Source of the DNA: a virus
Virus record (IMG/VR): IMGVR_UViG_3300024433_000003
Span: 1-41,732 of that record
DNA length: 41,732 nucleotides
Reading direction: 5' to 3' (one strand)
In this document: piece by piece, positions 1 to 41,732 of the stretch
Layout of the letters: every line of letters starts with the position of its first letter
How positions within the stretch are numbered: the stretch's first letter is position 1
Translations under genes and position numbers: made by a program
Notes under the pieces: model-generated
The model's database searches: none
Seen by the model: the letters and a program-made list of their open reading frames with translations, nothing else
Told to the model about the DNA's origin: nothing

Positions 1-127
1 ACCCCAGCCAACGGCATACGCCAGTTCTCTCTGGATGCCAGCACCTTTGCCATTCACCTACAAGACCCACCTAATGCCATCACTTCGCCTGAATACATGA
101 CTATCAGTGCGGATACCACCGATACGT
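1..127. repeat. Terminal redundancy, left copy
   Basis: Bases 1-127 are identical to 41606-41732. A reading frame starting at 41108 crosses this junction without interruption. An exact 127-base overlap is what a k-mer assembler leaves on a circular sequence, so I read it as circularity rather than a biological terminal repeat. Confidence 0.95.
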
Positions 128-489
128 TCTGGGTTACGGTTTTTGATCCGGGGACACCGCCAGCAGCTACATTATGTAGAATTTATGGTTGGACTTATGA
201 TAAAAATGACAATCCACGAGCCAATTGTAAATTTACTGTTTATATAGTAAATACTTATTCTCCTGTTACCAATACCGCCGATAATATCATAACGCCTTTT
301 AGAACCTCTGCATTCTCTAATACGAACGGCTATTATTATATGGATGTTTACCGCTCAGATTCTTTGACTGCCGGTAAGGGAGGAATAGTCAAATATCATT
401 TTAGGCTTGAAGCTCCAGATGGGACATTCACAAGTAGGAAACGTCATTATGAAGTTCCTGATTCAACTACACATAAAATAGTTTGGTAG
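1..489 (+). CDS. Exported fibre/adhesin-like protein, C-terminal part (starts at 41108)
   Basis: In frame from base 1 and ending at the TAG at 487-489. The C-terminal hundred or so residues have the pattern of a carboxypeptidase-regulatory-like beta-sandwich: RIYGWTYDKNDNPRANCKF followed by a Thr/Asn-Gly-Tyr-Tyr turn and a hydrophobic strand. Such domains occur in surface and adhesion proteins. An ATG at 97 is internal and not the start. The gene ends 34 bases before the convergent minus-strand operon ends; the gap is T-rich and holds no convincing hairpin. Confidence 0.85.
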   Translation, partial: TPANGIRQFSLDASTFAIHLQDPPNAITSPEYMTISADTTDTFWVTVFDPGTPPAATLCRIYGWTYDKNDNPRANCKFTVYIVNTYSPVTNTADNIITPFRTSAFSNTNGYYYMDVYRSDSLTAGKGGIVKYHFRLEAPDGTFTSRKRHYEVPDSTTHKIVW

Positions 490-523
490 TTCCTTTCTCA
501 TCTTTTCCTCATATGTCTTTTTT

Positions 524-718
524 TCACGAGGCAACATATATTTTCGGCAACTTGACTTCCTTAGCTAACCTTTTATTAATTAATCGTGTCTTTTTGATAG
601 CAAACTCTAAACGGTCAAGTGCTTCATCTATCGTAGGTCGTATTATATCACCAAGTTCCTTTTCGCTATAAGGACTCTTCTCTGAAATGGCTTTTAGCCT
701 TTGATTATAATAGTTCAC
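524..718 (-). CDS. Small hypothetical protein (64 aa), last gene of left operon
   Basis: GTG start at 718 overlaps the TGA of the upstream 40-aa gene (GTGA overlap), with an AGAAGAA-type site upstream. The product is charged and helical (KAISEKSPYSEKELGDIIRP) with a Lys/Arg-rich C-terminus. No family recognised. It is the promoter-distal end of the minus-strand operon. Confidence 0.6.
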   Translation of the reverse strand: MNYYNQRLKAISEKSPYSEKELGDIIRPTIDEALDRLEFAIKKTRLINKRLAKEVKLPKIYVAS

Positions 719-837
719 TTTAATTCTTCTTCTCTTTTTGAATTTCTTCGTTTTTTATCAGCCCAAAATTCAAATACTCTTTTCCTAATAAGTTTCTTCT
801 CAGATTTTGTAAGCAACCTTGATTCAGGTTTCTTCAT
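715..837 (-). CDS. Very small basic protein (40 aa)
   Basis: Begins at 837 within an ATGA overlap with the stop of the zinc-ribbon gene upstream and ends in a GTGA overlap with the next gene. The product is very basic, with the segment KRVFEFWADKKRR. Coupling on both sides is the main evidence that it is translated. Function unknown. Confidence 0.6.
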   Translation of the reverse strand: MKKPESRLLTKSEKKLIRKRVFEFWADKKRRNSKREEELK

Positions 838-1364
838 TTTTCCCTTTCAGATTTAGTAATTCGTCCCTGGGGATTATACTCATTGGGACGTGTAATAGAG
901 GCATAGTTTTTACCATCTACGTCCCATAAGCATTTTTCACATACACCATTTATTTGGATTCGATGACGACCGCAATTAGGACAATCAATATTTCGATAAT
1001 ATATTTCACCGTTCTCCTTTGTCCAGCTTATCTTATCATAACCAATCTTTGAGTTACGCACAAAATTGACAAGATAATGTTTGCTATATTCCTCTTCTGA
1101 ATAGTTGGGATTGCTTCGATTGAGATAAGGTTCCATTGAATCAAAAACATTTATCACATTGTTTTTTTCTGACAGATACTTTAATCTAAGACGATGGACA
1201 AGAGCCAAAACTTCTTCTTTTGTCATCTCTTCAGATACCAAGATGTCCATTCCGATCCCGCCTGCAGGTATTTTCCACTTGCGAAGTGTCCACTTGCGAA
1301 GTGTTTCATAAATACATCTATGCCAAAACCAAATTCGCTTACCACAGATTTTGCATTTTATCAT
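834..1364 (-). CDS. Zinc-ribbon protein (176 aa)
   Basis: Two candidate metal sites are visible: CKICGK at the N-terminus and, near residue 130, CPNCGRHRIQINGVCEKC, a four-cysteine ribbon. The middle is helical and charged. A 15-bp tandem duplication near 1275-1304 produces the repeated LRKW-TLRKW. A later internal start, omitting the N-terminal CxxC, cannot be excluded. No specific family recognised; nucleic-acid or protein binding is inferred from the ribbon. Confidence 0.65.
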   Translation of the reverse strand: MIKCKICGKRIWFWHRCIYETLRKWTLRKWKIPAGGIGMDILVSEEMTKEEVLALVHRLRLKYLSEKNNVINVFDSMEPYLNRSNPNYSEEEYSKHYLVNFVRNSKIGYDKISWTKENGEIYYRNIDCPNCGRHRIQINGVCEKCLWDVDGKNYASITRPNEYNPQGRITKSEREK

Positions 1365-1391
1365 AGATCACTCCAAACTATCAAAAAGAAA

Positions 1392-1712
1392 TTAACCTCC
1401 TCCTTCACAATAAAATCCTTCCGGTCTTATAATTATTTGAGGCTTTGTATCTTTAAATTCTCTTTCAAAATCCTCTTTAATACTATATTCTCCACGTTTT
1501 TTATATTCTTCAAAAGACACTTTTTGCTTTTTCAAAAATCCAAGTAAAGCAGATGTTGGAGGAGAATCATGTGCCTCATCTTTTATGGCTTTTTTTATTA
1601 TTAAATCTTGAGCCTCTTTTTCTGTTTCAGCCAAAGCCACCATCATGCCATCAGTATTACCACAAAGCACTTTTTCCCATACAAAAAGCTTAAGGTTCTT
1701 TTTCATTTTCAT
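1392..1712 (-). CDS. Conserved phage hypothetical protein (106 aa)
   Basis: Starts LKLFVWEKVLCGNTDGMMVALAE, which I recognise as the pattern of a small, widely occurring phage protein (LFVWE...G.MVALA..EEA) with no known function. The ATG at 1712 sits in an ATGA overlap with a short upstream reading frame ending at 1709, suggesting coupled translation. The C-terminus is Gly rich. Confidence 0.7.
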   Translation of the reverse strand: MKMKKNLKLFVWEKVLCGNTDGMMVALAETEKEAQDLIIKKAIKDEAHDSPPTSALLGFLKKQKVSFEEYKKRGEYSIKEDFEREFKDTKPQIIIRPEGFYCEGGG

Positions 1713-1790
1713 ATCCCCACATTGTTCTTTTCCATCTCACTTAATACTTTTGAAAACTCATTTTCCACCTGCACTCTATCTTTTTCAACT

Positions 1791-1997
1791 TTATTGTGTT
1801 TTGAGCATTTCTGTGATTTGTGATTCTGAAATATTGGTTTCGTTTGCTATGGTCTTGCAACTAATGGAATAAATTCCCGACTCAGTGGTACTTTCGTTGG
1901 TCCAGAGATAGATAAATACCAGTCTTTGTTTTAGTGTATATTTCTCGAAGGCTGGGTCTTTCCATGTTCTTGTCCAAAACGCCCGATATTTCGCCAT
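1791..1997 (-). CDS. Truncated winged-helix replication-initiator-like protein (68 aa)
   Basis: Start at 1997 follows a GGGAGGG site. The sequence MAKYRAFWTRTWKDPAF...LVFIYLWTNE...SISCKTIANETN resembles the N-terminal winged-helix part of phage replication proteins, the family also seen at 15391-16101. It stops after 68 residues at CAA-TAA, where family members normally continue. The +1 frame is open from about 1846 to 1709, reads KVEKDRVQVENEFSKVLSEM after the stop, and ends exactly at the next gene's start. It may be a degraded paralogue, an indel, or a frameshifted 90-100 aa protein. Confidence 0.6.
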   Translation of the reverse strand: MAKYRAFWTRTWKDPAFEKYTLKQRLVFIYLWTNESTTESGIYSISCKTIANETNISESQITEMLKTQ

Positions 1998-2018
1998 CCC
2001 TCCCCTCTCTTTCCGGTT

Positions 2019-2432
2019 TTACTCTTCGGTTTTCTCCCACCTTACCGTATCTACTACTCTTGGCTTTTTTAGATTCTGATATACAGACCGTTCGATTATC
2101 GCCTCAAGTCCTGCGGGCGGAGGAATGGGGCTGTGATCCAAGGTGGATTCACTTCGCTCGCCATAAATAGTTTCCCACTCAATAGTATCCTGTTCCACCG
2201 ATCCTATCTCCCACTCAACATCCACATATTCATAGAACGTATTGAGGTGAGCGACAAGTGCAAGGTGTATCCGGTGATGAGAGTCAAGTCGCTTCTCAAT
2301 GCTCAAGAGTCTCTCTACGGATTCATTCTTTCCTTTTTCCAACCCAGCCACAAACCCAAATATTCCGCACATAAAACCAACGGCAATCACCAAAGCAAAA
2401 GTTATCGATGTCTCTTTTGTAGAGTCCTTCAT
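2019..2432 (-). CDS. Single-span membrane protein (137 aa)
   Basis: Start ATG at 2432 follows GAGGAGG and overlaps the previous stop (ATGA). One transmembrane segment lies near residues 9-29 (FALVIAVGFMCGIFGFVAG), followed by about 105 charged residues, so an N-in membrane anchor with an exported tail is likely. An i-spanin-type role would fit this topology, but I see no strong coiled coil and no paired o-spanin. Confidence 0.65.
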   Translation of the reverse strand: MKDSTKETSITFALVIAVGFMCGIFGFVAGLEKGKNESVERLLSIEKRLDSHHRIHLALVAHLNTFYEYVDVEWEIGSVEQDTIEWETIYGERSESTLDHSPIPPPAGLEAIIERSVYQNLKKPRVVDTVRWEKTEE

Positions 2433-2647
2433 TTGTCCTCCTCGGTTTTTCCTTCCCAAGCCACAAAAGCACATAAGCCCCTATCTTCGCATATTTCTTC
2501 TGTTCCAAATCCTGAGTGCTGACCCAAAACCTCTAAAACATCAAGTCGAACCCTGTCAACATCAAATTCCTTTAATGCTTCCGAAACATCTTCAGGGGTT
2601 ATGTAATCCCGATTCTTTTTCGCCGCTATATTTGTAACGCAGTTCAT
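2429..2647 (-). CDS. Small acidic hypothetical protein (72 aa)
   Basis: ATG at 2647 preceded by GAGGAGGAG. Contains DYITPEDVSEALKEFDVDRV, a helical acidic segment resembling short regulatory-domain helices. Ends in an ATGA overlap with the membrane protein gene. No family recognised. Confidence 0.6.
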   Translation of the reverse strand: MNCVTNIAAKKNRDYITPEDVSEALKEFDVDRVRLDVLEVLGQHSGFGTEEICEDRGLCAFVAWEGKTEEDK

Positions 2648-2683
2648 CTCTCCTCCTCGACCTTTTGACTTTCAGTTTTCAAG

Positions 2684-3013
2684 CTAACCCCAGACCATCT
2701 CCCACTTTTCAACAAACTCCGCATAGCTGTGGGAGACAAAAACTACCGCATTTTCTAATTCCACTTCTTCTTTAAATTTTTCTTGGAACTCAGAAAGTTT
2801 TCCCTTCTTTGATTTAACTTCAATAAAAAAGGCATACCCCTTGTAAAAACCAGCGAGATCTGGTATGCCAGGATAACATCCAAGACCTTGAAGGTTGTGG
2901 TAAAAGAAAACCCCCTGTAATTTTAAATACTCTTTAATCTGCCCCTTAATCCTTGTTTCATTAAGAACAACTTTATTATTTTTAACTTTTACCCCTTTTT
3001 CCCATCCCCTCAT
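2684..3013 (-). CDS. VRR-NUC domain nuclease (109 aa)
   Basis: Residues about 20-105 form a complete VRR-NUC (PD-(D/E)XK superfamily) core: N-terminal helix with E19, GIPDLAG with D52, FFIEVKSKKGKLS with E65 and K67, then EFQEKF and an alternating strand NAVVFVSH. Phage VRR-NUC proteins are small structure-selective or nicking nucleases linked to recombination and DNA processing. Length is typical. The start overlaps the upstream stop by ATGA. The family call is firm; the DNA substrate is unknown. Confidence 0.85.
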   Translation of the reverse strand: MRGWEKGVKVKNNKVVLNETRIKGQIKEYLKLQGVFFYHNLQGLGCYPGIPDLAGFYKGYAFFIEVKSKKGKLSEFQEKFKEEVELENAVVFVSHSYAEFVEKWEMVWG

Positions 3014-3300
3014 TTCACCGCCCTCGCTTTCCTCTTCTCAAAATCATAATGACCAATAGGTTTCTCAATGTTGTTCCGGCGAATCCAACGGCGGAAAGAC
3101 TTTGTGTTAATTAAATGTGATTCACCGCCAATATCCCTATATCCTATGCATTGCTTGCGGATTTTCTTCATTGCATCCCTAAATTCTTTCAAACGATTTG
3201 CTCCATATTCACCCGCAGAACCTTCGTGAAAGCTAACTGTCTTAGTTAGTTCCGCCATTGCTCTCTTCCACGCCTTTTCGTAATCAACTTCTCTTTTCAT
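3010..3300 (-). CDS. Hypothetical protein (96 aa)
   Basis: Basic, helical product with FRRWIRRNNIEKPIGHYDF near the C-terminus, suggesting nucleic-acid binding. It ends in an ATGA overlap with the VRR-NUC gene, so the two may be co-translated. No family recognised. Confidence 0.6.
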   Translation of the reverse strand: MKREVDYEKAWKRAMAELTKTVSFHEGSAGEYGANRLKEFRDAMKKIRKQCIGYRDIGGESHLINTKSFRRWIRRNNIEKPIGHYDFEKRKARAVK

Positions 3301-3317
3301 CTTTGCCTCCGATCCTA

Positions 3318-3548
3318 CTAACAGTCCATCGTTATATGAACATACCCCTTTTTGTCCGAACAGGGATTACGTTCCGGGTCACCATTTAGCAATTTCAAAT
3401 CTTTTCTAACAAGCCACCCAAGAGAAGTGCCACAAAGATGCTCCTTGTTGGCGAATGCTTCCGCTTGTTGATCTGTCCAGGTTTCGGGAATACATACTTG
3501 CACACTCAAACAATGTTTTCTTAGTATTTCAGGTTTATTTTCACTCAT
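3318..3548 (-). CDS. Hypothetical protein (76 aa)
   Basis: GTG or ATG start near 3548, preceded by GGGAGAT inside a 20-bp direct repeat shared with 3778-3797. Contains ETWTDQQAEAFANKEHLCGTSLGW and four cysteines. No family recognised. Confidence 0.55.
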   Translation of the reverse strand: MSENKPEILRKHCLSVQVCIPETWTDQQAEAFANKEHLCGTSLGWLVRKDLKLLNGDPERNPCSDKKGYVHITMDC

Positions 3549-3566
3549 ATCTCCCTCAAATCAACT
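3547..3566. repeat. Direct repeat carrying a ribosome binding site (copy 1)
   Basis: The plus-strand block beginning CATATCTCCCTCAAATCAAC is repeated at 3778-3797. On the minus strand each copy supplies the GGGAGA site for the next gene. It looks like a small duplication of an intergenic start region; in copy 2 it also encodes the end of the 54-aa gene. Confidence 0.7.
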
Positions 3567-3585
3567 CGCTTGCCCCGATTATAGT

Positions 3586-3771
3586 TCAAGTTTTTTTCTT
3601 TTTACTAATGTCAATGCTGATAAAATCTTCCTTGCATCGACAAACAGGGTAATAGATAGGATAAATACGGACATAATCTCCCATATCCTCTATTTGAAAG
3701 ATTGTTTTGTTGCCCTTTTTTAGAGAGTATAGTTTCACATATTTACTTCTGTATTTTTTCAATTTTAGCAT
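3586..3771 (-). CDS. Basic hypothetical protein (61 aa)
   Basis: ATG at 3771, GGGAGA upstream, four bases after the previous gene. Lys/Tyr-rich with beta-strand pattern (YVRIYPIYYPVCRCKED). No family recognised. Confidence 0.55.
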   Translation of the reverse strand: MLKLKKYRSKYVKLYSLKKGNKTIFQIEDMGDYVRIYPIYYPVCRCKEDFISIDISKKKKT

Positions 3772-3775
3772 CCGA

Positions 3776-3940
3776 TCATATCTCCCTCAAATCAACAAGT
3801 TTCCCATTGACCTTGATCATTGTATACTTATGCACCTCCCGCAGGGTTCTCATGGCAGACACGTCCCCGGTCAGTGCCAACTTATAGACTCGATCCCGAT
3901 CTTTTTCTTTCTCGGTCTTAACTTTGCTGAGTTTGTTCAT
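3776..3940 (-). CDS. Small hypothetical protein (54 aa)
   Basis: ATG at 3940 with GGGAGG ten bases upstream. Starts MNKLSKVKTEKEKDRDRVYK and ends in VDLREI and TGA at 3776. Basic, helical. The start region shares the AGGTCTTTG-CTATG block with the two upstream genes. Confidence 0.6.
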   Translation of the reverse strand: MNKLSKVKTEKEKDRDRVYKLALTGDVSAMRTLREVHKYTMIKVNGKLVDLREI

Positions 3941-3943
3941 AGC

Positions 3944-4216
3944 TCAAAGACCTCCCTCAAAGTAAAAACCACAACCAACCACCAAGTCTGCTGGTTCGGC
4001 TGGATATGCTTTACAGAACCAGGGTCTTTTCTCATATATCTCACACGAACAAATTCCCAGTCCGTCTCTTGTCAGGTGTGGACAATCGGGAATGGCAATA
4101 TCTAAATTCCTAATGAGTTCTTTGAGTTCGCTTGGTGCTAATTTATCAAAGCTACAACATCGACCACAACGTTGACACCTACCTTTGCGAATCATCTTTT
4201 TTGTTTCGACAATCAT
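3944..4216 (-). CDS. YkgJ-type cysteine-cluster protein (90 aa)
   Basis: Carries the cysteine cluster CQRCGRCCSF followed by CPHL, CSCEIYEKRPWFCKAYP, the signature of the YkgJ/UPF0153 family thought to bind zinc or an iron-sulphur cluster. Start at 4216 follows GAGGTC; an internal ATG at 4195 would still retain the cluster. It overlaps the upstream gene by 38 bases. The partner or substrate in phages is unknown. Confidence 0.8.
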   Translation of the reverse strand: MIVETKKMIRKGRCQRCGRCCSFDKLAPSELKELIRNLDIAIPDCPHLTRDGLGICSCEIYEKRPWFCKAYPAEPADLVVGCGFYFEGGL

Positions 4217-4442
4217 AGAGCAAAGACCTCTTGTTCAGTTTTCTCTTAGCCCATTCTTTAAGTCCATGAAGATTAAATCCATAAAAGGGTTCTTTTTTGA
4301 ATCCATCCTCAATTAGCCAATCGGCGTAGTCCACTCCCTCTCTTAAATCATAATCAGTATATGCTTCAGCCCCATGAAAACACTCGGGGAATCTGCCTGT
4401 TTTGTGCATAAAATCATCTATCATTAATCTACAGAGTGCCAT
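4179..4442 (-). CDS. Hypothetical protein (87 aa)
   Basis: ATG at 4442 lies nine bases after GGAGG; that ribosome binding site is inside the 3' end of the methyltransferase gene. Contains CFHGAEAYTDYDLREGVDYA and a C-terminal Lys/Arg-rich segment. No family recognised. Confidence 0.6.
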   Translation of the reverse strand: MALCRLMIDDFMHKTGRFPECFHGAEAYTDYDLREGVDYADWLIEDGFKKEPFYGFNLHGLKEWAKRKLNKRSLLYDCRNKKDDSQR

Positions 4443-5049
4443 AGTCAAAGACCTCCTGTCTCAATCTCTCATTGGCAATGTTGACATGGTCTTGTTCATT
4501 ATCAAAAGCAAGAAAAGAACGACCCGAATCAATACAAGCTCGAGGAACAACACCAGAACCACTACACGGATCAAGGATTAAGTCATTTTTAGATGAAAAA
4601 GAAACGAGCTGTTGTATTAATTTCATTGGCTTTTCGTAAGGATGCACTGATTGTTTCCGATGAAGTGGCTGACAGGGAAGGTGGTCTGACCAAATTCTTG
4701 CATTTAGATTATAGCGGGGGTTTACAGCATAGACAAAGATTGGTTCCCAACGCCAAGCGTATTTTACTACACCCTTAGTCCAAATCAAAATCCTATACGG
4801 ACGGCCAAGTAAATCCAAAATATCATAAACTCGATTAGCGTTATTGAAGAACAAAACATAATCAACGGTTAGTCTTTTCATCCCACGAAACAGCTCGAGA
4901 AACCATTCTAAATAATTACCAGAGATGTCCTCATCTTTGTATGGTGGATCGCATAGACTAAAATCCACGCACCCATCGGGCAACTGAGGCATCAGTTCAA
5001 GACAATCTCCGCACTGAATTGTATTAGTCCACTCTTTTAATTTAGAAAT
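4429..5049 (-). CDS. DNA methyltransferase copy 2 (206 aa), apparent ATT start
   Basis: Beta-class amino-methyltransferase: DPPY at residues 34-37 (motif IV), a divergent middle, then HPYEKPMKLIQ and the SAM-binding loop LDPCSGSGVV near 158-168. The first ATG is at 4992, but homology to the neighbouring copy extends 19 codons upstream without any ATG, GTG or TTG. It aligns residue for residue (WxNTIQxGDCLxLM) up to an ATT at 5047-5049 that matches the neighbour's ATG. GGAGG lies six bases upstream and a TAA immediately precedes it. Target probably N6-adenine or N4-cytosine. Confidence 0.8.
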   Translation of the reverse strand: MSKLKEWTNTIQCGDCLELMPQLPDGCVDFSLCDPPYKDEDISGNYLEWFLELFRGMKRLTVDYVLFFNNANRVYDILDLLGRPYRILIWTKGVVKYAWRWEPIFVYAVNPRYNLNARIWSDHLPCQPLHRKQSVHPYEKPMKLIQQLVSFSSKNDLILDPCSGSGVVPRACIDSGRSFLAFDNEQDHVNIANERLRQEVFDYGTL

Positions 5050-5728
5050 TTAAGACCTCCTGTCTCAATCTCTCATTGGCAATGTCCACATACTTCTGTT
5101 CGATATCGAAACCAAGAAACCTTCGACCAAGTTCTTTAGCGGCGACAAGCGTAGTGCCAGAGCCAGCGAAGGGATCGAGGATGAGGTCGCCTTCATTTGA
5201 GCACCATTTGATAATATCCTTCACAAACTCAAGCGGTTTCTGTGCTGGATGCATATTCCCATTGGGCTCTGGTGAAGACTTAATGTAGCAGTCGTGTTTA
5301 ATCTGTGAACGTATCTCTGGTTTAAACAATCCCTCGTTTCCTTTAACAAAGAAGCAAACTGGATCAGTGCATTGCATCCATCCAAGCCAAGCATTGGCAT
5401 TACCCCATCTTCGATATAGAAATATCTGTCGCCGGTAACGGAGTTCAGTTCCCTTGACGGCATCAAAAAGAAAAGGCAAAATTCGGTTATCATAAAAAGT
5501 CACACAAAATCTACTGTTCTTCAATATGTTAGCTATAAGCGGAAAAGCTCTAAGTATTGACGCAACCGCAAATAGATTGTCTGGGTCAGTCTGGATGCTA
5601 TAAGCTTGACTTAGTTTAAACGGCGGATCAGTCACCACCAAATCCACGCACCCATCGGGCAACTGAGGCATCAGCTTTAAACAATCCCCGCGCTGGATTG
5701 TGTTTTCCCACTGTTCCAGCTGGCTCAT
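5042..5728 (-). CDS. DNA methyltransferase copy 1 (228 aa)
   Basis: Motifs in beta-class order: NTIQRGDCLKLM at the N-terminus, TDPPF at 33-37 (motif IV), then HPAQKPLEFVKDII and LDPFAGSGTT near 185-194 (SAM binding), ending with ERLRQEV. It transfers methyl from SAM to exocyclic amino groups of DNA bases. Phage orphan methyltransferases usually protect against restriction. No cognate nuclease is visible. ATGA overlap with the upstream gene. Its first 36 shared bases and last 34 bases are identical to copy 2, while the middle is unrelated at DNA level. Confidence 0.88.
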   Translation of the reverse strand: MSQLEQWENTIQRGDCLKLMPQLPDGCVDLVVTDPPFKLSQAYSIQTDPDNLFAVASILRAFPLIANILKNSRFCVTFYDNRILPFLFDAVKGTELRYRRQIFLYRRWGNANAWLGWMQCTDPVCFFVKGNEGLFKPEIRSQIKHDCYIKSSPEPNGNMHPAQKPLEFVKDIIKWCSNEGDLILDPFAGSGTTLVAAKELGRRFLGFDIEQKYVDIANERLRQEVLNF

Positions 5729-6138
5729 TCCAATCCCGCCTTCTTTAAAATCTCTTTGCCTTCTTTGGTGTAGCGGGAGGCGAGTTTTGTGATCTTACCA
5801 ATATTGCTTTTTAAATAAGAGCCCAAAGGGAAATAGAGTATTCGATTATTTTCTTGAAATCTTAGACATACGCTTAAATCATACCAAACAATTTCAGCTA
5901 TAATATTCTTTCGTTGTAACTCAATTCTTACCACATCCCTCAGATACAACTCCTGCTTCGGATCAGATGAGTCGGTGGCTCCGATGGCTTGACATAAGAC
6001 AAAGAGTTCTTTGTTAAATACTGGTTTTCCCGTAGAGCAATCAATTGTCCAGAAAGCATTCGATACAACTTCACTAGTTCGTTTATCAATCAACTCAAAC
6101 TTAATCGGCATTCCATAATCACTTCTTTCTCGTATCAT
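5725..6138 (-). CDS. Hypothetical protein (137 aa)
   Basis: Mixed alpha/beta product with YLRDVVRIELQRKNIIAEIV and VCLRFQENNRILYFPLG. The strand pattern and position are faintly like YopX-type proteins, but the IYEGD signature is absent, so I leave it unassigned. Ends in ATGA overlap with methyltransferase copy 1, suggesting co-translation. Confidence 0.6.
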   Translation of the reverse strand: MIRERSDYGMPIKFELIDKRTSEVVSNAFWTIDCSTGKPVFNKELFVLCQAIGATDSSDPKQELYLRDVVRIELQRKNIIAEIVWYDLSVCLRFQENNRILYFPLGSYLKSNIGKITKLASRYTKEGKEILKKAGLE

Positions 6139-6296
6139 CTTGCTCCCTTCCCCAGCTTGTCTATGATTTTCTTTAAAGAATCGTCAATGACTTTTGTTAA
6201 TTTTAGTTGAGATTCACTTATTCTTAATAACCCTGCGTGGATCATTAAAAGACTTTTCCTAATTTCCCTTGAATCTATCGGATCAATTTTTGCCAT
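6135..6296 (-). CDS. Small helical hypothetical protein (53 aa)
   Basis: ATG at 6296 after GGAGAAAGG was preferred over an upstream in-frame start that would fall inside a structured leader. Product starts MAKIDPIDSREIRKSLL and is a probable amphipathic or coiled-coil helix. It overlaps the next gene by four bases. The leader stem at 6313-6368 lies 16 bases upstream. Confidence 0.6.
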   Translation of the reverse strand: MAKIDPIDSREIRKSLLMIHAGLLRISESQLKLTKVIDDSLKKIIDKLGKGAR

Positions 6297-6312
6297 ATTT
6301 CCTTTCTCCCCA

Positions 6313-6368
6313 GAGACCCGCCCTCTCGTTTTACCTACCATTTGAGGGGATGGTTTAGGACGGGTCTC
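6313..6368 (-). promoter_or_regulatory. Structured leader A upstream of the 53-aa gene
   Basis: On the minus-strand RNA, 6368-6357 pairs with 6324-6313: 12 base pairs including one U-G that would be a mismatch on the other strand. The loop holds an inner hairpin ACCAT/ATGGT whose apical CCCCUC can pair with GAGGG or with GGGGA next to the downstream ribosome binding site. Role inferred. Confidence 0.5.
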
Positions 6369-6383
6369 CGAGTTAATCGTTCC

Positions 6384-6800
6384 TCAATACATTGCTCCCC
6401 ACTGACAAGCACCACATCCAATCATACATGCAACGAATTTCGCCAAACATTCGTTCCAGCAATCATCGTTCAGTATGTCACAGCCGGATACACACGAACA
6501 ATACGTCCTGTTGCATCTTTTCAAGCATGTTATGCACTCATCGGGGGCATTGGGAGATTTTATTAAGCGGTCAAGCATATAGAACATCATGCTTTCAATC
6601 TCGGTGTGCGAAGCCAATCCCATAATCTTGTCCGTCTTTTCTTCAGACGTAAGCTCCTCATCCACAAAGACGCTGACTATATCTGTGAAAAGCTTCTCCT
6701 CCCAGGGATGTCCCGCCACCTTGTCCTTTGCAAAAGACTCCCAGGGATGTGCGAACACAAGAGCAACGATTAATGCTAATAATAATAGATTCCTCTTCAA
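6384..6800 (-). CDS. Exported cysteine-rich protein (138 aa)
   Basis: TTG at 6800 was chosen because AGGAGGT sits eight bases upstream; the GTG at 6809 is too close to it. Signal peptide: MKRNLLLLALIVALVFAHPW then ESFA. The C-terminal third packs about 11-12 cysteines (CITCLKRC, CSCVSGCDIL, CWNEC, CMIGCGAC), suggesting a disulphide-rich periplasmic or secreted protein. HPWE occurs twice at residues 20-35, from a local DNA repeat. Possible roles include superinfection exclusion or envelope stress; none is shown by the sequence. Confidence 0.7.
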   Translation of the reverse strand: MKRNLLLLALIVALVFAHPWESFAKDKVAGHPWEEKLFTDIVSVFVDEELTSEEKTDKIMGLASHTEIESMMFYMLDRLIKSPNAPDECITCLKRCNRTYCSCVSGCDILNDDCWNECLAKFVACMIGCGACQWGAMY

Positions 6801-6828
6801 CTTTATCACCTCCTCTCCTTTCGGGTTT

Positions 6829-7044
6829 CTATGGTATTCGGACTAAATCTTTTTCTGGGACTCTTCCATATTTACCTGGAGCTGTTAAGCCTGGGAATAT
6901 AACATGAATTATGTTTCCATATCTACCCACCATAGAACCACGAAGGGTGGGGCTATCTTTATGAAATACACTATCCCCTTTTTTAAGAGGTCGATCTTTC
7001 TTTTTTTTCTTATTCATTCTTCTCCCCTCGCTTTCGGGTTTCAT
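6829..7044 (-). CDS. Small basic SH3/KOW-like protein (71 or 62 aa)
   Basis: ATG at 7044 overlaps the upstream stop (ATGA) and has AGGAG eight bases upstream. An ATG at 7017 after GGGGAG gives a 62-aa alternative. After a Lys-rich start comes KKGDSVFHKDSPTLRGSMVG then GRYGNIIHVIFPG, a beta-barrel pattern like KOW/SH3-type domains that bind RNA or ribosomes. The fold is an inference. Confidence 0.6.
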   Translation of the reverse strand: MKPESEGRRMNKKKKKDRPLKKGDSVFHKDSPTLRGSMVGRYGNIIHVIFPGLTAPGKYGRVPEKDLVRIP

Positions 7045-7259
7045 TCAGGAAACTCCTGAATCTTTTCCAAACTATTAAGAATCAGCATCCCCTTATGAAC
7101 GGGTTCTAAGGATTCTATCCTGTTTTCAATAATAAAACCCGCCTGGAATAAATCCATCGCTCCGTTCGCTTTGAAATAAACCCTGAAATCAGCTACATAT
7201 TTTTCACCGCACTTTTCCGAGCCACATTCAGGGCACTTTACTTTCTTCTTTTTGGGCAT
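7041..7259 (-). CDS. Small zinc-finger-like protein (72 aa)
   Basis: N-terminal KVKCPECGSEKCGEKYVADF gives a CxxC knuckle plus a third cysteine. The rest is helical. ATG at 7259; stop overlaps the next start by ATGA. No family recognised. Confidence 0.6.
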   Translation of the reverse strand: MPKKKKVKCPECGSEKCGEKYVADFRVYFKANGAMDLFQAGFIIENRIESLEPVHKGMLILNSLEKIQEFPE

Positions 7260-7283
7260 GGCTTTGTTCCTTCCCGCAATCTT

Positions 7284-7472
7284 TTATTGCATATTTTCTG
7301 ACAAATCTTCAAATTGCTCTTTCAAATTGATGGCCTTGTCCCTTGAATCTCTTGGTGGTGTATGACAAACGCAAACACCAAGAGCATTGAGTATTGAATT
7401 GACTTCATCCACATCTAACCATAAGAGGACTTCATCACCTTGACTATTTTGTCTTGTGTCCAAAACCTTCAT
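7284..7472 (-). CDS. Small hypothetical protein (62 aa)
   Basis: ATG at 7472 after AGAGGAGAAG. Contains EVLLWLDVDEVNSILNALG and two cysteines in CVCH. Resembles small phage proteins with a solvent-exposed helix; not assigned. Confidence 0.6.
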   Translation of the reverse strand: MKVLDTRQNSQGDEVLLWLDVDEVNSILNALGVCVCHTPPRDSRDKAINLKEQFEDLSENMQ

Positions 7473-7512
7473 CTTCTCCTCTCTTTTTTAGATTCACTTC
7501 GTTCACTACAAG

Positions 7513-7629
7513 TCAGGGCACCGCCCTTGTCTTTTTGCTTACATTTTCAGAAAGCTCTTTTGAATAATCAAGCTTTTCAGAATCGGTGAGAATACATTCA
7601 AGGTGAAGATTCTCTTTCGTCTTTCTCAT
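7513..7629 (-). CDS. Truncated copy of a common phage early protein (38 aa)
   Basis: ATG at 7629, ribosome binding site GGAGGAAAAGGA. The sequence LECILTDSEKLDYSKELSEN followed by VSKKTRA matches the start of a widespread phage protein (LTDEEKLEYSKELAE...) that normally runs to about 100 residues; here a TGA ends it after 38. The family has no firm function. A hairpin (ACAAGGGC with GCCC and CUUGU) covers its last codons. Confidence 0.55.
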   Translation of the reverse strand: MRKTKENLHLECILTDSEKLDYSKELSENVSKKTRAVP

Positions 7630-7662
7630 TATCCTTTTCCTCCTTTTTCCTATCCCTTCATT

Positions 7663-7845
7663 TCATTCTACCGCCATCATTTCATCGTAAAGCTTCTGTG
7701 TTCGCTCCCCCAATTCATATCGTTTAATTAGGGGATCAAAAACAAAAGAGAGGGCAAGGGTGGGATCTACACCCTTTTTTTCCTCTAAATCCTGATAGTG
7801 TCCCCGCACTGTGTCAAAATGTTTTTTGGCTTTTTCCCAATCCAT
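7663..7845 (-). CDS. Small hypothetical protein (60 aa)
   Basis: ATG at 7845 after AAAGGGA. Helical acidic protein starting MDWEKAKKHFDTVRGHYQDL. No family recognised. Its leader carries the long stem at 7864-7941. Confidence 0.6.
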   Translation of the reverse strand: MDWEKAKKHFDTVRGHYQDLEEKKGVDPTLALSFVFDPLIKRYELGERTQKLYDEMMAVE

Positions 7846-7863
7846 TTTTTCCCTTTCTTTTAA

Positions 7864-7941
7864 GGGGTTCGCCGGCTTGGAGTAGTAAGGTGCCTGATGT
7901 CTTAGAATCGGCTAATTCAATTGGACAAACCGGCGAATCCC
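7864..7941 (-). promoter_or_regulatory. Structured leader B upstream of the 60-aa gene
   Basis: Arms 7941-7930 and 7875-7864 pair 11 of 12 on the minus strand (one A-C mismatch, which would be G-U on the plus strand, so strand choice is less certain here). The 54-base loop contains an inner hairpin GCCGAU / AUC-A-GGC. It ends 19 bases before the start codon. Confidence 0.45.
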
Positions 7942-7953
7942 ATTCAAGTAGTC

Positions 7954-8256
7954 CTACCTTACCGTAATCCTCCTCTTTGTTTCTGTCACTTCAAAATCCA
8001 AAACCCTACCCTTGAAACCCCTAATTCCGTCTTGGGGGGTACCCGCATCCAAAGTTCTTTCATACGCCTCATGGACTTCGGATTCAGTCTCATAAAAACC
8101 GATAGGAGACAAGTCTCCATTTTCCGAAATCTTTTTAAACAAAAAGAATGAAGAGTTTTTTACGGCGACCCTTCTTGGTTTCTTTTGCTTCGTTGTGGGA
8201 TTCAAAATTGAATGCTTCGCTTTCTCTTCATCTAACTCAAATTTTGATTTTTCCAT
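7954..8256 (-). CDS. Hypothetical protein (100 aa)
   Basis: ATG at 8256 follows AAAGGTGG at eight bases; an upstream GTG overlaps that site and was rejected. Basic N-terminus, then GFYETESEVHEAYERTLDAG and a C-terminal strand VLDFEVTETKRRITVR. No family recognised. Confidence 0.6.
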   Translation of the reverse strand: MEKSKFELDEEKAKHSILNPTTKQKKPRRVAVKNSSFFLFKKISENGDLSPIGFYETESEVHEAYERTLDAGTPQDGIRGFKGRVLDFEVTETKRRITVR

Positions 8257-8283
8257 CTTTATCGCCACCTTTCTTTTTGGATT

Positions 8284-8505
8284 TTAGTGTTCCGGTGCGG
8301 GTTGTTCCTCTAAGATCGCCCTTGCTTTCCTCCGCCTCATCTGAACCATCTCTTGGTATAACCCTATGCTTGTCTCAGTCCACAGACCAGGGCACCCCGC
8401 AGGGCAGACATAGGTTGGCTCCCACTTTCTGCCATACTGGAGCTTGAAAGCCCGTTTCTCATCAGTAGAAGGTTCAAGCGGACTGCCACATTTTGGGCAT
8501 CTCAT
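8284..8505 (-). CDS. Zinc-ribbon protein (73 aa)
   Basis: Four metal-ligand cysteines in MRCPKCGSPLEP and YVCPAGCPGLW make a classical zinc ribbon, followed by a basic helix EMVQMRRRKARAILEE. ATGA overlap with the stop of the 286-aa protein upstream, suggesting they are made together. Confidence 0.7.
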   Translation of the reverse strand: MRCPKCGSPLEPSTDEKRAFKLQYGRKWEPTYVCPAGCPGLWTETSIGLYQEMVQMRRRKARAILEEQPAPEH

Positions 8506-9362
8506 TTCTCAAGCTCCCCTGTGTTGAAGTTGGTGGATCCGTTTTCAAGCTCCCCCGCCAAGACTTCTTGACCTCGAATTTGTGGCAGATAATCTTTAAT
8601 TATCTTTTGGAGTTGAAAATACAAAGATGATGGGATTTTCTCTAAAGGCTTGAATTGGATCAGTGAAATTTCGTAACCGCTTGACGATTGAGCGGGAATT
8701 AAACTGAACTCCACAAACCTTGAAATAGGTGCAATACCACGAGATATAAGGGTATTTATGAATTTGTTTGTTGCTTTGAGTCCAGTCGGTGAAATTGTTA
8801 GCCGACAGGGAAAGATGAATCCATCAACATAAATATGTAGTCGCCAACGATTCTGGCAAGCCTTGCCCTCGGTTTGATTCCCCTTATCGTCTCGCCCTGT
8901 TTTGTATTGATTGTAGTAACAGGTCGCACAATCTCCAAAGACTTCTTTGTCACCCATTATCTCTCTTTGGCGACTTCCTTGTTTAGCATCCAAGCTTGAG
9001 CAATCGGGCGGAACCTTTTTACCACCCGATTCTTTGATGCTCTTTTCCCAATACGCATTGCACTTTTGATCGTCAATGATAACCCCCATAAAGGTTTTGG
9101 TGGTATAAGAAGATTCACCCTCTTCGCTTCCGGGGAACTCAAAGATACATGCGGCGGCGGGTAAAATCTTTATCAATGGGAGTTCGGGGACGATGTTCTG
9201 CATGGATCGTTGAAGGTCTTCCTTCAACATAAGGTCAAGTTTTTTCTGGTCGATTCCAGCAGGTAAAGATTGGTCAATTTCAATGAGTTGTGTCTGAGGT
9301 TTTTCTGTTTTCTTCGGTTCAAGACCATCAAACACATTTTCGTTTTTGTTTTTCTTAGTCAT
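8502..9362 (-). CDS. Putative ssDNA-binding/recombination accessory protein (286 aa)
   Basis: The largest left-arm protein. After a Lys-rich start, residues 60-150 read ILPAAACIFEFPG, FMGVIIDDQKCNAYWEKS, then PPDCSS, FGDCATCYYNQ and GKACQNRWRLHIYVD, a four-cysteine arrangement embedded in beta strands. The C-terminal half contains LTISPTGLKATNKFINTLIS. I recall this pattern from phage proteins in replication/recombination clusters that are suspected ssDNA-binding proteins; the functional call is tentative. Its neighbours (coiled-coil and zinc-ribbon genes) fit such a cluster. Confidence 0.5.
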   Translation of the reverse strand: MTKKNKNENVFDGLEPKKTEKPQTQLIEIDQSLPAGIDQKKLDLMLKEDLQRSMQNIVPELPLIKILPAAACIFEFPGSEEGESSYTTKTFMGVIIDDQKCNAYWEKSIKESGGKKVPPDCSSLDAKQGSRQREIMGDKEVFGDCATCYYNQYKTGRDDKGNQTEGKACQNRWRLHIYVDGFIFPCRLTISPTGLKATNKFINTLISRGIAPISRFVEFSLIPAQSSSGYEISLIQFKPLEKIPSSLYFQLQKIIKDYLPQIRGQEVLAGELENGSTNFNTGELEK

Positions 9363-9382
9363 CGTTTTCTCCTTTCTTATTT

Positions 9383-9625
9383 TTATATTCCTTTATATAG
9401 GTTGGAGCTATCTTGAAGTAGGACAATCAATAGCTGATGCCTTGTTCCTTGTGGCAACGCACCACTCAACACTTCCAATAATCCCTTGGCTTGCCTTTTA
9501 TATATTTGCTCCGCTTGCTTCAAAGAACCCACTTGTGGCATCTCTATCTCTATGGTAATCTGAGCAGACTCAACTGGTTTTTTTTTGGTAATAGGTGATG
9601 CTTTATATAAAGATATTGATTTCAT
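9383..9625 (-). CDS. Hypothetical protein (80 aa)
   Basis: ATG at 9625 with AAGGAAG upstream; an in-frame ATG at 9652 lies inside the preceding gene and lacks a site. Contains ITIEIEMPQVGSLKQAEQIY and a long C-terminal helix. No family recognised. Confidence 0.6.
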   Translation of the reverse strand: MKSISLYKASPITKKKPVESAQITIEIEMPQVGSLKQAEQIYKRQAKGLLEVLSGALPQGTRHQLLIVLLQDSSNLYKGI

Positions 9626-9641
9626 AAATCTTCCTTTCAGT

Positions 9642-10127
9642 TTATTTGGCATAAAGGTTTAGCTCCGCCACGATCAAATCCTTGTGGGCTAACAATGCCT
9701 GAAACTCTCGGCGGAGATTGTCAGCCTCACCCTCATGTTCCCAAATCCTAAACTCAACTTTTGAGTATTCTTCTTTGATGTCTCGATACTCTTGGTCTCT
9801 GACCAACCTCTTAGTCAATTCCGCTTTTCGTAAGGGTTCATTGGAAAATTTCGGCTTTCCCTTTTCACCCTCTTCACCGTTGATCTCAAACATAATCTCC
9901 GCTTCACGTTGCTTCATTCGTTGTTCAATTTCTGCCAGTTCACTTTTCTTGTTGAGAGCATCAATCTGTGAAGCCTTAATCTTTTCGGGCAAGCTCAAAA
10001 GTCGATCCTTCAGTTCGGGAAGCAAAAATTCTTCTTTGATTGCTTTTTGACGATACCTGAGTTCTTGGTTTACTTTCCCTAAAATTTGTGTCCATTCTTG
10101 AAGTTCCTCTAAAAATTGATTTGACAT
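9642..10127 (-). CDS. Coiled-coil protein (161 aa)
   Basis: ATG at 10127 after AAGGAGAG. Almost wholly helical and charged, with heptad-like stretches (ELAEIEQRMKQREAEIM, REFQALLAHKDLIVAELN). Size, charge and place beside the putative ssDNA-binding gene suggest an accessory role in recombination, but no family is recognised. Confidence 0.6.
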   Translation of the reverse strand: MSNQFLEELQEWTQILGKVNQELRYRQKAIKEEFLLPELKDRLLSLPEKIKASQIDALNKKSELAEIEQRMKQREAEIMFEINGEEGEKGKPKFSNEPLRKAELTKRLVRDQEYRDIKEEYSKVEFRIWEHEGEADNLRREFQALLAHKDLIVAELNLYAK

Positions 10128-10128
10128 T

Positions 10129-10344
10129 TTAATCTCTCCTTCGTATCTTAAATGTGAACGGTTTCTTGGGCGGGTTTCCTTGAGCGAGGAAGCCCGCTTT
10201 GTTAGCTTCTTTATCTTCAAGGGTTTTTACTAAGGCTTTTTGTTCTTCTGTCCATTCAGATTCAGGGAAATTTTCTTTAATGGCTCGCACCTCGTTGTGG
10301 GATAATTGCCACTCATACTGGTGGCCAATCATCTTCGTAATCAT
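10129..10344 (-). CDS. Hypothetical protein (71 aa)
   Basis: ATG at 10344 (or 10332) inside the end of the previous gene, so translation is probably coupled. Sequence includes NFPESEWTEEQKALVKTLED and a basic C-terminus FTFKIRRRD. No family recognised. Confidence 0.55.
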   Translation of the reverse strand: MITKMIGHQYEWQLSHNEVRAIKENFPESEWTEEQKALVKTLEDKEANKAGFLAQGNPPKKPFTFKIRRRD

Positions 10345-10561
10345 AGTTTATTATTAAATTCCTTTCTTGTCTTAAAGATATTTTCCTATTGTTTTCTTCA
10401 CAGGCAATTTTATATTGATCAACAGCCTTATCAACTAATCGTTGAGCATCCTTTCTTATCTTGTCTACATCTACTAAAGGAATGTCCTCATCAGTCCCAA
10501 GACATATCTCAAAGTGGCAATAATCATAGCTCCGCATTATTTTGACGCTTGCTTTTGGCAT
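10313..10561 (-). CDS. Conserved phage hypothetical protein (82 aa)
   Basis: Sequence MPKASVKIMRSYDYCHFEIC then VDKIRKDAQRLVDKAVDQYK resembles a small protein common beside recombination genes in phages, with a beta N-terminus and an amphipathic helix. Function unknown. Confidence 0.6.
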   Translation of the reverse strand: MPKASVKIMRSYDYCHFEICLGTDEDIPLVDVDKIRKDAQRLVDKAVDQYKIACEENNRKISLRQERNLIINYDYEDDWPPV

Positions 10562-10570
10562 CCTCTTCTC

Positions 10571-10732
10571 TCACCTCCTTTCAAGGTCTATTGACGACAG
10601 GTCCGCAATCTCCTCCTCCTTGTCGAGTAGCTCTTGAATCTGGTTTGCCAGATGTTCAGGATCAACGGCGGAAAGAAAGACCGTCCTGCCATCTTTTAGG
10701 TCTATCGTGGCACCTATACTTTTAATCTCCAT
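10571..10732 (-). CDS. Small hypothetical protein (53 aa)
   Basis: ATG at 10732 with AGGAGG seven bases upstream; TGA at 10571. Starts MEIKSIGATIDLKDGRTVFL and continues as an acidic helix ending in IDLERR. The start shares one base with the upstream TGA (TGATG), so it is translationally coupled. Confidence 0.65.
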   Translation of the reverse strand: MEIKSIGATIDLKDGRTVFLSAVDPEHLANQIQELLDKEEEIADLSSIDLERR

Positions 10733-10876
10733 CAGCTATCCTCCTCTTGTTTGGCACGTTCGACTTCATCGGGGGCAACAGCCATGATTCGATCATTGCC
10801 ACCCCATGTGTGCCCTCACTAATTCTTTTAGGCACCGTAATTCTTTGTAGGTAAGATACAAACCATATTGAGGCAT
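10732..10876 (-). CDS. Two-frame small gene, probably one protein with a +1 shift
   Basis: ATG at 10876 after AAGGAGGAG opens MPQYGLYLTYKELRCLKELV and stops after 27 codons at CAA-TGA (10793). The +1 frame continues with DRIMAVAPDEVERAKQEEDS and ends at a TGA that overlaps the next start (TGATG). Joined, the two halves make a natural-looking protein of about 47-48 residues. Possible explanations are programmed +1 shifting, an assembly indel near the GGGG run, or two separate peptides. Confidence 0.45.
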
Positions 10877-11037
10877 CACTCCTCCTTTGCGGTGGACTCA
10901 TCATTGCCACCGCCTTTATAAATAAATGCTTCTTTTTCTATCTGTAAGCAATCATCACATAGACCATTGTTAATTTCCTGATTATATATTTCCTCTTTCC
11001 ATGTTAGTATCTCATGGCATTCCTTACATCTTATCAT
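10876..11037 (-). CDS. Small zinc-ribbon protein (53 aa)
   Basis: ATG at 11037 after GGGAGGAT. CKECHEILTW and GLCDDCLQIEKE give two CxxC knuckles about 20 residues apart, a compact zinc ribbon. The stop TGA overlaps the next ATG by one base. Confidence 0.65.
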   Translation of the reverse strand: MIRCKECHEILTWKEEIYNQEINNGLCDDCLQIEKEAFIYKGGGNDESTAKEE

Positions 11038-11040
11038 CAC

Positions 11041-11157
11041 TTATCCTCCCGAACCAAGAATTGAAATCATCCCCACCAAGTAAGCCAAAGTAAAAAACAC
11101 CGAAAGGTGATTGATGGTCAGATCCATAAGGTTTTGTTTGAAGTCAAATTCAGTCAT
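11041..11157 (-). CDS. Tiny membrane protein (38 aa)
   Basis: ATG at 11157 overlaps the upstream stop by eight bases; TAA at 11041. A single hydrophobic segment (LSVFFTLAYLVGMISILGSG) follows about 17 polar residues. Could be a small membrane effector or holin-like peptide; only topology is supported. Confidence 0.5.
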   Translation of the reverse strand: MTEFDFKQNLMDLTINHLSVFFTLAYLVGMISILGSGG

Positions 11158-11386
11158 CGTTTTTATATACCGGCGTGAAAGATACCGTAAATCCAGCTTG
11201 TGGTCTTACATGACGCACCATATCACCACCTTCATCTGTAATTATTAGGACATCGCCATAAGATTGAATGTGACATGAACCACCTTCGGGTATCGGATAT
11301 ATAAAATTCTGTGGGGGATAATGATCCGAAACCAAGTCCATGATTATACTAACTGCCTGTTTCCGTTTCTTTTTTTTACCAAACAT
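11150..11386 (-). CDS. Hypothetical protein (78 aa)
   Basis: ATG at 11386 after AAAGGAGA. Basic N-terminus (MFGKKKKRKQ), then beta-rich CHIQSYGDVLIITDEGG. No family recognised. The three-way-junction leader H lies immediately upstream. Confidence 0.6.
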   Translation of the reverse strand: MFGKKKKRKQAVSIIMDLVSDHYPPQNFIYPIPEGGSCHIQSYGDVLIITDEGGDMVRHVRPQAGFTVSFTPVYKNDD

Positions 11387-11407
11387 TTTGTTCTCCTTTC
11401 TTTTTTT

Positions 11408-11494
11408 ATGATCAAGCCACCCGCAAAAAACTCGGCATACCCAAGAATTCTATGTTGCGGTCTACCAGACCCGGATGGCTCGACCAAAGATCAT
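11408..11494 (-). promoter_or_regulatory. Structured leader H: three-way-junction RNA
   Basis: Minus-strand RNA. Outer stem AUGAUC/GAUCAU (11494-11489 with 11413-11408), then AGCCAUCCG/CGGGUGGCU (11480-11472 with 11423-11415), enclosing hairpins GGUCU-GGU-AGACC (11471-11459) and CUUGG-GUAUG-CCGAG. Two pairs are G-U only on the minus strand, supporting a minus-strand RNA. The stop of the upstream 53-aa gene lies in the outer stem. Confidence 0.6.
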
Positions 11495-11652
11495 TTCTTC
11501 ATCCACCAATAGTTTTCTTTTTTCAACATCAATTTATCTGAAATGGTTTCCCACCACGGTATTCTAAATTTTTTATGCAAATGACGCCACACCGAAATTT
11601 GTCCGATAATAACACCCACAACCAATGCTATGCCTATCAAAATATAATTCAT
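11491..11652 (-). CDS. Small membrane protein (53 aa)
   Basis: ATG at 11652 directly after GAGGAGG and eight further bases. Hydrophobic N-terminus (NYILIGIALVVGVIIGQI) forms one transmembrane helix; the Trp/Lys-rich tail RIPWWETISDKLMLKKENYW is probably cytoplasmic. The 15 bases before its ATG are complementary to a loop in leader C. Confidence 0.65.
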   Translation of the reverse strand: MNYILIGIALVVGVIIGQISVWRHLHKKFRIPWWETISDKLMLKKENYWWMKK

Positions 11653-11757
11653 AATTCAATCCTCCTCAAAGTGCGGGAAGAGAGGCTCCGATAAGAAAGC
11701 TAAGTTGCGAGGAGGATGGAATTAGGGGCTGTAGTATTGACCACATCGAAGCCTCTC
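11653..11757 (-). promoter_or_regulatory. Structured leader C with anti-Shine-Dalgarno loop
   Basis: Stem 11757-11745 with 11692-11680: 13 pairs, one of them G-U only on the minus strand. Within the 52-base loop, 11723-11709 (AAUUCCAUCCUCCUC) is complementary at 14 of 15 positions to 11667-11653, the ribosome binding site and spacer that abut the ATG at 11652. Loop-to-downstream pairing would form a pseudoknot hiding the start. Confidence 0.65.
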
Positions 11758-11764
11758 GTGAAGA

Positions 11765-12145
11765 TCATGGTTTCTTCTCCAAAAGTTCAGGGTTAACGAT
11801 TTCCCAATCCATAGAACCAAGTGGAACAAAATTAGCTTTCACGTCCTCCCTTACCTCCATTTGTTTTGGCAGTTTAACAATAAAGGTATCTACATCCCAT
11901 ACTATTTTGCCAACTAACTCTTCTTCTCCATCCATGTTCCGCACCGTATCCCCCTCATAAATCTCTTTTCCAGTTTTGATGTCGAGGGAACCGGTGAACT
12001 GATCTTTGTCGGTGTGGGGAATGGGAAACGATGACCAGTCTTTATTGTTAGTGGAATATATCCAACCGCATTTTGCAGAAGGCAGGGCTTTTTCATACCC
12101 GACAATCTTATCCCCAATGCGAAGCCTGTCTTTTATCTCTCTCAT
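11765..12145 (-). CDS. YopX family protein (126 aa)
   Basis: The YopX signature is clear near residues 49-70: QFTGSLDIKTGKEIYEGDTV, followed by the strand GKIVWDVDTFIVKL and a final WEIVNPELLEKKP that matches the family's GN-x-x-x-x-PELL ending. YopX-type proteins are common small phage proteins of unknown function with a beta-barrel fold. Length is normal. ATGA overlap with the upstream 40-aa gene. Confidence 0.85.
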   Translation of the reverse strand: MREIKDRLRIGDKIVGYEKALPSAKCGWIYSTNNKDWSSFPIPHTDKDQFTGSLDIKTGKEIYEGDTVRNMDGEEELVGKIVWDVDTFIVKLPKQMEVREDVKANFVPLGSMDWEIVNPELLEKKP

Positions 12146-12264
12146 GGTTTCTTCTTTGGGTTTAACCTTTGTTTTTTAAGACGAATCGCTTCAGCCAGAC
12201 GTGTCCGCTTTTTTTCTTCTTTTATCTCTTTTTCTTTTTGTTTCACTATTTCGTAAATGTTCAT
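12142..12264 (-). CDS. Small basic helical protein (40 aa)
   Basis: ATG at 12264 after GGAGGAG, overlapping both neighbours by ATGA. Starts MNIYEIVKQKEKEIKEEKKR; a single charged helix. Coupling on both sides supports translation. Function unknown. Confidence 0.6.
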   Translation of the reverse strand: MNIYEIVKQKEKEIKEEKKRTRLAEAIRLKKQRLNPKKKP

Positions 12265-12344
12265 GGTTTCTCCTCCAACTCTTTTATCCCTTCCGCAATC
12301 TCTTCGACCATTCCTGCAATCCAGTCAGCGAGTTTTTTTAGCAT
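12261..12344 (-). CDS. Amphipathic 27-aa peptide gene
   Basis: ATG at 12344 inside the end of the previous gene, stop in ATGA overlap with the next. Product MLKKLADWIAGMVEEIAEGI plus seven residues is a textbook amphipathic helix that could sit on a membrane. It may instead serve only to couple its neighbours. Confidence 0.45.
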   Translation of the reverse strand: MLKKLADWIAGMVEEIAEGIKELEEKP

Positions 12345-12459
12345 TGGGCTTGTCCTTTTCAACCTCTTTCTCCGCCTCTTTCGTCTCAGTCATGATCGCC
12401 TTAACATCTTCAATCAGGGCTAAGGTTTCTTTTGTGTCGCGGGTCTTTTCTTCAGCCAT
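12325..12459 (-). CDS. Small charged protein (44 aa)
   Basis: ATG at 12459 after GAGAGAG; an in-frame extension upstream would run through leader D and was rejected. Sequence MAEEKTRDTKETLALIEDVK then a Lys/Glu-rich helix. Function unknown. Confidence 0.55.
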   Translation of the reverse strand: MAEEKTRDTKETLALIEDVKAIMTETKEAEKEVEKDKPNAKKTR

Positions 12460-12536
12460 GATTAGCTCTCTCTTTTCTATTTTCCCCCCAGGGCGGACCG
12501 GGAAAAAACTGCTTATCACAAAAAAGCCGATCCGCC
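12456..12536 (-). promoter_or_regulatory. Structured leader D with loop complementary to a start codon
   Basis: Stem 12536-12527 with 12501-12492 (ten pairs, one U-G only on the minus strand). The 25-base loop contains UUGUGAUAAGC (12521-12511), which can pair at 10 of 11 positions (three of them G-U) with GCUAAUCAUGG (12466-12456) covering the downstream ATG. Confidence 0.5.
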
Positions 12537-12582
12537 AGGAGGGTTCCCTTAACCTTTTGGAGGGAGGATAAGGGTAAACCAA

Positions 12583-12849
12583 TTACTTTACATTAAATAC
12601 AATTTCACAATCACAATAACCGCCATGTTCTTCAAAGTATTTTAATGAACCATCTGTGTCGATTGTTTTACCCATCTTAGAAAGGATTTTGCGAGCAAAA
12701 CTTTTATCTTGTTCACCCTTGCATTTCCAAGTTACTTTTCCCTTATCATCTTCTTTAAAATCACAGCCCTCTTTACTTTGAAGACGATCAATAAATTCTT
12801 GCCAACGTGGATGTTTAGGATTCATTATTTTTTTTGTTTGTTTAATCAT
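12583..12849 (-). CDS. DUF2695 family protein (88 aa)
   Basis: Ends in YFEEHGGYCDCEIVFNVK, the hallmark GGYCDCE-x-x-x-NV of DUF2695. PRWQEFIDRLQSKEGCDF and SFARKILSKMGKTIDTDGSL also fit the family. Start ATG at 12849 after AAAGGAGA. Family function unknown; often found in phages and bacterial accessory regions. Confidence 0.85.
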   Translation of the reverse strand: MIKQTKKIMNPKHPRWQEFIDRLQSKEGCDFKEDDKGKVTWKCKGEQDKSFARKILSKMGKTIDTDGSLKYFEEHGGYCDCEIVFNVK

Positions 12850-12864
12850 TTTCAATCTCCTTTC

Positions 12865-12945
12865 CCCCGCTGTGCGGGGATGTTCGAGGGTTTAATTTTT
12901 ACCCAAGCAACTACCTCTTTTTCATTTTGTTTCAAGAACCCTCGA
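12865..12945 (-). promoter_or_regulatory. Structured leader E upstream of the DUF2695 gene
   Basis: UCGAGGGUU (12945-12937) pairs with AACCCUCGA (12892-12884), nine pairs, and a GC-rich hairpin CCCCGC-ACA-GCGGGG follows just before the AAAGGAGA site. The upstream arm lies in the last codons of the preceding gene, so it may be partly constrained by coding; weaker than the other leaders. Confidence 0.35.
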
Positions 12946-13143
12946 CTCAACTCCGCTTTTAGGTGTAAATTTTGGATTCTTGGGGCCCATTCCAGATCGA
13001 CTTGGATTTTTTCCAAACCGATATTGCCAAAGGGAACAATCCTCAGTTTCGCACCTTCTCACCTCAGCGGAATTACCAACCCAACAGTCAATACATTTTG
13101 CTCGAATAGCTCTTAATGGGGTAAGCTTCTTCATTTTAGCCAT
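12922..13143 (-). CDS. Conserved phage zinc-binding protein (73 aa)
   Basis: LTPLRAIRAKCIDCWVGNSA followed by EVRRCETEDCSLWQYRFGKN matches a common small phage protein (SPLKAIRAKCLDC...EVR.C...CPLYPYRFGKNP) with four conserved cysteines. Function unknown, presumably metal and nucleic-acid binding. Confidence 0.75.
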   Translation of the reverse strand: MAKMKKLTPLRAIRAKCIDCWVGNSAEVRRCETEDCSLWQYRFGKNPSRSGMGPKNPKFTPKSGVESRVLETK

Positions 13144-13146
13144 CTT

Positions 13147-13509
13147 TCAATCTCCTTTCTGTTTACCCAGCCTAACCTGCAATCTCAAAGCATCCCAGAC
13201 AGCCCAGTTCAGAAACCAGACTATTTCCTCTTCATGGATGCGTATTCCCGAAGAGTCCACTACGACCTTGTAACCCAGAAGCTCCTTCTGTCCATTGGGG
13301 AATATCTGTCGACACTTGAGAACCTGAACGGTCTGAAAGGTGGAGTCCCCGGAGGCACTCACCGCCCAGAAGGGATATTCATTTATGAGGGTTTCGATTT
13401 CTTCTGCTTTGATGTCTTCGCAGATTGAAAACAACATGAATATCATACAAAGAACCAAAAAGGCGATGAAAAGCCCAACAACAAGACGTGTTTTTGTTTT
13501 CTCGGTCAC
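13147..13509 (-). CDS. Single-span membrane protein (120 aa)
   Basis: GTG at 13509 in a GTGA overlap. One transmembrane helix near residues 8-28 (RLVVGLFIAFLVLCMIFMLF), then about 90 residues with a beta-rich region (TVQVLKCRQIFPNG, YKVVVDSSGIRIHEEE). Topology N-in with an exported domain is likely. No family recognised. Confidence 0.6.
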   Translation of the reverse strand: MTEKTKTRLVVGLFIAFLVLCMIFMLFSICEDIKAEEIETLINEYPFWAVSASGDSTFQTVQVLKCRQIFPNGQKELLGYKVVVDSSGIRIHEEEIVWFLNWAVWDALRLQVRLGKQKGD

Positions 13510-13763
13510 TTTATACCCTTTCGTTTTGATCGTCGTTTAGGTGTGCCCTTGGGTGCCCTGTGCTTGATTTTAGGGGGACGGTGCATCTTACGGTTCTCAC
13601 AACCAAAAACGGTTATCTTGCCATTTTGGAATAGCTTCTCGCCGGAGAAGTTAGGACAAGGGCAAAGACGAACCCTGATGTTTTGCCGAAACGTTGACAA
13701 CACTGGTTTACAATTCAGACAGGCCTTCAACTTCAGACCTTTTTCGTTTTTAAGGGTTTTCAT
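13506..13763 (-). CDS. Basic zinc-binding-like protein (85 aa)
   Basis: Cysteines in KLKACLNCKPVL and VRLCPCPNFSG plus a later GCEN suggest a metal site; the C-terminus is strongly basic (HRAPKGTPKRRSKRKGIK), suggesting nucleic-acid binding. ATGA overlap upstream and GTGA overlap downstream. Confidence 0.6.
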   Translation of the reverse strand: MKTLKNEKGLKLKACLNCKPVLSTFRQNIRVRLCPCPNFSGEKLFQNGKITVFGCENRKMHRPPKIKHRAPKGTPKRRSKRKGIK

Positions 13764-13957
13764 GGTTTCTTCTCCCTGACAACCGTATATCTTTTCCCGT
13801 TGATCCCGATAAACCAGCGGATACTATCCTTGTCTAAAAGTTTGGTCGCAAACATAATTTCTTCGACATTACCCCAAGGTATTGTGAGTTTCGTAATCTT
13901 TGCCTCTCGATTTATCCAGGCATCGTAAAGCTTTCTGTCACCACCATGAAAGATCAT
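13760..13957 (-). CDS. Hypothetical protein (65 aa), possibly leaderless
   Basis: ATG at 13957; the in-frame TTG at 13966 lies in a -10 box and was rejected. No Shine-Dalgarno is visible. A TTGACT/TATATT promoter would begin transcription about at the ATG. Sequence starts MIFHGGDRKLYDAWINREAK and contains RWFIGINGKRYTVVREKK. Confidence 0.6.
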   Translation of the reverse strand: MIFHGGDRKLYDAWINREAKITKLTIPWGNVEEIMFATKLLDKDSIRWFIGINGKRYTVVREKKP

Positions 13958-13964
13958 AATTGTC

Positions 13965-13992
13965 AATATAGGTCAAGCTCAAATCCAGTCAA
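13965..13992 (-). promoter_or_regulatory. Internal minus-strand promoter
   Basis: TTGACT (13992-13987) and TATATT (13970-13965) separated by 16 bases, the same spacing as the main promoters. It lies in the 70-base gap between two genes and ends seven bases before an ATG. Confidence 0.5.
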
Positions 13993-14027
13993 GCCTAAAG
14001 ATTAAAAAGATTCACCTTAGATTTATC

Positions 14028-14336
14028 TTACGTTTCACCCATTCTTTTCTGCTCCAGCATTCGCAAGCGATTTCGGGAATATTCCGCCAGTAAATCACTG
14101 AGCACTTTCCAACCGGCGGGATCGGCACAAGCCGCCTCTAATACCGCACCAGCTTGCTCCAAAAACAGCCTTGTGTTTCGATCCATATCTTTATTAGGGG
14201 TGGAAACTACCACATCGTCACCGATAAAAACAACTATAGATTTCTCATAAGCAAGGCGTTTCTCTAAATGAAAACACCAGCCTAAAGAAAGTCCTACTAC
14301 TAAGATCAGGAAAACAATAAGAATGTTCTTGTTCAT
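14028..14336 (-). CDS. Membrane-anchored protein (102 aa)
   Basis: N-terminal transmembrane helix NILIVFLILVVGLSLGWCF, then an exported-looking charged helical domain (FLEQAGAVLEAACADPAGWK). An i-spanin-like topology is possible but unproven. ATGA overlap with the upstream gene. Confidence 0.6.
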   Translation of the reverse strand: MNKNILIVFLILVVGLSLGWCFHLEKRLAYEKSIVVFIGDDVVVSTPNKDMDRNTRLFLEQAGAVLEAACADPAGWKVLSDLLAEYSRNRLRMLEQKRMGET

Positions 14337-14479
14337 CTTTTTTTATCTCTCCTTTTTTTCATTCTTTCTAATTCTTCTCTTTCTTTCTTCTCGCAATCTG
14401 AGCAAATTCCATGACTAATGTCTGGATCGTCTTTATCGCCAGAGATATGCTTTCCACACCATGAGCAAATTGTTTTCAT
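14333..14479 (-). CDS. Small zinc-finger protein (48 aa)
   Basis: ICSWCGKHI...DISHGICSDCEKK carries a four-cysteine knuckle motif (CxWCGK ... SHGICxxC), followed by a basic helix ending KKRRDKKR. TGA overlaps the next ATG (ATGA). DNA or RNA binding is inferred. Confidence 0.65.
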   Translation of the reverse strand: MKTICSWCGKHISGDKDDPDISHGICSDCEKKEREELERMKKRRDKKR

Positions 14480-14609
14480 AATTCACCACTTTTTCCCAAT
14501 ATCTTTTAAAGGTTTTAATGTCATAGTGCATTGCAAAACGTCGTCCACTTGGCGACGTAGCATACCCAATAAGATCACCATTCCTGATTGAAAAGGATTC
14601 AAATTTCAT
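14433..14609 (-). CDS. Small hypothetical protein (58 aa)
   Basis: ATG at 14609 after AAGGATGG. Starts MKFESFSIRNGDLIGYATSP and is rich in aromatic and basic residues. It overlaps the zinc-finger gene by 47 bases, which is more than usual here, so either start may be later. Leader F precedes it. Confidence 0.5.
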   Translation of the reverse strand: MKFESFSIRNGDLIGYATSPSGRRFAMHYDIKTFKRYWEKVVNYENNLLMVWKAYLWR

Positions 14610-14621
14610 TTTCCACCATCC

Positions 14622-14720
14622 TTATATAAAGAAAAGACAGACCGGCGGAGATCGTAGGGATGCAACGTCCCTTGAAGTTCCGGTCTGCCTTTTCAATTTG
14701 TTAAAGTTTATGAGTTGCAT
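14622..14720 (-). CDS. Possible 32-aa leader peptide within leader F
   Basis: ATG at 14720 follows GGAG at eight bases; TAA at 14622. Start MQLINFNKLKRQTGTSRDVA. Its coding region overlaps both arms of the long stem, and its ribosome binding site plus ATG are complementary to the stem loop. It may be a regulatory leader peptide rather than a functional protein. Confidence 0.3.
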   Translation of the reverse strand: MQLINFNKLKRQTGTSRDVASLRSPPVCLFFI

Positions 14721-14733
14721 TTTTACGATCTCC
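14631..14733 (-). promoter_or_regulatory. Structured leader F with loop complementary to an upstream start
   Basis: Stem of 15 pairs: 14694-14680 with 14645-14631 (one G-U only on the minus strand). Loop segment 14666-14647 is complementary at 17 of 20 positions (three-base internal mismatch) to 14733-14714, which contains GGAG and the ATG at 14720. The two pairings together form a pseudoknot or exclude each other. Confidence 0.6.
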
Positions 14734-14743
14734 AGGTTAAAGG

Positions 14744-14956
14744 TTAGCGGTTAAGATGTCGGCAGGCATACATCACACCAACACCACAAATTAAATCATA
14801 CCTATACTCTACTTCTGAAACAAAATCTTTAAAGGCCTTCTCTATCGCCAGCGACCGGACTTCAGCAATACTATGGTGAACAGCCTTTAAAGCTGACCAT
14901 TTACCGCTTCGCCATTGGTGAAAAAAGTGGTTTGCTATTTTGGGATTTTGTTGCAT
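14744..14956 (-). CDS. First left-operon gene, hypothetical (70 aa)
   Basis: ATG at 14956 with GGAGG nine bases upstream; an upstream in-frame TTG at 15007 falls in the -10 box and was rejected. Starts MQQNPKIANHFFHQWRSGKW and continues with HHSIAEVRSLAIEKAFKDF. Helical. As the first gene from the leftward promoter it is probably expressed early. Confidence 0.65.
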   Translation of the reverse strand: MQQNPKIANHFFHQWRSGKWSALKAVHHSIAEVRSLAIEKAFKDFVSEVEYRYDLICGVGVMYACRHLNR

Positions 14957-15005
14957 CAGACACGACCTCCGAATTAAAGGTTTACTTCTATCTTTCTCTA
15001 TCGGC

Positions 15006-15033
15006 AATATAATAGAAAACTTTAATCATGCAA
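15006..15033 (-). promoter_or_regulatory. Leftward promoter for the minus-strand operon
   Basis: TTGCAT (15033-15028) and TATATT (15011-15006) with a 16-base spacer, upstream of the ATG at 14956. Overlaps one arm of the inverted repeat at 15031-15057, a good place for a repressor. Confidence 0.65.
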
Positions 15034-15057
15034 GGAAAAAATAAAAAATAATTCCTT
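15031..15057. promoter_or_regulatory. AT-rich inverted repeat over the leftward promoter
   Basis: CAAGGAA (15031-15037) and TTCCTTG (15051-15057) flank an AT-only spacer of 13 bases. It overlaps the -35 box of the leftward promoter. Operator or origin element by inference. Confidence 0.45.
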
Positions 15058-15086
15058 GAACTACAACAACTTAACAAAAAACTTCT

Positions 15087-15101
15087 GCACAATAATTGTG
15101 C
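15087..15101. promoter_or_regulatory. Perfect palindrome in the divergent control region
   Basis: GCACAATAATTGTGC, a 7-1-7 palindrome; a half-site TTGTGCG recurs near 15135, about 40 bases on. Typical size for a dimeric regulator or initiator site. Confidence 0.5.
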
Positions 15102-15233
15102 GGTGTCATAAAAGCTACAAACCCGCATGGTTGTGCGATAGTGACCGTTATTTCGTCAGCAAACGTAGGCGGGGCGTGGATTCATAGAGCATGAAAATGT
15201 TGAAAGTATTTTATATTGAATCATAAAAATATC

Positions 15234-15261
15234 TTGACAAATATAAGGATGGGATTATATT
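15234..15261 (+). promoter_or_regulatory. Rightward promoter for the plus-strand arm
   Basis: TTGACA (15234-15239), 16 bases, TATATT (15256-15261). The strongest promoter match in the window. Transcription would start near 15268, leaving a leader of about 120 bases that contains stem G. Confidence 0.75.
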
Positions 15262-15297
15262 GGCTTTCGAGATGGAACCATTCAATAAAAATCTTTT

Positions 15298-15376
15298 AGA
15301 GAACCATAGCCGGATGAAGGGATATTTCCCCTATGTTTCATCTCTCCCGGAGTCCGGTTATGTTCTCTTATAAGAG
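15298..15376 (+). promoter_or_regulatory. Structured leader G before the replication gene, possibly bistable
   Basis: AGAGAAC (15298-15304), a bulged C, and ATAGCCGGA (15306-15314) pair with 15353-15368: 16 pairs with one G-U on the plus strand. The end of the 3' arm can instead pair with AGAGA in CTCTTATAAGAG (15365-15376), next to the GAGGGGAG ribosome binding site. An inner UUUCCCC could also pair with GGGGAG. Confidence 0.55.
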
Positions 15377-15390
15377 AGGGGAGTTTTAAA

Positions 15391-16101
15391 ATGGCAAGAC
15401 GGAGAATGATTGACCCACAATTTTGGTCAAATAAAGAGTTCTTTTTGAAACTGCTTGGGGGGGTAAAGCAACTTTTTCCGGCAAAAAGTGAACGCTACTG
15501 TATGCAAGTGTGTAGAAATGTTCGCCTTTTTTACATCGGACTATGGGGGTGTGCTGACGATTTTGGAAAGTTTTTGTATGATTTGAATAAAATTATCGGA
15601 GAAACTGCTCCGTTCGATACAGACCTACCCAAAACCTATTTCAAAATGATGCTAAAAGTTTTAGAGATTTCAAAACGAATTTATGTTTATGAACATGAAA
15701 GTGTTACTTACGGTGTTATCCTTAACTTCCTTGAACACCAAACAATTAGCCACCCAACACCCTCAAAGTTACCTAATCCAAATTTCGAGAACTTCTCCAG
15801 ATTTATTCAAGAACATTTCCCGAACGACTCCGAAAAAACTCTATTACAAGAGAAGTTAACAAAGAAGTTAACAAAAAAAGAAGAAGTAGAAGTTAAAAGA
15901 GAAATTGAAGAACCCAAAAGAACTTTTCTTTCTCCTTCTCAAAGTCAAAACCAAAACCCAACCCCACCACCAAAACCCAAATATGAACCCGGACCACAAT
16001 TCTGCCCAGCCTGTAAAAAACCGATGGCAGATGAAGGCGATAAAGTGTTCTGCACTGAATGCGGAATACGAAAATCTAAAAGAGAGGTGAAACATGGATG
16101 A
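15391..16101 (+). CDS. Replication-initiator-like winged-helix protein with C-terminal zinc ribbon (236 aa)
   Basis: ATG at 15391 after GAGGGGAG. Residues 1-110 (MIDPQFWSNKEFF, RLFYIGLWGCADDFGKF, KRIYVYEHESVTYGVILNFL) match the N-terminal winged-helix domain of phage replication proteins that bind the origin. A Lys/Glu and Pro-rich linker follows, with PNPNFENF and repeated KLTKK, then a zinc ribbon near residues 204-225 (CPACKKPMADEG...CTECG). It would recognise the origin and recruit host replication proteins. No helicase-loader ATPase domain is present. Confidence 0.7.
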   Translation: MARRRMIDPQFWSNKEFFLKLLGGVKQLFPAKSERYCMQVCRNVRLFYIGLWGCADDFGKFLYDLNKIIGETAPFDTDLPKTYFKMMLKVLEISKRIYVYEHESVTYGVILNFLEHQTISHPTPSKLPNPNFENFSRFIQEHFPNDSEKTLLQEKLTKKLTKKEEVEVKREIEEPKRTFLSPSQSQNQNPTPPPKPKYEPGPQFCPACKKPMADEGDKVFCTECGIRKSKREVKHG

Positions 16102-16309
16102 ACGTCACAAAAAATGGTGGCTGTTTATTAACTGGCTATGGGAAATGTGCCGATCAAATCAAAGAACTTGGGATCACCCAAAAACAGAAGAAGAAGCCTT
16201 AGAGCTGAAAGCACACTTTGAGGAAACCTACCCAGACTGGAAAAAAGGTGACAGCGTTAAAAATCTACCCGCACACAAAGATGAATTACCCAGCGAATTG
16301 CCCTTCTAA
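16094..16309 (+). CDS. Trp-rich hypothetical protein (71 aa)
   Basis: ATG at 16094 overlaps the replication gene by eight bases. Starts MDERHKKWWLFINWLWEMCR, followed by acidic helical sequence. No family recognised. A promoter lies directly downstream. Confidence 0.6.
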   Translation: MDERHKKWWLFINWLWEMCRSNQRTWDHPKTEEEALELKAHFEETYPDWKKGDSVKNLPAHKDELPSELPF

Positions 16310-16317
16310 AAAAAACT

Positions 16318-16345
16318 TTGACAAATATCAAACAGTTCTTATCTT
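16318..16345 (+). promoter_or_regulatory. Second rightward promoter
   Basis: TTGACA (16318-16323), 16 bases, TATCTT (16340-16345). Shares TTGACAAATAT with the promoter at 15234. Located just upstream of the 53-aa gene and the terminase cluster, so it may drive the late or packaging genes. Confidence 0.65.
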
Positions 16346-16375
16346 ATCTGCGTAGCCAGATTTAGAGGGAGGATT

Positions 16376-16537
16376 ATGAAACTCAACTCACTAAAGAAAA
16401 CTAAAGTATTTGAACGGTTCGATAAGATTATACCTGAGAAAGAAGCCGAAGACCTGACCCTGTTTATGGAACAAAAAAGAAAGAAACAAAGACGATGGGA
16501 GCCAACACTTTTTAATAGAAGAATGGAGTCAAGATAA
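16376..16537 (+). CDS. Small basic protein (53 aa)
   Basis: ATG at 16376 after GGGAGGA. MKLNSLKKTKVFERFDKIIP then a basic C-terminus KRKKQRRWEPTLFNRRMESR. Stop TAA overlaps the next ATG by one base. Function unknown; coupled to the terminase small-subunit candidate. Confidence 0.6.
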   Translation: MKLNSLKKTKVFERFDKIIPEKEAEDLTLFMEQKRKKQRRWEPTLFNRRMESR

Positions 16538-17325
16538 TGGGACAAAAGACGACAAGAAACACTGATAAACTAACCGACACCCAAAAACGCAAGGCAAGGC
16601 GTAAGGGGCGACAGCTACAGGTTTTACATAGGAAAGTTATGGGGCAAACCGTCAAGGAGATCGCGGAACAGACGGGCTTCTCTGAATCTACGCTCTGGAA
16701 AGACATAAAAGAACTTCGTAACCAAGGCATTGACAAGGACTTAATAGAGCGTGAGCGTAACATTCACATAAAAGCCTTGCCCATAGCAACCGCAGTGCTT
16801 TTTGCTCACTTAATGCTTGGTGACAAAGAGGTGGCAATGGGTATGTCGAAAGGCTTGAAGGTCTGGACTGATAAGCTTGACATTGTCGCCAAGGTCGCAC
16901 CAGATGAGCAGCAGAAGAAAATGATGGAGAACATGGAGACCTTGCTCAAGCTGTCAAAGGACAAGGTGAAGAGGGCTTTGCCTGAGAAGACTACGGCTAT
17001 GGAGAAGACCAAAGAAGAGGGTGAGCTTGCTGTAGTTGAGGGTAGTAAGTTTGTGGGATATGTAGACAAGGTGGAGCAAACCAAAAAGGCTGAGACTCAA
17101 TCTCAATTAGGTGCAGAGAAAACCGTAGAGCATCACTTTACCGGAGAAGCCATCAGGTTTGAGAAGGGTTGCACCTGTCCCAATCAAGAAGTTACCGATA
17201 AAGCAGACTACACCATTGATCCTAAGTGTCCGGTGCATGGGGATAAGAAGCAAGAGCATCAAATTAAAGACGAGGACAAGGATCGAGGGGGGGGACACCC
17301 ACCCCCCAGGGGGTCGGAGGTATAG
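16537..17325 (+). CDS. Probable small terminase / HTH protein (262 aa)
   Basis: A helix-turn-helix near residues 35-60 (VMGQTVKEIAEQTGFSESTL) follows a basic N-terminus. Then come a helical region (about 60-135), a variable Lys/Glu linker, and a C-terminal Cys motif (GCTCPNQEV ... DPKCPVHG). Position two small genes upstream of the large terminase and the HTH-helical layout fit a small terminase subunit that binds packaging sites. It could also be a transcription regulator. The last codons include G8 and C6 runs that may be prone to slippage. Confidence 0.55.
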   Translation: MGQKTTRNTDKLTDTQKRKARRKGRQLQVLHRKVMGQTVKEIAEQTGFSESTLWKDIKELRNQGIDKDLIERERNIHIKALPIATAVLFAHLMLGDKEVAMGMSKGLKVWTDKLDIVAKVAPDEQQKKMMENMETLLKLSKDKVKRALPEKTTAMEKTKEEGELAVVEGSKFVGYVDKVEQTKKAETQSQLGAEKTVEHHFTGEAIRFEKGCTCPNQEVTDKADYTIDPKCPVHGDKKQEHQIKDEDKDRGGGHPPPRGSEV

Positions 17326-17382
17326 AGAGAGTGATCCAGTCCCAGTATCTATAATATTTTAGCCTTTTTTTGAGGTAAGTTG

Positions 17383-17529
17383 ATGTCTGACAAGAAGAAG
17401 CGTATTTCCCTTGAGGAATTTTTCAAGATTTACTGTAAGGCAAAAGAAAGAGAAGGCAGGAATTCGGGTGAGGCATTGCGGGAATATTTGAATGAGATGG
17501 AAAATCTTATTCGGAGTACTTTAAGATGA
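17383..17529 (+). CDS. Small acidic helical protein (48 aa)
   Basis: ATG at 17383 after TGAGGTAAG. Starts MSDKKKRISLEEFFKIYCKA and ends NLIRSTLR-TGA. No family recognised. The +1 frame after this stop reads DEVQAGSSEGGDSLLEEKM, see rejected items. Confidence 0.55.
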   Translation: MSDKKKRISLEEFFKIYCKAKEREGRNSGEALREYLNEMENLIRSTLR

Positions 17530-17584
17530 AGTTCAAGCGGGGAGTTCGGAGGGGGGCGATTCCCTGCTTGAGGAGAAGATGTGA

Positions 17585-17737
17585 ATGGTTAGTATATTTA
17601 ATTTTATTAAGCGTTGGTTGTTTGGGGTTGAGATTATTCACAGGGAAGACCCTGGGCGGTATTGGAGGGAGCGTTTTTACAGGGTTGATAAAGACGGCGA
17701 CAGATATGTAGCTGAGGAAAGAGATGAGACTTGTTAG
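17585..17737 (+). CDS. Small hypothetical protein (50 aa)
   Basis: ATG at 17585 with GAGGAG upstream. MVSIFNFIKRWLFGVEIIHR then YWRERFYRVDKDGDRYVAEE. The composition is protein-like, unlike the overlapping frame 17526-17711. Overlaps the next gene by 14 bases. Confidence 0.55.
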   Translation: MVSIFNFIKRWLFGVEIIHREDPGRYWRERFYRVDKDGDRYVAEERDETC

Positions 17738-17990
17738 CATACAGGTAGGTTGCCCGGAGGAGATTCATGATTATTGGTTGTTGGAGATACCGGATGATTG
17801 GGACTTGGAAGAACTGAAGAAAGAATATCGAGAATGGTTAAGGGATATTTATAGACCCAGTCTTTTGGTGCAAAGTAGCAATTTACCCTCGAATTTAAAA
17901 GAGGGGGAAGTAAAATATCGGGAATTTGTGGAATTCTTAAAAGAGCGTGGAGCTAAAGAGATTCATTTTGAGAGGTTTAGTGGAGACTGA
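17724..17990 (+). CDS. Hypothetical protein (88 aa)
   Basis: ATG at 17724 after GAGGAAAG. Acidic: YWLLEIPDDWDLEELKKEYR and a C-terminal KYREFVEFLKERGAKEIHFE. A short alpha/beta protein of unknown function immediately upstream of the large terminase. Confidence 0.6.
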   Translation: MRLVSIQVGCPEEIHDYWLLEIPDDWDLEELKKEYREWLRDIYRPSLLVQSSNLPSNLKEGEVKYREFVEFLKERGAKEIHFERFSGD

Positions 17991-18057
17991 AAAAACAAAA
18001 TTAATTGAATCACTGTTGTTAAGATGGACAAAAAAAACCATAGTGGAATCATAAATC

Positions 18058-19527
18058 ATGATTGAGACAGAAGAACTAACGGACACGTTAAAATCTACGA
18101 GCAAGGATCCACTTTTGGATTTGGAGCGGAAATTGGATCGGACGGTTTATGAGTTATTTGCAGCTTGTTATTTGTCTCATCATTTGGTAAGGGAGGATGG
18201 TCGTGGTAGGACGGAGCCTTGTCCTAATGCACCGATGCACGGGGAGATGTGTAAGAGGTTCAGGCACAAGTCACGTTGTGTGGTTGTTGCTCCTGCTAAA
18301 TATGCCAAGTCGACCTGGTGTTCGTTTATACAACCACTTACGGATGGAGTTTTGGGTCTTGTTAAGGGTGACATACTACTTATTTCAAATACGGGGCGAC
18401 TGGCGGAGCATTGGCTCTCGATGATAAAAGAGGAGGTTGAGCATAACGTAGACATCAGGAGCAGATTCGGGAATTTGAAGGGAGACGTTTGGCGACAGGA
18501 CATGATTAAGCTCAGGACGGGCATCACCATTGTTTCTTTGGGTTTGAACTATCAGATCAGGGGGACGGGTTGGGCTAAGGTTATTTGTGATGACATGGAG
18601 GATGACGAGATGGTTCGGTCGGAGGACCAGAGGGAAAAATTTGAGGATTGGTTTGATGGGGCTTTGATGGGGCGGATGCACCCGCATACACAGCTTGAGA
18701 TGACGGGCACTTTTCTACATCCGCTTTGCAAGATAAAGAAGATGTTTGAAAATATTGACGGGAGATATACTAATTGGGACAGGATTTTGTTTCAGGCTTT
18801 AGATGAGAACGGTGAGTCAACTTGGCCGGAGCGTTGGCCGACCGAGGTAGTTTTGAAGCAAAGAATAGAAATGGGGGAAAAGAAATTTCTATCTGAAAAG
18901 ATGAACGCTCCTGTTTTTGGTAAGGATCATATTTTCAAAGAGGAGTGGTTTAAGTATTATGATTTCTTACCTAAGGATTTATATATCGTAACGATGGTTG
19001 ATCCATCTTCGAGTAAGGAGAAGGAGGTGGGGGACTATACGGTTTATGAGGTCTGGGGTAAGGATTTATTGCTTGAGAATTATTATTTTATTGGCGTGAC
19101 ACGTGGACGTTGGGCGAAGCATTCAAAGATTAAGGCTGGTCTTGACTACAACCATGCTTATCATCCGGTTATTAATTTATTTGAAAATGATGCTTATAGC
19201 AAGGAATTGAAGGCGGATTTGGTTGTAGAGGCACAGAAGCGGGGTCAATATTTTCCTTTTCGGTTTTTGTCTACAAAGAAGAATAAGATAGAGCGGGCAC
19301 AGATGGTTACTGATCTTTGGGAGAGGGGTAGGGTTTTCCTGCCACGCAGGGGTGCGGAGAGACTTAAAGAGGAGATGATGATGTTTCCGTTCGGAGATTA
19401 TGATGACTGTGTGGATCCTATGAGTGGTGCACTTGGGTTTCTTCGCAAGCAAAGAGTCGGGGTCAGACCCAAGAAACATATTTTCCGAAAAGAGCTAAAG
19501 CCCAATAAGGCGGGGAGGTTGGTGTGA
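18058..19527 (+). CDS. terL: Terminase large subunit (489 aa)
   Basis: Packaging ATPase/nuclease. The ATPase domain has an adenine/Walker A region VVVAPAKYAKST (residues 75-86) and Walker B with catalytic acids VICDDMEDDE (175-184). The RNase H-like nuclease domain starts at MVDPSSSKEKEVGDYT (313-328, first metal-binding Asp), with NLFENDAY (373-380) and the final acidic motif DYDDCVDPMSGAL (447-459). Length is normal. It cuts concatemers and drives DNA into the prohead through the portal. The ATG at 18058 has no strong Shine-Dalgarno site and a TAA lies two codons upstream in frame. Confidence 0.93.
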   Translation: MIETEELTDTLKSTSKDPLLDLERKLDRTVYELFAACYLSHHLVREDGRGRTEPCPNAPMHGEMCKRFRHKSRCVVVAPAKYAKSTWCSFIQPLTDGVLGLVKGDILLISNTGRLAEHWLSMIKEEVEHNVDIRSRFGNLKGDVWRQDMIKLRTGITIVSLGLNYQIRGTGWAKVICDDMEDDEMVRSEDQREKFEDWFDGALMGRMHPHTQLEMTGTFLHPLCKIKKMFENIDGRYTNWDRILFQALDENGESTWPERWPTEVVLKQRIEMGEKKFLSEKMNAPVFGKDHIFKEEWFKYYDFLPKDLYIVTMVDPSSSKEKEVGDYTVYEVWGKDLLLENYYFIGVTRGRWAKHSKIKAGLDYNHAYHPVINLFENDAYSKELKADLVVEAQKRGQYFPFRFLSTKKNKIERAQMVTDLWERGRVFLPRRGAERLKEEMMMFPFGDYDDCVDPMSGALGFLRKQRVGVRPKKHIFRKELKPNKAGRLV

Positions 19528-19622
19528 ACAACAACAAATTAAAACGAACAATTGGTGACATAGATGATATGATGCACAAAATTAAACGACTTGTTGATGA
19601 ATTCCGAAGGGAGACTTTATGA
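19524..19622 (+). CDS. Small helical protein (32 aa)
   Basis: GTG at 19524 in a GTGA overlap with the terminase stop, GGGGAGG five bases upstream; the TGA overlaps the next ATG. NNNKLKRTIGDIDDMMHKIK is a charged helix. Coupling at both ends supports expression. Confidence 0.55.
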   Translation: MNNNKLKRTIGDIDDMMHKIKRLVDEFRRETL

Positions 19623-19915
19623 ATTTCAAACCCTATGCTGACAAGATAATTGTCAAATCTATTAAAAAAGAGAAATCGGATGGTGGTATCATCCTACCTG
19701 AGACGAAAAGCATGGAGCATTTGGTGCGGGGTGAAGTTGTGGCGGTCTCGGATGGATTTCTTTTAGATGGCAAAGAATGGCCGTTGACCTCTAAGATTGG
19801 CGACATTGTGTGGTTTCAGAAGGGGCTTGGTGTACCGTTTCCATTTGAGGGTGAAGAGTATCAGATATTGCAGGAGGGGACGGTTTTTGGGAAAGAGGTA
19901 AAAGTAAAACTTTAA
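19619..19915 (+). CDS. GroES-like co-chaperonin (98 aa)
   Basis: Cpn10 family: an N-terminal strand (YADKIIVKSIKKEKSDGGII) including the start of the mobile loop (SDGGIILPET), RGEVVAVSDG, then IGDIVWFQKGLGVPF and EGEEYQILQEGTVFG. Length is right for a GroES monomer. It would cap host GroEL and help fold phage proteins, as gp31 of T4 does for its capsid protein. No GroEL is encoded here. It sits between terminase and portal, consistent with a head-assembly role. Confidence 0.88.
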   Translation: MNFKPYADKIIVKSIKKEKSDGGIILPETKSMEHLVRGEVVAVSDGFLLDGKEWPLTSKIGDIVWFQKGLGVPFPFEGEEYQILQEGTVFGKEVKVKL

Positions 19916-19956
19916 GCCGGAACTTAAAGTAAAGAATTAGTTGGGGGCGTAAAAGG

Positions 19957-21885
19957 GTGGCAGTAAAAGAGGCAGTAGAGGTAGATGAAGATGTCGGCTT
20001 TGACGGCATTGACATTGATACCGAGACAGACGAAAGACTTATAGCACTAAAGATTGCCGAGCAGATTGGTGAGTCTCGTGCCTATTGGCAGGACTTTAAA
20101 TCTTTATGCACTGAACTATATTTCGATTTTCTCGCCTATAAAGAATCCATCACGGATTCTACCAAATCCAATACATTTATTCCTTTGCCTTATGTAGACA
20201 TAAGGGTCACTAAGGCACGGATCAAACAGATTATTACGGGGACTAAACCTTATGCTCGTGTCAAACCTAAACCCTACAATCCTGAGCTTAGCTTTAAAGC
20301 CAGCCACTTTGCTTACAATCTTTTGGATGAGGCTGAATTTGAGTCCTTCCTTGACCTGCTCATTCAGGATGCTTTGATCTATACCGGTGCTCCGTTTCAG
20401 GTAACGTGGGGCACAGAATACAAAGAGATGCCCGCCTTTTGGGATGCGGAAAGTTTGGGGGAGAGGTTTGGCGTTGATTTAACGGGAGCGGATATTCGCA
20501 TCCCCAAGTTTGACGATAACGGCGAAAGGGTTTTTGAGCTTCAGGAGATAAGAGATGGAGTTTTCTTGGAGGTCATTCCCATTCAGGATTTTTACCTGAT
20601 TAAAAATTCCAAGGACGTTGAAACGGATCCGTGGGCAGGTAAACATTATTCAGCTACCATAGAGGACTTAGAAGGAAAAGTTAATTCTGATGGCACTCCT
20701 CGTTATAAGAATCTCGATACATTGAGAGCGTTGGGCACAACTAAGCGTGCCGACACTGCGGAGCCGACACGTCAATTCCAGCCCGTTAAAAGAGATGATC
20801 CCGCCCAACCTACCTTCACTAAAGAATTTGACATTATCGAATTCTGCACGGATAAAAAGATTTTTCATTGGCCCGAAGGTGCAGAGTTTCTGATTGCCTC
20901 AGACCCTAATCCTTACAAGAAAAAACCCTTTCACATTGCCAGGGTAGAAAAGCTTACGGGTGAGCCTTATGGGCTTTCACCTAATCGAGTTAATCACCTG
21001 TTGACCCGGACTATGAATGAGGTTGTGGACATCATTATGGACGGTTTGTTTTTAGAGGACAACAAAGCATTCGTGGTAAATGAGGATCTGGTGGATGATT
21101 TTGAAGTTGGGGCGACACAGGGCAACCTTATTCATGTGCATGGTCTCGACTCGGGAAATGATGTTAGATCAGCTATTTATGCTATTGAGACAAGGGCAAT
21201 AGCCAATGAAATTATGCCTCTTTGGGAAAAGCTTGACACTACCCACCAACTGGTGGCAGGTAGACCTAATATGAGCGTTGGGATGCCACAGCTGGGTGCT
21301 GAGACCGCTTTTGAGAATGCACAGTTGGCGGCAGGTGCAAGCACGCCTGTTATTGACATGACAGCCAACCTTGTTGATACCGCCTTGAGGAAAATTTATC
21401 AAGACTTGTTCCATTTAGCCCAGATACATTTCACCACAGAAAAAAGCATGGAGGTGTTGGATGGTGATGGCAACTTAATGGGGGGAGAATCTCTGGTAAT
21501 GACCCCGGGTGAGGTTTATAAAAACTATGATTTTGAGTTCGAGTTTTTGGGTAAGGAAAGAAACAAGATCGAAGAGCGGGCGGCACTAACTAACATGCTG
21601 ATGGTTTGGGGGAACGTTAAAAATGTAGATGAAGTTACGGCTTTAATTATGAAGAATCTTTTGTTGCAATCGGGCATATCGGATACGGCTGCTATCAAAG
21701 GGGCTTTAGATAAAGCCATTCAACAAAGACGGCAAATGGAGATGATGGCAATGCAGGCTAAGATGGGAGGAGGGGAGCAAGGGGGACCGATGGGCGGTTT
21801 ACCGGGAACGGGTCCGGAGGCGGTTGGTGAGCCGATGCGGGATGCGGGGAATATGATGAATGCTTTTAAACCTACGGGAATGTAA
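19957..21885 (+). CDS. Portal protein (642 aa)
   Basis: GTG at 19957. Size, position after terminase and before scaffold and capsid, and sequence features identify the portal: YWQDFKSLCTELYFDFLAYK, SNTFIPLPYVDIRVTKARIK, IQDALIYTGAPFQVTWGTEY, PFHIARVEKLTGEPYGLSPN, and a C-terminal helical barrel-like region (VDTALRKIYQDLFHLAQIHF). The C-terminus is Met/Gly rich. It forms the dodecameric ring at one capsid vertex for DNA passage. It resembles portals of short-tailed phages with N4-gp56-type capsids. Confidence 0.88.
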   Translation: MAVKEAVEVDEDVGFDGIDIDTETDERLIALKIAEQIGESRAYWQDFKSLCTELYFDFLAYKESITDSTKSNTFIPLPYVDIRVTKARIKQIITGTKPYARVKPKPYNPELSFKASHFAYNLLDEAEFESFLDLLIQDALIYTGAPFQVTWGTEYKEMPAFWDAESLGERFGVDLTGADIRIPKFDDNGERVFELQEIRDGVFLEVIPIQDFYLIKNSKDVETDPWAGKHYSATIEDLEGKVNSDGTPRYKNLDTLRALGTTKRADTAEPTRQFQPVKRDDPAQPTFTKEFDIIEFCTDKKIFHWPEGAEFLIASDPNPYKKKPFHIARVEKLTGEPYGLSPNRVNHLLTRTMNEVVDIIMDGLFLEDNKAFVVNEDLVDDFEVGATQGNLIHVHGLDSGNDVRSAIYAIETRAIANEIMPLWEKLDTTHQLVAGRPNMSVGMPQLGAETAFENAQLAAGASTPVIDMTANLVDTALRKIYQDLFHLAQIHFTTEKSMEVLDGDGNLMGGESLVMTPGEVYKNYDFEFEFLGKERNKIEERAALTNMLMVWGNVKNVDEVTALIMKNLLLQSGISDTAAIKGALDKAIQQRRQMEMMAMQAKMGGGEQGGPMGGLPGTGPEAVGEPMRDAGNMMNAFKPTGM

Positions 21886-21887
21886 TT

Positions 21888-22055
21888 ATGCCAATTGAAA
21901 GACGAGGTAAGTTAATTTATCATCGAGTAGGTGGAAAATGGAAGGTTAAACAACACTGTGAATCGGTTACTTCTGCAAAGAGTGCCTTTAGATTGCTTAA
22001 AGGTTTGGAATCAGGCAGTATCAAACGTGAAGACGTAGGAAAAAGGAGGAAATAA
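21888..22055 (+). CDS. Small basic protein (55 aa)
   Basis: ATG at 21888, two bases after the portal stop; the TAA overlaps the next ATG. MPIERRGKLIYHRVGGKWKV and SAKSAFRLLKGLESG give a small basic alpha/beta protein. Similar tiny basic proteins occur among phage head genes; not assigned. Confidence 0.6.
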   Translation: MPIERRGKLIYHRVGGKWKVKQHCESVTSAKSAFRLLKGLESGSIKREDVGKRRK

Positions 22056-22384
22056 TGGCATCTAATCCATACAGTCAGGCAGAAGTTGCAACACGGATCA
22101 TGGAGGGAAAACAAAGGCAAATCAGAGACCTCTTGGCGAGTAAGGGGGAGGCTCTTGAGTTTTTGAATTGGGCGGAGTTGCCCATGACCAAGAAATTCAG
22201 GGAAAGCCTTAAAAGAAAAGAGAAGGAATATGATAAGCAGTTGAAGACACAGAAATGGAAGACTGAGGCTGAGGGTCGTGGTCTTTGCTATCTGTGTGGA
22301 TACTTGGGGTTACTGGAAGATATGATTGAATATTATAAGGGACAATATCAAAGAATACAAAACATTAAACAAAGGGAGGGCTAA
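22055..22384 (+). CDS. Hypothetical head-module protein (109 aa)
   Basis: TAATG coupling with the previous gene and AGGAGG upstream. Helical, charged, with CYLCGYLGLLEDMIEYYKG near the C-terminus. Lies between portal and scaffold; function unknown. Confidence 0.6.
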   Translation: MASNPYSQAEVATRIMEGKQRQIRDLLASKGEALEFLNWAELPMTKKFRESLKRKEKEYDKQLKTQKWKTEAEGRGLCYLCGYLGLLEDMIEYYKGQYQRIQNIKQREG

Positions 22385-22387
22385 ATA

Positions 22388-23242
22388 ATGGTAGTGCCAA
22401 AGACCATAAAGACCAATCCGCCCCCGGAGACCGAGATATTATCTGAAGTTCGTCAGGAAGTAACCGACCCGCTTCAGACATCTCCTAATCCAGGATTAGC
22501 TGATCCGTCTCAGGCTGCGGCTGAAGAAACTCCAGGGAGAGACCTGGAGCAAGAAACGGAAACCGTGGATCAACCATTCACAATTGATGAGGGTGGTGAG
22601 CCACTCCCAGGAGAGCCATCGGGTGATCCCTTAAAGGATACCCAGAGAGCATATCACGAAACCAAAGGAGAGCTTGCTAAAATCAAAAAGGTTCTTGCTT
22701 TTATGGTGGCGAATACTCGGGCGGGTGGTAGACAAGCACCGCCCCAGGGACCACAGATTCCACCCGAAATGTTATCACCAGATCCAACTGAAGATGAACG
22801 CTTAGATCCTACAAAATACACCAAGCGGATGATGATTTTGCAGGACATGGAGAGACGGCGTGAATCTACTATTCAGGAAATGCAGACCTTCACAGATACG
22901 CACTCCGATTGGCAGGATTTACTGCCTACGATGCAACAGATACGAGACGAGAACCCGGATGCTTATCAGAGATCGGGCAGTCTATCTCGTCTTCACAGGG
23001 CAGCCAAAGAGCGAGAAGAGTTAGATGGTTATCGGGAGGCTATGAAGGGTAGTGCGGATATAGCAATTCAGGCGGGAGCTAACATGCAGAAAAAGAAGGG
23101 TAGTAGTCCTTTTGTTTCTCCTTCTGGTGGCGGGGGTGGAAAATCAAAGTCTGTTATGCCCCCTGATTTTCCTCGGTGGGACACGGACAAACAATTGCAA
23201 TGGTTGAAAGATCACGGTCTCTACAAAGAAGACACATTTTAA
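22388..23242 (+). CDS. Probable scaffolding protein (284 aa)
   Basis: Pro/Glu-rich disordered N-terminus, a helical central region (TQRAYHETKGELAKIKKVLA, MMILQDMERRRESTIQEMQ), a Gly/Ser linker and a short C-terminal domain (PDFPRWDTDKQLQWLKDHGL). Acidic with basic C-terminus, directly upstream of the major capsid gene: the usual place and build of a scaffold that directs procapsid assembly. Confidence 0.7.
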   Translation: MVVPKTIKTNPPPETEILSEVRQEVTDPLQTSPNPGLADPSQAAAEETPGRDLEQETETVDQPFTIDEGGEPLPGEPSGDPLKDTQRAYHETKGELAKIKKVLAFMVANTRAGGRQAPPQGPQIPPEMLSPDPTEDERLDPTKYTKRMMILQDMERRRESTIQEMQTFTDTHSDWQDLLPTMQQIRDENPDAYQRSGSLSRLHRAAKEREELDGYREAMKGSADIAIQAGANMQKKKGSSPFVSPSGGGGGKSKSVMPPDFPRWDTDKQLQWLKDHGLYKEDTF

Positions 23243-23276
23243 CAAATAGGAACTGAAAGAAAAGGGGGTTTTATAA

Positions 23277-24596
23277 ATGGCTGTACCTCAAGTAACTGGA
23301 ACTTATGGGACAGGTATAGGACCGACCTACACCCATATCAACAAAAAGCTATTGGAGATAGCTAAGCCATATATGCCTTTGCATACATTGGTTCAGAAGA
23401 AGTTGATTCCACTGCATTCGGGTAAGACGGCTCAGTTTACACGCCTAATGAGGATACCGAAAGCTACCTCTGCCCTAAGCGAAGGAGCTGCGTTAACTGC
23501 GGTAGCGCCGTATGCCACCGACTTTACTGTAACCGTTGCTGAGTGGGGTAAGGCAATTTCGGTCTCTTCACTTTTGGATGATACTTTTATCACTCCGGCA
23601 CTATTGGCTTACACCGAGATTCTGGGCATCAACGCTGGTCAAACCATGAATTTGGAGCTTCAGAAGACTTTGTGGGGTCCGGCTCTGGGTGCCTCGACTA
23701 CTGCGGTGCAGGGATGTATGGGGTTGGTTAATGGTAGGGCTCACATAGGTGATCTCAACGAAGAGCTGACTTCGGATAGCACCGGAACGACTACGGCCTT
23801 TGGTTATAATACACTGTATAGCGGTAATGCCAGCTGGACAGATGGTGAGGATGGAAGGGGTGGAACCGCTGTTTTCAATAATCCACATAGCCCTAATTAC
23901 GGCTATGGTAGGCGAATTGCTACCTCTACTTCAACGTCTCCGGTGCAATTTGGTTGGGCTGGTGCAATTAAGACAGCTGGCACTGCTGCCAACACCGTTC
24001 TTTACGGTGCGGAAACCGCAAGGGTTTCGCATTTCGTAAGCGGTGGTGCGCTGATGTTGACTAAGGGCACGGATATCTTGAGGGCTAAGACCATCAGAAG
24101 GGCTTATGCCATGTTGGATGCGGAGTGTGCTCTGCCATTCATTAAGGGGGATTATGCAATCGTCATCCCGCCTAATAGTATGGCAACTTTGGCTGAAGAA
24201 ACCAGCACTGGAGGTTTTATTGATACCTTCAAATATACCAATTCCGGACCAATCTTGGACAACGAGATAGCCCGGACGGCAGGTTTCAGGGTGCTCAAAG
24301 AAACCGAGCCGTATTTGGTCGATGCAACCGTGGCTACGGTTGGAGACTATACTGGCACTAAAGGAGATTTGGAGGTGGTCTTTGCCCTTGGCAAGAATTG
24401 CCTGGGGGCTTGTGGATTGCAGGGACAGAGTAACCTTGGTTCTGATACCAGGATTATAATCCATCGCCCCGGACCACAAACCACAGCCGATCCCACTGAG
24501 ATGTTTTCAACTATGGCTTGGAAAACAACCTGGGCAAGGCTATCACTCAACGCCTGCTTTGGTGTGGGAATTGTGGTTTATCCAAACGCCATATAA
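23277..24596 (+). CDS. Major capsid protein, N4-gp56 type (439 aa)
   Basis: HK97-fold capsid protein of the N4-gp56 family. Near the N-terminus LLEIAKPYMPLHTLVQKKLI and SGKTAQFTRLMRIPKATSAL precede LSEGAALTAVAP and WGKAISVSSLLDDTF, typical for this family. Middle and C-terminal strands include RRAYAMLDAECALPF and YAIVIPPNSMATLAEET. AAAGGGGG precedes the ATG at 23277. It forms the icosahedral shell. A 14-bp hairpin follows the stop. Confidence 0.92.
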   Translation: MAVPQVTGTYGTGIGPTYTHINKKLLEIAKPYMPLHTLVQKKLIPLHSGKTAQFTRLMRIPKATSALSEGAALTAVAPYATDFTVTVAEWGKAISVSSLLDDTFITPALLAYTEILGINAGQTMNLELQKTLWGPALGASTTAVQGCMGLVNGRAHIGDLNEELTSDSTGTTTAFGYNTLYSGNASWTDGEDGRGGTAVFNNPHSPNYGYGRRIATSTSTSPVQFGWAGAIKTAGTAANTVLYGAETARVSHFVSGGALMLTKGTDILRAKTIRRAYAMLDAECALPFIKGDYAIVIPPNSMATLAEETSTGGFIDTFKYTNSGPILDNEIARTAGFRVLKETEPYLVDATVATVGDYTGTKGDLEVVFALGKNCLGACGLQGQSNLGSDTRIIIHRPGPQTTADPTEMFSTMAWKTTWARLSLNACFGVGIVVYPNAI

Positions 24597-24606
24597 CCTT
24601 TTAACA

Positions 24607-24639
24607 AACACGTGGGGTGCTTCGTGCATCCCACGTGTT
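24607..24639 (+). terminator. Stable hairpin after the capsid gene
   Basis: AACACGTGGGGTGC and GCATCCCACGTGTT form 14 pairs (one G-U) around TTCGT. It lies 11 bases after the capsid stop and 6 before the glycosyltransferase start. There is no U-tract on the plus strand, so attenuation, mRNA 3' protection or control of the next start is more likely than classical termination. Confidence 0.65.
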
Positions 24640-24645
24640 AAAGAG

Positions 24646-25644
24646 ATGTCGAAAAAACTGGTCGTCATACTTTCGTGCGCTGATTGGGCGGGTTCGCAAT
24701 ATCAGGCTTGCCAGGCAATAAACTCCGTAGGGGAATTTGAGTGTCGGCACGTAACCTTGTTTAAGCATCCCCATGAATATCCAACGGACGTTCTTATGCA
24801 CTTATACCCCAGGGCTACGACAGAACACAGGGCAAGCGTGATAGTAGGACTTGAATCCGGTCAATATGAAACCATATCCGATTTGTTGACTAAGGCAGAT
24901 ATAATTCATTTGTGGAATACTTCTCATGGGGAAGATGCTTTAATGCAGGCAGGTTTACCCGTGTCCTTTGATAAAGTCAAGGTTATAACCATGACTGGTA
25001 GTGCATATCGGGACTATCATTCTATGATAAATCTGCAATTAGCCATATTGAAGGATTGCAGGCTTGTGGTGCAAGACCCCATGCTCAAGTTCGAGGATGA
25101 AATTGAGTCGATTTTTATACCACACGCCATTAACGTCGAGGATTTTAAACCACAAGAGGATCGGGAAAAAATAGTAGGGGTTTATCGACCAACTCATAAA
25201 ACAGGTTTCAGGCATGGGGATGAGGATATAAGTCGAGTGCGTGAATTGATTGGATCCTTCGATGAATGGAAGGTGGGTTTAGATTATAATATGCCACACC
25301 AAGAGCGAATGGAAAAACTATCCCGATGCAGTCTGTTCATACAGGATTTAAGTCCTTATATCGGTTATTGGGGAAGATCGACCTTAGAGGCTTGTGCTTT
25401 AGCTGTTCCGTGTGTGCAAAATTACGACAACAGGATCATCGGTAAATCGGAGGGGAAGTTAGGTGAGATTCCATTGGTGAGGGTTGAGTTGAATACGGCG
25501 GAGACGGAGATCGAAAAACTGATAAAGGATGAAAATTATCGAGTGGAGGTTGGGCGAAAATCAAGACAGTGGATTGAGGATTGTTATTCTTATTCTGCTG
25601 TTGGCAAAATGTATTCGGATATTTATTCGGAGGCTCTAAAATGA
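24646..25644 (+). CDS. Glycosyltransferase, GT-B/GT4-like (332 aa)
   Basis: ATG at 24646 chosen because it follows the hairpin and begins the Rossmann strand KKLVVILSCADWAGSQY; an upstream start lies within the capsid gene. The C-terminal domain has YIGYWGRSTLEACALAVPCV, the GT4-type nucleotide-sugar site with its Glu. A sugar-transfer role on virion proteins, host surface or DNA cannot be decided. ATGA overlap with the next gene. Confidence 0.75.
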   Translation: MSKKLVVILSCADWAGSQYQACQAINSVGEFECRHVTLFKHPHEYPTDVLMHLYPRATTEHRASVIVGLESGQYETISDLLTKADIIHLWNTSHGEDALMQAGLPVSFDKVKVITMTGSAYRDYHSMINLQLAILKDCRLVVQDPMLKFEDEIESIFIPHAINVEDFKPQEDREKIVGVYRPTHKTGFRHGDEDISRVRELIGSFDEWKVGLDYNMPHQERMEKLSRCSLFIQDLSPYIGYWGRSTLEACALAVPCVQNYDNRIIGKSEGKLGEIPLVRVELNTAETEIEKLIKDENYRVEVGRKSRQWIEDCYSYSAVGKMYSDIYSEALK

Positions 25645-25730
25645 CCCTAATCATCATTGTTGGTGCAATTATACTTGAGCTCATTATACTGAAATTGGTT
25701 ATGCGGAAAAAGTGGAAGTGGACTCAATGA
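25641..25730 (+). CDS. Tiny membrane protein (29 aa)
   Basis: ATG at 25641 and TGA at 25730 both overlap neighbours by ATGA. MTLIIIVGAIILELIILKLV followed by a basic tail is one transmembrane helix. Located between two glycosyltransferases, it may help anchor them. Confidence 0.5.
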   Translation: MTLIIIVGAIILELIILKLVMRKKWKWTQ

Positions 25731-26443
25731 AATTTCAGAATGCAGGGATTATGCTGGCTCTCTTGGATTATCCTTTTGTTGAAAACGAGTGTGTGCGGTC
25801 GTTTTTCTCTATGTTTGAATATTCAAAATATCTGTGTCCAGGAAACGGCAATCCCAAAAACAACGTCGAGTGGGCAATGTTGGATGGCACATCTCCTGCA
25901 CGAGCACACAACCACGCCATTCAAGCCTTCTTAGATCGACCCGAATTTAAGTCTCTTTTGATAGTAGGGCACGATCATATTTTTAGACCGGATGCTTTGA
26001 AGATTTTATTCGAGGCGGATAAGGACATGATTGGTGGAATTACCTGTCAGCGTGTCAGGGGACTTTCGACTTTAAATAAGCCAATTTTGAGCATAGTAAA
26101 CGACTGGAAGGACGGAAAGACGAGAGCATTGACCAGAGATGAATGTATCGAAAGAATGAATAAAGCTGGGAACGAACCCTTTGAAGTTCCCTCTATGGGT
26201 GATGGTTTTATGTTGTTCAAGCGAAAAGTTTTTGAGCGTATAGACCCGCCCTGGTTTTACGAGCCGCCAATTCCCAAGGATCAGGTTAAGCCAGGTCAAA
26301 GTCGGGGCACATTAGGTTGCGACATTTCCTTTTTTGAGGAAGCACGGAAACTTGGTTTTGAAGTCTGGGCACACCCCAAGGTTCAATACGTTCATATCGG
26401 CAGAGGTTATACTGCCATTGAATATGATATTGGAGGAGAGTAA
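25727..26443 (+). CDS. Glycosyltransferase, GT-A/family 2-like (238 aa)
   Basis: ATG at 25727. Contains SPARAHNHAIQAFL and SLLIVGHDHIFRPDALKILF, where HDH is in place of the usual DDD/DxD after a hydrophobic strand, then DMIGGITCQRV and GDGFMLFKRKVFERIDPPWF, ending with HPKVQYVHIGRG. This is the layout of phage GT2-like enzymes. The DxH-type motif suggests altered metal binding. Partner of the GT-B gene upstream. Confidence 0.75.
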   Translation: MKFQNAGIMLALLDYPFVENECVRSFFSMFEYSKYLCPGNGNPKNNVEWAMLDGTSPARAHNHAIQAFLDRPEFKSLLIVGHDHIFRPDALKILFEADKDMIGGITCQRVRGLSTLNKPILSIVNDWKDGKTRALTRDECIERMNKAGNEPFEVPSMGDGFMLFKRKVFERIDPPWFYEPPIPKDQVKPGQSRGTLGCDISFFEEARKLGFEVWAHPKVQYVHIGRGYTAIEYDIGGE

Positions 26444-26445
26444 AA

Positions 26446-26589
26446 ATGAGCAGAACTGTAATTGCCACAATTATGAGGGTTAAATGTGAAGAGTGCGGGT
26501 ATGATGGTGAAGCAACAATCCGATGGAAGGATAAAGACCATTCTTGCCCCAAGTGTAATAAACCCTTGAAGGGTATTGGGAAGGAGTAA
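26446..26589 (+). CDS. Small zinc-ribbon protein (47 aa)
   Basis: ATG at 26446. VKCEECGYDGEATIRWKDKD then SCPKCNKPLKGIG is a complete two-knuckle zinc ribbon. Its last codons supply AAGGAG for the next gene. Confidence 0.65.
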   Translation: MSRTVIATIMRVKCEECGYDGEATIRWKDKDHSCPKCNKPLKGIGKE

Positions 26590-26594
26590 TCGTT

Positions 26595-26900
26595 ATTCCT
26601 ATTTATAATTACAAATGTGAATGTGGCTATTCTTCGGATACCTTTGTCTGGAAAATGGAGGAAGTGGTTTTGTGTCCATGTTGTGATAAACCTATGCAGA
26701 GGCTTTTTACGGTGAGCAACCTATGCCTTTTAAATAGACAGAAACCTGTTCCCTTCAAGTATGAACAGAAAGAATGTAATGCCACTAAAGAGCTTTATGA
26801 GAGTTGCAGGATGGATTTTAAGCACAAAAAGACAGGTTTGGGGGAATTGAAGTTTTGGAAGGACAGGATGGAGAGAGATCACCCGGAGATAATTACATAA
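26595..26900 (+). CDS. FmdB-type zinc-ribbon protein (101 aa), apparent ATT start
   Basis: The frame begins at ATT (26595-26597) eight bases after AAGGAG and reads xPIYNYKCECGYSSDTF, then LCPCCDKPMQRLF, matching the FmdB-type ribbon that starts MPIYEYRC. The first ATG (26655) would remove the first CxC knuckle. No ATG, GTG or TTG occurs between the upstream in-frame TAA and ATT. The C-terminal half is charged (MDFKHKKTGLGELKFWKDRM). Role in the capsid/glycosylation block unknown. Confidence 0.65.
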   Translation: MPIYNYKCECGYSSDTFVWKMEEVVLCPCCDKPMQRLFTVSNLCLLNRQKPVPFKYEQKECNATKELYESCRMDFKHKKTGLGELKFWKDRMERDHPEIIT

Positions 26901-26907
26901 AGCAAAT

Positions 26908-27495
26908 ATGGATACAACTAAATCAATGAATCAATCTTGGGTGGAGGGGATTCCATATTGGAACGAGGAAGCCATAGCCAGGATTGAGAACATAGTAAAT
27001 TGTTGGTCTAAGGTCTTTGAGTATGGGACGGGAGGTTCAACCGTTTGGTTGGTGCGGAGAGTCGCTGAATTGATTTCAGTAGAATATGATCCTAAGTGGT
27101 TTCGGATATTTAAGAATAGATTCAGGCAACAGTTTCCACTGGCTACAATCGGCGAAGACAGGATCAACTATCAATCGGTGGGGTCTTTAGAAATTGTTAA
27201 ACAGATACTGATTAGGTTAGAAGAGTTTAAGGGTTGTGGACAAAACTTTGTGGATACGATTTCAGTTTTCCCCGATGGCTATTTTGACTTGGTGATTGTT
27301 GATGCGAGAAACAGAGCAAGGTGTCTCAGGGCAGCTTTCCCTAAAGTGAAAAAGGGTGGCTGGATTTTATTGGATGATGCACAACGTTCTTGGTATCAAA
27401 AGGGGAAAGACGTATTGAAAAGCTGGGAATCAACAAGTTTTGGGGGTGGTAGATGGGGAAGGGAGGCAATGTTATTTCAGAGGATTGGTGTATAA
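26908..27495 (+). CDS. Class I SAM-dependent methyltransferase (195 aa)
   Basis: SAM-binding motif I is VFEYGTGGSTVWLV (residues about 36-49), motif II ISVEYDPKW, and motif IV region YFDLVIVDARNRARCLRAA followed by KKGGWILLDDAQRSWY. This is a small-molecule, sugar or protein methyltransferase type rather than a DNA methyltransferase. With two glycosyltransferases upstream it probably modifies a glycan. Ends one base before the next ATG. Confidence 0.75.
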   Translation: MDTTKSMNQSWVEGIPYWNEEAIARIENIVNCWSKVFEYGTGGSTVWLVRRVAELISVEYDPKWFRIFKNRFRQQFPLATIGEDRINYQSVGSLEIVKQILIRLEEFKGCGQNFVDTISVFPDGYFDLVIVDARNRARCLRAAFPKVKKGGWILLDDAQRSWYQKGKDVLKSWESTSFGGGRWGREAMLFQRIGV

Positions 27496-28146
27496 ATGAA
27501 CACAGCGACTTTATACAAAGATTTAAAGAATCTTTTCTTTCACTTACAGATAGACGATCCACGGCTTCAGGTGGCGACAAAGGCGGGATTCTTAGAGATG
27601 GGTCACTATATCGATCTGCCTGATGCCCAGGCTCATCCAGACGACATTACGGTCGTATCAAGGACACCAAATTATGACGTAACACTTGCAAGTGGTGGTG
27701 ATGTGGATCGAATAACCTCAGCCGTTTTTGTCTCAGGAACCACCAGGCAAATATTAGGTGATTCCTGGACTGAAAGAGAATATCAATATCATTATCGGGG
27801 AATAGCCGGAACGGGAGTGCCTTCTGAGTGTTGTTATTTTAAGGATCAATTATGGCTTTATAAGATTCCGAATTTGTCAGGAACCGTCTACTTGACTTGT
27901 CAGTCTGTTGTGGCCGATTTGACCGATTTTCCCGATAACTACTTTCCGTTGATGGTGGCATTGGTAGCCAAGCATCTGTTCAGGACAAGTTCCGAGCCCG
28001 AAGGAATAGCAATTTATCTTCGAGCCGTTCAGGACACAAAAGATTTAATTAAATCCTTTACGGGACGAATGCACCCCAAGAAAATGGTGATGGAAAAATC
28101 TACTTATCGTTCAAAAAGAATACAGAAATTGAATGCCTTAAATTAA
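27496..28146 (+). CDS. Putative head-tail connector/adaptor protein (216 aa)
   Basis: Follows the modification genes and precedes a second adaptor-like protein. N-terminal helix MNTATLYKDLKNLFFHLQID, central strands, and C-terminal helices FPLMVALVAKHLFRTSSEPE give an adaptor-like layout (helical core with a beta insert). Assignment rests on position and build. Confidence 0.5.
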   Translation: MNTATLYKDLKNLFFHLQIDDPRLQVATKAGFLEMGHYIDLPDAQAHPDDITVVSRTPNYDVTLASGGDVDRITSAVFVSGTTRQILGDSWTEREYQYHYRGIAGTGVPSECCYFKDQLWLYKIPNLSGTVYLTCQSVVADLTDFPDNYFPLMVALVAKHLFRTSSEPEGIAIYLRAVQDTKDLIKSFTGRMHPKKMVMEKSTYRSKRIQKLNALN

Positions 28147-28156
28147 GGGAGGATTT

Positions 28157-28882
28157 ATGAAGAAACTTTTAATTACCATCTTTTTGTTGTTTCTCTTGGT
28201 GGGGTCTGCTGTGGGTGCTGCAACACCACAGGATAAGAATATCTGCACGACCTTGGGTGAGCTTCGGCAGGATGTCAAGAATGAGTTTTTGGTGATGACG
28301 GATGCGCTCTTTCCTGATTCGGTGCTGGATGATTTTATTAACCATGCTTGTCGGGATCTGGCGGGGTATAACATTATCCTCGATGTTGATACTATTGTCT
28401 GGGCGGCTAATACGAAATACTATGCGTTGCCTGTCAACTTCCGTGCTTTTATCGCTATATATCCCGATGCTTATTCTGGAGTAAAGGCGTTTGACCACAT
28501 CCATCCTTCTGCTGTTGGAAAGATAGCGGCGGCCACAGACCTTACCGCTTCAAGATATGTGTGGATTACCGGAAAGAACACAGTGAAAGACACAACGATG
28601 AGGATATGGTTTTACCCCGCCCCCAGTGCAGTAGACACAATGGAATTGATTTATGCGGCAGAAGCAATCAACCTTTCGGATACCTCCGATACAACTAATA
28701 TTCCCTATCATTATGTTCCACTGATCGCCCTTTATGCTACGGGTAAATGTTATGCCAAAGCAGGGAAATACAACAAGGCAAGCTGGTATTTTGCTCTTTA
28801 TGACCAGTGGATTAATAAGAAACTGCTCTTTGAGCAGAAGAGATATGATTACATAATCCTACCCAGGGAGATTAAGAAGTGA
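28157..28882 (+). CDS. Phage adaptor-like protein with an apparent signal peptide (241 aa)
   Basis: Residues 1-21 (MKKLLITIFLLFLLVGSAVG-A) form a textbook signal peptide. The rest matches the adaptor layout of short-tailed phages: DALFPDSVLDDFINHACRDL, YYALPVNFRAFIAIYP, MRIWFYPAPSAVDTMELIYA, and a C-terminal helix IPYHYVPLIALYATGKCYAK. It would join portal and tail. A secretion signal on such a protein is odd; alternatives are a cleaved or non-exported hydrophobic N-terminus. Confidence 0.65.
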   Translation: MKKLLITIFLLFLLVGSAVGAATPQDKNICTTLGELRQDVKNEFLVMTDALFPDSVLDDFINHACRDLAGYNIILDVDTIVWAANTKYYALPVNFRAFIAIYPDAYSGVKAFDHIHPSAVGKIAAATDLTASRYVWITGKNTVKDTTMRIWFYPAPSAVDTMELIYAAEAINLSDTSDTTNIPYHYVPLIALYATGKCYAKAGKYNKASWYFALYDQWINKKLLFEQKRYDYIILPREIKK

Positions 28883-31239
28883 AGAGACTTTTTCTTTTAA
28901 TAATCTTAATGCCGACCGTTCTTTGGGCACAGGAAAATTTTAATCTGCCCATAGTGCCACCGGAGGAGTCGGTCTCTGTGTCAAAGCCGGATAGTCCCTT
29001 TGTTTTGCCCTTGGTTTTACCCACAGTGCCTACACAGGACATGGCATCTTTGACAAGACCCGAAGTGCCTTCCTTTTCTCCCTTGTCTTTACCGCAGGCG
29101 GAATCTCAATCCCTTGAGGTTGGCACACATCAATTTGGGGGACTTAATCTGTTTATGCCAACTAATAAAGTGCCCAAAGAGCAGGCTATTGTTTTGAACA
29201 ATTTCCTACCAAAAGGATTTGTGTCACTTGAAAAACGGGTGGGGATTCAAAAAGCGAATCCAAATGATTCGACCCTGTTAAGTGGGGTATATGGTATGGC
29301 AATGGGTGGTGCCACACCACAGATAATTGCCTCTACGGCTGAATCGTTATGCTACGCTCTGCTAAGTGCTGACCTAAATTTTGTCGGTATTGATACTACG
29401 TCTGCTATCTTAACTTATTTTGCCTCTACACCCTTTGGGGTGATCGTGATGAATGGCACGGACTCGACAAGAATCTGGATTGATAGGGATACTATCGAGG
29501 CTTTGGGTGTGATAGATACAGGGACATTCGATGCTGACAGCACGGTGGGGGGAGATACTTCTTGGGTGGCGGATTCATCGGCGGCATGGACGGCGGATGA
29601 ATGGATCGGTTATTGGCTAAAATGCAGTAGCAGTTATTTGGAGATCATAGACAATGGTAATAATTGGTTTCATGTAAAGTTGTGTGGTGATACTTGTGAC
29701 GCAGAAACCACCTTTCTACTTTTAGCCCGTCCCGATTCGGTGGGATCGACTTTGGGCTATCCCATCGGAAAAGCGGGAGCTTATTATGGGGATAGGTTTT
29801 TCGTAAACTCGGAATGGCTGAATAACAGAATTTATTTTTCTAAAGTGCACGATCCCGATGATATTCCACCTGAAAACTTTATCAATCTGGACATGGGCAG
29901 GCATGATGAAATTGTGGCGATGCGTGTGTTCAATGGATATCTGATAGTCTTTGGAAAGTATTCGATTTATGGAATCAATGCCTCCTGTGTAGCTACACCG
30001 ATTACAAAGAGTTTAGGCTGTGTTAGTCCCAATGCCATAGCTATGGGTGATAATTATATCTATTTTCCCGCACAGGACGGGATATATCGGTTCAGTTCAA
30101 ACATATACGGGAGCATGTCTTATAAGCCTGAAAAAATCTCCTATGAGATAGACGAATACTTAAAAAACATTGATCCCTCTTATTTGGATTACTGTGCGGG
30201 GGTTTGTTATAACAATCAATATTGGTTCAGCTATGATCGAGACAAGACGCTGGTTTTTGACGAAGGGACAAAGCAGTGGTATCCCTTGGGGTTTGGATTT
30301 GGCAATGCCCTTGTTACTCCGCCCGAATATTCAAGGTATGAGTTGATATTGCCAAATGCCGATGGCACTACAACCGATTGGGATGAAACGGGTGCTGGTT
30401 CAGATCACTATGCCCAGATTGACGAGACACACACAGGCCCCGATGATGCCAATTATGTTTCTACTGCAGTATCGAGTGAAAACGAGCAGTTTGCATTTGC
30501 GAATATTGTAGATATGCCTACGGGTGCAAGTATAAAGTCGGTAATTCTATATTTACGTGCAAGGGGGTCATTATTTGAACAGAGAATAATCGTGGGTATT
30601 AAATCTGGATCAATTTATCCTGTGGATACACTCAACACTTCAATTTGGTGGACGAATTATGTTATCTCTATGAATACTAATCCCGCAGACAATCAGGCAT
30701 GGGAGAGATCTGATATTGATGCTCTGGAGATTAATTTACGGTCATTAACTTCTGCCACCAAGTCGGTTTATGTTAGCCAACTTGAAGCGGGGGCTTTATT
30801 TCAAGGAGATGCCTCATCTAATTTACTTTTTTCTGGTCTCGACAAACCCTTTCTCTATCAATACGGGGGTGTGTTTGATGACGACACCAGCAGTGCGTTT
30901 GGCGAGGTTTACGGTGAGCCGGTCATAGCCACCATGCAATCGGGTTTCTTTGACAACGATTTGCCCGTAGATGATAAATTGCTTCGCCAGTTTTATCTTC
31001 AGACGGAATCCGATTCAGGAGACATTTGGGTTTATTACTATACGGACTACGGAACCACACCATCCGATTCGGACTTGGTTCATCTTGGTGGCAAAAGAAC
31101 TTCCTGGTGGATGTTAGGGGAGAAGGTTAAGGGAAAGAACTTCTCCATAGAGATCGAAAACAAATCGAATGTCGATAGCCTTATAATTAAGGGCTGGTCG
31201 GCAATACTAAATAACTTAGGACACAGGGGAGGCGAATAA
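28879..31239 (+). CDS. Tail nozzle-like beta-propeller protein (786 aa)
   Basis: N-terminal signal-like segment MKRLFLLIILMPTVLWAQ, a Pro-rich linker, then the nozzle/tail-tube pattern: FGGLNLFMPTNKVPKEQAIV with LNNFLPKGFVSLEKRVG, IYFSKVHDPDDIPPENFI, EIVAMRVFNGYLIVFGKYSI, GCVSPNAIAMGDNYIYFPAQ and YWFSYDRDKTLVFDEG. Repeated strands suggest a propeller. Residues about 510-650 look like an inserted beta domain. It would form the tail tube or nozzle through which DNA leaves. Overlaps the previous gene by four bases. Confidence 0.75.
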   Translation: MKRLFLLIILMPTVLWAQENFNLPIVPPEESVSVSKPDSPFVLPLVLPTVPTQDMASLTRPEVPSFSPLSLPQAESQSLEVGTHQFGGLNLFMPTNKVPKEQAIVLNNFLPKGFVSLEKRVGIQKANPNDSTLLSGVYGMAMGGATPQIIASTAESLCYALLSADLNFVGIDTTSAILTYFASTPFGVIVMNGTDSTRIWIDRDTIEALGVIDTGTFDADSTVGGDTSWVADSSAAWTADEWIGYWLKCSSSYLEIIDNGNNWFHVKLCGDTCDAETTFLLLARPDSVGSTLGYPIGKAGAYYGDRFFVNSEWLNNRIYFSKVHDPDDIPPENFINLDMGRHDEIVAMRVFNGYLIVFGKYSIYGINASCVATPITKSLGCVSPNAIAMGDNYIYFPAQDGIYRFSSNIYGSMSYKPEKISYEIDEYLKNIDPSYLDYCAGVCYNNQYWFSYDRDKTLVFDEGTKQWYPLGFGFGNALVTPPEYSRYELILPNADGTTTDWDETGAGSDHYAQIDETHTGPDDANYVSTAVSSENEQFAFANIVDMPTGASIKSVILYLRARGSLFEQRIIVGIKSGSIYPVDTLNTSIWWTNYVISMNTNPADNQAWERSDIDALEINLRSLTSATKSVYVSQLEAGALFQGDASSNLLFSGLDKPFLYQYGGVFDDDTSSAFGEVYGEPVIATMQSGFFDNDLPVDDKLLRQFYLQTESDSGDIWVYYYTDYGTTPSDSDLVHLGGKRTSWWMLGEKVKGKNFSIEIENKSNVDSLIIKGWSAILNNLGHRGGE

Positions 31240-31241
31240 AG

Positions 31242-31796
31242 ATGGCTTTTAATTATCCTAATATACCACGAAGGGATGGATATAGAGGTGGACAGACTAA
31301 TCCATTTACTACTGCTGAAGGTTTAATGGGGAATCGTAGACTTCCCGCAAGCTCAGGAACGACTCCGTATGGTTTTGGTGGAGGCGCAGGTTTTGGTGGA
31401 GGCGCAGGTTATGGTGGGGATGTCGGTGCTGGTGCGGGACAGGGATACTCTTCCGAGGAATGGTTTCCTGATCTTTATCGAAATTTGTTTCAACGCATGG
31501 GAGCAGAGGAAACATCCGCTTTCGATCAGCTTGTCGGACAGTTTGGCGGGGCATTGGGATCACAGATGAGCAGGACAAACGTTCCTGTCGCCGGAGGTTA
31601 TGATATGCTTGCCAATAGATTTATGGCACCTATGCGAACACAGATGCAAATGCCCTGGTCGGAAAGGGTGAGAACTACCCTACAGATGGCACAGCAGTTT
31701 GCACCCATGTTTGAGGGTCATCTTGGATCGGATAAGTATTGGGAGTCGATTATGAATAAATTTATGAAGGAATTGTTTGGGGGAGGAGGGAAATAG
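31242..31796 (+). CDS. Gly-rich virion-module protein (184 aa)
   Basis: Disordered Gly/Ala-rich N-terminal half with a tandem repeat (GFGGGAGFGGGAGYGG from an 18-bp DNA repeat near 31373-31420), then a helical C-terminal half (SERVRTTLQMAQQFAPMFEG). Position suggests an internal or ejected virion protein. Confidence 0.6.
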   Translation: MAFNYPNIPRRDGYRGGQTNPFTTAEGLMGNRRLPASSGTTPYGFGGGAGFGGGAGYGGDVGAGAGQGYSSEEWFPDLYRNLFQRMGAEETSAFDQLVGQFGGALGSQMSRTNVPVAGGYDMLANRFMAPMRTQMQMPWSERVRTTLQMAQQFAPMFEGHLGSDKYWESIMNKFMKELFGGGGK

Positions 31797-31797
31797 A

Positions 31798-32694
31798 ATG
31801 AATGGATCGAATTATGGTTATGGTGAAGGGGGGGGGCAAGGTCAAGATTGGTGGGATGAATGGTATGAGAAGATGTTGAATACGCTTTATGGGAGATTTG
31901 AGAGCCCACAAAGACCAATCATTAAAATTCCCGACATAGATCCCTTTGAATATGTGCCAGGTGAATATTCTCAAGATTTATGGAAAATGTGGCAAGAAAA
32001 GGGAGGAACGACACCAAGTCCTTGGGATTTGACTGACTGGATGGGACGGTTAGGTGAATATGGTCCACCGGGAAATCCGCCCCTTGCACCAGAGAGGGGA
32101 ATGCCGGATGTAGGCCTACAAAAGCGGTTAGAAGAAGCACAAAGGGCATACGGGGCAGGAGGGAGAGGTTCCTATTCCTTTGGGGCGGGTTGGTCTCAAG
32201 ACCGGATTGGCAACTTGGTTCAATCACTTCAGGGTCAAATTGATGCGGCTTATCGGGGAAAACAGTCAGAAACCCAACAATATTTAGCTGAATTGCAGGG
32301 ATATGGGCAAGAATTAGCTGGACATCAGGCTGGTTATGGTCAGCTTGCAAATGAAATGGCACAGGCTTTTCAGAGGAAGGGAATGGGAATGCAGGGATTG
32401 CAACAGTTAATGAATCTTGCTACACAGGCGGGAGCGACTACTCAACGATCAACCGTGCAGGCTGAGTTGGGTTCGGCTGGACTTCAACAACAGGAATGGC
32501 AAAGTGCCTTGGCTGGATTACAGGGATTCAGGGGGCAAGACATTGATCTACTGATGAAAAAGTTAGAAATGGAAATGATGATTGCACAGGCAAGGGCAGC
32601 GGCACAGGGACAGGATGATGGTTTCTGGGATATGTTAAGTGCAATTGCTCCTTATGCTTTAATGTTTTTAGGAGGACCACCCGTTGTGGTATAG
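31798..32694 (+). CDS. Gln-rich helical virion-module protein (298 aa)
   Basis: ATG at 31798 after GGGGGAGGAGGG. Pro/Gly-rich N-terminus, long Gln/Ala-rich helices (GQIDAAYRGKQSETQQYLAE, QWQSALAGLQGFRG-like segments) and a hydrophobic C-terminus (MLSAIAPYALMFLGGPPVVV) that could insert in a membrane. This build fits proteins injected with the DNA. Confidence 0.6.
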   Translation: MNGSNYGYGEGGGQGQDWWDEWYEKMLNTLYGRFESPQRPIIKIPDIDPFEYVPGEYSQDLWKMWQEKGGTTPSPWDLTDWMGRLGEYGPPGNPPLAPERGMPDVGLQKRLEEAQRAYGAGGRGSYSFGAGWSQDRIGNLVQSLQGQIDAAYRGKQSETQQYLAELQGYGQELAGHQAGYGQLANEMAQAFQRKGMGMQGLQQLMNLATQAGATTQRSTVQAELGSAGLQQQEWQSALAGLQGFRGQDIDLLMKKLEMEMMIAQARAAAQGQDDGFWDMLSAIAPYALMFLGGPPVVV

Positions 32695-32703
32695 GAGGAA
32701 AAA

Positions 32704-33747
32704 ATGCCGCTAGGAACTAATTATGATTGGAGTGGTATGATGGGTGGTTATGAAGATGCCCTCAGCCAACTGTATCGTGGTCAACAAACCGATTTTTTGG
32801 ATTTTCTTCGCTCGTTTGCCCCACAACTGGGGCAGTTTCTTCAACAGAGAAAACTTGAGAAATTAGTCCAACAGCAGAGAATCGGTGGTGCTTTAGAAAC
32901 TGGTGAAGGTGTGGTTTTGCCTCAAGATATAAACATGATGGGGCAGGCTGCCCCTGAAATGATGCCCTGGGAACAGCTTCGCTCTTTGGTTGGAACAGAC
33001 CCCTCACCGTTTCCTGCTGGACCGATGAGTGTTTCCAAGGAGGCTCAAAGAGATTTGCCTCCGCTTTTTGCAAGATCACCTTATAATGAAATAATGAGAC
33101 AATTGGATATGGAGTATAAGATTGCTCGGCTTAGACCAAAGGCAAAAGAAGAAAAAGAATTAACTCCCAGCCAAAAAATGAATCAAATGAAATTAGACCT
33201 TTTGCAGAAATTAAAAAAAGGTGATGAATGGACTCCAGGAGACATAGATGTAGCGGCACGTTTTTGGCCGGATAAGATTTCAACAAAGTCGGGACTAACT
33301 CCCAGCCAACAGATTAGTCAAATGAAATTAGACCTTTTTCAAAAAACAAAAACAGGAGAAGCATGGACTGAAGATGAAGAAGAATTAGCTAAGGTTCTGG
33401 GTGTGACTAAAGAAGAAAGGGCGGGTCGCACTTTATCTCAAATATTACCTCCAGACTATAGTATGGTCGGGGATTTTGTGCCTCCAGGTGCTGAATTCAA
33501 TATGTATAGAATCAGGGCAACGGAGCGTCTTGGTGCTAAGACGGGCAACCAAGCCACAATGGAGGAGGCAAGAAAAGCCCGGATAATGAAGGGTTATCCT
33601 CCATTAGAAGATGAAAGAGATATGCAAAAGGCGATACGGGATGGCGACTTTGGTAAAACCAAAGAGGGGATATTAGCAAACTTAAAAACGATGGGCTATC
33701 CAGATGATTATATCGAATTTATTATGGCGGAGTTGGGTATTAAATAG
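32704..33747 (+). CDS. Virion-module protein with internal repeats (347 aa)
   Basis: ATG at 32704 after TAGGAGGA. Two consecutive repeats of about 45 residues begin LTPSQKMNQMKLDLLQK and LTPSQQISQMKLDLFQK; their DNA is nearly identical, so the duplication is recent. N-terminal helices and a C-terminal DDYIEFIMAELGIK. Probably an internal virion protein; no family recognised. Ends four bases before the convergent membrane gene. Confidence 0.6.
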   Translation: MPLGTNYDWSGMMGGYEDALSQLYRGQQTDFLDFLRSFAPQLGQFLQQRKLEKLVQQQRIGGALETGEGVVLPQDINMMGQAAPEMMPWEQLRSLVGTDPSPFPAGPMSVSKEAQRDLPPLFARSPYNEIMRQLDMEYKIARLRPKAKEEKELTPSQKMNQMKLDLLQKLKKGDEWTPGDIDVAARFWPDKISTKSGLTPSQQISQMKLDLFQKTKTGEAWTEDEEELAKVLGVTKEERAGRTLSQILPPDYSMVGDFVPPGAEFNMYRIRATERLGAKTGNQATMEEARKARIMKGYPPLEDERDMQKAIRDGDFGKTKEGILANLKTMGYPDDYIEFIMAELGIK

Positions 33748-33751
33748 ATTG

Positions 33752-34054
33752 TTACGTTTTGTTGATTTTTGTTAAAAGCCAGATTGCACCGCAGATTGTA
33801 GCGGACATCCAAAGCAGTGCGGGAATTAAGAGGAGAAGAAAAGAAGGATTAAGGTAATAATCAAACAATGCGAGGGGTATAGCGGTTATGAAAAACCAGA
33901 GGAAAATTATCAATATAAATAAAGGAATACCCAACGACTTCATTTGTGGATGTCTTTCATAAAATTTAGCAGAAAACATGGATGACCCGAATGCAACTAT
34001 AAAACCTAAGATGACAATTCCACCGAGAACATAAAGAATGATTGTGCCTATCAT
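33752..34054 (-). CDS. Opposite-strand multi-span membrane protein (100 aa)
   Basis: Three or four transmembrane segments: IGTIILYVLGGIVILGFIVA, LGIPLFILIIFLWFFITAIP, LNPSFLLLLIPALLWMSATI. It is the only minus-strand gene in the late arm, flanked by a convergent gene and a divergent one, the position of a separately expressed accessory (moron) gene. TATATT occurs 15 bases upstream of the ATG without a clear -35. Superinfection exclusion is a reasonable guess; a holin is less likely given orientation. Confidence 0.65.
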   Translation of the reverse strand: MIGTIILYVLGGIVILGFIVAFGSSMFSAKFYERHPQMKSLGIPLFILIIFLWFFITAIPLALFDYYLNPSFLLLLIPALLWMSATICGAIWLLTKINKT

Positions 34055-34090
34055 ACAAAAGATACGTTAAATATAGTTTCTTAATTTGTT

Positions 34091-37000
34091 ATGCCCCTTA
34101 CAAAAGAAGAATTAGAAGAGATACTTAGAAGAAAACGCCAGGAACGCTTGGAATTGGGTTTACCTGTTACGGATACAACGGGGATTAGTCTACCTATTAG
34201 TTCCAGACAAAGTATTAAAAAATTAATTGAAGAGGAGTATACTGGACTTAGCGATGAAGAATTGGCTTCGCTTGTTCATGGCGTAGCCAGTGGTATGACT
34301 TTTGGTGGCTCTAAAAAACTATTGGATCTGATATTCGGTAAAGAGGCGGAGCGTCGACGGAAAGAATTGGCAATTACTCCAGAAGTGGAGCAGATGGGAA
34401 AAGCCGGTGATTTTGCTGGACAGCTTTTTCCATTAATGAGAGGTATACGAACCGCTGGTTGGCTGACTAAGACATTGCCGGGTGTGCGAAAACTTCCCCA
34501 ACTTGCTCGTTCCACACTTTCTAATATTATGGCTGGTGCAGGAGTAGGGGCGGTGCAACAAAAGACTGAAGAAGAATCACGATTGGCGAAGATGGGTAAA
34601 GAAGCGGCTATCTTTGGTGGGGTAACCGGGGTTTTGGGCGGTCTTCAGCCAACTATGAGATGGTTGGCAGATAAGAGGGTCTATGAGGTTATGACACCGG
34701 AAGGAAAAAAGATCATTGTTAAGACTTTTAAAAAAGCTAAAGAGCTTGTAGCACGTGGGTTTCCTTTGACTCATCCCGAAGTAACGGGCAGTGCACGAGG
34801 CATGTCTGAAATAGTAGAGAAAACCCCCAAGCTGGCGGAGGCTGCCCAATGGTTTGTGCAGCGGAAAGTTCCATCGGGTTTCAGGGAGCGTATGAGGGGG
34901 TTTGAAGGTGAGAAGGGTATGCTTGTTGAAGAGGCAGGGGAGACTGGAGCTAAACTTGCCGCCTTGTCTTTACCTGAGCAGAGAGTAGCAAAGGACATTA
35001 TCTCTGGTGGGGTGATTACTCCAGCCACAGAACATTTGCGGGAGGTTACTAAAATCCCGATTAAGCGATTTGGGGAACATGGCAGGTTTATTCCTAAGGC
35101 CTTTGAAGAAGTAGTGGGTGAGCCGAGTCAACCTTGGCAGAAAGCCATGAATAGACTTTACCATGAGAGATTGACCCATGCCGAGGTGAAAACATTGAAC
35201 GATCAACTTGATCCGGCTATTGGAAAATCGCTTGCGAATCAACTGGCTAAATTAGTAAAACGGGGGATCCTCACAACAAAAAGTAAATTTCGCTCCCCCT
35301 ATCCTGGCTGGACAGCTCAAAAACAAAATCTTCAAGAGAAAGTCGATAAAATAAAGACACGCCTCAAACAGCATTATCATGTGGGTGGAGGCATGAAATA
35401 TGGAGGCGTGCGTTATTTCCCCCGCATGTTTCTTACCAAAGAGCAAGATAAGAATCTTTTGAAATGGGGGCTTTTTAGATCGGTTAGATTCAGGGGTAAA
35501 CGAAGCTACCTGAAGGCCAGAGAGGACATCCCAGATCACATCCTCAAGAATATGGGTGAGATCATGTATGCGTCCTATCCTGTGCAGAAGCGAATGTCCC
35601 AGATTGGAGGTGATCTGGCTACGTGGAACCTTCTGGACGACATTGCCAGAAATCCAGAGTGGTCAACTATTTCCGAAGCCATAGCTAAAGAGAAAGGATT
35701 TGTCCAAATGACCAAGACTCCGACCTGGGGATTAGGACCTTTGAGGAAAAGCTGGGTGCACCCCGAAGTAGCCAACGAACTAAATCAAATGTTTACAATC
35801 CCTGGACAATGGGCGGCAACATATAAAAAATGGATTGGGCGTTGGAAATTTGGAAAGGTCATCCCTCGACCGGCAAGCTGGGGTAGAAATATATTCGCCA
35901 ATGTCTTCTTTGTCGATTTGGCGGGCGTGCAACCTTGGCGTTTTGAGAGTGCGAAACTTTTTGAAAAAGCCTTTGTTGATTACATTCATAAGGGACCCAT
36001 ACACAAAGAACTTGTCAAACGGGGATTGTTGGGGACTGAATTTATACCCGCAGAAGCCAAGCTACTTTTTGAGACCGTCAGGCAATCAAAGGGCAATATG
36101 TTTGATCTCATTGGTCAGACTTCCGAGAAGTGGGTTAAAGGAGGAATAACTGGTCTCGGTAGGTTCTTCACTGCACAGGATCAGCTATTCAAACAGTGGA
36201 TCGTGATGGATCAATTGGCGAAGGGTGCCACGATGGACAAGGCGGTAAGTGCGGCTTTCAAGTGGATGCCTAACTATGCTGAGGTACCCGGAGTTACGAA
36301 ATTTCTCAGATCGTTTCCTTTGCCTTTTTTCAGCTTTACCTCCGAAGCGACCAGAATCATGGGAATTGCCGCCAGAGAAAGACCTTTGACTTTTGCCAAA
36401 TGGCTGAGTATGCCTAAAATGATAACCGAGTTTTCCAAAAGAAAACTGGATTTCTCAGAGGAGGAATGGAAAGAAGTGCAGAGAAACATGCCAACTTATA
36501 TGAAGGGGGGATTGCATGTGCTTCTGCCATTGGGAAACAAAGAGAAGTTTAGAATGTGGGATTTGACCTATAACATGCCCTGGGGTGATGCAATAGAGTA
36601 TGCTGGTGATCCGTGGCGAATAATATCGAATCCCTTGGTTAGCACTGTGGCGGCGATAAAGACTGGTATTGATCCGTTTACTGAGCGTCCCATTATCACA
36701 CATGCCAAACCGACAGTGCTTGAGTCGATGCAAGATTGGGCAAATAATCTTACTCAACAAGCTCTTCCCGCCTGGACGCCGGGCATTCCTGGAACAGACA
36801 TTAAGGGGGGGTATGACTGGAAGGCATGGGTGGAAACCATACAAAAGACCCCACGTTTAAAAGCTTCTGGTGGGATCAAAACCAGAACCTATCCTGAGAC
36901 CATAGGTAGCACCCTCTTAGGAATTAAGACAAGAGAAATGGAGACTAAGGAATTAAAAATTCGACACTTGCAGAGGGTTGGTAGAGAAATTAACGAGTTA

Positions 37001-37201
37001 ACGAGAAATTATAAGCGAGTGTCAAAGGAAAAATTGGCTTGGAAAAAAGCGTTTGGTCATAGCCAAGCAGAAGAGAAATTTAGACCGGAACTTGACAGAA
37101 TTATGGCGAAAATCAAGGATACTCTAAAGGATTTAAAACCAGAAGAACGCAAGACATTTCAAGAACGATTTAAGGATATTTTAACTGGGATAGGATTTTA
37201 A
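34091..37201 (+). CDS. Large internal virion/ejection protein (1036 aa)
   Basis: The longest gene. Gly-rich amphipathic segments near residues 140-185 (NIMAGAGVGAVQQ, AAIFGGVTGVLGGLQPTMRW) could contact membranes. The centre has KVIPRPASWGRNIFANVFFV and later FLRSFPLPFFSFTSEATRIM, patterns I associate with large phage proteins packaged in the head and injected with DNA. The C-terminus is a long charged coiled coil. No enzymatic motif was recognised, including no lytic transglycosylase Glu motif. Confidence 0.65.
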   Translation: MPLTKEELEEILRRKRQERLELGLPVTDTTGISLPISSRQSIKKLIEEEYTGLSDEELASLVHGVASGMTFGGSKKLLDLIFGKEAERRRKELAITPEVEQMGKAGDFAGQLFPLMRGIRTAGWLTKTLPGVRKLPQLARSTLSNIMAGAGVGAVQQKTEEESRLAKMGKEAAIFGGVTGVLGGLQPTMRWLADKRVYEVMTPEGKKIIVKTFKKAKELVARGFPLTHPEVTGSARGMSEIVEKTPKLAEAAQWFVQRKVPSGFRERMRGFEGEKGMLVEEAGETGAKLAALSLPEQRVAKDIISGGVITPATEHLREVTKIPIKRFGEHGRFIPKAFEEVVGEPSQPWQKAMNRLYHERLTHAEVKTLNDQLDPAIGKSLANQLAKLVKRGILTTKSKFRSPYPGWTAQKQNLQEKVDKIKTRLKQHYHVGGGMKYGGVRYFPRMFLTKEQDKNLLKWGLFRSVRFRGKRSYLKAREDIPDHILKNMGEIMYASYPVQKRMSQIGGDLATWNLLDDIARNPEWSTISEAIAKEKGFVQMTKTPTWGLGPLRKSWVHPEVANELNQMFTIPGQWAATYKKWIGRWKFGKVIPRPASWGRNIFANVFFVDLAGVQPWRFESAKLFEKAFVDYIHKGPIHKELVKRGLLGTEFIPAEAKLLFETVRQSKGNMFDLIGQTSEKWVKGGITGLGRFFTAQDQLFKQWIVMDQLAKGATMDKAVSAAFKWMPNYAEVPGVTKFLRSFPLPFFSFTSEATRIMGIAARERPLTFAKWLSMPKMITEFSKRKLDFSEEEWKEVQRNMPTYMKGGLHVLLPLGNKEKFRMWDLTYNMPWGDAIEYAGDPWRIISNPLVSTVAAIKTGIDPFTERPIITHAKPTVLESMQDWANNLTQQALPAWTPGIPGTDIKGGYDWKAWVETIQKTPRLKASGGIKTRTYPETIGSTLLGIKTREMETKELKIRHLQRVGREINELTRNYKRVSKEKLAWKKAFGHSQAEEKFRPELDRIMAKIKDTLKDLKPEERKTFQERFKDILTGIGF

Positions 37202-37202
37202 A

Positions 37203-37256
37203 ATGACCGAACCGATCACTTTCACACTGGAGGAATTTTTGGCTTATGACTCCTGA
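37203..37256 (+). CDS. Possible 17-aa coupling peptide
   Basis: ATG at 37203 two bases after the previous stop; MTEPITFTLEEFLAYDS then TGA, overlapping the next start. It carries GGAGG for the next gene. Probably a coupling leader if translated. Confidence 0.3.
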   Translation: MTEPITFTLEEFLAYDS

Positions 37257-37446
37257 AATTCTTGAGGGTATAAGATGGCTATTAGTTCTCGTTTTGGTTT
37301 ACTTTTTTGTGCCGTTAAAAAAAAAGGCGGACAAAAACAGGGAGGATATTGTTAAGATAGAGACTCACTATGAGCACATCAGTAAAGATTTGCAAGAGAT
37401 CAAGAATCACCTAAAAGAGTTGAATGGAAGAGTTAGCAAAAAATGA
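37246..37446 (+). CDS. Membrane-anchored coiled-coil protein, lysis candidate (66 aa)
   Basis: One transmembrane helix (IRWLLVLVLVYFFVPL, residues 9-24) followed by a charged coiled coil (IVKIETHYEHISKDLQEIKN). Such proteins are common in phage lysis or tail-tip regions (XhlA-like or i-spanin-like). With the two-span protein at 38171 it may form the lysis module. ATGA overlap with the next gene. Confidence 0.55.
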   Translation: MTPEILEGIRWLLVLVLVYFFVPLKKKADKNREDIVKIETHYEHISKDLQEIKNHLKELNGRVSKK

Positions 37447-37613
37447 CTTTAACCTGCACGGATCATGTAATAATACAAACTTTGGATTTGGTGAAACTGA
37501 GTTTAATCCCTTTCATTGCTTGGCTTTTTCGGAATCGAATAAAAAGGTTTTTTAAGGGTAATGGTGAAAAGAAGAAATGCAAAAACTTTAAACCTAATGA
37601 TTTGGGGTTATAA
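37443..37613 (+). CDS. Small hypothetical protein (56 aa)
   Basis: ATG at 37443 in ATGA overlap, TAA overlapping the next ATG. Hydrophobic middle (LDLVKLSLIPFIAWLF) followed by a basic tail RNRIKRFFKGNGEKKKC: probably one membrane-associated helix. Function unknown. Confidence 0.55.
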   Translation: MTLTCTDHVIIQTLDLVKLSLIPFIAWLFRNRIKRFFKGNGEKKKCKNFKPNDLGL

Positions 37614-37816
37614 TGTTCAAGGGTCTTGTTGACAACACAGACAAACAGATCACGCTTGCTCGGGAAGCCATGCTCACCATTCAGAGGGCTAAGGGTTCTG
37701 GGGAAATAGATGAAAAGACGGCTAATATTCTTATGGCTACACAGATGATTATGATGCAAACAAGTATATCGAACTCTCAGATTTTGAAGGAGGTGAAAGA
37801 CGATGGCAAATCCTGA
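37613..37816 (+). CDS. Small helical protein (67 aa)
   Basis: Coupled by TAATG. NTDKQITLAREAMLTIQRAK and a Met-rich helix ANILMATQMIMMQTSISNSQ. No family recognised; part of the small-gene cluster between ejection and fibre genes. Confidence 0.6.
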   Translation: MFKGLVDNTDKQITLAREAMLTIQRAKGSGEIDEKTANILMATQMIMMQTSISNSQILKEVKDDGKS

Positions 37817-38015
37817 GTTTATAGTCGCGGAGAAGGCTTATAGGGGATTAAATGTTGACCAAAAATTAGTTGTAGGAGAGGCGATTAAATCCCTGTTTGA
37901 TGGTTTTAGGGTAACGGTTAGTGCCAAGAAATTTGGGCACTCAAGAAAGTTCAAGGATGAATGTGACTTGGTTTCAAGTGAACACACCCTCAAAAAACGG
38001 AAAAAGTTAAAATAA
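37803..38015 (+). CDS. Basic hypothetical protein (70 aa)
   Basis: Overlaps the previous gene by 14 bases and has GGAGGTG upstream. Contains KLVVGEAIKSLFDGFRVTVS and a Lys-rich C-terminus. No family recognised. Confidence 0.55.
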   Translation: MANPEFIVAEKAYRGLNVDQKLVVGEAIKSLFDGFRVTVSAKKFGHSRKFKDECDLVSSEHTLKKRKKLK

Positions 38016-38030
38016 GGGAGGTGAAAAAGA

Positions 38031-38159
38031 GTGGCAGCAGGAACAAGACGCATAGGCAAACCGAGAACGGATGCAGAGCGGAGGATAAGACACAAAAGAA
38101 TTCATGGAACGGATAAATTACCACCACGAGGAACTGGGTTAGGAAAAAAGAAAAAATAA
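38031..38159 (+). CDS. Conserved small basic phage protein (42 aa)
   Basis: GTG at 38031 after AAGGGAGGTG. RRIGKPRTDAERRIRHKRIH and LPPRGTGLGKKKK match a familiar tiny phage protein (RIGKPRT.AERR.RH...GT..LPPRGTG) found among structural genes. Function unknown; strongly basic. Confidence 0.7.
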   Translation: MAAGTRRIGKPRTDAERRIRHKRIHGTDKLPPRGTGLGKKKK

Positions 38160-38170
38160 GGAGGTGACGG

Positions 38171-38374
38171 ATGAAACTTAAAGCCCCTAATCATATTCTG
38201 AGCTTACGAAGTTCAACCTCAATAACACTGGTGAGTATTCTCGCTCTCCTGCTCACCATAGCTCAAGCATTACCTGAAAGCAAATGGACGCTTTTAGCCA
38301 TTGCTATAATTGGTGCAGTTTTAATTTTCCTGAATTCACCGGACAGGAAAAAGAAAGGAGGCAAAAGTGCCTAA
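38171..38374 (+). CDS. Two-span membrane protein, holin candidate (67 aa)
   Basis: Two transmembrane helices (SITLVSILALLLTIAQAL and TLLAIAIIGAVLIFL) joined by a short loop and ended by a basic tail DRKKKGGKS. Size, topology and tail are those of class II holins. No endolysin is recognised nearby, so the lysis role is inferred. GGAGGTG precedes the ATG. Confidence 0.6.
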   Translation: MKLKAPNHILSLRSSTSITLVSILALLLTIAQALPESKWTLLAIAIIGAVLIFLNSPDRKKKGGKSA

Positions 38375-38558
38375 AATGATTAAGATGGAGATTGATCTGG
38401 ATGAGTTGAGAAAAGAAGAAATCCAAGACCAGTTGGCTGAGTTGTTTGACAAAGTCTTTGTCTTTAAGGGTCCGGCTGGCATACTGATTGAGACCGTAGA
38501 CAAAGTATTTTTTAAAACACTGGTCAAATCATTGGTTGGACAGATTGACAAACAATAA
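38367..38558 (+). CDS. Small acidic protein (63 aa)
   Basis: GTG at 38367 with AAGGAGG upstream, overlapping the holin candidate by eight bases. MPKMIKMEIDLDELRKEEIQ then hydrophobic KVFFKTLVKSLVGQI. No family recognised. Confidence 0.55.
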   Translation: MPKMIKMEIDLDELRKEEIQDQLAELFDKVFVFKGPAGILIETVDKVFFKTLVKSLVGQIDKQ

Positions 38559-38593
38559 CCACCCCGTCTTTGATCTGAGCCTTCAACGGCGGG

Positions 38594-38621
38594 TATATTA
38601 ACGGTGGCTTAGATTTGTCAA
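38594..38621 (-). promoter_or_regulatory. Leftward promoter antisense to late genes
   Basis: TTGACA (38621-38616) with AATATA at 16 bases (or TAATAT at 15). The -35 region TTGACAAATCTAAG resembles that of the promoter at 15234. It faces the holin candidate and upstream genes in antisense; no minus-strand gene follows. Confidence 0.45.
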
Positions 38622-38624
38622 GTA

Positions 38625-38650
38625 ACAAATTTACAGAATTGTAAATTTGT
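38625..38650. promoter_or_regulatory. Perfect 11-bp inverted repeat (operator candidate)
   Basis: ACAAATTTACA and TGTAAATTTGT separated by GAAT. It lies between back-to-back -35 boxes at 38616-38621 and 38662-38667, the usual position of a regulator site. Confidence 0.6.
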
Positions 38651-38661
38651 AAATTTCCCTC

Positions 38662-38689
38662 TTGACAAGGGCAGGTTCTCGTTAGATGA
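38662..38689 (+). promoter_or_regulatory. Candidate promoter for the fibre block
   Basis: TTGACA at 38662-38667; possible -10 boxes TAGATG (15-base spacing) or AGATGA (16) are weak, so an activator may be needed. Next gene starts at 38714. Confidence 0.4.
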
Positions 38690-38713
38690 GGCTATGCTCT
38701 GAAAGAAAGGATA

Positions 38714-38809
38714 ATGAGAAAACACGCTTTACACCTTATGAAAAGGGTTCTACTTTTAGCCGGTATCATCCTTGCGGTGGCGGTGGTAATAGCGGTTTTT
38801 AATAAGTGA
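38714..38809 (+). CDS. Tiny membrane protein (31 aa)
   Basis: ATG at 38714 after AAAGGAT. A basic start (MRKHALHLMKR) and one transmembrane helix VLLLAGIILAVAVVIAVF. First gene after the late control region. Function unknown. Confidence 0.5.
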   Translation: MRKHALHLMKRVLLLAGIILAVAVVIAVFNK

Positions 38810-38832
38810 AGGGTTGTGTCCTGAAAGGAAAA

Positions 38833-39552
38833 ATGAAAAAGCTATCAGTTATCGGTTTGCAGTTGGCGGTGCTCCTGCTCGTGATTTGCGGGCAGGCTTG
38901 GGGGGATACTAAGAAGATAACGGGCACCACCAACATAGAGGATGCCATGATTATGAGTGCCAATGCAGAGAAAAACTATGGTGGTTATGATTATCTATAT
39001 AGTGGTGTTGCTTATGCGACTCTTATTCGAGTAAAGAATGTTGCTACTGAATTGGGTGCTAATGCTACCATTTCGGCTTGTGTGTGTAGTGTTTATTGTA
39101 ATGCACACACAAGCATTCAGGATGTTTCTGCATATCGGGTTTTCAAGCCCTGGGTTGAGGGTGACGAGAGCGGAGTAGATGATGATGATGGGGATGTCAC
39201 TTGGTCTGACTGGGCTTCGGATGCTTATGAGTGGACGACGGCGGGATGTAATAGTGCCGATGATGAAGGAGTTGACAATAGCGGTGATGGCACTGGTGCT
39301 GATAGAAAAGCCACAACCGAAGATACAGAGTCGAATGTGGGTAGTGGGAATTGGTATGGTTTTGATATATCAGCTTCACTTGCCCAGGGATGGTATGACG
39401 GGACTATCAATGAAGAAGGTATAATATTATATAGTGGTGCAGATTACCAGAGATATTCTTCGACGGAATATACTTCCAACCAGCCTTTCTGGGTGTTCAC
39501 CTATACTACCGGGGCACCACCGGAAGCGGGTCAAGTAATCATTGTTCATTAG
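38833..39552 (+). CDS. Exported DNRLRE-like fibre/adhesin protein (239 aa)
   Basis: ATG at 38833 after AAAGGA gives a clean signal peptide (MKKLSVIGLQLAVLLLVICG then QAWG). The body has the DNRLRE pattern: ITGTTNIEDAMIMSANAEKN-YGG, ATLIRVKNVATELGANATIS, VSAYRVFKPWVEGD, TWSDWASDAYEW, and FDISASLAQGWYDGTINEEG with ILYSG. DNRLRE domains are surface and carbohydrate-associated modules of bacterial exported proteins. Here it probably forms part of the fibre or a secreted adhesin. An upstream GTG at 38806 is coupled but spoils the signal peptide. Confidence 0.72.
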   Translation: MKKLSVIGLQLAVLLLVICGQAWGDTKKITGTTNIEDAMIMSANAEKNYGGYDYLYSGVAYATLIRVKNVATELGANATISACVCSVYCNAHTSIQDVSAYRVFKPWVEGDESGVDDDDGDVTWSDWASDAYEWTTAGCNSADDEGVDNSGDGTGADRKATTEDTESNVGSGNWYGFDISASLAQGWYDGTINEEGIILYSGADYQRYSSTEYTSNQPFWVFTYTTGAPPEAGQVIIVH

Positions 39553-39564
39553 GGGGATTTGTTA

Positions 39565-41097
39565 ATGAAAAGAAATAGATGGCGTTCCATAAAATTGGTT
39601 TTTGTTTTAGCTTTTATCATCATTTTATGCTGGGTAATAGATAATATGAATTGCGATCCGGCTTATGGACAGTTTGAAAGTCCAGCTACGGGTGCGGGAT
39701 TGTCCGATCAGGCGGTTAAGGGAGATCACGTAGATTCGACCTCTGAGGATTTTGTATTCAATGATGCGTTCAGGATTAAATCATCGACAGACGACAGTAT
39801 GTTTATGACCAAAAAATATATTGACGATATGGCTGGGGGTCTGGTCGCTCAGTCGGTTAAGGGGGATCATGTGGATTCCACTTCGGAAGATTTTGTCTTT
39901 AACGATGCCTTTAGGATCACATCGGCACAAGCGGAAAGCATTTTTATAACGAAAAATCATATTGAGAAAACAACCCACGATTCCTTAAATGCCAACTGGG
40001 CAACATGGCTTGATGGAGATGCGGCGGAGTCGGAAATACACGATACCACCGCTACCCATTGGGATGAGTGGGTGCATATAAGTGGTGACGAAATGACGGG
40101 AGCACTTTATTTGCTTAACAGTTCAGATGTTGATGCCGATCCACCGTTTCAGGGTTATAGACGAAAACGTGATGGAAACCCAACCGATGATGTATCAAGT
40201 GGTGACTATTTGGGATCTGTGTATTTTTTCGGTTATCACACGGATGGATACGATGTGGCGGCTGAGATTCGTGTTACTGTTGATGGAACGTGTGGCAATA
40301 CTGATATGCCGGGGAGAATAGAACTTCTTACTTCACCTGACGCTTCGGCTACTCCCGTAAAAAGAATGGCAATAAAAGAAAATGGCGACATATTTATGGG
40401 TGACGGAGCTTGGACTAATTATATCAAGACCACTGCCGCAGGGGTTTTAACTATGGAGGGCACAGCTACGATAGACGGGATAACTGCGGGGAATATAGCA
40501 AGTGAAGCTGAAATACACGATACCACATGGGCACACTTGGATGATACAAGTGCCGTTCTATGGACTGCCATACATGATACTGCGTGGATGTTGCATGATG
40601 CTATTGGGGATACTTTGTGGGCACATCTCGATGATACTTCTGCTGTCTTATGGACGGCTATTCACGATACAGCTTGGATGTTACGTGACGATATTCATGA
40701 TACGATGTATGCCAACGCCCCAGGATATAGCACCAACAGCGAGATACACGATTCACTTTATGCTGACACCTTAACCAAATCCTTTGTGATCCAAGACCCT
40801 GCCACCACCCATGACTTTCCTTTCTGGATGACTCCCAATGCAATCACACTGATAGCTTGTAATGGGGTTTGTATTAGTGGCACTAACGTTGTTGGCTGTC
40901 TGATGGAATACGATAACGATGCCGCCAATCCGGTGGTTTGTAATAGCTCCGACTGGACGTTCACCACTGGCGAAGAGAGAACCACATCCCTCTCCAATGC
41001 TTCGATTGATGCCGGAGATTATCTTGGATGGAAAACTACGTCGGTAAGTGGTGATGTAGATTTTGTTACTATAACCATTGAATACACCCGACAATAA
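39565..41097 (+). CDS. Tail-fibre-like repeat protein with N-terminal membrane/signal segment (510 aa)
   Basis: ATG at 39565. A basic start (MKRNRWRS) and hydrophobic segment KLVFVLAFIIILCWVI suggest a signal or anchor. Two exact protein repeats follow: VKGDHVDSTSEDFVFNDAFR twice (about residues 51-115) and WAHLDDTSAVLWTAIHDTAW twice (about 325-375), plus further IHDT units. Between them is a beta-rich region (GRIELLTSPDASATPVKRMA). The C-terminal beta domain resembles fibre heads. Likely receptor-binding or fibre shaft; no enzymatic motif. Confidence 0.65.
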   Translation: MKRNRWRSIKLVFVLAFIIILCWVIDNMNCDPAYGQFESPATGAGLSDQAVKGDHVDSTSEDFVFNDAFRIKSSTDDSMFMTKKYIDDMAGGLVAQSVKGDHVDSTSEDFVFNDAFRITSAQAESIFITKNHIEKTTHDSLNANWATWLDGDAAESEIHDTTATHWDEWVHISGDEMTGALYLLNSSDVDADPPFQGYRRKRDGNPTDDVSSGDYLGSVYFFGYHTDGYDVAAEIRVTVDGTCGNTDMPGRIELLTSPDASATPVKRMAIKENGDIFMGDGAWTNYIKTTAAGVLTMEGTATIDGITAGNIASEAEIHDTTWAHLDDTSAVLWTAIHDTAWMLHDAIGDTLWAHLDDTSAVLWTAIHDTAWMLRDDIHDTMYANAPGYSTNSEIHDSLYADTLTKSFVIQDPATTHDFPFWMTPNAITLIACNGVCISGTNVVGCLMEYDNDAANPVVCNSSDWTFTTGEERTTSLSNASIDAGDYLGWKTTSVSGDVDFVTITIEYTRQ

Positions 41098-41107
41098 GGG
41101 AACTAAA

Positions 41108-41732
41108 ATGAAAAGACTCTTTCTGTTATCATGTGTGATTTGTGTTCTGTATGGTTTGTCTTGGGCTAACAATTTCGGATCGTCCGTAGACGGTGAACAG
41201 GCGGCGGTGACTTTCACGCATACGGCTGATTGTGACAGTGCCCGTGTCGAATTTGGTTATGATGGGGACGGTGGTGCAGATACGTTGAATTTCTATGCTG
41301 AAATAAGAGTGCTTCCCTGTTTCTCCGGTGACGGCAAACTTCTAATGGGAGAGGGTCTTGAATTAGACAGCATCGGAACGCACGTAGTCAAGATAACCTA
41401 TTTTGAGGATGATGGGGACGCTACGGCAGATGGCTATGTTACGGGTATTTGGATACATGAAAATCCAGTTTCCAGTCGTTGCAGTGGTTCGGGAACATAT
41501 ACGGTTACTCTTTATCTTTTAGACGATTCGGACTCTACGGCAGTTTCTGGTGTGACAATCAATATCAATGATTCCACCAGTGGAGACTGGCAGGCGGGAG
41601 ATGACACCCCAGCCAACGGCATACGCCAGTTCTCTCTGGATGCCAGCACCTTTGCCATTCACCTACAAGACCCACCTAATGCCATCACTTCGCCTGAATA
41701 CATGACTATCAGTGCGGATACCACCGATACGT
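41108..41732 (+). CDS. Exported fibre/adhesin-like protein, N-terminal part (continues at 1-489)
   Basis: Start ATG at 41108. The frame runs to the contig end and continues at base 1, giving 328 residues in total. Residues 1-20 form a signal peptide (MKR, a hydrophobic stretch, then LSWA before Asn-Asn). The remainder is acidic and Ser/Thr/Asp rich with beta-sandwich character. It is the last gene of the tail-fibre block, 10 bases after the preceding gene. A cell- or virion-surface binding role is inference from position and composition. The signal peptide is unexpected for a protein assembled into a cytoplasmic virion. Confidence 0.85.
   Translation, partial: MKRLFLLSCVICVLYGLSWANNFGSSVDGEQAAVTFTHTADCDSARVEFGYDGDGGADTLNFYAEIRVLPCFSGDGKLLMGEGLELDSIGTHVVKITYFEDDGDATADGYVTGIWIHENPVSSRCSGSGTYTVTLYLLDDSDSTAVSGVTININDSTSGDWQAGDDTPANGIRQFSLDASTFAIHLQDPPNAITSPEYMTISADTTDT
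41606..41732. repeat. Terminal redundancy, right copy
   Basis: Exact second copy of bases 1-127. It should be removed before circularising; the unique genome is then 41605 bp. Confidence 0.95.

Follow-up and report, generated by a model that had tools for sequence, protein, structure and literature searches.

What does the RNA just ahead of a gene for a predicted 53-aa membrane protein do when the loop of a hairpin in it is complementary to the Shine-Dalgarno (SD) sequence of that very gene? The question is raised by the minus strand of a viral stretch of 41,732 nt (IMGVR_UViG_3300024433_000003, positions 1-41,732; the whole of it is called the window here), the features of which are collected in Table 1. 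Two pairings are at stake. The first, S1, is a stem of 13 pairs including one U-G (14 when an inner G-U is counted) around a 52-nt loop, and lies exactly where the initial annotation had placed it, 11757-11745 pairing with 11692-11680. Since the opposite strand would have A/C in place of this U-G, the argument of the initial annotation that the pair is specific to the transcribed strand holds, though it is a weak one. The second pairing, S2, joins 11723-11709 in the loop to 11667-11653, which directly adjoins the ATG at 11652; the 14 of 15 complementary positions claimed for it are confirmed, with a single C/U mismatch, and a repeat search extends the match to 16 nt at 94%. The loop was also considered as an antisense to other ribosome-binding sites (RBSs) of the phage, a possibility rejected because the SD 15-mer has no second match at ≤3 mismatches. 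No tRNA or tmRNA was found.

Table 1. Coordinates of the element, its neighbours and further large-loop hairpins in the window
Feature	Coordinates	Strand	Details and source
S1, 5' arm	11745..11757	minus	GAGAGGCUUCGAU
S1, 3' arm	11680..11692	minus	AUCGGAGCCUCUC
Loop inside S1	11693..11744	minus	52 nt
Anti-SD (S2 5' side, within the loop)	11709..11723	minus	complementary at 14/15
SD and spacer of the 53-aa ORF (S2 3' side)	11653..11667	minus	sequence
Mini-ORF, 22 codons	11700..11768	minus	read from the sequence; ATG 11768 to UAG 11702-11700
SD-like GGAG of the mini-ORF	11777..11780	minus	sequence; 9-12 nt upstream of ATG 11768
YopX-like gene, 126 aa, upstream	11765..12145	minus	ORF list; its TGA and the start codon of the mini-ORF overlap in ATGA
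53-aa ORF, hydrophobic N-terminus	11491..11652	minus	ORF list; the controlled gene if the gate is real
Four further large-loop hairpins 5' of RBSs	11409-11486, 12492-12536, 7868-7937, 6309-6372	minus	stem scan

The description of this stretch as a leader stands in part: most of it is an overlooked 22-codon ORF that begins at a start codon, spans the S1 5' arm and the anti-SD, and reaches its UAG after both, 47 nt ahead of ATG 11652. This mini-ORF has an SD-like motif and may be translated from its junction with the preceding gene. The latter matches PF09643 (YopX) with an E-value of 1.4e-4 and 22.3 bits, just below the cutoff of 22.4. Overlaps of this ATGA type are a frequent mode of translational coupling (PMC6728339). 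The junction itself, AGRAGAAACCATGA, occurs four times in the window against a mean of 0.00 expected from 100 shuffles, and a listed ORF begins at each of its other three copies (12142, 12261 and 13760). At all four sites (11765 and these three, minus strand) the upstream protein ends in KP and the ORFs overlap as ATGA, as if genes had been exchanged at a common border. Searches of the viral contigs and of the related record IMGVR_UViG_3300028835_000998 yielded no relative of the 53-aa protein, which also has no match in NCBIfam or PADLOC and no credible family, the sole hit being a weak PHROG tape-measure match (E 0.0019).

The best explanation, a tentative one at somewhat less than an even chance, is a translation-coupled gate: S1 and S2 would together close the RBS of the 53-aa gene, and translation of the mini-ORF would open it. 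On an early polycistronic mRNA, the S1 loop would bear the anti-SD and pair with the SD of the 53-aa gene, and the resulting pseudoknot would hide the RBS. Ribosomes that start at the overlap with the YopX-like gene would read across the S1 5' arm and the anti-SD and strip both, freeing the SD during their passage or at termination, and the output of 53-aa protein would then follow upstream translation. If true, the case would supply, from a phage, a pseudoknot that responds to upstream translation.

Both pairings exceed shuffled sequence at their place, which counts for the gate, as does the recurrence of the junction at the start of other ORFs. An S1-like stem (≤ -21 kcal/mol, within 3 nt of the same place) is found in 0 of 3000 dinucleotide shuffles of the leader. 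Shuffling of the loop yields S2 at ≥14/15 in 6 of 200,000 trials and, scored by duplex energy, a loop:SD match as good in 2 of 1000 shuffles (3 of 500 in a separate run). S2 is notable for its position and not as a repeat, since about 0.3 inverted repeats as good, with gaps of 20-70 nt, are expected in the whole window (an expectation drawn from six shuffles: 1, 0, 1, 0, 0, 0) and the window has 2. For the leader taken as a whole, the gain in folding over its shuffles is only modest (z -1.75).

A terminase search found close relatives, among which a single one reaches the early region: L007 (IMGVR_UViG_3300028835_000998, with overlapping loci), with a terminase 91% identical; scans of viral contigs and of genomes turned up no other record that contains this region. 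Other stretches matched in three pattern scans of viral contigs (8 of 9, 11 of 12 and 1 of 2) are unlike the window beyond the pattern, the exception being a 34-nt stretch of L032 (E 0.007), and the phages collection gave no DNA match. In the relative, a like junction opens a 35-codon ORF that ends on the same TTTGAGGAGGATTGA as in the window. The mini-ORF peptide is not conserved: it has 22 codons in the window versus 35 in the relative, and the two end in different frames. No 53-aa gene follows the 35-codon ORF, and conservation resumes at the leader of the gene that comes next. A blind stem scan detects in the relative a 10-bp stem, GGGGAGAUCC/GGGUCUCCCC, which differs in sequence from S1 but the 3' arm of which ends at the same aligned column as that of S1; a stem in that place arises in 2 of 3000 shuffles, and the same-place hairpin is a further point for the gate.

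The alignment of the two genomes (MAFFT) is less favorable. The stem of the relative pairs other columns than S1, and clean covariation of S1 was not found: 65.4% of the S1 cells are paired, with 0 two-sided changes. As to the 14 pairs of S2, 6 are unchanged, 3 fall on a gap in the relative, 3 become G-U and 2 are broken; the SD is identical and the loop is changed with no compensation (0 two-sided changes), the CCUC core of S2 being kept. The loop:SD energy in the relative is not significant (0.19, or 0.90 with another tail). Variation of loop and RBS without compensation is what the initial annotation had named as speaking against its interpretation. It is seen here in part, in the loop and not in the SD, and in one relative from which the gene is absent. 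The missing S1 covariation, the unconserved mini-ORF peptide, and an S2 that is not significant in a genome lacking the gene, count against the gate; of the pairings proposed, the two genomes bear out only a hairpin in S1's place.

That this hairpin persists where no 53-aa gene follows speaks for the strongest rival, which is possible but on the unlikely side: the hairpin would belong to a series of intercistronic stems within the early operon that take part in mRNA processing, stability or insulation between genes, and the anti-SD match would be incidental. On the early minus strand (1-16600), a scan for stems of ≤ -22 kcal/mol that enclose 20-65 nt gives six, S1 among them and all directly 5' of an RBS, versus at most 2 in 60 shuffles; on the plus strand from 16601 to 41732 there are 0, versus a mean of 0.63 in 30 shuffles. 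Nor is this phage alone in having stems of this kind, because among 21 other contigs, most of which are near their shuffles (4 per strand), some exceed them: the minus strand of L012 has 3 versus 0.25 and that of L045 has 5 versus 1.0. A loop:SD match is no trait of all such leaders: among the 11 tested, the leader of 11652 is alone in having a strong one, that of 6296 having a weak one (0.04). The other ten leaders, having no strong match, both favor the intercistronic stems and weigh against the gate. It is the rarity of S2 at its place (the 6 in 200,000 given above) that these stems leave unexplained.

Could S1 and S2 form at the same time? The two cross, and therefore a nested fold accommodates one of them. 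The minimum free energy (MFE) fold of the region contains S2, together with a small hairpin inside the loop (11744-11740 with 11735-11731), and lacks S1, yet nested folds constrained to one pairing or the other tie, at -29.4 for S1 only and -30.2 for S2 only, the latter equal to the nested MFE. The stacks amount to -27.8 kcal/mol for S1 and -22.0 kcal/mol for S2, hence a sum of -49.8, to be compared with the nested -30.2, and the pseudoknot loops of 21, 16 and 12 nt are long enough. Once a pseudoknot is charged its penalty of some 10 kcal/mol and its minor per-base terms, S1 combined with S2 would still come out somewhat ahead of every nested fold, the energy being an estimate from stacks and not from a computed pseudoknot fold. 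The proposal of the initial annotation that a pseudoknot hides the SD of the 53-aa ORF is allowed by geometry and by stack energies, and its interpretation as a whole is partly supported.

In the nested ensemble, opening the RBS costs 5.8 kcal/mol, an ordinary value compared to the median of 5.5 over 66 gene starts hand-picked from the ORF lists, and this ordinary accessibility is another point against the gate. The cost is 13.5 when the S1 5' arm alone is blocked, 8.2 when the mini-ORF is blocked as far as the anti-SD, and 6.1 when it is blocked to 11688. Blocking the mini-ORF brings no gain in nested folds, and therefore translation would help only if the pseudoknot were the resting state; according to these folding models, this dependence is the main weakness of the coupling reading.

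The crossing of S1 and S2, their tie in energy and the rise from 5.8 to 13.5 would also suit a switch or operator that works without mini-ORF translation, its S1/S2 pseudoknot or alternative folds being governed by a small molecule or by some protein. Such a device is improbable: the relative does not keep the loop, a reading frame that starts at the junction crosses the element, and Rfam gives no match, neither at the gathering threshold in the window nor at E ≤ 5 in 11380-11800. The likeness to a riboswitch drawn in the initial annotation is accordingly not supported, and the element is not filed as one, because no aptamer family matched.

The translation-coupled gate would be a plausible new example of an already known type of control. 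The closest is the E. coli IF3 operon infC-rpmI-rplT with its L20 pseudoknot operator, in which a pseudoknot likewise extends from the upstream coding region to the next RBS and is opened by upstream translation: ribosomes on infC interfere with pseudoknot formation at rpmI (PMC6962249). The coupling of rpmI and rplT occurs by RNA unfolding at +52 nt (PMC12548453), versus +47 nt for the phage mini-ORF. Unlike that operon, the phage has a 22-codon mini-ORF as its upstream ORF, unrelated genes and no known repressor protein, and its case is known from sequence. The leader of T4 gene 32 is also a phage pseudoknot located 5' of an RBS, but it is found 67 nt upstream and is recognized by the protein that the gene encodes, whereas the pairing here would include the SD (PMC3014915). 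PreQ1-type translational riboswitches share the pairing of a loop with the SD region (PMC10622847, PMC11625349); the phage element differs from them by its long stems, the reading frame across it and the lack of an aptamer family match. Finally, the type I toxin mRNAs timP and tisB combine a small membrane protein, a masked RBS and a leader structure or pseudoknot (PMC11228461, PMC7708055). In contrast to these, the phage element belongs to an early phage operon, and promoter-like sites, examined for an antisense-RNA gene opposite the leader, are no commoner in 11300-12200 than in shuffles (3 versus 2.4 expected).

Two explanations would deprive the pairings of any function. The element may be what is left of a gene for a small protein, with its frame intact over 35 codons in the relative and different here. 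Both genomes have the same junction and the same TTTGAGGAGGATTGA end, which the frame of the relative reaches while that of the window stops at its UAG. A remnant is nevertheless quite improbable, given a same-place hairpin of different sequence in both genomes (2 of 3000) and a codon-position pattern that, judged by eye on the alignment, does not favor coding. Chance pairing alone is very improbable: it may account for the S2-like repeats expected per window and for the modest z of the whole leader, but not for the place-specific statistics or the same-place hairpin of the relative.

A broader proposal, fairly unlikely to hold in full, is that the early genes of this lineage share large-loop hairpin leaders (stems of ~10-17 bp, loops of ~25-50 nt, a 3' arm shortly ahead of the RBS) in which stems are kept while sequences change, and that the leader of 11652 is a pseudoknot gate sensing mini-ORF translation. 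If true, this would define a class of cis-regulatory phage RNA that is specific to the lineage and has no entry in Rfam. The gate, if real, would point to a group of structured leaders clustered within a single early region, with two members showing two-sided changes between the two genomes. The first, at 14609 (14607-14740, minus; 4537-4680 in L007), carries a 15-bp helix with every pair intact in either genome; between the two, 5 pairs have changed on both sides and 3 on one side. The leader ends in a U-rich tail and, as its loop is complementary to an upstream RBS and start codon (GGAGATCGT..ATGCAAC), resembles a pseudoknot that overlaps with a terminator-like hairpin and with a mini-ORF. 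The second, at 15391 (15298-15393, plus; 6114-6206 in L007), forms a long stem of 16 pairs that is interrupted in each genome by a bulge of one base; alignment columns coincide for 7 of the pairs, 3 of which have two-sided changes. It precedes a replication-initiation-like gene, and its loop sequence is rather conserved.

Two minor observations concern other parts of the early minus strand. The stretch 12459-12585 (1512-1650 in L007) has a second hairpin just upstream, CCCTTA/TAAGGG in the window and CTTTCAAG/CTTGAAAG in the relative, and its loop appears, by eye, pairable with a G-rich sequence ahead of the SD. At 4429-5728, two adjacent ORFs, which we take to be methyltransferase-like, contain near-identical stretches, LMPQLPDGCVD near the start and NERLRQEV near the end, perhaps as the result of a duplication.

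What the first reader, a model, noticed from the sequence alone, without database searches (positions are those of the whole stretch)
28157..41250. Several virion-type proteins carry apparent signal peptides
The adaptor-like protein (28157), nozzle-like protein (28879), DNRLRE-like protein (38833), fibre-like protein (39565) and last fibre protein (41108) all begin with Lys/Arg, a hydrophobic core and a small-residue cleavage site. Tailed phages normally assemble in the cytoplasm, so exported tail components would be very unusual. Possible explanations are membrane-associated tail assembly, dual-use surface proteins, or cleaved targeting to the inner membrane.
Basis: partly seen in the sequence, partly recalled or inferred. 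Interest (0 to 1): 0.7.

Follow-up and report, generated by a model that had tools for sequence, protein, structure and literature searches.

The report
Exported-type leaders on podovirus tail proteins
In this uncultivated short-tailed phage, and in relatives with unrelated heads, every identified outer tail part carries the signal bacteria use to send proteins out of the cytoplasm while the head parts do not, which suggests that the tail may be made in a different compartment from the DNA-filled head.

Summary
The five genes (28157, 28879, 38833, 39565, 41108) start, after good ribosome-binding sites, with a positive n-region and a hydrophobic core; four have a clear small-X-small cleavage site, and 39565 is ambiguous (long polar c-region). 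Two are bona fide tail proteins: 28157 is a podophage tail adaptor (Pfam SU10_adaptor; best folds are SU10 and other podophage adaptors), 28879 a podophage nozzle (best folds Pa223, P22 gp10, VP1, SU10). The leaders are kept in homologues: adaptor 6/6 lineages, nozzle 6/6, DNRLRE-like 3/3, fibre-1 3/3, fibre-2 2/2, including contig G017, whose terminase, portal and capsid show no similarity to the window's. Head, internal-virion and first-adaptor proteins never have one (0/34), so the boundary always falls between adaptor 1 and adaptor 2. Control phage genes of 150 aa or more have such N-termini in 4/743 cases; MS-verified virion proteins of Cellulophaga phage phi14:2 in 0/17. Best reading: Sec/signal-peptidase-I-type export of the distal tail, joined to cytoplasmic heads when the inner membrane opens at lysis. 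Cleavage, location and joining are inferred, not shown. Membrane-anchored assembly is the main rival. The window is a complete circular genome (41,605 bp). No precedent found in the papers searched.

The parts
27496..28146 (+). Adaptor 1 (head-side adaptor/head completion candidate), no leader
   Evidence: SU10_adaptor weak (24.2 bits, cut-off 27); no leader in 6 lineages incl. G017
28157..28882 (+). Adaptor 2, podophage tail adaptor with N-terminal signal peptide
   Evidence: PF24175 E 2.8e-15, domain begins at residue 31; Foldseek best hits are SU10, cyanophage A4, B2, KHP30, VP1 tail proteins; leader in 6/6 lineages
28157..28219 (+). Leader of adaptor 2 (21 aa, ...GSAVGA|ATPQ)
   Evidence: window vs L002: 6 nonsynonymous changes in the first 26 codons, mostly hydrophobic swaps in the core
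28879..31239 (+). Nozzle protein with N-terminal signal peptide
   Evidence: PHROG 511/578; Foldseek best hits Pa223 tail 3.3e-11, P22 gp10, VP1, SU10, crAss001 muzzle, Sf6 gp8 (low-confidence model); leader in 6/6 lineages
28879..28929 (+). Leader of nozzle (17 aa, ...VLWA|QENF)
   Evidence: +1 = Q in 5 of 6 lineages
31242..37201 (+). Putative internal/ejected virion proteins (31242, 31798, 32704, 34091), no leaders
   Evidence: position; no signal peptide
38833..39552 (+). DNRLRE/CBM96-like fibre-module protein with leader (38833-38904, ...GQAWG|DTKK)
   Evidence: homologues G016 fibA (2e-70) and G015 fibC (7e-63) also have leaders
39565..41097 (+). Fibre 1 with N-terminal hydrophobic leader, signal peptide or anchor (39565-39669, ...DPAYG|QFES)
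   Evidence: PHROG tail fiber protein 6.5e-14; homologues G016 fib1 (4e-242) and G017 fibA (8e-56) keep the leader
41108..41732 (+). Fibre 2, first part, with leader 41108-41167 (...GLSWA|NNFG); continues across the circular junction
   Evidence: homologue G016 fib2 (1e-51) has a leader ending TWA|QAYG
1..489 (+). Fibre 2, C-terminal part (bases 1-127 repeat the last 127 bases of the window)
37246..37446 (+). Holin-like protein (possible opener of the inner membrane)
   Evidence: phrog_10340 holin/anti-holin 7.8e-6

Best explanation
The outer tail of this podovirus group (second adaptor, nozzle and fibres) is made as Sec-type precursors. The leaders send these proteins across the inner membrane, where signal peptidase I probably removes them, while procapsid, DNA packaging, internal proteins and the head-side adaptor 1 stay in the cytoplasm. 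The most likely way to a complete virion is two-compartment assembly: heads sealed by adaptor 1 meet exported tails (adaptor 2-nozzle-fibres) when the holin opens the inner membrane, and join then. Shown: the leaders, their conservation in type, the sharp boundary, the identity of adaptor and nozzle. Inferred: export, cleavage, periplasmic location, joining at lysis.
For: Leaders with n-, h- and c-regions at the SD-supported starts. Adaptor identity by Pfam and fold, with the adaptor domain beginning just after the leader; nozzle identity by PHROG and fold. Leaders in all homologues found in this group: adaptor 6/6, nozzle 6/6, DNRLRE-like 3/3, fib1 3/3, fib2 2/2, with leader sequences diverging while the type is kept. 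Extra adaptor-like genes of G001 have leaders too. Pattern kept in G017, whose terminase, portal and capsid do not match the window's. Complete separation of distal (28/28 hydrophobic N-termini) from head/internal/adaptor-1 proteins (0/34 signal peptides; highest N-terminal hydrophobicity 1.54 against lowest 2.5). Base rate 4/743. No strong second transmembrane segment in the mature parts. Several cleavage sites have Q at +1, as exported proteins of Bacteroidota and Ignavibacterium do (PMC5837995).
Against: Established tailed-phage biology puts tail assembly in the cytoplasm. No N-terminus has been measured; a cleavage site by rule alone is weak evidence (13 of 22 hydrophobic control N-termini have one). 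fib1 and G001 adaptor2c have charged c-regions and may stay anchored. How separately stored heads and tails meet is unobserved. The host is unknown.
Confidence: 0.5

Rival explanations
1. Membrane-anchored assembly: the leaders are kept for a time as N-terminal anchors, so that adaptor 2, nozzle and fibres are laid on the inner membrane and heads dock there; cleavage is late or absent. A variant keeps the hydrophobic N-termini in the virion for membrane insertion at entry.
For: fib1 and its homologues, and G001 adaptor2c, have long hydrophobic segments with charged residues before the possible site. Hydrophobic N-termini with a site are common enough that cleavage is unproven.
Against: Most leaders are short (15-24 aa) with small-X-small ends; leaders sit on proteins of very different place and likely copy number (adaptor, nozzle, fibres), which is hard to fit with a membrane-entry role for each. 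A signal peptide still puts the body outside, so docking with a cytoplasmic head meets the same barrier.
Confidence: 0.25
2. The proteins are exported for a second job, such as masking receptors against superinfection or acting on the cell surface, and the virion uses a minor non-exported pool.
For: Fibre-like proteins with single leaders also occur in unrelated phage contigs (L016, L065, L078, L110). Porphyromonas gingivalis phages encode Q-rule signal-peptide proteins of unknown function (PMC10367356).
Against: Adaptor 2 and nozzle are single-copy with no leaderless duplicate seen in the window; an adaptor ring has no evident use at the surface; no conserved internal start that would give a leaderless form.
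Confidence: 0.12
3. Internal translation starts give leaderless cytoplasmic forms, so the leader is used only for part of the product.
For: Window nozzle has a GTG at codon 34 behind GGAGGA.
Against: Not conserved in G003 or G012; adaptor 2 has no ribosome-site-backed start between the leader and the adaptor domain that is shared by the lineages.
Confidence: 0.04
4. Artefact: misassigned starts or chance hydrophobic N-termini.
For: No experimental starts.
Against: SD sites at the leader starts, conservation across divergent homologues, base rate of 4/743.
Confidence: 0.02

Closest known systems
SU10 (Kuravirus) tail: portal, adaptor, nozzle, needle and fibres (PMC9509320, abstract)
   Same: Adaptor is the closest family by Pfam and by fold; nozzle fold also matched; similar gene order
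   Different: My caller finds no signal peptide on SU10 structural proteins, only on the putative holin; I know of no second adaptor like adaptor 1 in SU10
P22/Sf6/T7-type nozzle proteins (gp10, gp8, gp12)
   Same: Nozzle fold
   Different: Known ones join DNA-filled heads in the cytoplasm (established knowledge); no leader of this kind is known to me
Filamentous phages (pIII, pVIII with signal sequences)
   Same: Virion proteins made as Sec precursors
   Different: Filamentous phages are extruded through the membrane and have no tailed capsid (general knowledge; PMC4823517 seen, abstract only)
Porphyromonas gingivalis phages with Q-rule signal peptides (PMC10367356)
   Same: Phage proteins with host-type signal peptides exposing N-terminal Gln
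   Different: There the Q-rule proteins are of unknown function and read as host-modifying, not as adaptor, nozzle and fibres
Manatee Spring podovirus-like record MW202497 (L030)
   Same: Nozzle homologue (HMM E 7.7e-18)
   Different: Its nozzle has no leader

Membership tests
Podophage tail adaptor (SU10_adaptor, PF24175): 28157 | Profile score above curated cut-off | tested here: met
   57.7 bits against 27, residues 31-219
Podophage tail adaptor (SU10_adaptor, PF24175): 28157 | Adaptor fold | tested here: met
   Low-confidence model (pLDDT 48), but the 11 best Foldseek hits are all phage tail structures, the best SU10 with probability 0.99
Podophage tail adaptor (SU10_adaptor, PF24175): 28157 | Dodecameric ring on the portal in the virion | not testable with these tools
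   Needs cryo-EM
Podophage nozzle: 28879 | Nozzle fold | tested here: met
   Seven best hits are podophage nozzles or the crAss001 muzzle, 3.3e-11 to Pa223; model confidence (pLDDT 39) and TM-scores are low, so moderate
Sec/signal peptidase I substrates | Positive n-region, hydrophobic h-region, small residues at -3/-1 | tested here: met
   Four of the five window leaders and 25 of 28 in the group by rule; fib1 not
Sec/signal peptidase I substrates | Cleavage and export observed | not testable with these tools
   Needs mature N-termini or reporter fusions
Lipoproteins (signal peptidase II) | Lipobox with Cys at +1 | tested here: not met
   No Cys at +1 of any predicted site
Tat substrates | Twin-arginine S/T-R-R-x-F-L-K motif | tested here: not met
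   No RR in any n-region (by inspection)
Bacteroidetes Q-rule substrates | Gln at +1 in most leaders (mean 71% in Bacteroidetes) | tested here: inconclusive
   About 11-12 of 28 by eye, nozzle 5 of 6 (PMC5837995)

The most novel reading that the evidence does not exclude
A tailed phage with split-compartment morphogenesis: heads mature in the cytoplasm, tails are secreted by the host Sec system and mature outside the inner membrane, and the two halves join at or after inner-membrane permeabilisation.
Probability: 0.4. Interest if true: 0.92.

Novelty: new variant of a known kind. Interest (0 to 1): 0.77.

Why it matters
Tail assembly of tailed phages is taken to be cytoplasmic. A group in which every identified distal tail protein, but no head protein, carries an export leader would break that rule, give a new use of the Sec pathway by dsDNA phages, and make the order and place of head-tail joining directly testable. 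It also warns annotators that signal peptides on phage proteins need not mean lysis or moron functions.

Tried and rejected
Wrong starts and chance: rejected by SD sites, conservation and base rate. Lipoprotein or Tat leaders: no motif. Leaderless forms by internal start: not conserved. Cultured relatives: searches with adaptor, nozzle, portal, capsid and a fibre in 50,697 phage records gave no hit or weak partial hits only. AlphaFold models were poor (pLDDT 48 and 39) because few homologues exist, so only the consistent ranking of fold hits is used. Literature: no report of leaders on adaptor/nozzle proteins was seen in eight searches of the open-access library on phages, leaders and tails; most subscription papers are not held there.

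Full report
What the window is. The window is an IMG/VR record. Its first 127 bases repeat its last 127 exactly, so it is most simply a complete circular assembly of 41,605 bp, and the last gene (41108) runs across the junction to give a 328-aa protein. The right half is a podovirus structural module: TerL 18058, GroES 19619, portal 19957, scaffold-like 22388, MCP 23277, glycosyltransferase-like genes, adaptor 1 27496, adaptor 2 28157, nozzle 28879, four putative internal proteins 31242-37201, small membrane proteins including a holin-like one (37246), then DNRLRE-like 38833, fibre 1 39565 and fibre 2 41108. The identity of the internal proteins rests on position only.

The observation. All five leaders exist at starts with Shine-Dalgarno-like sites. 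A rule-based caller (n-region charge, 10-residue hydrophobic core, A/G/S at -1 and a small or aliphatic residue at -3) accepts four of five; fibre 1 fails because its c-region carries charges. SignalP could not be run.

These are tail proteins. 28157 scores 57.7 bits against PF24175 SU10_adaptor, with the domain beginning at residue 31, about ten residues past the leader. Although its AlphaFold model is poor, the eleven best Foldseek hits are phage tail structures, first the SU10 tail, and a profile search of PDB sequences also puts the SU10 adaptor first (E 0.12). For 28879, PHROG hits are internal virion protein and head closure Hc3, and the seven best fold hits are podophage nozzles or the crAss001 muzzle. 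Fibre 1 matches PHROG tail fibres.

Conservation. Relatives were found in viral contigs: L002 (nozzle 59% in the best segment), G001/G002 (TerL 91%), G003 (TerL 56%), G012 (nozzle 37%) and, through the fibres, G015, G016 and G017. The adaptor 2 alignment is down to 36-42% identity, yet every member keeps a leader of the same type with a different sequence. The window and L002 differ at 10 of the first 26 codons, 6 of them nonsynonymous, mostly swaps among hydrophobic residues. G001 has two further adaptor-like genes after adaptor 2, each with a leader or anchor, followed by a nozzle-position gene (MRGCKLFILVGFLILCVFVLWVNA|QVEK). In G017 the terminase, portal and capsid give no match to the window's, but adaptor 2 (6.6e-11), nozzle (4.8e-8) and fibre 1 (8.4e-56) do, and all have leaders. 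DNRLRE-like homologues in G016 and G015 and the fibre 2 homologue in G016 have leaders as well.

The boundary. In the eight genomes, 28 of 28 distal proteins have a strongly hydrophobic N-terminus (12-residue mean of at least 2.5) and 25 pass the signal-peptide rule; 0 of 34 head, packaging, internal and adaptor 1 proteins pass, and none exceeds 1.54 (Fisher 2e-14, not corrected for relatedness). Some of the fibres of G015-G017 were recognised as such partly by their leaders, so the homology-defined subset (adaptor 2 6/6, nozzle 6/6 with the G001 nozzle by position, DNRLRE-like 3/3, fib1 3/3, fib2 2/2) is the cleaner figure. Base rate in other phage contigs: 10 of 1,026 genes of 150 aa or more pass the rule, among them known or likely lysis proteins of N4 and crAss001; with a stricter start filter 4 of 743 have such an N-terminus. 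Control genomes SU10, N4, crAss001 and phi14:2 show the rule only on holin, lysis or hypothetical proteins, and the 17 MS-verified structural proteins of phi14:2 that I read, from a Bacteroidota host, have none.

What cannot be claimed. The rule finds a possible cleavage site in 13 of 22 hydrophobic control N-termini, so the advantage of the tail set (25/28) is modest (Fisher 0.02). Cleavage is supported by the short leaders, by A or G at -1 of the chosen sites and by Q at +1 in five of six nozzles, as in exported proteins of Bacteroidetes and Ignavibacterium album (PMC5837995), but it is not shown. The Q fraction over all leaders (about 40%, by eye) is below the Bacteroidetes mean of 71%, so the host stays open.

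Mechanism. Export would place adaptor 2, nozzle and fibres beyond the inner membrane while the head, its internal proteins and adaptor 1 remain inside. The leaders stop exactly at the adaptor 1/adaptor 2 junction, which is the natural joint between a sealed head and a tail. The simplest working model is that both halves are stored apart and join when the holin opens the inner membrane. In vitro joining of separately made heads and tails is known for other tailed phages (own knowledge). Membrane-anchored assembly is the main rival; a secondary surface role alone does not explain single-copy adaptor and nozzle genes.

Relation to the known. By sequence and fold the adaptor and nozzle are members of known podophage families. 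The leaders on them are, as far as the open-access library searched here shows, not described; P. gingivalis phages encode Q-rule leader proteins of unknown function (PMC10367356), and a survey of phage DGR target proteins found no signal peptides (PMC6199706).

Noticed in passing
window 1-127 and 41606-41732: Exact 127-bp direct terminal repeat: the record is most simply a circular, complete genome of 41,605 bp, and the last fibre gene spans the junction (328 aa).
   Followed up: yes
L031 300-1982 (G001): Two further adaptor-like genes in tandem after adaptor 2, each with a leader or anchor: possibly a longer tail made of stacked rings.
   Followed up: partly
L127 7480-7956 and L129 5798-6271: Phage-encoded 157-158 aa proteins with signal peptides that look like small outer-membrane barrels, near the fibre and lysis genes of G016 and G017.
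   Followed up: no
window 37246-38558 and left arm: A holin-like gene is present but no recognisable endolysin was found among the proteins scanned.
   Followed up: partly
window 4429-4992 and 5042-5728 (-): Two adjacent partial-length DNA methyltransferase genes matching the same family (phrog_67), which look like a tandem duplication.
   Followed up: no
window 19619-19915: Phage-encoded GroES next to the terminase, kept in relatives.
   Followed up: no
L016 11798, L065 14138, L078 15720, L110 4886: Unrelated phage contigs each with one fibre- or decoration-like protein that carries a signal peptide.
   Followed up: partly
window 6384-6809 (-): 141-aa protein of unknown family with a strong signal peptide in the early region.
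   Followed up: no
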